Source of the DNA: a virus
Length of the DNA: 24,443 bases
IMG/VR virus record: IMGVR_UViG_3300029448_000155
Location: 1-24,443 of that record
Direction: 5' to 3' (one strand)
The position numbers and the translations under genes are program-made. Positions 1 to 24,443 of this stretch are shown piece after piece (positions within the stretch are counted from its first letter, which is position 1; every line of letters begins with the position of its first letter). The notes beneath the pieces are model-generated. The model did not search any database. It was not told the DNA's origin and saw only the letters and a program-made list of their open reading frames with translations.

Positions 1-40
1 AGTGGTTATATGCTATTATGTATGTAACCACTCTTTTTAT
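1..40 (+). terminator. Intrinsic terminator at left edge
   Basis: Bases 1-13 pair with bases 20-32 to give a 13-bp stem with two G-U wobbles and a 6-base loop, followed by a run of five T at 34-38. This is the classic form of a factor-independent terminator for plus-strand transcription arriving from the left. The upstream gene lies outside the window, so the stem may extend further left. Confidence 0.7.
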
Positions 41-76
41 ATTAAGTAATACATACAGCAGTTTTGTATGCGTATT

Positions 77-138
77 AGCCTATCTGTGATTAGCAACATC
101 CGAGGTGCGACTAGCGAAGGAATATTCATAGATAGGCT
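77..138 (+). promoter_or_regulatory. Long-stem structured leader element A
   Basis: Bases 77-89 pair with 126-138 in a 13-bp stem containing one G-U pair. It encloses 36 bases and is followed by a T-rich stretch. It lies upstream of the small gene at 186. It could be a second terminator or a 5' untranslated RNA structure. The large enclosed loop and the nearby gene make a leader element at least as likely. Similar long-stem elements recur upstream of other plus-strand genes in this window. Confidence 0.5.
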
Positions 139-185
139 TTTACATTTTTAAAGATTTATAAACAAAAACGAAAGGTAGGAAACTA

Positions 186-356
186 ATGAATAAAGATGAA
201 ATAGATGCATTTGTTTTAAAAAGAATGGATAAAATATGTGATAAATTAATAAAAAACAAAGATTCAATTGATGAAATAGGACTTATGCTTAATACTGTTA
301 AAAGTGAAATGATTAAATTAAAAGCAGAAAATGTAAAATTAAAAATGAGAAAGTGA
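186..356 (+). CDS. Small coiled-coil protein, 56 aa
   Basis: An ATG frame of 56 codons follows a purine-rich ribosome binding site (AGGTAGGA) five bases upstream. The protein is rich in Lys, Glu, Asp, Ile and Leu, with a heptad-like spacing of hydrophobic residues, so it is probably a short helical coiled coil. No enzymatic motif is visible. It is the first gene after terminator 1-40 and structured element A, as expected for a small early phage protein. I do not recognise the family. Confidence 0.6.
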   Translation: MNKDEIDAFVLKRMDKICDKLIKNKDSIDEIGLMLNTVKSEMIKLKAENVKLKMRK

Positions 357-363
357 GGTTTCA

Positions 364-629
364 ACTGTAGAAATAACTATAATATACTAGGGGGATAAGG
401 CAATAGTCTGATTCCCCCAAAGAATTAATAAACTTGCTTACATACCACGGCAGAAGAGAGATAGGTCTAGACGCTCATTATGCAAGTATGTTTATATATA
501 AACTGAGGGTTCTATTAATTATAGAATGGGGGGAGATATACCAGGTACAGAGGTGTAAAAACCAGAAGTCGCTGTATATCGAGGAAAAAGTGTAGGTTTA
601 TATATTAAATAATAAATAAAGGAGATTAA
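364..629 (+). ncRNA. Structured non-coding region, possible RNA
   Basis: This 266-base gap has no convincing reading frame but is dense in potential hairpins. 390-395 pairs with 413-418 (GGGGGA with TCCCCC). A 6-bp pairing of ACTTGC with GCAAGT brackets about 435-490. 510-515 pairs with 521-526 around a 5-base loop. 535-541 pairs with 574-580. It is locally more G-rich than the flanking genes. No tRNA cloverleaf or T-arm consensus is seen. It may be a small structured RNA or a long leader for the genes from 630 onward. I cannot assign a family. Confidence 0.4.
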
Positions 630-743
630 ATGGCAACTATAGGCGAAGTTATTAAACAATGGATGAGTGAATGGAAACACTGTAAAAAGTGCGAATATCA
701 CTACATTAAAGAATGTAATTGTAAAAACAAGGAGACAAAATGA
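630..743 (+). CDS. Tiny Cys-rich protein, 37 aa, possible zinc binder
   Basis: An ATG frame of 37 codons has a good ribosome binding site (AAAGGAG, six bases upstream), and its stop overlaps the ATG of the next gene in an ATGA junction. The protein has CKKC, then His residues, then CNC, a spacing suited to binding one zinc ion. Translational coupling to the next gene supports it as real. It has no recognised family. Confidence 0.6.
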   Translation: MATIGEVIKQWMSEWKHCKKCEYHYIKECNCKNKETK

Positions 744-1030
744 TAATAGAAATGTTTTATGGAGTATTAATGATAATGGTAGAGTTTAGTGGTGATGATG
801 TTCATTACCATAATATTAAACTAAATGAATTAGCATCTGTTAATTTTAGTCAAAGCAGATTAGTATTTACTTATAAAGAAAGCGGGAAACAAGAAGTGAT
901 AGATGTGTTTTCTGACCAAGATTATATAGCATTTGCTAATTGGTGGAAAGATAATAAATACCAAGTTATAGAGTATATGACTACAACAGATACTAGGTAT
1001 ATAGAAAGTAAAACTAGAGAATTAAACTAG
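740..1030 (+). CDS. Hypothetical protein, 96 aa
   Basis: The start overlaps the stop of the preceding tiny gene by four bases, with GGAGAC just upstream, so the two are probably translationally coupled. The N terminus (about residues 1-14) is hydrophobic and Met-rich. The rest is soluble, with predicted beta strands and a Trp-Trp pair near residue 68. It could be a small folded phage protein with a weakly hydrophobic first strand. There is no recognisable domain. It is followed by structured element B. Confidence 0.7.
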   Translation: MIIEMFYGVLMIMVEFSGDDVHYHNIKLNELASVNFSQSRLVFTYKESGKQEVIDVFSDQDYIAFANWWKDNKYQVIEYMTTTDTRYIESKTRELN

Positions 1031-1036
1031 TAAAAT

Positions 1037-1111
1037 TAAGCAAGTGTTGTGTAACTGTGAAGCCACAGCGGATTTTTTTTTCATATTTAGTCCGTGTTTA
1101 GCACTTGCTTA
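1037..1111 (+). promoter_or_regulatory. Structured intergenic element B (junction-like)
   Basis: Bases 1037-1046 and 1102-1111 form a perfect 10-bp closing stem. Inside it, 1055-1059 pairs with 1064-1068 as a small hairpin, and CGGA at 1069-1072 can pair with TCCG at 1091-1094 around a run of nine T. The fold resembles a three-way junction. The hairpin followed by T9 could act as a terminator, but the outer stem would compete with that fold. This alternative pairing is what an attenuator or leader switch would need. Confidence 0.5.
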
Positions 1112-1132
1112 TAATTTAGAAAGGCGGTTAAG

Positions 1133-1294
1133 ATGGATGAGTACAATGACTATCTACTAAGCGTAGTAGATGTAATGATACAAAATAATATAAAGTTAAG
1201 GAGAAATAATGCAAAGAAAAGTAAATCAAAGAATATTCGCAGTGTTAGCAATGTTAACAATATGGATAACAGTTCACACATCAAAAATAGGTGA
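1133..1294 (+). CDS. Possible small protein, 53 aa, overlapping next gene
   Basis: An ATG frame of 53 codons begins eight bases after an AAAGG ribosome binding site and runs 86 bases into the next gene in another frame. The first half looks like a normal acidic helical peptide. The second half, inside the overlap, is low-complexity Lys/Ser/Asn. It may be a real short gene whose tail is unconstrained, or a leader peptide controlling the gene at 1209. Confidence 0.4.
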   Translation: MDEYNDYLLSVVDVMIQNNIKLRRNNAKKSKSKNIRSVSNVNNMDNSSHIKNR

Positions 1295-1562
1295 CATACA
1301 ACCAGATGTCAAAGTATTAAACAGAACTGTTAATTCTATGATGAATAGACTTATAGAATTAGAATCTAAACCTAGTGATACTACAGCTTTTTATAATTTA
1401 TATGAAGAGCAATATAGGTTTATAGAAGGTTTTGAAAGTAGCTCAACTTTTAAAGAGACTTTCAGAAAAATGAGAGCAGAATATGGAGCAGGGTATATCT
1501 TCCATTGGAATGAAGGATTGTTTACAACATATTTTGCAGAAGAAGTTAACGTTAATAAATAA
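1209..1562 (+). CDS. Single-pass membrane-anchored protein, 117 aa
   Basis: The ATG follows a strong AAGGAG site. Residues 1-8 are basic and about 9-23 are hydrophobic, a signal-anchor pattern with no obvious signal peptidase site, so the protein is probably tethered in the inner membrane with the rest outside. The region from about 38 to 70 is helical. The C-terminal part has aromatic residues and no known motif. It ends 18 bases before the Ubl gene, so the two may be cotranscribed. Whether it takes part in the conjugation system is unknown. Confidence 0.7.
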   Translation: MQRKVNQRIFAVLAMLTIWITVHTSKIGDIQPDVKVLNRTVNSMMNRLIELESKPSDTTAFYNLYEEQYRFIEGFESSSTFKETFRKMRAEYGAGYIFHWNEGLFTTYFAEEVNVNK

Positions 1563-1580
1563 AACAGAAAGGGGTTTAAA

Positions 1581-1784
1581 ATGACTATCAAGTTATTATT
1601 AAACGGTGAGTTCGTTTCACAAGACATATCATCTGAAACAGTAGGTGATTTAAGAAATGAACTAAGCATTCCTAGTGATGCTAAAGTAATGGTTCAAGGC
1701 ACAGTTAGAAATAACGACTATGAACTAACAGAAGGTGAAGTTGTTGCTTATGCAAGTAACAATAAAGTAGGCGGACAAGCGTAA
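1581..1784 (+). CDS. Ubiquitin-like modifier precursor (Ubl), 67 aa
   Basis: Likely a beta-grasp protein of the ThiS/MoaD/ubiquitin superfamily. An N-terminal beta hairpin (about 1-16) is followed by a helix (about 19-28), then strands with a hydrophobic core, ending in VGGQA. Gly64-Gly65 matches the diglycine that E1 enzymes adenylate, but here it is followed by Gln66-Ala67, so a protease must expose it. At 67 residues it is shorter than ubiquitin and close to ThiS in size. The ATG has a good site (AAAGGGG). The downstream E2-like, JAB and E1-like genes supply the expected activating, transferring and trimming partners. ThiS and MoaD usually end at the diglycine and sit with biosynthetic genes. 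No such genes are seen here, so a protein modifier is favoured over a sulfur carrier. Confidence 0.8.
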   Translation: MTIKLLLNGEFVSQDISSETVGDLRNELSIPSDAKVMVQGTVRNNDYELTEGEVVAYASNNKVGGQA

Positions 1785-1795
1785 TAATTACGCTT
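1777..1795 (+). promoter_or_regulatory. Hairpin over the Ubl stop codon
   Basis: A perfect 8-bp inverted repeat with a 3-base loop includes the last codons and the stop of the Ubl gene. No T-run follows, so it is not a typical terminator. It could act as a 3' stability element or RNA-processing site that lets the Ubl message accumulate over the genes behind it. Conjugation systems need more modifier than enzyme, so this is plausible, but it is inferred only. Confidence 0.5.
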
Positions 1796-1803
1796 AATTA
1801 ACT

Positions 1804-1865
1804 TTAAATGCGGTAGATATGCTTTTAGCTATTATAAACACATCTAGCGGGTCTATCGCATTTAA
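1804..1865 (+). promoter_or_regulatory. Long-stem structured element C before E2-like gene
   Basis: Bases 1804-1817 pair with 1852-1865 in a 14-bp stem with one G-U pair, enclosing 34 bases. It lies immediately upstream of the ribosome binding site of the 510-aa gene. With the hairpin at 1777-1795 it fills the 111-base gap between the Ubl and E2-like genes. No T-run follows. It resembles elements A, B and D in layout. Confidence 0.5.
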
Positions 1866-1895
1866 TTAAACAGAGATTAAATAAAGGAGAATATA

Positions 1896-3428
1896 ATGGA
1901 AGACAAAGAGATTAAATATTTTAATGGAAATTGTGATGTAACAGTTAAAAGTATATCAGAACTTAATTTCTTAAATCAAGAAGAAATAAACAATTTGGCT
2001 ACTGGACCTCAAGATTTATTTTATGAAAAGCTAGATTATGTTAATAGAACTTTAGAATCTAATACTGGTTTTACTATTGATGTAACAAATAAATGGAACT
2101 GGAAACCAAAAACTTATGATAAAATGAAGAAATTATTGTATAAAAGACTTTATTTACATAAGAAAACAAATGGTTTAGATAATTTAGTAAACAGAACTGT
2201 TGATAGAGTTAATTATGTTAATTACATACAAAGAATAGTATCAGATATGGAATTTGAAAGACATAGACTTAAAAGATTAGGTGTTTCTAAAGATGTTGAT
2301 GTTGATGTATTTAAAGAAAAAGTAAAAACATTTACAGAATCTATAATCAAACAATGTAACGCAGTTTATGAAGCAACTGGGAAAAGAGTTTCAATAACAC
2401 CTTATTTTGACAAAATAACAAACAGAAATCCTAAACTGTACTATGATATTAAAATGAGTGAATTAGTGTTAAGTGTATTTGATGGTGAAAAATTAATTCA
2501 AGAAATAGAATTACCTCAATTGCATTTAATATTTTATATTGAACTTAGAAGAAAGTTAGGAACAAATAATGTTAATTTTAGTTCTTGTGGTACAACTGAT
2601 TCAATGTTAAAACTAAATCATCCATATATAGCAGTTAGAGGATATGATTATGGTAGTGTATGTCTTGATAAATATTTTGAAGATGTTAACAAAGCTTTGA
2701 AAAATAATGATGTAATAAATGCAGCATTTGTTTTATTGCAATGGGCTCAATATTATAATATTAAACATTCAAATCCGTATCATCAGCCGCATATGTCACA
2801 TATTGGTATGCCAGAATCATTTAGCAAAGAATATGTTGCATGTCAATCAAAAAGTGCAGTATTGCATCATACAGAAAGAGTTTTAAATAAATTTGCTAAT
2901 AATCTAGATTTAAATCAAGAAGATAAAGCTGAATTTATTGTAAAATCTTACGATGATATTAAATGTCAATTTAGAGATACTTCTAGTCATTATATCAAAA
3001 ACAAAGCAATAATAAATCTTTTAAGTAGTGAAGAAGGATTTAAATTGCAAGCTCTAGTTCTTACAATGACAGAATATTACACTGATTTAGTTGACAAAAT
3101 GGAAATTGTTAATGAAGAGTCTATGAGTCCAATATGTTCAGATATAAGAAGTTATTTTAGTTTAACTGTTCCTTATTGGTCTGCTTTTGATTCAGAAAAT
3201 GTATTTAACAGAGAATTAATGTATAATACAATTTTTGATAGATTATATCATTTCTTGTTTAATTATCAAATTGAATGCAAAGATTTCTTTTATTTAGATA
3301 GTGTAATACAATGGTTTGAAGATAAAAGATTGATTGAAAAAGAAAAGACAAATAATGATTCAGTTAACACAACAAAAACAATAGAGGAATTAACTAAAAC
3401 GTGGGCTTATAGCTCAGAAAGGGGATAA
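1896..3428 (+). CDS. E2-like ubiquitin-conjugating protein (putative), 510 aa
   Basis: A candidate E2-like transferase that would accept the Ubl from the E1-like enzyme on a Cys and pass it to a target. The core is about residues 180-300. A beta-meander-like stretch (about 181-213) is followed by a His242-Pro243 pair, then G-x-VCLD with Cys256, then a helix ending in LLQW (Trp283) and an Asn-Pro segment. This matches the order HPN...G-x-(I/V)CLD...LL...P in E2 enzymes, with a His-to-Cys spacing of 14 residues rather than about 10. At 510 aa it is far longer than a 150-aa E2. Long helical regions flank the core and have no recognised domain. The ATG has a strong AAAGGAG site. It lies between the Ubl and JAB genes, one base from the JAB start. 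The call rests on motif and context together, and structure prediction would be decisive. Confidence 0.62.
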   Translation: MEDKEIKYFNGNCDVTVKSISELNFLNQEEINNLATGPQDLFYEKLDYVNRTLESNTGFTIDVTNKWNWKPKTYDKMKKLLYKRLYLHKKTNGLDNLVNRTVDRVNYVNYIQRIVSDMEFERHRLKRLGVSKDVDVDVFKEKVKTFTESIIKQCNAVYEATGKRVSITPYFDKITNRNPKLYYDIKMSELVLSVFDGEKLIQEIELPQLHLIFYIELRRKLGTNNVNFSSCGTTDSMLKLNHPYIAVRGYDYGSVCLDKYFEDVNKALKNNDVINAAFVLLQWAQYYNIKHSNPYHQPHMSHIGMPESFSKEYVACQSKSAVLHHTERVLNKFANNLDLNQEDKAEFIVKSYDDIKCQFRDTSSHYIKNKAIINLLSSEEGFKLQALVLTMTEYYTDLVDKMEIVNEESMSPICSDIRSYFSLTVPYWSAFDSENVFNRELMYNTIFDRLYHFLFNYQIECKDFFYLDSVIQWFEDKRLIEKEKTNNDSVNTTKTIEELTKTWAYSSERG

Positions 3429-3429
3429 A

Positions 3430-4335
3430 ATGGATTTAAAAGATATGTTTTATATATCTGAAAAAGACTGGTATAAACTTCAAGGATGGGCTACAATAGC
3501 TTATGAAAAAGACAAGAATGAAATATCAGGATTAATGACAGCAATACCGCAAGAAGATGGTAGAATATTAATAAGCAATGTAGAAATATTAAAACAAGAA
3601 AACAGTGCTACTAATACAGAACTTGATGGTGAAGCTGTTACTGAATACATGATGAAATATGGTATGAAGTATAATAATCCTAATATGAAATTTGTATGGT
3701 GGCATTCACATCATACAATGGGAGCATTCTGGTCTGGAACAGATACTAATGAAATAGAAGCTTGGAAAAATACAAGTTATTCTCTTGCTTTAGTTATTAA
3801 TCTTAAAGAAGAATATCTGTTTAGAGTTAGCTTCTGGCAAAATAGCGGTTTACCTATAGAACAACACGTAGATACTACTCTTACGATAGAAAGAGAAGTA
3901 CCAAAAATAAATATTACAAAAGCTATGGAAAAGCAGTATGAAAAGCTTTGTGATAATAAAGTTACTATGGTTAACCGTAATTGGCAAATGAATCAAGTTA
4001 ACTTATGGAATCAACAAAAAGATAAACACAAACACGAAGATAACTATGCTTTATTACTAGAAGCTGTAGAATCATTGCAAGATGATTTTGTATCTGGAAC
4101 AATAAAGTATGTTGATTTCAAAAAAGAGATTGTCACACTTAATAAACAAGCAAAAGAAAGAAAGCTTCCATTTAAGGTAAAAACATTTACAGAACCAGCT
4201 GGAGAAGTTTTAAATCTGTTAATGACTAAAATGCCAGATGAGCTTATTGAGTTTGATAACAATAAAATCAAAAACGAGTTGGAAAGAGCATTAGACCCTT
4301 TTCAACATAAATGGGGAGGTATGTATGGCTATTAA
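3430..4335 (+). CDS. JAB/JAMM metalloprotease (Ubl-processing or deconjugating), 301 aa
   Basis: The zinc-dependent JAB/MPN isopeptidase motif is complete: Glu31, then His92-Ser93-His94, seven residues, Ser102, two residues, Asp105. This is the exact E...HSH-x7-S-x2-D pattern of active JAMM enzymes. The family cleaves after the Gly-Gly of ubiquitin-like proteins, so it could remove Gln-Ala from the Ubl precursor and also cut conjugates. Residues 1-150 form the domain. About 155-301 is a helical, charged extension without a known motif, perhaps for substrate or partner binding. The start is one base after the E2-like stop and the end overlaps the E1-like gene by 11 bases, so the three are probably translationally coupled. 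JAB domains also occur in phage tail-assembly peptidases, but no NlpC/P60 domain is present here. Confidence 0.88.
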   Translation: MDLKDMFYISEKDWYKLQGWATIAYEKDKNEISGLMTAIPQEDGRILISNVEILKQENSATNTELDGEAVTEYMMKYGMKYNNPNMKFVWWHSHHTMGAFWSGTDTNEIEAWKNTSYSLALVINLKEEYLFRVSFWQNSGLPIEQHVDTTLTIEREVPKINITKAMEKQYEKLCDNKVTMVNRNWQMNQVNLWNQQKDKHKHEDNYALLLEAVESLQDDFVSGTIKYVDFKKEIVTLNKQAKERKLPFKVKTFTEPAGEVLNLLMTKMPDELIEFDNNKIKNELERALDPFQHKWGGMYGY

Positions 4336-4990
4336 TATGCGTTCAAGAGGTCTTGTAGACAACTTAAATGAATTTAATTATCATATACTAGGTTGCGGTG
4401 CTATAGGTAGTGCCGCAGCTACCCAATTAGTTAGAATGGGTGCAGAAAACTTCTGTTTGTATGATAATGACAAAGTTGATACAGGAAATGTAGGTGTTTC
4501 ACAATATACATTGTATGATGTAGGTCATGCAAAAGTTGATATGTTAAAATCTAAAATATTAGATATTAATGATTCAGCTGAGGTAATGTGTGACGATAAA
4601 TTGTTTGACAATTATATCTATATGAATAGTAATGATATAATTATTCTAGGTTTTGATAGTATGAAATCTAGATTACAAGCAGTCAAAGCAATAATGGGGT
4701 GGCGTGAAAGTATGCCACTAGCTCTTATAGATGGTCGAATGGGAGCTGAACATTATCAACAATATGTTATACTAAGGCCTACATTGGCAAAGTATAAAGA
4801 AATATGGTACAGCGATGATGAAGGTAGCGAAGAACCTTGTAATATGAAGGCGACAAGCTATTGTAGTAATATGTCTGGTAGTTTTATTGCTAATGCTGTA
4901 AGAAAGTTGGTTACTGTTCAACCATTTGAGGAGTTTTTATCATTCCATTTTCCAACAATGTGTATAGATAAAAATACCTTGGTTAGATAG
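4325..4990 (+). CDS. ThiF/MoeB/E1-like Ubl-activating enzyme, 221 aa
   Basis: A Rossmann-type adenylating enzyme. Gly23-Cys-Gly-Ala-Ile-Gly28 is the nucleotide-binding loop. Asp47-x-Asp49 follows strand 2, with Asn55, Gln60 and Lys70 downstream. Asp111-x4-Arg116 matches the second ATP/Mg site. Near the C terminus, EPC (Cys172) and a second Cys180 precede a helix, in the position of the catalytic Cys in many bacterial E1-like proteins. The usual NxxRQ segment lacks Arg, and no CxxC zinc pairs are seen, so it is a divergent, minimal form. It would adenylate the Ubl C terminus and perhaps form a thioester for transfer to the E2-like protein. Its GGGAGGT ribosome site lies inside the JAB gene, and the genes overlap by 11 bases. 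Confidence 0.88.
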   Translation: MAINMRSRGLVDNLNEFNYHILGCGAIGSAAATQLVRMGAENFCLYDNDKVDTGNVGVSQYTLYDVGHAKVDMLKSKILDINDSAEVMCDDKLFDNYIYMNSNDIIILGFDSMKSRLQAVKAIMGWRESMPLALIDGRMGAEHYQQYVILRPTLAKYKEIWYSDDEGSEEPCNMKATSYCSNMSGSFIANAVRKLVTVQPFEEFLSFHFPTMCIDKNTLVR

Positions 4991-5007
4991 AATAAATGTT
5001 GTAATAT

Positions 5008-5045
5008 AATGGGCTGGCTGAAATAATCTAAAGAGCCAGTCCATT
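5008..5045 (+). promoter_or_regulatory. Stem-loop E after E1-like gene
   Basis: Bases 5008-5019 pair with 5034-5045 in a GC-rich 12-bp stem with one G-U pair and a 14-base loop. It separates the conjugation cassette from the recombination genes. There is no clean T-run, only scattered T, so it may be a weak terminator, an RNA-processing site or a 5' stabiliser for the next gene. It ends about 12 bases before the ribosome binding site at 5070. Confidence 0.55.
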
Positions 5046-5069
5046 TCACTTTAAAATAGGAGAATAAAA

Positions 5070-5744
5070 ATGGCGTTAAAAAAAGTCAAAAGGAAAGCTG
5101 TCTCTCAGAATCCAAAAACAATGCTATTATATGGAGCACCAAAAGTAGGTAAAACTACTGCTTTAAGTCAATTAGATGATTGTTTAATAATTGATACAGA
5201 AGGTGGTGCAAATATGATAGATGGATATGTAGAAACAGTAAATAGTAGAGAAGACCTAATAAAGTTATTAAAAGAGGCTAAAGAAGGCCACGAGTTTAAG
5301 TATGCTGCAATAGATACTATAGACAAAATAGCTGTATGGGCAGAAAAAGCAGTATGTGAAGAAGAACAAGTATCAGCTGTACAAGACTTAGCATTTGGCA
5401 AAGGTTTTGCTATGGTTAGAGAAAAAGTTCTTAATACAGTAAACATACTAAAAGAGATATTTCCTCATGTGATAATAATCGGACATAGGAAATGGGCTAG
5501 AGCTGTTGTAGACAGTAAAGCTATAGTTGAGCCAGAAAGCTTGGATTTAACAGGAAAGTTAAAGAACATGTTAATGGCAGATTGTGATGCTATAGGTTAC
5601 GTTTACAGAGATGATGAAAAAGGTAAGTTAATGGTATCATTTCAAGCTAATGAAGCCTTAGAAGCAGGTAGTAGAAGTCCTCATTTGAGAGGCAAAGAGA
5701 TAGAGTTAACATGGAATAATATATATAAAAAGGAGAGTAAATAA
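5070..5744 (+). CDS. Sak4-like RecA-fold ATPase (AAA_24 type), 224 aa
   Basis: A phage single-domain P-loop ATPase. The Walker A motif is G-A-P-K-V-G-K-T-T at residues 22-30. The strand IIDTEGG at about 40-46 and the Walker B-like strand YAAIDT with Asp82 follow, and a motif IIIGHRKWA lies in the middle. Length and motif layout match the AAA_24/Sak4 group, which are RecA-like single-strand annealing or recombination proteins often found beside a single-stranded DNA-binding protein. That fits the next gene, which begins at its stop codon. It probably works in replication and recombination with the primase-helicase downstream. The ATG follows an AGGAG site. Assignment to Sak4 rather than a related phage NTPase is inferred. 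Confidence 0.78.
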   Translation: MALKKVKRKAVSQNPKTMLLYGAPKVGKTTALSQLDDCLIIDTEGGANMIDGYVETVNSREDLIKLLKEAKEGHEFKYAAIDTIDKIAVWAEKAVCEEEQVSAVQDLAFGKGFAMVREKVLNTVNILKEIFPHVIIIGHRKWARAVVDSKAIVEPESLDLTGKLKNMLMADCDAIGYVYRDDEKGKLMVSFQANEALEAGSRSPHLRGKEIELTWNNIYKKESK

Positions 5745-6343
5745 TGGCGATATTTAAACCAGAGATGAAAAGCGGTAGTTATTCTAATTTCACAGGTATA
5801 TGTGAATTTGGAATACTAGAATTCAAAAACAGGTCAGGTGAGTTTGATTGGGCTGATTTGTTTATTGAAGTATCAGTTAAACAAAAAGGAAGTGATTTTG
5901 ACAGACCATTGGCTATTAAAGGGTCTTTCGACAAAGTAGGTGGAAAGATTACAGGTGGTAATGGTTTAACAAGACTGTATCATTTCTTTGACCAAATAGG
6001 TTGTGATGCTGGTATTAACGTAGATGGTGGTTGGGAAACAGCTAATGGCGAAGAAATTAAAGATATAGAAAAATATCTTAATGATAATTTTGTTGTTGGT
6101 AACGGAACAGATACACCTGATTTAAATTACTTAGGTTATTTCTACAAAGAACAGCCTAAAGTTCCAGGTGGCAAAGCATATACTAGAGTTTTATCTAAAG
6201 TATACAAAAATGCTACAGAGAACAAAGCTAAGTTAGAAGATGATGTTCAATGGATGAAATCTAAAGGATATTTAAAAGAGTTTGTAGAAGGTGATACTGC
6301 AAGTCAACCAACTATGGACCAGAGTGCTTTAGGTAATCTATAA
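5744..6343 (+). CDS. Probable ssDNA-binding-like protein, 199 aa
   Basis: The start codon shares a base with the stop of the Sak4-like gene, and its own end overlaps the primase-helicase start in the same way, so all three are coupled. The N-terminal 90 residues alternate hydrophobic and polar residues like a beta barrel, with several aromatics. The middle (about 95-145) has an acidic helix. The C-terminal tail is polar. No catalytic motif is present. Phage Sak4 proteins often travel with an SSB, so an OB-fold DNA-binding role is a reasonable guess from position and strand pattern. The sequence alone does not prove it. Confidence 0.55.
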   Translation: MAIFKPEMKSGSYSNFTGICEFGILEFKNRSGEFDWADLFIEVSVKQKGSDFDRPLAIKGSFDKVGGKITGGNGLTRLYHFFDQIGCDAGINVDGGWETANGEEIKDIEKYLNDNFVVGNGTDTPDLNYLGYFYKEQPKVPGGKAYTRVLSKVYKNATENKAKLEDDVQWMKSKGYLKEFVEGDTASQPTMDQSALGNL

Positions 6344-8097
6344 TGTATGTCGAGATAGCTAAAGGTACTCCTGGCAATAGAGGGTATTTAATCAATAAAA
6401 ACGACCTTGGTAATTTTATTAATAAAAAACCATTATACAGAAGTGTTTATCTATATGATGATGAAGCACTTAAGTATGTAGAAGATAATGAAACATTAAA
6501 AAATTATTTTGGAGTTAGATATATTGATAAAATACCTATTGATATTGACAAGAGTGGTAATTCAGATGAGAAAACTTTAGATGTCTTGAGAGGTGTTATT
6601 CTAGAGCTGGAGGATGCAGACATTACGGAAAATAGTTTCCAATGTTTCTTCTCTGGCTCTGGTTATCACATTGATTTAGCTGGTAAGTTATTTAACTTTA
6701 AATCGGGTGTTGATTTGCCTTATATAGTCAAACAAACACTCAAAAGTTTAATACCTGATTTAGATTCATCCATATATATGCGAACTGGTATTTACAGAGT
6801 TCAGCATACTATTAACCAAAAAACAAATTTATATAAAATACCTTTGTATAGAGATGAGGTTATGAATCTAGATGCAGCTGACATACTAAAGTTAGCTAAA
6901 GTTAATCGTAAAGATTATAATTACTTAGGATTACAAGGTGACGGAGAGTTAGAGCATACTGTAAAAGAAGAAGTTCCTGATGTGCAAGTATTTAATAAAA
7001 TATCGGAACCAAATAAAATAGTACCTTGTGTACAATCAATGTTAAATCAAGGAGCAAAGCAAGGAAACAGACACATAACAGCACTAAGAATAGTAAGTCA
7101 TTTTAAAAGACACGGCATTCCTAGTCATTATGCTAAAGTTATGATGCTTCATTGGAATAACAAAAGTATGCCAGAAAAAGAAATAATGGAAATGGTAGAG
7201 AATGTATATAACAGAAACTATAAGTATGGTTGTCAAGATTCTGTTATGGTAGAACATTGTAAAACACAATGCATATTCTTTAACAAAAAAGACTATATGA
7301 TAGATGTCAAATCATCAAATGATATGCAAAGCGAGCTTCACGAAAGATTAAACACTGATTTTAGCGGTAAAACTATAGACCTAGGTAGGGCTTTAGGAAT
7401 AGAAAAAGAATCAGTTATATATCCAGGTGAGTTAGTAACTATATTTGGACCAACAGGGTCTAATAAGACTACTTTTGCTCAAAACTTAGCACTTGGTGTA
7501 GACTTTGTTAATAATAGAATTGTTAAAGATTGGCAAATACCAACATTATTCTTGAGTTTAGAACTTTCATCTTGGTATATGCATAGAAGACATTTACAAA
7601 TAGTGTCAGGAGTTAGTAAGAAAGAAGCTAACGACAATTATGCAGAACTATATAAGAAACACGAAGATGAAATGTCACACTTAATGGTTCAAACTGTTTC
7701 ACCTACTTTAGATAAGATAGGCGAAAAAGTTAGAGAGTTAGAACCTTCATTAGTAATCGTAGATTATATTGATTTAGTAGACACACCTCATAATGTTAGA
7801 GGTGAATACGAAAAAATTAAATATATATCTCACGGACTGTCTAGTATGGCAGTAAATAATGATATGATAGTTATCCAAGTATCTCAAGTAAGCAGAGAAT
7901 ATAGTCGAAACGAAGTGCTTGACCTATATGCAGGTAAAGGTTCAGGTGCAATAGAAAATGCGTCTAGAAAAGTGATTGGTCTTAATGGTCAATCAAATTC
8001 AGCTACTAGAGCAGTTAAGTTATTTAAAAACACTGATGGAGAGTTATTCGATACTGAAGTCGAATGGACACCATCGTTTAGATTAAGGAGAGTATAA
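6343..8097 (+). CDS. Primase-polymerase fused to RecA-type replicative helicase, 584 aa
   Basis: A bifunctional replication protein. The N-terminal half looks like an archaeo-eukaryotic primase (PrimPol): a hydrophobic strand with Asp67-x-Asp69, then SGSGYH with His109, then Asp141 and an R-T-x2-Y-R...N-x-K-T-x-L-Y-K segment (147-165), matching the family's metal-binding, nucleotide-binding and basic motifs in order. A linker (about 200-340) contains Cys/His residues. The C-terminal half is a RecA-like SF4 helicase with a phosphate-binding loop at 369-377 and Walker B VIVDY with Asp474, plus a downstream QVSQ motif at about 507. The loop reads GSNKTT, with Asn where Gly normally precedes Lys. 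The fusion would prime and unwind at the phage fork. It is coupled to the preceding gene by a one-base overlap. Confidence 0.85.
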   Translation: MYVEIAKGTPGNRGYLINKNDLGNFINKKPLYRSVYLYDDEALKYVEDNETLKNYFGVRYIDKIPIDIDKSGNSDEKTLDVLRGVILELEDADITENSFQCFFSGSGYHIDLAGKLFNFKSGVDLPYIVKQTLKSLIPDLDSSIYMRTGIYRVQHTINQKTNLYKIPLYRDEVMNLDAADILKLAKVNRKDYNYLGLQGDGELEHTVKEEVPDVQVFNKISEPNKIVPCVQSMLNQGAKQGNRHITALRIVSHFKRHGIPSHYAKVMMLHWNNKSMPEKEIMEMVENVYNRNYKYGCQDSVMVEHCKTQCIFFNKKDYMIDVKSSNDMQSELHERLNTDFSGKTIDLGRALGIEKESVIYPGELVTIFGPTGSNKTTFAQNLALGVDFVNNRIVKDWQIPTLFLSLELSSWYMHRRHLQIVSGVSKKEANDNYAELYKKHEDEMSHLMVQTVSPTLDKIGEKVRELEPSLVIVDYIDLVDTPHNVRGEYEKIKYISHGLSSMAVNNDMIVIQVSQVSREYSRNEVLDLYAGKGSGAIENASRKVIGLNGQSNSATRAVKLFKNTDGELFDTEVEWTPSFRLRRV

Positions 8098-8306
8098 TGG
8101 GATGGTTAATAAATATAGCTTGGCTAGAGGATAGATTTGTCCTTATATTATTTACTATAATAAGATTCGGTATTTATAAGAGCAAAAGAGCTCATATAAC
8201 TGAATTAAACTTGTTTGTTGGATTATGGAAATTTGACATAAAAATAAGTTTAGGTAAATTAAAAGATGTAAGGATAAAAACTTATGGCGAAGTTGGAAGA
8301 GCATAG
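8097..8306 (+). CDS. Hypothetical protein, 69 aa
   Basis: The start codon shares a base with the helicase stop, with AAGGAG just upstream, so translation is probably coupled. Residues about 12-26 are hydrophobic and could be a short membrane segment or buried helix. The remainder is basic with beta-strand character. No family is recognised. Its 3' end overlaps the HNH gene by 23 bases. Confidence 0.6.
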   Translation: MGWLINIAWLEDRFVLILFTIIRFGIYKSKRAHITELNLFVGLWKFDIKISLGKLKDVRIKTYGEVGRA

Positions 8307-8793
8307 TAATAAGAGGTACTACAAGCCAAAAAGGGGACGAAAGTCCCCTAACAGGCTTACTATCTGGGAACAAAAATTTAGTAAAAAGTTAAAAAGACAT
8401 CACGGAACTTTTGCTAAAAGAACTTTTCATAGATTAATGAAAAAATCATCTACGTTAAGGTCAACATTAAAAAGAAGGAGTAAAGAATATGAGGTCGAAT
8501 TTAATATATCACTTGAAGAAGTTAGAGAACTTTTATATAGAGTTTATGGAAAAAAATGTTGCTATTGTCATAGTAAACTCGTTGTTAGTAATATGGTATG
8601 TGACCATATTTTACCTCTTTCTTTGGGTGGCAATTCAACTCCTCCTAATTTACAGATGATATGTGGAAGATGTAATACTAGGAAAGGTCCATTAACAGAT
8701 AGAAACTTTAGAAGATTATTAAAATGGCTTGACAGACAACAAATAGAACTTAAAAAATATGTTCTTAGAAAGATGTCAAGTAGAGATTTTTAA
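8284..8793 (+). CDS. HNH endonuclease, 169 aa
   Basis: The C-terminal half is a canonical zinc-containing HNH nuclease. Cys92-x2-Cys95 and Cys127-x2-Cys130 hold zinc, and Asp107-His108, then LGG, Asn122 and Cys-Asn131 form the beta-beta-alpha metal active site. The first 75 residues are strongly basic and probably bind DNA. The nuclease nicks or cuts double-stranded DNA. In phages such proteins are homing nucleases or packaging-associated nucleases. Placement after replication genes, far from any visible terminase, favours a free-standing homing-type enzyme. The AAGGA site lies 8 bases before ATG, and the start overlaps the preceding gene. Confidence 0.88.
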   Translation: MAKLEEHSNKRYYKPKRGRKSPNRLTIWEQKFSKKLKRHHGTFAKRTFHRLMKKSSTLRSTLKRRSKEYEVEFNISLEEVRELLYRVYGKKCCYCHSKLVVSNMVCDHILPLSLGGNSTPPNLQMICGRCNTRKGPLTDRNFRRLLKWLDRQQIELKKYVLRKMSSRDF

Positions 8794-8796
8794 AAA

Positions 8797-8895
8797 TAAG
8801 GGATAAATGTCACGGTAGCGGTGTTCAGCTACAATAACGGTTATTTAACATATAGTTTAGAAAGCCTTTGTAATGTCAATTATATTTATCCCTTA
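8797..8895 (+). promoter_or_regulatory. Structured intergenic element D
   Basis: Bases 8797-8808 pair perfectly with 8884-8895 in a 12-bp closing stem that begins three bases after the HNH stop. Inside it are GTAGC/GCTAC and AATAA/TTATT hairpins, making a multi-branched fold. It ends a few bases before the ribosome binding site of the gene at 8913. It fills almost the entire 119-base gap. It could be a regulatory leader or an RNA-processing element. Confidence 0.5.
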
Positions 8896-8912
8896 AAATT
8901 AAAGGAGCAATA

Positions 8913-9155
8913 ATGAAAAATAATACTAATAAAAATTACAAAGGGTTTGTAAGGTCTACATCAAACATAGCAAGTACTACTAATAGCTATCAAGTTAATC
9001 TTCCACCTCATATATGGAAGAAGATGAAATGGAAATTAAATCAACCTATTAGAATTATAATAGATAAAGAAAATCAATGTTTAAAATTAATAAAAGATGA
9101 AAATATTGATAAAATTGATAAAAAAAGGAGAATTAATGAAATGGGAAAGAAGTAA
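8913..9155 (+). CDS. AbrB/SpoVT-like DNA-binding protein (putative), 80 aa
   Basis: Residues about 24-62 resemble a swapped-hairpin AbrB domain: a strand, then LPPHIW at 30-35, a short helix, a Pro-Ile turn where the family has a Gly-Asp turn, and a final strand ending in L-K-L. AbrB-type proteins dimerise and bind DNA as transition-state or antitoxin-like regulators. The first 20 residues are a polar Asn/Thr/Ser tail and the last 18 are a Lys-rich tail. The ATG has a strong AAAGGAG site just after element D. It may regulate phage transcription. Confidence is moderate because the match is by pattern only. Confidence 0.5.
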   Translation: MKNNTNKNYKGFVRSTSNIASTTNSYQVNLPPHIWKKMKWKLNQPIRIIIDKENQCLKLIKDENIDKIDKKRRINEMGKK

Positions 9156-9294
9156 ATGTGTGTTTCCTAAAATGGGAACTAAAACACATCAATTAAGAAA
9201 AGGGGAAAAAAAAGTTGACCCTGAAAAAACTAAACAAATAGCAAAAGACAGAAAGAAGAGGTTACAAGAATGGAACAAGTGGCTGAAAGGCTAA
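9136..9294 (+). CDS. Small basic protein, 52 aa
   Basis: I chose the ATG at 9136 because AAAGGAG lies five bases before it. A longer in-frame start at 9097 has no such site and would only add a Lys/Ile stretch overlapping the previous gene. The protein is Lys-rich with a charged C-terminal helix ending in NKWLKG, and could bind nucleic acid. It overlaps the preceding gene by 20 bases and the next by 25. No family is recognised. Confidence 0.6.
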   Translation: MKWERSKCVFPKMGTKTHQLRKGEKKVDPEKTKQIAKDRKKRLQEWNKWLKG

Positions 9295-9686
9295 AAGAAA
9301 AGTTCACGAAAGAATATACTTCAAAATTTGACATTGATTTAAAATTTGGAGAAGAAGCTGAGTATAGCTTGGCTAATATATTGTCTTTAGGTAAAGTAGA
9401 AGTTAAAACAGAAAGAGACATCTGGAAGAGAACTGGAAATATAGTTATAGAGTTAAGAAGCAGAGGTAAATATAGCGGATTAAGTGTTACAGAAGCTGAA
9501 TGGTGGGCGCACATACTATCATATAAAGGCGTTAAGGAAGGCGTTATATTAATTCCTGTTGCATTACTTAAAATGAGAGTAAAACAACTTGTCAAAGAAG
9601 GCAAAGCTACTTTAACGGTAGGAGGAGATGACGATACAAGCGAAATAGTACTTATTCCTATTAAGGAGATTCATGGAATCTTTTAA
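9270..9686 (+). CDS. PD-(D/E)XK-type nuclease, 138 aa
   Basis: The order of motifs fits a compact phage PD-(D/E)XK nuclease: an acidic helix with Gly27-Glu28 and Glu31, then a core strand VEVK with Glu44 and Lys46, then TGN and the strand IVIEL with Glu61, then SGLSVTEAEWW in a conserved helix. The Glu-x-Lys and the TGN...E...T-x-A-x-W-W pattern are typical of small virus nucleases suggested to act as resolvases or in host DNA breakdown. Residues 85-138 form further strands. The start overlaps the previous gene by 25 bases, with a weak AAGAGG/ACAAG site. The exact substrate cannot be told from sequence. Confidence 0.75.
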   Translation: MEQVAERLKEKFTKEYTSKFDIDLKFGEEAEYSLANILSLGKVEVKTERDIWKRTGNIVIELRSRGKYSGLSVTEAEWWAHILSYKGVKEGVILIPVALLKMRVKQLVKEGKATLTVGGDDDTSEIVLIPIKEIHGIF

Positions 9687-9891
9687 AAGAAATAGGAATT
9701 ATACTGGAGCTGTATTAAACGAGGAAAAACCAGGAAGATGGGTATCAAATAAACCTCTGTTTTTGTGCGGAAACAGGGGTTTATTCCCTGTATTTAAAAC
9801 TGGTGGACCTACTGGTAGATTCCCTGTGAATCATCAGGAATTTGAACTAAGAAATATAGGAAAGGAAGATAGCATTGAAGACAGAATATGA
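9673..9891 (+). CDS. Hypothetical protein, 72 aa
   Basis: It starts 14 bases before the end of the nuclease gene with AAGGAG upstream. The centre is rich in Gly, Pro, Phe and Arg (for example GLFPVFKTGGPTGRFPV), suggesting a turn-rich or extended structure, with a charged C terminus. No domain is recognised. The overlap with both neighbours fits the compact small-gene run. Confidence 0.6.
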   Translation: MESFKRNRNYTGAVLNEEKPGRWVSNKPLFLCGNRGLFPVFKTGGPTGRFPVNHQEFELRNIGKEDSIEDRI

Positions 9892-10003
9892 CAAACGTAG
9901 ACATCTCCAAGTACAATTAGACAAAGCAAACGAAGAGATTGCTTTTTTAAGAAGGGAGTTAGAGTTGTGCAAAGAAATGACTATGAAAAAATCTCAAAAA
10001 TAA
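9875..10003 (+). CDS. Small coiled-coil protein with TTG start, 42 aa
   Basis: A TTG at 9875 follows AAAGGAAG by about six bases and opens a 42-codon frame. The peptide has regular Leu/Ile/Val heptads with Glu, Arg and Gln between, an ideal short coiled coil. It overlaps the preceding gene by 17 bases and the next by 37. Coding-like amino acid composition and the ribosome site support it despite its size and the rare start. Confidence 0.5.
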   Translation: MKTEYDKRRHLQVQLDKANEEIAFLRRELELCKEMTMKKSQK

Positions 10004-10245
10004 TAGAAGATGTAGTGGGTAAAGACACGTTAATGTGTATAAGACTTTTAGAAGGTATTAAGTTTTATTTTGACAAAAAAGAAAGAGAAATACAAATAAT
10101 AAGAACAGATTCAGAACCAATAACTTTCCAAGCATATAAAATATCTGAATGGAAAAAAAGTGCTGATAAAGCTATGAAAAGATACACTAACAAACTAAAG
10201 AAAGAAGCAAAAATTGAAACAGAGGCTTGTTCAATTACTGGCTGA
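9967..10245 (+). CDS. Hypothetical basic protein, 92 aa, GTG start
   Basis: The frame opens with GTG, preceded by AAGGGAG about nine bases upstream. Residues 1-60 mix helix and strand, and residues 60-92 are strongly basic and helical. No catalytic motif is seen. It overlaps the small coiled-coil gene upstream and the Cys-rich gene downstream. Its family is unknown. Confidence 0.6.
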   Translation: MQRNDYEKISKIIEDVVGKDTLMCIRLLEGIKFYFDKKEREIQIIRTDSEPITFQAYKISEWKKSADKAMKRYTNKLKKEAKIETEACSITG

Positions 10246-10444
10246 GAATAAACTAGAAAAGTGCACAGTTTGTGGCACATATAAAAATCAGGCGGTTTAC
10301 AGGTTTAGACATGCACAATTTGTGGATACTTGGGAACCGCCTATATTAGAGCCTATGTGTAGGAAATGCGTTTACAGAGAATGCTATGGTAGTAAACACT
10401 ATCGAAAGAAAATGAAAGAAAGGAGTTTAGATGGCAAACTTTAA
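10214..10444 (+). CDS. Zinc-ribbon-like protein, 76 aa, TTG start
   Basis: Two CxxC pairs (Cys17/Cys20 and Cys49/Cys52, with a further Cys57) frame a short beta region with aromatic residues, the layout of a small zinc ribbon or treble clef. The most upstream start is TTG at 10214 with an AAAGAAG-like site. A start slightly further in is possible and would not affect the cysteines. A basic C-terminal tail (KHYRKK) suggests nucleic acid contact. It overlaps both neighbours. Confidence 0.65.
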   Translation: MKQRLVQLLAENKLEKCTVCGTYKNQAVYRFRHAQFVDTWEPPILEPMCRKCVYRECYGSKHYRKKMKERSLDGKL

Positions 10445-10721
10445 GAAAAAGCCAACAATAAAAGAAATAGCAAATGTAGTTGTCAACATTAACAACAGAG
10501 TTAATGAGATTGCAAATGTTGTTTCTAATCTTGATAATGTAATAGGTATGTATATTAGAATGGAAGGTAAGTTAGAAGATTTTAATAAATACTTAGAAAA
10601 GAAAGCTAAGGAGATGGAAGATGACAAGAAAAAAGATGGAAAACCTGATACAAAAGATATTCAACCAGATTCAGGAAATGAGGGAAGCGGGTCAAAAGGA
10701 GTACGCAAGAAAGACAAGTAA
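10431..10721 (+). CDS. Hypothetical coiled-coil protein, 96 aa
   Basis: The ATG follows AAAGGAG within the end of the previous gene. Residues 8-62 form a long helix with repeated I-A-N-V-V and N-x-N-x-V/I spacing, probably a coiled coil. Residues 63-96 are a Lys/Asp/Gly-rich disordered tail, encoded in the 101-base overlap with the next frame. The tail may be shaped by the overlapping gene rather than by its own function. Confidence 0.6.
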   Translation: MANFKKKPTIKEIANVVVNINNRVNEIANVVSNLDNVIGMYIRMEGKLEDFNKYLEKKAKEMEDDKKKDGKPDTKDIQPDSGNEGSGSKGVRKKDK

Positions 10722-10971
10722 TGCTTTTGCTAACTTTGAAAGAGTTGCTGACCACATAGAGTGTAGTAGAGAGAAAGTTTTAATGGTTTATCTTTTAAAG
10801 CATATAGATGGAATAAGTTCGTATGTTAACGGTCATAAATCTCAAAGAGAAGATGTTAGAGGTCGAATAACAGATGCGATTGTTTATCTTTGCTTATTGT
10901 GGGGTATGGTAGAAGATGAAAGCAAACAAAGCAGAAACGTAGAATACTTAAGAAAGATAAAAAATGATTAA
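10621..10971 (+). CDS. Phage helical protein resembling DUF6378/DUF1599 type, 116 aa
   Basis: An all-helical small protein. Residues 22-100 have EYA...NAFANFERVA, then KHIDGI (about 70-75), then QREDVRGRITDAIVYL. This spaced pattern of Asn-Phe, Lys-His and Arg-x-x-Asp-Ala resembles uncharacterised phage families DUF6378/DUF1599, which may be MazG-like and linked to nucleotide metabolism. The recorded start is ATG at 10621. An internal ATG at 10678 (residue 20) would shorten the overlap with the previous gene and keeps the whole conserved part, so the true start is uncertain. Confidence 0.6.
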   Translation: MTRKKMENLIQKIFNQIQEMREAGQKEYARKTSNAFANFERVADHIECSREKVLMVYLLKHIDGISSYVNGHKSQREDVRGRITDAIVYLCLLWGMVEDESKQSRNVEYLRKIKND

Positions 10972-11152
10972 ATGTAAAAAATGTGGAGAGCTGATTGGAC
11001 ATAGTGCTCCTGTTTACAAAGCATCAAGAGGGTTTTTAGGTGAAGACGGTACTTTTCATGAAGATGAATCAGTTGTTATTCATATGGATTGTTATTATGA
11101 TTTTACTTATGACCCTTTTGTAGCTATAGAAAAAGCTATAAAAGATAATTAA
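10964..11152 (+). CDS. Small zinc-binding protein, 62 aa
   Basis: Cys4-x2-Cys7 near the N terminus and His40-x2-Cys43 further on form a likely single zinc site of treble-clef type, common in small phage proteins of unknown function. It starts eight bases before the end of the previous gene. It is the last plus-strand gene: its stop codon overlaps the stop of the giant minus-strand gene. Confidence 0.7.
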   Translation: MIKCKKCGELIGHSAPVYKASRGFLGEDGTFHEDESVVIHMDCYYDFTYDPFVAIEKAIKDN

Positions 11153-14100
11153 AATAAATCAAAACTACTACCAGGAGTAGGAGGGCTAGCAGAATTGAGC
11201 TGTGAGCTTGATTCTTTTGCTATTCCTGACATTGGAAAGCCAAATACTTTTTCAGGAATTCTCATTGGATTCTTAAATATGTTTTGCTCAGGATGAAATA
11301 AATCTCTTCCCATTCTTCCAAACGGAAACATAGTCCACATATAATAATCAGCTAATTTAGTATAATCATCTTCAGCAAGTTCTCTTACAATAGATATAGG
11401 AAACCTTGCTACAGGAGGAGTTATCATTTGAAGCGGAGCTAATGCTCCAGGATAAGTTCCAAAGAATGCTCTTTCTCTAGTTTTTTCATCACCAAAAAAC
11501 CAATCAGCTGTATCTTGGAACCAAGAATAAGGAGCTGGTATAGTTTGCTCAAACATTGAATACATAAATGCTGAACCTAAAGCCATTACCATAATATCAG
11601 CAGTCATCATTCTTTTTAATTTATTCATTCCAGGACTACCTTCTTTATAACCATATCTTTTAGCTTGTTTTCTTACATCATTTCTAAATCTTACAGCATT
11701 CCAAGCCCATAATTGAAAACGAGACATTACTTTACCAACACCAGAACGAGCAAAACCAGGTCTAAATGGAGCTGAATACAAAAATTGAGTAGCTTTTACA
11801 CCCCTGTTAGCTATTTCTATTAATATAGGGCTATTAGGGTCTGTAATTGCACCACCTAATCTTTCATAAGCTTTAATATAATGAGACATCCAAGCATCTT
11901 TTCTTATATGTCTTTCTGGAATAGTCATAAATTTACCAGCAATATCAACTATTTTATCTGTTAATTTGTATTTTTTCTTTAAATAAGACAAATCTTCTTT
12001 AGTTACTTCTTTGTTACCTGTAGCTTTAGAAGCAAGTTCATTAACAAAATCTTGATTTTTAAGAGCACGAATACTTTTGTCTAATCCTAATTCTGATTTA
12101 GCCATTTCTAATTGAACACCGTGTTCATCTAAAAATTTAAAAACATCTTGTTTTGTTTTAAGTTTAGGATTTAATGTCTGCAAATAATCGTAATTATATA
12201 CTTTTCTCATAGCATCAGTTCCCACAGATTGCCAAGTATGCATACTACCACCAAACACATTATTTATAGGAGTTTTAGGATGAGTCATTAAACTAGCTAA
12301 TTGAAATCTAGCCTCAATGTTAGATAACTTTTGAACATCATAATTATCAAGCCCTTGTAATTCTTTAGGTAATTTACCATCTTTAATTAAGCCTAATGCT
12401 TTTCCCATTTTATTAACATTATTAGCTGCTATGTTATCAGCAAACCAACCAGCTGGAGTTGTAGAAAGATGCAAACCAGGGTTATTCCAAGCAGCTTCAG
12501 AAACTACTGTAGGCATACCTTGTGCTTGTTTAACAAAATCAGACCAAAAATAATTCCAATTTTTAACTACTTCCTTAGCTTCGTTAAAATCAGCTTCTTT
12601 ACCTTTTTTAGCTGTTTTTGTAGAACTATTATACCATCTAGGATTTTCTACAATGTTTTTATAATTAGTTTTATTCATTGAGTTCAAAGTCCACCTAGTT
12701 AATAAATTTGTCAAACCCCCATACAGGTCTCTAGTTGTGTTTTGTATATACATAGAATGTATAGCTGGGTCCATTAACCATTTAGTTTTATGGTATTCTC
12801 TTTTTTTAGAACTTCCAGCTCTACTTGTAATACTAGGTAAATTTTGAATATTTAATCTTGATTGTTCTGAAGCAACTAATTGAGCTTTCATAGCAGGAAA
12901 CATAGCTGCATCTAATGCAGTTTGAAAATCAACTTGTTGACCTATTTCATAATCTCCAGTTTGAAATTTATATCTATTTACTAATGATTTATACTCAGTA
13001 ATATAATCATTAAGACCGTTTTCATACTCTTTATTTCCTTTTACTGTTCCAGCTGTTACATTTTTAAGTAAATCATTATATTTTTTAGAAACTTCAGCTA
13101 ATTCTTTATTTAAAGTTTCCTTCATTCCACTGTTGTCAGGCCAATAATGAGGAACGTATCCTTTTCTTTTGCCTGTTAAAGGAACAATAACTTTTTCTAA
13201 TTTTTTTATATTAACGTCTTTATCAGGTAACCAACCTTTTTTATCTTTTAATTCTTTATACTTAGATATACTAATAGTTTTTTCAGTAGTTTTTTTAGTC
13301 TTTGGATTGTAAACTCTTTTTACATATTGAGTAATAGGCATTAATTCAATAGCCATAGAATTCATTAGTTGTCTCATACCATCAGCACCTGCATGAATAG
13401 CAAACTCTAATGCTTTGTCAGGACCTTTATAATAAGCTTTAGACAAATCAGTCATAAATCTGTTTATATTTAATATTCTATGAGTTTTATAAGTTGTTCC
13501 CCCAGGGTTCATATCATAAAAACCAAGAGTATACTCTGCTAAAGGATGTTTTTTCCAATTATTAGAACCAGATTTTTCCCATAAATATTTTTCATTTTTA
13601 GGTATTTTAGAATATTCTGCATTAGATATAGTTTGGAAAACTCCTCTATTAAGTTGGTCCATACCATTATAATGATTTTCCATTATATTTTCTACCATTT
13701 CAACAATTTTTTTACCATTGTATGTTTTTCTAGTTTTTTCACCTAAATCTAAAACATACTTTTTATTTTTTAAAACATCCCAAGATAAACCATCTTGAAT
13801 TCTTTTAAGGTTATCTTTATATATTTGTTGTATTTCAGGAGTTTCATAGCTTACTCTACTTTCTCTTGTAGCTAAAGCTATATTATGAAGGTCAATTCCT
13901 TCATTGCCTGGCAATTGGCTTAAAAATCTTACTTTTTTAGTCAAATCATTTACTAGCCTATTAGAATGAGCTTCTTGCATACTCGAAACTCTATGTATTT
14001 GACCTTGCATTATTTCGCCATGAGAAGTTGGATATAAAACATCTACTTCTTTTGGTTCTCCTTTATCCCAAGATTTTTGATATTTCTTTTTATGAACTTT

Positions 14101-17100
14101 TACTACAGCTTCTGATAATTGTTCATTACTTACCATTAAAGGAAATTGCATTTGATTTCTTGCTTTTAAAGATAATCTTTTTAATAAAGGAAGTTTTTTC
14201 TCCCAACGCTTGTGCATACTTCCTTCTTTCAATTGTTTATAAGTAGCTATTATGTTTTTATAATCTTTTAAATTTAACTGAGAAATAGGTTTCATTACAG
14301 GGTCCATAGGGTCTATATAAGAATAAAGCATTTCTATTGTTTTGTCAAATTTATTCATATCAAAACTAGAATCGTTTTTTATTAGATTTGCAAGCTCAGA
14401 TACTACTTCTCTTTGCTCTTGATTCACATTGCCTTTTCTTAAATCTTTTAAATTTTCTTTTATATCTGAAACCGCATTAGACAATTTTATTTCTTTTATT
14501 TTTTCGTTAAAATCCATTGACTTAAGTACTTTGCTTTCTTTGTACTTTTTAACATGATTCTTTACTTTAGGAGGTATATTTTTATTTGTCGTTGTTGTAG
14601 TAGGGTTTGTATACAATCTTCCTTGTTCTTTAAGAAATTCTATTAAATTTTTACTAGCTATTTCTTTAGAGTTAAAAGCAGTTAATGTAGTATTTGCTCT
14701 AGCGCCTTGTTTGTATAAAGCTTTTAGTCCTGGCTGTTTTAAACTATCTTTTTTAGGTAATCTAAAAAACTTTTGTTGTTTTTCATTAGTACGTTTACTT
14801 CTTAATGAACCTAACATATAAAAATCAAACATATCTTTAGCGTAATCTGAAGATAAAGACTCTTTAAATTGTCTTATTAACATATCTGTTTGAATTTGGT
14901 CTAATACAGCTGTCCCTTTAGTTTTATCTAGTTGTTTTGCTTTTACACTAGAAGGTTTACTTTTTTGTATTGCAGACATCAATTGATTAATTTCTGGAAC
15001 TTCTGATTTTCCATATGTTAAGTTACTTTCATCTACTGTTAAATGTATAGGTTCTTCACTGCTTCTTTGTTTTTGTTTTTTTCTATCATTATTTTTAAGA
15101 AATTCAGTAAAATCTTGTATTTTTCTCATTTCATCTGCTTGTATTTTTTTATTGTTTTTAACAGATTTTTGATATTGTTTAAGTATAACATTTAAAGAAG
15201 CACTTTCTGTTACAGAATTGTCAAGATATTCTTCAGCTGTACGCAAAGAATTTTCTAATTTTGCAAGCACTTCTGGTTGAGTATCTTTTTCTTTAATGCC
15301 ATGCCAATAGTCTTCTATTTTAGCTTTACGAAACATGTTTATAATAGATTTAGGAGATTTTTCAGAAAGCTGTTCTCTTTTCCATCTATTATTTAATTGA
15401 TTTGCATAAACAAAATTTATTTGTTTTTGTATAGTAGGTTGTTTTAAAGTAGTAGCATCTAATAGTTTTCTCCATCTATTTTGATTTCCTAAATTACCAA
15501 CTACTTTATTATGAGTATTAATTAATTTATCAAATTTAGCCTTATCTAATCTGTCAAATGTTGTAACTCTAGTGTCTACAGGTTTTAACATATTAGCAAT
15601 ATGAGGAAGTAAGGATGTTTTTCCTTCTTCTGGAATACGTTTTAAGTTTTTTAATAATCCTTGGACTTCATCAAAACTCCAACTTCTATTGTTTTTATAA
15701 TCCCAACCAAAAAAAGCACTATTTAAATTAGATATTAAATCGTATCTACTTTCTTTGGACACATTTGGAGTGTATTTTCTTTTCATACCTAATGTTAATT
15801 TATTATAAAAAGGAGCATCAGGAACTACACCTTCTTCAAATCCAGTTTTACCTGTATTTAATTCCATTACTTCAAATTTCTTTTTACTATAATAAGCTTT
15901 ATTTAATAATTTTTGCATTCCACTATAATCTATTAATCCAAGAACGTTTGCAGGGTCAGCTGTATATCTAACAAGAGCAGAAGATAACCATATTTGTTTT
16001 CTTTTGTCAACTTCACTTGATTTAGCTTCTCTAAATATTCTATATGCAATAGGGTTTGGCAATTTAACACGTTTTCCGTTTACGTTTTTGTGAGTCATAG
16101 TACCAGTTTCCATAACATCTTGACCACCGCTTCCAACTACTGAGCTCCAAGCTATTCTAGAATTTTGAACCAAAGATACAGCAGAAGGCATAAGCTGCCT
16201 AGAATCAGCAGTTTTTTGACCAACCATACCTCTAATTGATGGCGAAAATTGCATATAAGGATTTAAATTAGCTTCATTTTGTGACATATCGAATAAAAAT
16301 TGTATTCTATCTTTTAATTTAACTTCATTTAAGTTTGAATTTTCTGGTTTTACTGCTTCTTGTTGTATCATTTTTTCTACATCTAAAACTATATCTTTTT
16401 TAAACATATCTTTAACGTCTACAAATTTACCTGTTTCTGGATGTATAAATTCTTCAGATTGTCTTTTATACATTTTTATATGTTCAGGTCTAAGACCTTG
16501 ACCAGCTCCATCTGAATGTCTACCTCCAAAAAATACAAAATCAGAATCAGCGTCTAAATCAGCACCTCCTAGCATTTCCATGGCTCTTCCATGTAAAAGT
16601 GTACCATAATCATTTATACCGCTAAATCCTATCAATTTTAACGCTTGAGCACCAGATGCTGCATCTTGAGGAACTCTAACTGTTAGTCCTGTTAGCAATT
16701 CTGCGTATTTAGCTTTATTAACTGGATTTTTTTCTATTTCAGATGCTTTTAATGTATCTTCTAATGTTGATTCTTTTCTTTTAACAGAGTCATAAAATGG
16801 TAATTTTTTATATAAATTGCCTAAAACTAATAATTCATGAGAAGGAACCCCGTGCATTTTCATAGATAATTTATCATCATTAAGCTGAGGAAACTTTTCT
16901 TGTAAAGCTTTGTCATAAGGTCTCATTCTACCTTTTAATGAATTTTTTAACTTAGGTTTAAATACTTTATCAGCTATAAATTTATTAATAGCAGCTTGTA
17001 CAACTCCTCTTGTGTATTTTCCGTGATATAAAGGAAATTGATTTTCACCTAAAGAAGCAGCATGTTGTATAATATTATCTGCAGCAGTTCTAAAGTCAGC

Positions 17101-20100
17101 AATGTTATTCATTTGTCCTTCTAAATTGCCTAATTCAGCTTCCATTCTAAGGTTTGAAATAGATTTAGCTGAAGAATTTATCATTTCTAATATCATTTTA
17201 TTAGCAAGTGATTCGTTTCCAGGAGTAGTTAATACTTTTTCTATTTGTCTTATTCCTAAAGTATCAAAATGTTCTTTTATAAAAGCTTCTTCAGTACCTG
17301 GTATAGTTGCTTTTTCTTTTAAAATTTTAGATAATTCTCTATTTGATGATTCTTGTCCATTAAAAGCAGATTCGGCTAAATCTTTTTTCCAATTATTTAA
17401 AACAGATGCATTAGCAGATTTTAACATATGCTCATGTGGCATTATGTTTAATTGTTTTGGAGTAGGAACACCTACATGTTTACCATTTTTTATTCCAAGA
17501 CTATTTACAGAATCATATACTCCATAATTATATCTAAACGAACCTGGGTCTATTTCTATTACTTCAGCGCCTTCTGTTAACTCTAATTTTCCATTTTTTA
17601 TCTCATAATTACCAGATTTATATTTACCTAATTGCTTAGCAGAACTTTCATATATTATAAAATTAATACCATCTCCAAGCTTAGGATTGTTTGTTTTAAA
17701 CTCTCTCATCATTTTAGCCATATCAGGCAAAACCTTATGAGACATATATTTAGCTATAATACCATCTTGAAAAAATACAGATTTTTCTTGTCCTTGATAG
17801 TTTCCACCTCTATCTCTTTGCTGAGCATTTATAGTTTTGTTTTCTCCTAATATAGCTCCGTCAGTAGATTGTAAAAGTTCAGCATTTTTAGCCCCTACTA
17901 ATTCAACAAGTTTATTAGAATCTCTAACTATAACAGCTTTATAATTACCTTGTTCGCTTAATTTAAGATTGCCTACTTCTCTAGTATTGTTAATAAACAT
18001 TTTATCACCTCTCCAACCAGTGTTCATTAAAACAGGTAATCTTTTGTTTAGCTTTACAGTATTATTAATATATCCATCTTTGCCAATAAATAAACTAGCT
18101 TCTGATAGAGGTATATTATTTATAGCAGCATGATAGGCAATGTTTGATTGCATTCCTTTTATTTCATCTGCAAATGTTGTTTCATATAAAGACTTTAATG
18201 CATCTCTACTAGTTTCTTCAGATAATTTAGTTTTTACATCTTGAGGTATTTTAACTTTCTTTAAATCTGGATGATATTTGACAAATACTATTTTATCTTT
18301 ATCACCCTCTCCTCCCCAAATATGCATATCGTGTTTTTCTTTCATTTCCTTTACAGTATTAATAATTGCTTTTCTTTTACGTAAATTTGCTTCTTTAAAA
18401 GCAGCCTCATATGTTTCGTATTTAAGATTACCTAAACCATCAGCTTCAGAAATAAGTCTATTTGCCATAGTGCTTTCATACCTAGTAAGCTCTATACCAT
18501 CAATTCTTTGCAAGTAAGTATGTACAGGGTCGTCTCCTTTTTTACCGTATCTATTAAATTCTTTTTCTAATGGACTTTCAGGAGCGTTTTGACCTTTCTT
18601 ACCTAAATCAGATGATAATTGAATAGAACCAATTTGTCCATCAGTATTAATTTCACTAATAGGGTTTCCATATTTTTTAGCAACAAGCCATTGACGTAAA
18701 CTTCCTTTTAATTCTTCTGGAAGAGTTTTATATTTTGACTTTGCTTGAATTTCATTTATAAAATCAGTAGAGCGAGTTTCAAATATTCCCTGTTCATTCA
18801 TCTCTAAATCTTGTTTGCTTTTTTTAATATACTGTTCAGATATAGAACTAGCAATTTCAGATATTTCATTTAACTTGTTTTGTCTAGCAATATTTTCTGG
18901 AAAATCTTTAACAAATTTTGCATCATTTAATAAGCCATATATAATTCTGTTTTTTAAATCTGAATTAAGTTGAAATTCAACAGTAGAACCAGTTTCAAAA
19001 TTAGACAAATCAATATCAAGGTTATTTTCTTTTTTTATAGTTTCAATGTTCTGACCTTTGTTATTCGCTGCAAATGACTGTTTTTCAATCATATTATGCG
19101 CAATGCTCATTACCTTATTGTTTACATTGTTTGGCGTTATAAAGGCTATTTTATCGCCTAATTCGGGTATTGTGTCTATTATCTCAAATGTTCCAAATTC
19201 TTTTGTAAGTGGATTTTCTTTAGCTGGATTCCACTTAAGAGTTCCTAATTCTTTATTTATAACATATAATGGTTTACCTGTATTTATAGCTAATTGACCA
19301 TTTATTTTTTGTAATAAAGCTAGACCATCTAAAGAGCTGTTTACCTTAGCATCGGCTATAACTATAGAGTCTGCTAATCTCATCCTATATGCATCCCTTC
19401 TTAAAGCTTTATAAGCATTTCCAGTAGTTCCATATCTAAGAGAATTTACGTCAAAGTCTCTTACATCTGCTCCAGCTTTTCTTGATATTTCTGCTCTTCT
19501 GTTGTAATCTTGAATAGCACTAGAAACATACTTGTCTTGTTTGTCTAAGTTTCTAGGTGTAATAATAACTTCATCACCCTTACCAACTTTACCACCTCTT
19601 TGGTTAGGCATTTTTATTTGAAAGGTATTAATGCCTTCTTCAGCTGCTTTTTCTGATAATATAGAGTCAAATCCTCTACTACCAGATGTTAATATAAATT
19701 TGTCTTTATTTTTAACTATAGGTTTTTTAACAACTTTAATTTTTTTGGTTTTTTTAGACATTTTATCATTGCCTAATTTTTTAGCTTCTGCAAACGCTTT
19801 TTCTTTAGAATTTTGATACCATCTTTTTTGTTCTTTAGTTAAGGGTTTTTGTTTAACAAAACCTACTTCAACGCCATCTATTTCTACAGTATATCCTTTT
19901 TTATTTTTATTCCAAGTAACAGAGGGTATTTGGTTTTTTATAACAACTTCAGGTTTTAAAACCATATTATCTAAATATTTAATAGTTTGCTTTTTAGTTA
20001 AAGAAGCGCCTGTTTTAGATAATCCTAATTCTTTATTAACATTATATTGTTTAAATTTTCCATATCTAGAATGAACTCCAAAATCACCTGGTTTTAATTT

Positions 20101-21660
20101 TTTACCACCACCTATAAATCCAAGAGCTTTCATAGCATCTACCTGTGATTGCTTTCTTGGGGATGGATTTGTAGGCGATTCGCCTTTTGCTATAGTTTTA
20201 TCTTCTGGGAATTTTTTGTCTAATTTTCTAGCAGCTTCGGCAACTTTTTTAGGATACAAAGAAAGACCTTCTTCATAGCTTCCAACTTTTTTTACCATTC
20301 TTTTTATAATCCAATCTTGCTTAAGCGTAGGATGAGTTCCATACCCTTCAAATGGCATTATCCTACCTTTATAATCTCCTGCTCTTCCACTAGAACTTCT
20401 ATAAAAAAAATGAATTTTTCCATCTATATTTGCTTTAAAAACTTCTCTAGAACCTTGACCAACACCAGCATAACTTAAATTTTCTATTTTAGGCTCTTTA
20501 ACTTCTTCTTTTATTTCTTTTTTTATGTTATCTTTAGTACCTTTTGAAATATTTGTTTTTTTATCTAAAGCTTCTTGAAACTCTGAGAACTCTTCTTTCA
20601 AAGCATATTCTAATTCCCTAGGGTCTTGACCTCTCGCTAATCCTGTTTCTTTTTCTGCAAGTATAAGAAGTTCATTTTTAACCTCTCTTGGCAAACCTTT
20701 CCAAGAAGGCATAGAAGTAGGGTCCATAGTTGTATCTAATCTGCCGCTTTGTGATTGTCTAGCAAATGGTATGTTTTCTTTGTAATGAATTTCTCTAGCT
20801 TTAGTTTGAGCCCAGCTTAATTCTTTACCGCCAAAGTAAGCTCCTAATAAATATTCATATATTTGTTCTGGAGTCGTAGCTCCTCTAATAGTAGAAGGTA
20901 GTCCCAGAAATAAAGAACCAGATAACGCTCTTGCAAATGTAGTAGCTGTTTCATCTTTTAATTTTATCTTATTACCAATAACTTTAAAACCACCACCTGC
21001 AATTGCTCCATGAAAAAAGCTATCCATCATAGCATCTGTTCCATGTTGCCAAGTAGATATAGCACTAGCAGTACCTAATGTAAAAGCTCCGCTCATAACA
21101 TCTTTAGCTAAATTTGTCTTTAGAAAATCAGTAGCTGTATTTAACGCTTGATTTTTAGCAAAAAGATTCTTTCCCATAACGCTTTTTACAATTTTCTTTG
21201 CTTGAGGTTTTACTAAATCTTCAGCCATAGCTAAAGGTATACCTCTTTTAGGTATTGCTGCAGCTATACCAAGTAATTTACTTGACTCTGTTAGTATACC
21301 AAGTTTATTAAGAGGACTAGCTACTATACCTGGGGCAAATCCAACTAAGTGACCTATGTTTTTGGCTATAGCTTCCCATTGATTATCTGGTTGTTCTTTA
21401 TAAAGATTTAAAGTAGTAAAACCTTCTATAAACCCAGAACCTGCATGTTTAATAGCTTCCATAATAGAAAAGTCACCTTCATAAAAAGGTACATTATGAT
21501 ACTGAGCATGTTGTCTAATTGAATCTAATAACTGAGGATTAAATCTATTTGGAGATTTTCCATATAACTTTATGTAGTCTCTAGTTTGGTTTTTATCAAA
21601 CCTAGGGGCAAATTGTTGTTGCTGTTGTTGTTGTTCAGCTACTTGTTGTGGTTGAGCCAT
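11149..21660 (-). CDS. Giant virion protein with putative DPBB RNA polymerase and SLOG domains, 3503 aa
   Basis: One uninterrupted frame of 3503 codons. The N terminus is Gln-rich (about 1-15). Residues about 655-805 look like a SLOG nucleotide-binding Rossmann domain: TSGSRGFDS with Gly660, a Leu-Ala-Asp-x-Ile-Val-Ile-Ala strand, and GKPLYVI with Gly795. Residues about 1670-1710 read R-V-P...A-L-K-L-I-G-F...GGADLDADSDF. Asp1701, Asp1703 and Asp1705 match NADFDGD, the Mg-binding loop of the second double-psi barrel of multisubunit-type RNA polymerases and of crAss-like phage polymerases. A candidate first barrel is near 1260-1310 (STDG, then Lys1293 and Lys1304). A hydrophobic segment at about 3350-3373 may be a membrane helix. 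The other regions are mostly helical and unassigned. It lies just downstream of two probable internal virion proteins, so it is probably packaged and injected, transcribing early genes and perhaps acting as a polyvalent protein. The DPBB call rests on motifs. Confidence 0.75.
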   Translation of the reverse strand: MAQPQQVAEQQQQQQQFAPRFDKNQTRDYIKLYGKSPNRFNPQLLDSIRQHAQYHNVPFYEGDFSIMEAIKHAGSGFIEGFTTLNLYKEQPDNQWEAIAKNIGHLVGFAPGIVASPLNKLGILTESSKLLGIAAAIPKRGIPLAMAEDLVKPQAKKIVKSVMGKNLFAKNQALNTATDFLKTNLAKDVMSGAFTLGTASAISTWQHGTDAMMDSFFHGAIAGGGFKVIGNKIKLKDETATTFARALSGSLFLGLPSTIRGATTPEQIYEYLLGAYFGGKELSWAQTKAREIHYKENIPFARQSQSGRLDTTMDPTSMPSWKGLPREVKNELLILAEKETGLARGQDPRELEYALKEEFSEFQEALDKKTNISKGTKDNIKKEIKEEVKEPKIENLSYAGVGQGSREVFKANIDGKIHFFYRSSSGRAGDYKGRIMPFEGYGTHPTLKQDWIIKRMVKKVGSYEEGLSLYPKKVAEAARKLDKKFPEDKTIAKGESPTNPSPRKQSQVDAMKALGFIGGGKKLKPGDFGVHSRYGKFKQYNVNKELGLSKTGASLTKKQTIKYLDNMVLKPEVVIKNQIPSVTWNKNKKGYTVEIDGVEVGFVKQKPLTKEQKRWYQNSKEKAFAEAKKLGNDKMSKKTKKIKVVKKPIVKNKDKFILTSGSRGFDSILSEKAAEEGINTFQIKMPNQRGGKVGKGDEVIITPRNLDKQDKYVSSAIQDYNRRAEISRKAGADVRDFDVNSLRYGTTGNAYKALRRDAYRMRLADSIVIADAKVNSSLDGLALLQKINGQLAINTGKPLYVINKELGTLKWNPAKENPLTKEFGTFEIIDTIPELGDKIAFITPNNVNNKVMSIAHNMIEKQSFAANNKGQNIETIKKENNLDIDLSNFETGSTVEFQLNSDLKNRIIYGLLNDAKFVKDFPENIARQNKLNEISEIASSISEQYIKKSKQDLEMNEQGIFETRSTDFINEIQAKSKYKTLPEELKGSLRQWLVAKKYGNPISEINTDGQIGSIQLSSDLGKKGQNAPESPLEKEFNRYGKKGDDPVHTYLQRIDGIELTRYESTMANRLISEADGLGNLKYETYEAAFKEANLRKRKAIINTVKEMKEKHDMHIWGGEGDKDKIVFVKYHPDLKKVKIPQDVKTKLSEETSRDALKSLYETTFADEIKGMQSNIAYHAAINNIPLSEASLFIGKDGYINNTVKLNKRLPVLMNTGWRGDKMFINNTREVGNLKLSEQGNYKAVIVRDSNKLVELVGAKNAELLQSTDGAILGENKTINAQQRDRGGNYQGQEKSVFFQDGIIAKYMSHKVLPDMAKMMREFKTNNPKLGDGINFIIYESSAKQLGKYKSGNYEIKNGKLELTEGAEVIEIDPGSFRYNYGVYDSVNSLGIKNGKHVGVPTPKQLNIMPHEHMLKSANASVLNNWKKDLAESAFNGQESSNRELSKILKEKATIPGTEEAFIKEHFDTLGIRQIEKVLTTPGNESLANKMILEMINSSAKSISNLRMEAELGNLEGQMNNIADFRTAADNIIQHAASLGENQFPLYHGKYTRGVVQAAINKFIADKVFKPKLKNSLKGRMRPYDKALQEKFPQLNDDKLSMKMHGVPSHELLVLGNLYKKLPFYDSVKRKESTLEDTLKASEIEKNPVNKAKYAELLTGLTVRVPQDAASGAQALKLIGFSGINDYGTLLHGRAMEMLGGADLDADSDFVFFGGRHSDGAGQGLRPEHIKMYKRQSEEFIHPETGKFVDVKDMFKKDIVLDVEKMIQQEAVKPENSNLNEVKLKDRIQFLFDMSQNEANLNPYMQFSPSIRGMVGQKTADSRQLMPSAVSLVQNSRIAWSSVVGSGGQDVMETGTMTHKNVNGKRVKLPNPIAYRIFREAKSSEVDKRKQIWLSSALVRYTADPANVLGLIDYSGMQKLLNKAYYSKKKFEVMELNTGKTGFEEGVVPDAPFYNKLTLGMKRKYTPNVSKESRYDLISNLNSAFFGWDYKNNRSWSFDEVQGLLKNLKRIPEEGKTSLLPHIANMLKPVDTRVTTFDRLDKAKFDKLINTHNKVVGNLGNQNRWRKLLDATTLKQPTIQKQINFVYANQLNNRWKREQLSEKSPKSIINMFRKAKIEDYWHGIKEKDTQPEVLAKLENSLRTAEEYLDNSVTESASLNVILKQYQKSVKNNKKIQADEMRKIQDFTEFLKNNDRKKQKQRSSEEPIHLTVDESNLTYGKSEVPEINQLMSAIQKSKPSSVKAKQLDKTKGTAVLDQIQTDMLIRQFKESLSSDYAKDMFDFYMLGSLRSKRTNEKQQKFFRLPKKDSLKQPGLKALYKQGARANTTLTAFNSKEIASKNLIEFLKEQGRLYTNPTTTTTNKNIPPKVKNHVKKYKESKVLKSMDFNEKIKEIKLSNAVSDIKENLKDLRKGNVNQEQREVVSELANLIKNDSSFDMNKFDKTIEMLYSYIDPMDPVMKPISQLNLKDYKNIIATYKQLKEGSMHKRWEKKLPLLKRLSLKARNQMQFPLMVSNEQLSEAVVKVHKKKYQKSWDKGEPKEVDVLYPTSHGEIMQGQIHRVSSMQEAHSNRLVNDLTKKVRFLSQLPGNEGIDLHNIALATRESRVSYETPEIQQIYKDNLKRIQDGLSWDVLKNKKYVLDLGEKTRKTYNGKKIVEMVENIMENHYNGMDQLNRGVFQTISNAEYSKIPKNEKYLWEKSGSNNWKKHPLAEYTLGFYDMNPGGTTYKTHRILNINRFMTDLSKAYYKGPDKALEFAIHAGADGMRQLMNSMAIELMPITQYVKRVYNPKTKKTTEKTISISKYKELKDKKGWLPDKDVNIKKLEKVIVPLTGKRKGYVPHYWPDNSGMKETLNKELAEVSKKYNDLLKNVTAGTVKGNKEYENGLNDYITEYKSLVNRYKFQTGDYEIGQQVDFQTALDAAMFPAMKAQLVASEQSRLNIQNLPSITSRAGSSKKREYHKTKWLMDPAIHSMYIQNTTRDLYGGLTNLLTRWTLNSMNKTNYKNIVENPRWYNSSTKTAKKGKEADFNEAKEVVKNWNYFWSDFVKQAQGMPTVVSEAAWNNPGLHLSTTPAGWFADNIAANNVNKMGKALGLIKDGKLPKELQGLDNYDVQKLSNIEARFQLASLMTHPKTPINNVFGGSMHTWQSVGTDAMRKVYNYDYLQTLNPKLKTKQDVFKFLDEHGVQLEMAKSELGLDKSIRALKNQDFVNELASKATGNKEVTKEDLSYLKKKYKLTDKIVDIAGKFMTIPERHIRKDAWMSHYIKAYERLGGAITDPNSPILIEIANRGVKATQFLYSAPFRPGFARSGVGKVMSRFQLWAWNAVRFRNDVRKQAKRYGYKEGSPGMNKLKRMMTADIMVMALGSAFMYSMFEQTIPAPYSWFQDTADWFFGDEKTRERAFFGTYPGALAPLQMITPPVARFPISIVRELAEDDYTKLADYYMWTMFPFGRMGRDLFHPEQNIFKNPMRIPEKVFGFPMSGIAKESSSQLNSASPPTPGSSFDLF

Positions 21661-21668
21661 TTAGGCCT

Positions 21669-22742
21669 TTACTTAAGATATGGTGCTAATTTTGCTCTAG
21701 CTGCTTCTATACCTGCTGCACCAGACGTATCAACTGGTTCACCACCATAAGTGTTAGATACTCTTGCATCTTGAGCAGTTTGATAATTATCTCTATTGTT
21801 ATACAATGCTAAACCTGCTCCTCCTATAAGAGCAGCAAGTGCTCCGTATGGGCCAAATCTAGCCAACATTGCTAATCCACGAGATTTTCCTAAATGCTTG
21901 GTTAATAAAGATGTAGTTGACTTCATAGATGGCGCTTTACCTTTAGCTTTAGAAAATAAATTTGCTATTCCTTTTCTAAGGCTTGATTGAGAAGATTTTG
22001 GCAATGGTTTACCATCAGGACCTAAAATAGGAGAAGCTGCTCCTCCTGCCCCAGTTCCTGCTCCAGCACTACCAGATGCTGCTCCGCCTCCAAAAAATGA
22101 ACCTGTTTTAAATTTATTATATGCCCCTTTTCCTAAACCATATCCTGCTAGCATACCAGGAACACTTGTTGCTAACTCTCCTAAGGTATCATCTGCTTTA
22201 GGCATTAACATACCACGAAAATCTGAAAGCTGGTCTAATGCAGTACGTTTAGGAGTCATCATGCTTGTAATTATAGGGTCGACACTATTATTATTTAAAT
22301 AATTAGCTAAATTTGGCATATTACTAAACTTAGACCTCATATCGCTATCAGAAGATTTAGTCATATTTTGATTACTTTTAATGTTATTTTCAATTTCTCT
22401 TATCATCATTGCTTGGTAACCATCATACTGCTTTTTAAAGCTTAAAGGATTTATACCTGCTCTTTCAGCAGCTATTCTTTCTCTTTTACCCCAACCACTA
22501 GACAAATCATTCCAAGCTTGAAATGCGCTTTTTACGTTAAAATCTGCATCTTTAAACTTATCTGAATCTATATCTGTGTTAGACAAATCAACAAGGCTTT
22601 TTAAATTTGTATTTATAGAATTTTGAACATCCATAGAAAGCCTTTCGCCTCTACTAGGAAGACCTGCAGCTACAGATGATAATACGCTTCCTACGCTATT
22701 TCCACCAGCCATGCTTGCCATTTGATTAAAATTAAGTGCCAT
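21669..22742 (-). CDS. Probable internal virion/ejection protein, 357 aa
   Basis: The protein has a helical, polar N-terminal two-thirds. A Gly/Ala/Ser-rich linker at about 215-240 follows, then a basic stretch, and a small hydrophobic segment at about 298-310 (YGALAALIGGAGLALY) that could insert in a membrane. Composition and position fit phage internal core or ejection proteins that help the giant protein and DNA cross the cell envelope. Its ATG overlaps the stop of the gene upstream (TAATG), with AAGGAG before it, and eight bases separate it from the giant gene. The family is not recognised by sequence. Confidence 0.65.
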   Translation of the reverse strand: MALNFNQMASMAGGNSVGSVLSSVAAGLPSRGERLSMDVQNSINTNLKSLVDLSNTDIDSDKFKDADFNVKSAFQAWNDLSSGWGKRERIAAERAGINPLSFKKQYDGYQAMMIREIENNIKSNQNMTKSSDSDMRSKFSNMPNLANYLNNNSVDPIITSMMTPKRTALDQLSDFRGMLMPKADDTLGELATSVPGMLAGYGLGKGAYNKFKTGSFFGGGAASGSAGAGTGAGGAASPILGPDGKPLPKSSQSSLRKGIANLFSKAKGKAPSMKSTTSLLTKHLGKSRGLAMLARFGPYGALAALIGGAGLALYNNRDNYQTAQDARVSNTYGGEPVDTSGAAGIEAARAKLAPYLK

Positions 22743-23356
22743 TATTGAATATCTCCTTGTGTATCTGTTTTAGATTTAAATAAATTACTAAAAATATCTG
22801 AAAAAGCATCGCTTTCTCCAATTTTAAAACCAGCCATTCCTCCTTGTAATAAACCACTAAATGCATTTTGAGAGTCTTGATTTCTCATATTCAAATTAGA
22901 TAAATAAGCGTTACCCATATTTTCATCTAATCCTTGTTGCAATCCTGTCATTTGACCCATTATTCCAGTGCCTTGACTAAATCTTTTTTGCAAAGCGTTT
23001 AAAAAGTTTTGATTAACTCCACCCATAGCAGAGTTCATTCCTATTCTTTGTTGCATTGCTATTTGTCCTGGAGACATATTTGTCATACTTCCTAATTTTT
23101 GCATTTGATTACTTATTTGAGAGCCTTGATTCATTGCATTTTGATTTAAAAGATTTCTCATTTGCATATTAATAGCAGATTGAGGGTCTCTTAACTGCCT
23201 AGATAAGCCTAGATTCTCATCAATTAAACCTTGAGTTCTTTGCTGACTTGCAGCTATTTTATTTTCATCTATTTCTTCTGACCCAGGAGTACTTGCTCCA
23301 AGTAATCCTCCAAGAATAGTAGGTGCCATTGCACCTAATGTTGCAAGAATTGCCAT
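22742..23356 (-). CDS. Probable internal virion protein, 204 aa
   Basis: A hydrophobic Ala/Gly/Leu-rich N terminus (about 1-22) is followed by a long Gln/Asn/Met-rich helical region with many N-Q-M repeats. A second Gly-rich hydrophobic patch lies near 168-180. This composition is typical of small phage internal core or ejection proteins (compare T7 gp14 in general style, not by proven homology). It is translated just before the 357-aa protein and the giant protein, so the three probably act together in the virion. The ATG has a GGAG site about nine bases upstream. Confidence 0.65.
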   Translation of the reverse strand: MAILATLGAMAPTILGGLLGASTPGSEEIDENKIAASQQRTQGLIDENLGLSRQLRDPQSAINMQMRNLLNQNAMNQGSQISNQMQKLGSMTNMSPGQIAMQQRIGMNSAMGGVNQNFLNALQKRFSQGTGIMGQMTGLQQGLDENMGNAYLSNLNMRNQDSQNAFSGLLQGGMAGFKIGESDAFSDIFSNLFKSKTDTQGDIQ

Positions 23357-23418
23357 TATATATATATCTCCTCAGTTTTCATAACTATAATTTACACATA
23401 CTATTGTATTAAAACAAG

Positions 23419-23562
23419 CTATTTAGTTTTCTTAGCTTTAGTTTTTTCTTCTGTTTCTTTTTCAACAGTTAAAAACTCTATAATTGCTTGACATTTAATG
23501 TAAGCGTTTTCAATTTGTTTTAATTGCTTTGTAAAATCGTCTATCTTTTTTTCATAATCCAT
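23419..23562 (-). CDS. Small helical protein, 47 aa
   Basis: An ATG frame of 47 codons follows AAAGGA by six bases. The protein is charged and helical, with I-x2-F-x3-L-x2-I heptads and a Lys/Glu/Thr-rich tail. It sits alone between the fibre-like genes and the internal virion genes. It may be a small virion accessory or assembly factor. It has no recognised family. Confidence 0.6.
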   Translation of the reverse strand: MDYEKKIDDFTKQLKQIENAYIKCQAIIEFLTVEKETEEKTKAKKTK

Positions 23563-23706
23563 AATTGTTCCTTTGTTAAATTTATGTTTATATATTATAT
23601 ATTTTTATTTTAAAAAGCAATAGTTATTTTATAGCTGTAAGTTACTTAAATATAGCGACTTACGTTTTTTACAGACTAACCAGTCGGTTTTGGTTTAGCA
23701 ATCCTA

Positions 23707-24150
23707 TTATGTTAATGGTAAATCTATGTATTTAACTTGAGCTTTTCCTTCATTTACTGAAATTCTAACTGCTAATCTTAATGAATAAGTTCCTGCTTTT
23801 GTTCCTGCAACTAAAGTTAAAGTAGGCATTGCAACTGTTGTTTTTTTGACAGCAGATGTTAGTTGAATCATACTTTGTACTGCTAAAGTTAATTGTGTTG
23901 CTTGTTTTGTAGTCATTCCTACTTTTGCAGTATTTGCTACAATAGCATTTGCTTGTGCAGTTGTAATTCCATCTTTATTTTTTTCTGTATTAATCTCTGA
24001 TTGCATAGAAGCAACTTTGTTTATATGGTCATTTGTTTTATCAAGAGATTCATCTATTTTTTCATATAAAGCTTTTAAATGTTTACCTTCTTCAGTTAAA
24101 TCTAATTCTTGTTTTTCTGTGTTTGTTTTTTCAAATTTATTTATAGCCAT
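23707..24150 (-). CDS. Fibre-like structural protein, 147 aa
   Basis: Residues about 20-60 are a charged coiled coil. About 60-80 contain GITTAQANAIVANTAKVGM, which resembles the short helical repeats found in trimeric phage tail-fibre stalks. The C-terminal 45 residues are beta-rich with Thr, Val and Ile. This suggests a trimeric fibre or spike component at the particle surface. It overlaps the preceding gene by one base (TAATG). The exact role, fibre or neck, is not certain. Confidence 0.55.
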   Translation of the reverse strand: MAINKFEKTNTEKQELDLTEEGKHLKALYEKIDESLDKTNDHINKVASMQSEINTEKNKDGITTAQANAIVANTAKVGMTTKQATQLTLAVQSMIQLTSAVKKTTVAMPTLTLVAGTKAGTYSLRLAVRISVNEGKAQVKYIDLPLT

Positions 24151-24443
24151 TATGAAGCCTCTATTAAAATATTATAAGTAAATTCAGTATACATATAACT
24201 TGAATCATTATCTGTTGTCCTTCTAAAAAATAACATTAATATATCATTTTTAGCAACTGATACAGATAATCCTGTTTGTTCCCATTTATATTGAATATTT
24301 GCAGTACCACCTGCAGATTGACTTGCACCTACTTGCGATAGTGTGTAATTTCCTGCACTTCCGTGAGTTACACCTGTTCCTTTTAACAATGCCCATTCAA
24401 CAGTATCTCCTGTAGAGTTATTTCCTATAATAGTATATCCTGT
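24150..24443 (-). CDS. Partial beta-rich structural protein (5' end outside window)
   Basis: The reading frame is open from the right edge of the window, so the gene begins outside and only its C-terminal 97 codons are seen. A TTG at 24389 is internal to this frame and need not be the start. The visible part is rich in Gly, Thr, Ser and aromatic residues in alternating beta strands, and ends in an ITVxIEAS-like strand. This fits a receptor-binding or fibre tip domain. No family is recognised. Confidence 0.55.
   Translation of the reverse strand, partial: TGYTIIGNNSTGDTVEWALLKGTGVTHGSAGNYTLSQVGASQSAGGTANIQYKWEQTGLSVSVAKNDILMLFFRRTTDNDSSYMYTEFTYNILIEAS

Follow-up and report, generated by a model that had tools for sequence, protein, structure and literature searches.

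A phage-borne cassette of Ubl, E2-like, JAB and E1-like genes as a candidate ubiquitin-like conjugation system

Four adjacent genes at positions 1581 to 4990 of the window (the whole stretch of DNA analysed, 24,443 nucleotides and part of a 35,972-bp IMG/VR virus record) probably constitute a virus-encoded, self-contained and reversible ubiquitin-like (Ubl) conjugation system of the early module, whose biochemistry, early expression and target we infer. Evidence for a phage-borne Ubl/E2/JAB/E1 cassette comes from the conserved gene order, from active-site residues that stay fixed, from the Ubl fold and from its occurrence in other phage lineages. The source is a marine bacterial virus whose whole lineage is uncultured. 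As far as can be read from its residues, the cassette is apparently complete and catalytically intact.

Gene layout and genomic setting

The cassette heads the phage early/replication operon in the order Ubl, E2-like, JAB and E1 (5′ to 3′), on the same strand as the Sak4-like ATPase and the helicase. Its features and neighbours are:

1209..1562, + strand: 117-aa protein with a hydrophobic N-terminus; next gene upstream in close relatives (L004, L005, L007, L011, L017, L026)
1581..1784, + strand: Ubl, 67 aa, ending NNKVGG plus a two-residue tail, QA (GG conservation, AF2/Foldseek, Pfam ThiS)
1770..1895, + strand: intergenic region between Ubl and E2, containing two RNA hairpins (folding energy against shuffles, terminator scan)
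1896..3428, + strand: E2-like protein, 510 aa (motif, invariant Cys256, gene order)
E2-like protein, before the core, + strand: N-terminal region with a conserved KWNWKP motif
E2-like protein, about residues 136-306, + strand: core with H242-P-Y, the putative catalytic Cys256 and NPYNQP (293-298 in the window)
E2-like protein, about residues 320-490, + strand: hypervariable helical C-terminal domain
3430..4335, + strand: JAB/JAMM metalloprotease, 301 aa (JAMM residues, Pfam, Rpn11 match)
4325..4990, + strand: E1/ThiF-like Ubl-activating enzyme, 221 aa (Pfam ThiF, Cys172)
5070..5744, + strand: Sak4-like ATPase, first gene downstream of the cassette (phrog_124 1e-32, AAA_24 2e-25)
5744..6343, + strand: 199-aa protein between Sak4 and helicase, with no family above cut-off
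6343..8097, + strand: primase-like/DnaB-like helicase (phrog_19 4e-29, DnaB_C 9e-15, PriCT_1 weak)

The initial annotation had described four adjacent genes inside a phage replication region, the last three being one base apart or overlapping, and the layout agrees in each respect. All four genes are in place, the E2-like and JAB genes are spaced by 1 base, the JAB and E1 genes overlap by 11 bases, the Sak4-like ATPase and the helicase lie directly downstream, and terminase, portal and capsid genes are present in relatives of the record.

The RNA of the Ubl-E2 intergenic region has a minimum free energy of -29.6 kcal/mol (z -4.0 against 200 shuffles), and the hairpin at 1777-1795 was also picked up by a terminator scan; comparison of the region with Rfam gave no match. 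The hairpins may represent an attenuator or an mRNA-stability element.

The ubiquitin-like protein, JAB and E1

The small beta-grasp protein ending in GGQA that had been noted at the head of the cassette was recovered as such. Its C-terminal GG is invariant in 47/47 relatives, 31 of which end exactly at GG while the remaining ones carry varied tails; in some relatives the terminal triplet is TGG in place of VGG. The AF2 model (pLDDT 85) matches Mth1743, C. subterraneum ubiquitin, NEDD8 and ThiS in Foldseek with prob 1.00 (best E 1.3e-3), so that the modelled fold is beta-grasp ubiquitin-like with a C-terminal diglycine. By sequence, the window Ubl has no family match in Pfam and chance-level matches only to PDB sequence profiles; Pfam ThiS is matched by 6/25 members of the Ubl family (best 2.8e-4).

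The JAB, initially read as a complete JAMM protease, contains all the residues concerned, namely E31, H92-S-H94, S102 and D105 (motif EX(n)HxHx7Sx2D). Where covered, they never vary among the relatives (66/66; 65/65 for E31), and 141/146 JAB ORFs contain the JAMM pattern versus 0/2899 other ORFs. The matches to Pfam JAB/Mov34 and Prok-JAB (2e-4 each) are slightly under the respective curated cut-offs, and Rpn11 is matched at 8e-4. The C-terminal domain (about residues 168-300) is variable. The protein is predicted to be both a deconjugase and a Ubl-processing enzyme.

The ThiF/E1-like assignment of the last gene was likewise confirmed, with a match to Pfam ThiF at 8e-18 (64.8 bits, cut-off 28.1). 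The enzyme is a single adenylation domain with the predicted catalytic Cys172 located within EPCxMKATSY and kept in 72/73 relatives. The ATP-site residues D47, D49, N55, K70 and D111 are found in 75/75 relatives and R116 in 74/75.

The E2-like protein

Of the four assignments, that of E2 is the least secure. The signature HPYI...GSVCLD...NPYNQP includes Cys256, which is invariant in 54/54 relatives, and His242 of the HPN-like motif, which is replaced by Phe/Tyr in 21/54. The motif is present in 85/128 E2-like ORFs (fragments counted) versus 0/1384 other ORFs, a count that speaks for specificity and not discovery since the pattern was built from the family itself. The AlphaFold model of the 510-aa protein is confident and its strand/helix order is E2-like. 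In Foldseek the whole model gave no significant match in the PDB, with UEV (E2-variant) domains among the weak matches; in the viral structure library the significant matches were close relatives only, with a Faunusvirus E2 at E 0.1. The E2 models of Pfam, NCBIfam and PADLOC were not matched, PDB sequence profiles gave chance-level matches only, and comparison of the E2-like profile with bacterial Cap2-type E2_B domains was not significant (E 0.29). Against human E2s, the letters of which were entered by hand, the core profile scored 21.0, above 100/100 column-permuted nulls (maximum 18.5), and the alignment falls at the catalytic Cys; the P-value of this profile comparison is only 0.013. Searches of INPHARED phages by tblastn returned no match for either the 510-aa protein or the JAB.

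Thus, of the E2-like HP...VCLD protein proposed initially, the motif, the cysteine and the E2-resembling model topology stand, while a significant PDB match by Foldseek was not obtained. The motif, the gene order, the intact Cys and the weak structural and profile matches support an E2-like protein, there being no significant database match.

Conservation and block exchange in the marine lineage

All 36/36 marine-type loci that extend for at least 4.5 kb on the upstream side of E1 have the Ubl, E2-like, JAB and E1 genes in this order, which is preserved in crAss-like and Flavobacterium phages as well. The genes are therefore not scattered among related phages, a point on which the initial annotation had made the cassette depend, and the cassette is a hallmark of the lineage. 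Both the E2-like protein and the C-terminal domain of the JAB are hypervariable, and they co-evolve over and above E1 and Ubl (partial r 0.67). E2 and JAB are swapped as one block (1900-4350) between phages otherwise 97-100% identical; the window and IMGVR_UViG_3300012953_000118 carry two such swapped alleles. Such variability and exchange en bloc are expected of paired target-recognition modules. In phages with different E2/JAB alleles the neighbouring replication proteins are 98-100% identical, the comparison covering about 23 kb.

The location beside replication genes, together with the universal retention in the lineage, suggests that the cassette serves a core function early in infection, the likeliest being to modify host (or viral) proteins while the cell is taken over or DNA is replicated. 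Our tentative proposal, to which we give somewhat less than an even chance, is that the target choice of this core function is diversified by swapping writer and eraser (E2 and JAB) as a paired allele, variable host proteins being the other side of the arms race.

Were the Ubl instead put on replication or virion proteins of the virus itself, controlling replication or assembly with no host target, the position of the cassette among Sak4 and primase/helicase (in gut phages, primase and UDG) would be accounted for, as would its universality, which a core function would share. We regard this as rather unlikely: with near-identical neighbours, a viral target in that stretch would have to be one protein for two very different E2s, although a partner elsewhere is possible given the extent compared.

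A role as sulfur carrier would require a ThiS/MoaD-like Ubl, thiocarboxylated by E1 for nucleoside or cofactor thiolation, a JAB that matures the Ubl only, and a 510-aa sulfur-using enzyme with a nucleophilic Cys. ThiS and ThiF are indeed the nearest sequence families of Ubl and E1, and the lesser strength of the E2 assignment is in its favour. Nevertheless it is improbable, as the 510-aa protein shows an E2-type motif and topology, the hypervariability and co-variation of E2 and JAB do not fit a metabolic enzyme, and the JAB is always present although most Ubls are born mature and do not need it for maturation. Furthermore, no rhodanese, ThiG, MoaE or other sulfur-transfer family was found among the early-region proteins scanned, an E2-like protein and a JAB being present instead. 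An ordinary thiamine/molybdopterin gene was rejected as well.

Related cassettes in gut and Flavobacterium phages

The same order with diverged proteins is found in ten gut and Flavobacterium phages, where a Cys is kept in 10/10 E2-like proteins and the JAB reads complete in 9/10. In crAss001 (gp79-gp76) and Flavobacterium phage FpV4 (ALN97163-ALN97166) the genes again lie within the replication region, in the gut phages adjoining primase and UDG genes. E1 and JAB are orthologous to those of the window, and the orthology of the JAB between gut and marine phages extends over the full length of the protein (hhalign E 2e-38). Comparison of the marine and gut E2-like profiles is weak (E 0.06; a second comparison gave E 0.005 but was misaligned at the Cys), hence these proteins are linked mainly via position and motif. 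In contrast to the window, the crAss-like and FpV4 Ubls bear a long C-terminal extension, with the Ubl domain ending (K/R)SG, and the active site of the E2-like protein has the form HSH(V/I)...C(L/T)GxGPI at low sequence identity. In cr106 an annotated HNH gene separates a 92-residue Ubl-domain-only ORF (ending KSGKF) from its former extension and thereby marks the domain boundary. The crAss001 and FpV4 records do not annotate the cassette genes as a Ubl system, and the open-licence literature searched gave no relevant description of phage or crAss-like Ubl systems. The window helicase gave no match in phages at 1e-20.

Only two loci were found in 84,980 species genomes versus 367 in viral contigs (same alignment; the pattern search may miss relatives), namely a contig of crAss type within a Spirochaetia MAG and a ThiF-family gene on a chromosome. 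Operons of the form Ubl-E2-JAB-E1 occur in bacteria (PMC1779556), and an ordinary host defence or plasmid operon of this kind could have been captured recently, without a fixed viral role. This is highly improbable in view of the scarcity in species genomes, the deep viral diversity (E1 identity as low as 56% among the matches listed) and the fixation in the lineage; a recently captured host defence island was set aside on the same grounds.

Comparison with known systems

The similarity to Bil, PRTRC and CBASS type II suggested initially holds insofar as the order is common to Bil and PRTRC loci and the E1, E2 and JAB chemistry to CBASS. Bil (BilABCD) combines the same four activities in the order bilA-bilB-bilC-bilD, corresponding to Ubl-E2-JAB-E1 (from BilD loci L197 and L198). 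However, BilA (173 aa in L197) has two Ubl domains (PMC11354881), whereas the Ubl of the phage, at 67 aa, has just one, and BilD of about 440 aa (443) comprises an inactive and an active adenylation domain, whereas the phage E1 of 221 aa has one. BilB carries a CEHH motif in place of the HP(Y) of the phage protein, in which no His is found 8 and 13 residues after Cys256 (CLDKYFEDVNKALK). The phage JAB is longer, with its variable C-terminal domain, and the cassette sits in phage genomes. Membership in Bil was rejected, since the order fits but two-domain BilA, two-domain BilD and CEHH are all absent. The Bil-like order and the paired, variable writer and eraser would also suit a weapon that tags structural proteins of co-infecting phages, the own proteins being shielded by JAB, but the location among early replication genes and the fixation in the lineage render this quite improbable.

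The PRTRC cluster, known from plasmids and genomic islands and presumably of Iyer type 6d, shares the Ubl...E2-JAB-E1 order, a short single-domain E1 and a JAB of about 210-230 aa (PMC1779556). The window proteins score far under the PRTRC cut-offs (ThiF 27.2 versus 144.75 bits, A 13.3 versus 101.8), the B and C models gave no match and no PRTRC E, F, D or ParB partners were found; membership was rejected on the scores and the missing B/C match. CBASS type II Cap2/Cap3 and 6A-MBL resemble the cassette in E1, E2 and JAB chemistry, and the window E1 weakly matches PADLOC E1-E2 models. In the phage, however, E1 and E2 are separate genes and a dedicated Ubl is present. There is no MBL gene nearby, and CBASS type II was rejected because the E1 is unfused and a scan of ten early-region proteins showed no CD-NTase. 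In lambda, too, a phage Ubl is paired with a JAB (tail proteins I and K; PMC1779556), but these come without E1 or E2 and serve tail assembly rather than an early module.

Proposed mechanism and implications

In the proposed cycle, JAB would trim the tail after Gly65 of the Ubl (QA here), a step already obviated in most relatives by a mature Ubl. The Ubl C-terminus would then be adenylated by E1, captured as a thioester on Cys172 and handed to Cys256 of the E2-like protein. The latter would pick the substrate via its variable C-terminal helical domain, with no separate E3, and join the Ubl to target amino groups, from which JAB, guided by its co-varying C-terminal domain, would remove it.

Bacterial ubiquitin-like conjugation is a known host weapon against phages, and Bil has been reported to tag structural proteins of invading phages. 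A complete and conserved set in phages turns this relation around: it suggests that viruses, too, make use of Ubl tagging and that some phages may chemically tag proteins during infection. The crAss-like 'thiamine biosynthesis protein' and 'metalloprotease' would then be better read as E1 and deconjugase. The link to crAss001, which grows on a laboratory strain of Bacteroides intestinalis, makes the idea testable now, for instance by searching for the Ubl remnant on lysines in proteomes of infected cells, and the exchanged E2/JAB block offers a natural handle on target identity. If true, the cassette would be a viral counterpart of the hijacking of ubiquitin by eukaryotic viruses, but encoded entirely by the virus, and cultured crAss-like phages of the human gut would possess it too.

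Genes and genome setting

All four genes of the ubiquitin-like conjugation cassette proposed in the initial annotation were found at their assigned positions in the window:

1581–1784, + strand, ubiquitin-like protein (Ubl), 67 aa
1896–3428, + strand, E2-like protein, 510 aa
3430–4335, + strand, JAB, 301 aa
4325–4990, + strand, ThiF-like E1, 221 aa

Pfam identifies the E1 as ThiF at 8e-18 and the JAB gene as JAB at a marginal 2e-4, while the Ubl and the E2-like protein, each as a single sequence, have no Pfam match. The source IMG/VR virus record comprises 35,972 bp. Terminase, P22-like portal and major head protein are present in longer relatives. One relative of 52 kb has its early module on one strand and its structural genes mostly on the opposite one; from its position, the cassette is presumably expressed early.

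The Ubl-E2 gap (1770–1895) harbors two strong RNA hairpins (z -4.0), one of them at the Ubl stop codon, which may set the Ubl:E2 ratio. The gene for a 117-aa protein with a hydrophobic N-terminus (1209–1562) immediately precedes the Ubl gene in close relatives, and its product may have a functional connection to the cassette. Downstream of the helicase an HNH/endonuclease VII-like gene (8284–8793) is conserved in position across the lineage. Giant proteins of 3503 aa (11149–21660, − strand) and 2610 aa (locus L003:7052–14884, − strand) are without Pfam or PHROG match.

Predicted structures

The Ubl model (pLDDT 85) depicts a strand-strand-helix-strand-strand beta-grasp with a floppy C-terminal tail and matches Mth1743, Caldiarchaeum ubiquitin, NEDD8, ThiS and ubiquitin with probability 1.00, bearing out the small beta-grasp protein initially proposed. 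By sequence, Pfam ThiS is matched by 6 of 25 Ubl family members.

The model of the 510-aa protein is confident (pLDDT 85, core mostly above 90). Its core contains helix 136–160, strands up to residue 216, strand 229–235, HPY (242–244), Cys256, helices up to 285 and NPY-x-QP (293–298). The order of these predicted elements is that of UBE2D2, in which a helix, the sheet, HPN, CLD, a helix and PNPDDP follow one another. Foldseek yielded nothing significant for this model in the PDB; the weak matches repeatedly include UEV domains (Vps23, TSG101), which have the top probabilities of the list (0.09–0.18). In a viral structure library the model matches a Faunusvirus E2 at E 0.1. Against five human E2s the E2-like profile scores 21.0; 100 column-permuted nulls reach at most 18.5. 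The profile-profile alignment is centered at the catalytic cysteine. Support for the E2-like assignment is good but not conclusive.

Conservation across the marine lineage

Searches of viral contigs with E1 and JAB anchors gave 367 E1 relatives (80 loci among the matches listed) and 80 JAB relatives. Profiles of the four families were run on all open reading frames of all fetched loci, which collapsed to 75 distinct E1 loci. Among the loci fetched, the order Ubl-E2-JAB-E1 is kept in all 36 marine-type loci (the window's own uncultured lineage) with at least 4.5 kb upstream of E1, so that the gene order does hold in related phages. Loci lacking some gene are short fragments, one unrelated chromosomal ThiF and three gut/Flavobacterium phages, whose E2 and Ubl sequences have diverged beyond the reach of the profiles. 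The E2-JAB and JAB-E1 junctions are near-touching or overlapping in every case, and the Ubl lies 1 to about 1250 nt upstream.

The Ubl GG (47/47), the E2 catalytic cysteine (54/54 where covered), the JAMM motif (66/66) and the E1 cysteine (72/73) are kept. Exactly GG ends 31 of the 47 Ubls; the remainder carry unrelated tails after it (QA, IK, AK, SK, C, K, KKQ, VINK, WTYYIIR and longer ones). A fixed GG with varied tails is the sequence pattern of a modifier that would work through its diglycine and sometimes need trimming. Two contigs have broken reading frames, JAB in L006:1153–2071 and E1 in L025:4093–4718, by either sequencing error or decay. The family is likely, rather than proven, to be restricted to viruses, since degenerate-pattern searches can miss relatives.

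Gut and Flavobacterium phages

The E1 search returned 77 phage records, mainly crAss-like and Flavobacterium phages, at about 26–32% identity. Their neighborhoods encode a Ubl-domain protein, an E2-like protein, JAB and ThiF within the primase/UDG region, and the same order is found in crAss001 (L034, gp76–gp79) and in loci L033, L155–L161 and L035. Of the four crAss001 genes, one is recorded as metalloprotease, one as thiamine biosynthesis protein and two as hypothetical; in crAss-like and Flavobacterium phages such labels are probably misannotations. HSH(V/I/L/C)…C(L/T/I)G is present in all ten aligned E2-like proteins and HSH…SG-D in the aligned JABs, of which the DAC15 row begins within the domain. 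The Ubl domain terminates in (K/R/S)SG. In phage cr106 (L155:671–1874) an annotated HNH endonuclease gene lies between the Ubl domain and its former C-terminal extension, leaving a stand-alone 92-residue reading frame of the Ubl domain alone, ending KSGKF.

Full-length alignment of marine and gut JABs gives E 2e-38. In the E1 tree both phage groups are separate from Cap2 and other chromosomal ThiF-family sequences; marine, gut, PRTRC and Bil fall on one side, with long branches and without resolution among these four. The crAss-type phage contig SABI01000248.1 (L153; E1, UDG etc.) lies within a Spirochaetia MAG, probably through misbinning or an infected sample.

Comparison with known systems

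Bil shares the gene order of the phage cassette but differs in Ubl, E1 and E2 architecture. The phage proteins score far below the PRTRC model cut-offs; the cassette contains neither the CD-NTase nor the E2-E1 fusion of CBASS II, and the lambda tail Ubl/JAB pair has no E1 or E2. The cassette is thus a member of none of these systems. It is a Ubl-E2-JAB-E1 operon with a putative E2 fold and predicted conjugation. No description of such a phage cassette was found in the open-licence literature, outside which many journals lie, and this is therefore weak evidence of novelty.

Exchange of the E2-JAB block

Over a shared ~23 kb the window and IMGVR_UViG_3300012953_000118 are mostly 97–100% identical, with minor dips; in a single block (about 1900–4350), exactly the E2 and JAB genes, identity falls to 60–92%. 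The dS is 0.53–0.54 for E2 and JAB vs 0.015–0.056 for E1, Sak4, the 199-aa gene and the helicase, and dN/dS of E2 is 0.54. The E2-JAB allele (1896–4350) has been exchanged between these phages as one block. Other close pairs follow the same pattern (E2 59–70% vs E1 94–98% identity). Relative to the window, median identities in the lineage are 31% (E2) and 32% (JAB C-domain), compared with 65% (Ubl), 70% (JAB catalytic part), 63% (E1) and 84% (Sak4). With E1 and Ubl distances removed, E2 distances correlate with those of the JAB C-domain at r 0.67 and of the catalytic part at 0.33. In E2 itself, the conserved parts include the active-site and N-terminal motifs; residues 380–490 vary most.

On the simplest reading of these sequences, the variable E2 and JAB domains would both recognize a target that differs between otherwise near-identical phages. 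A host protein is favored as this target, since across the shared ~23 kb compared the neighboring replication proteins do not differ between phages with swapped alleles.
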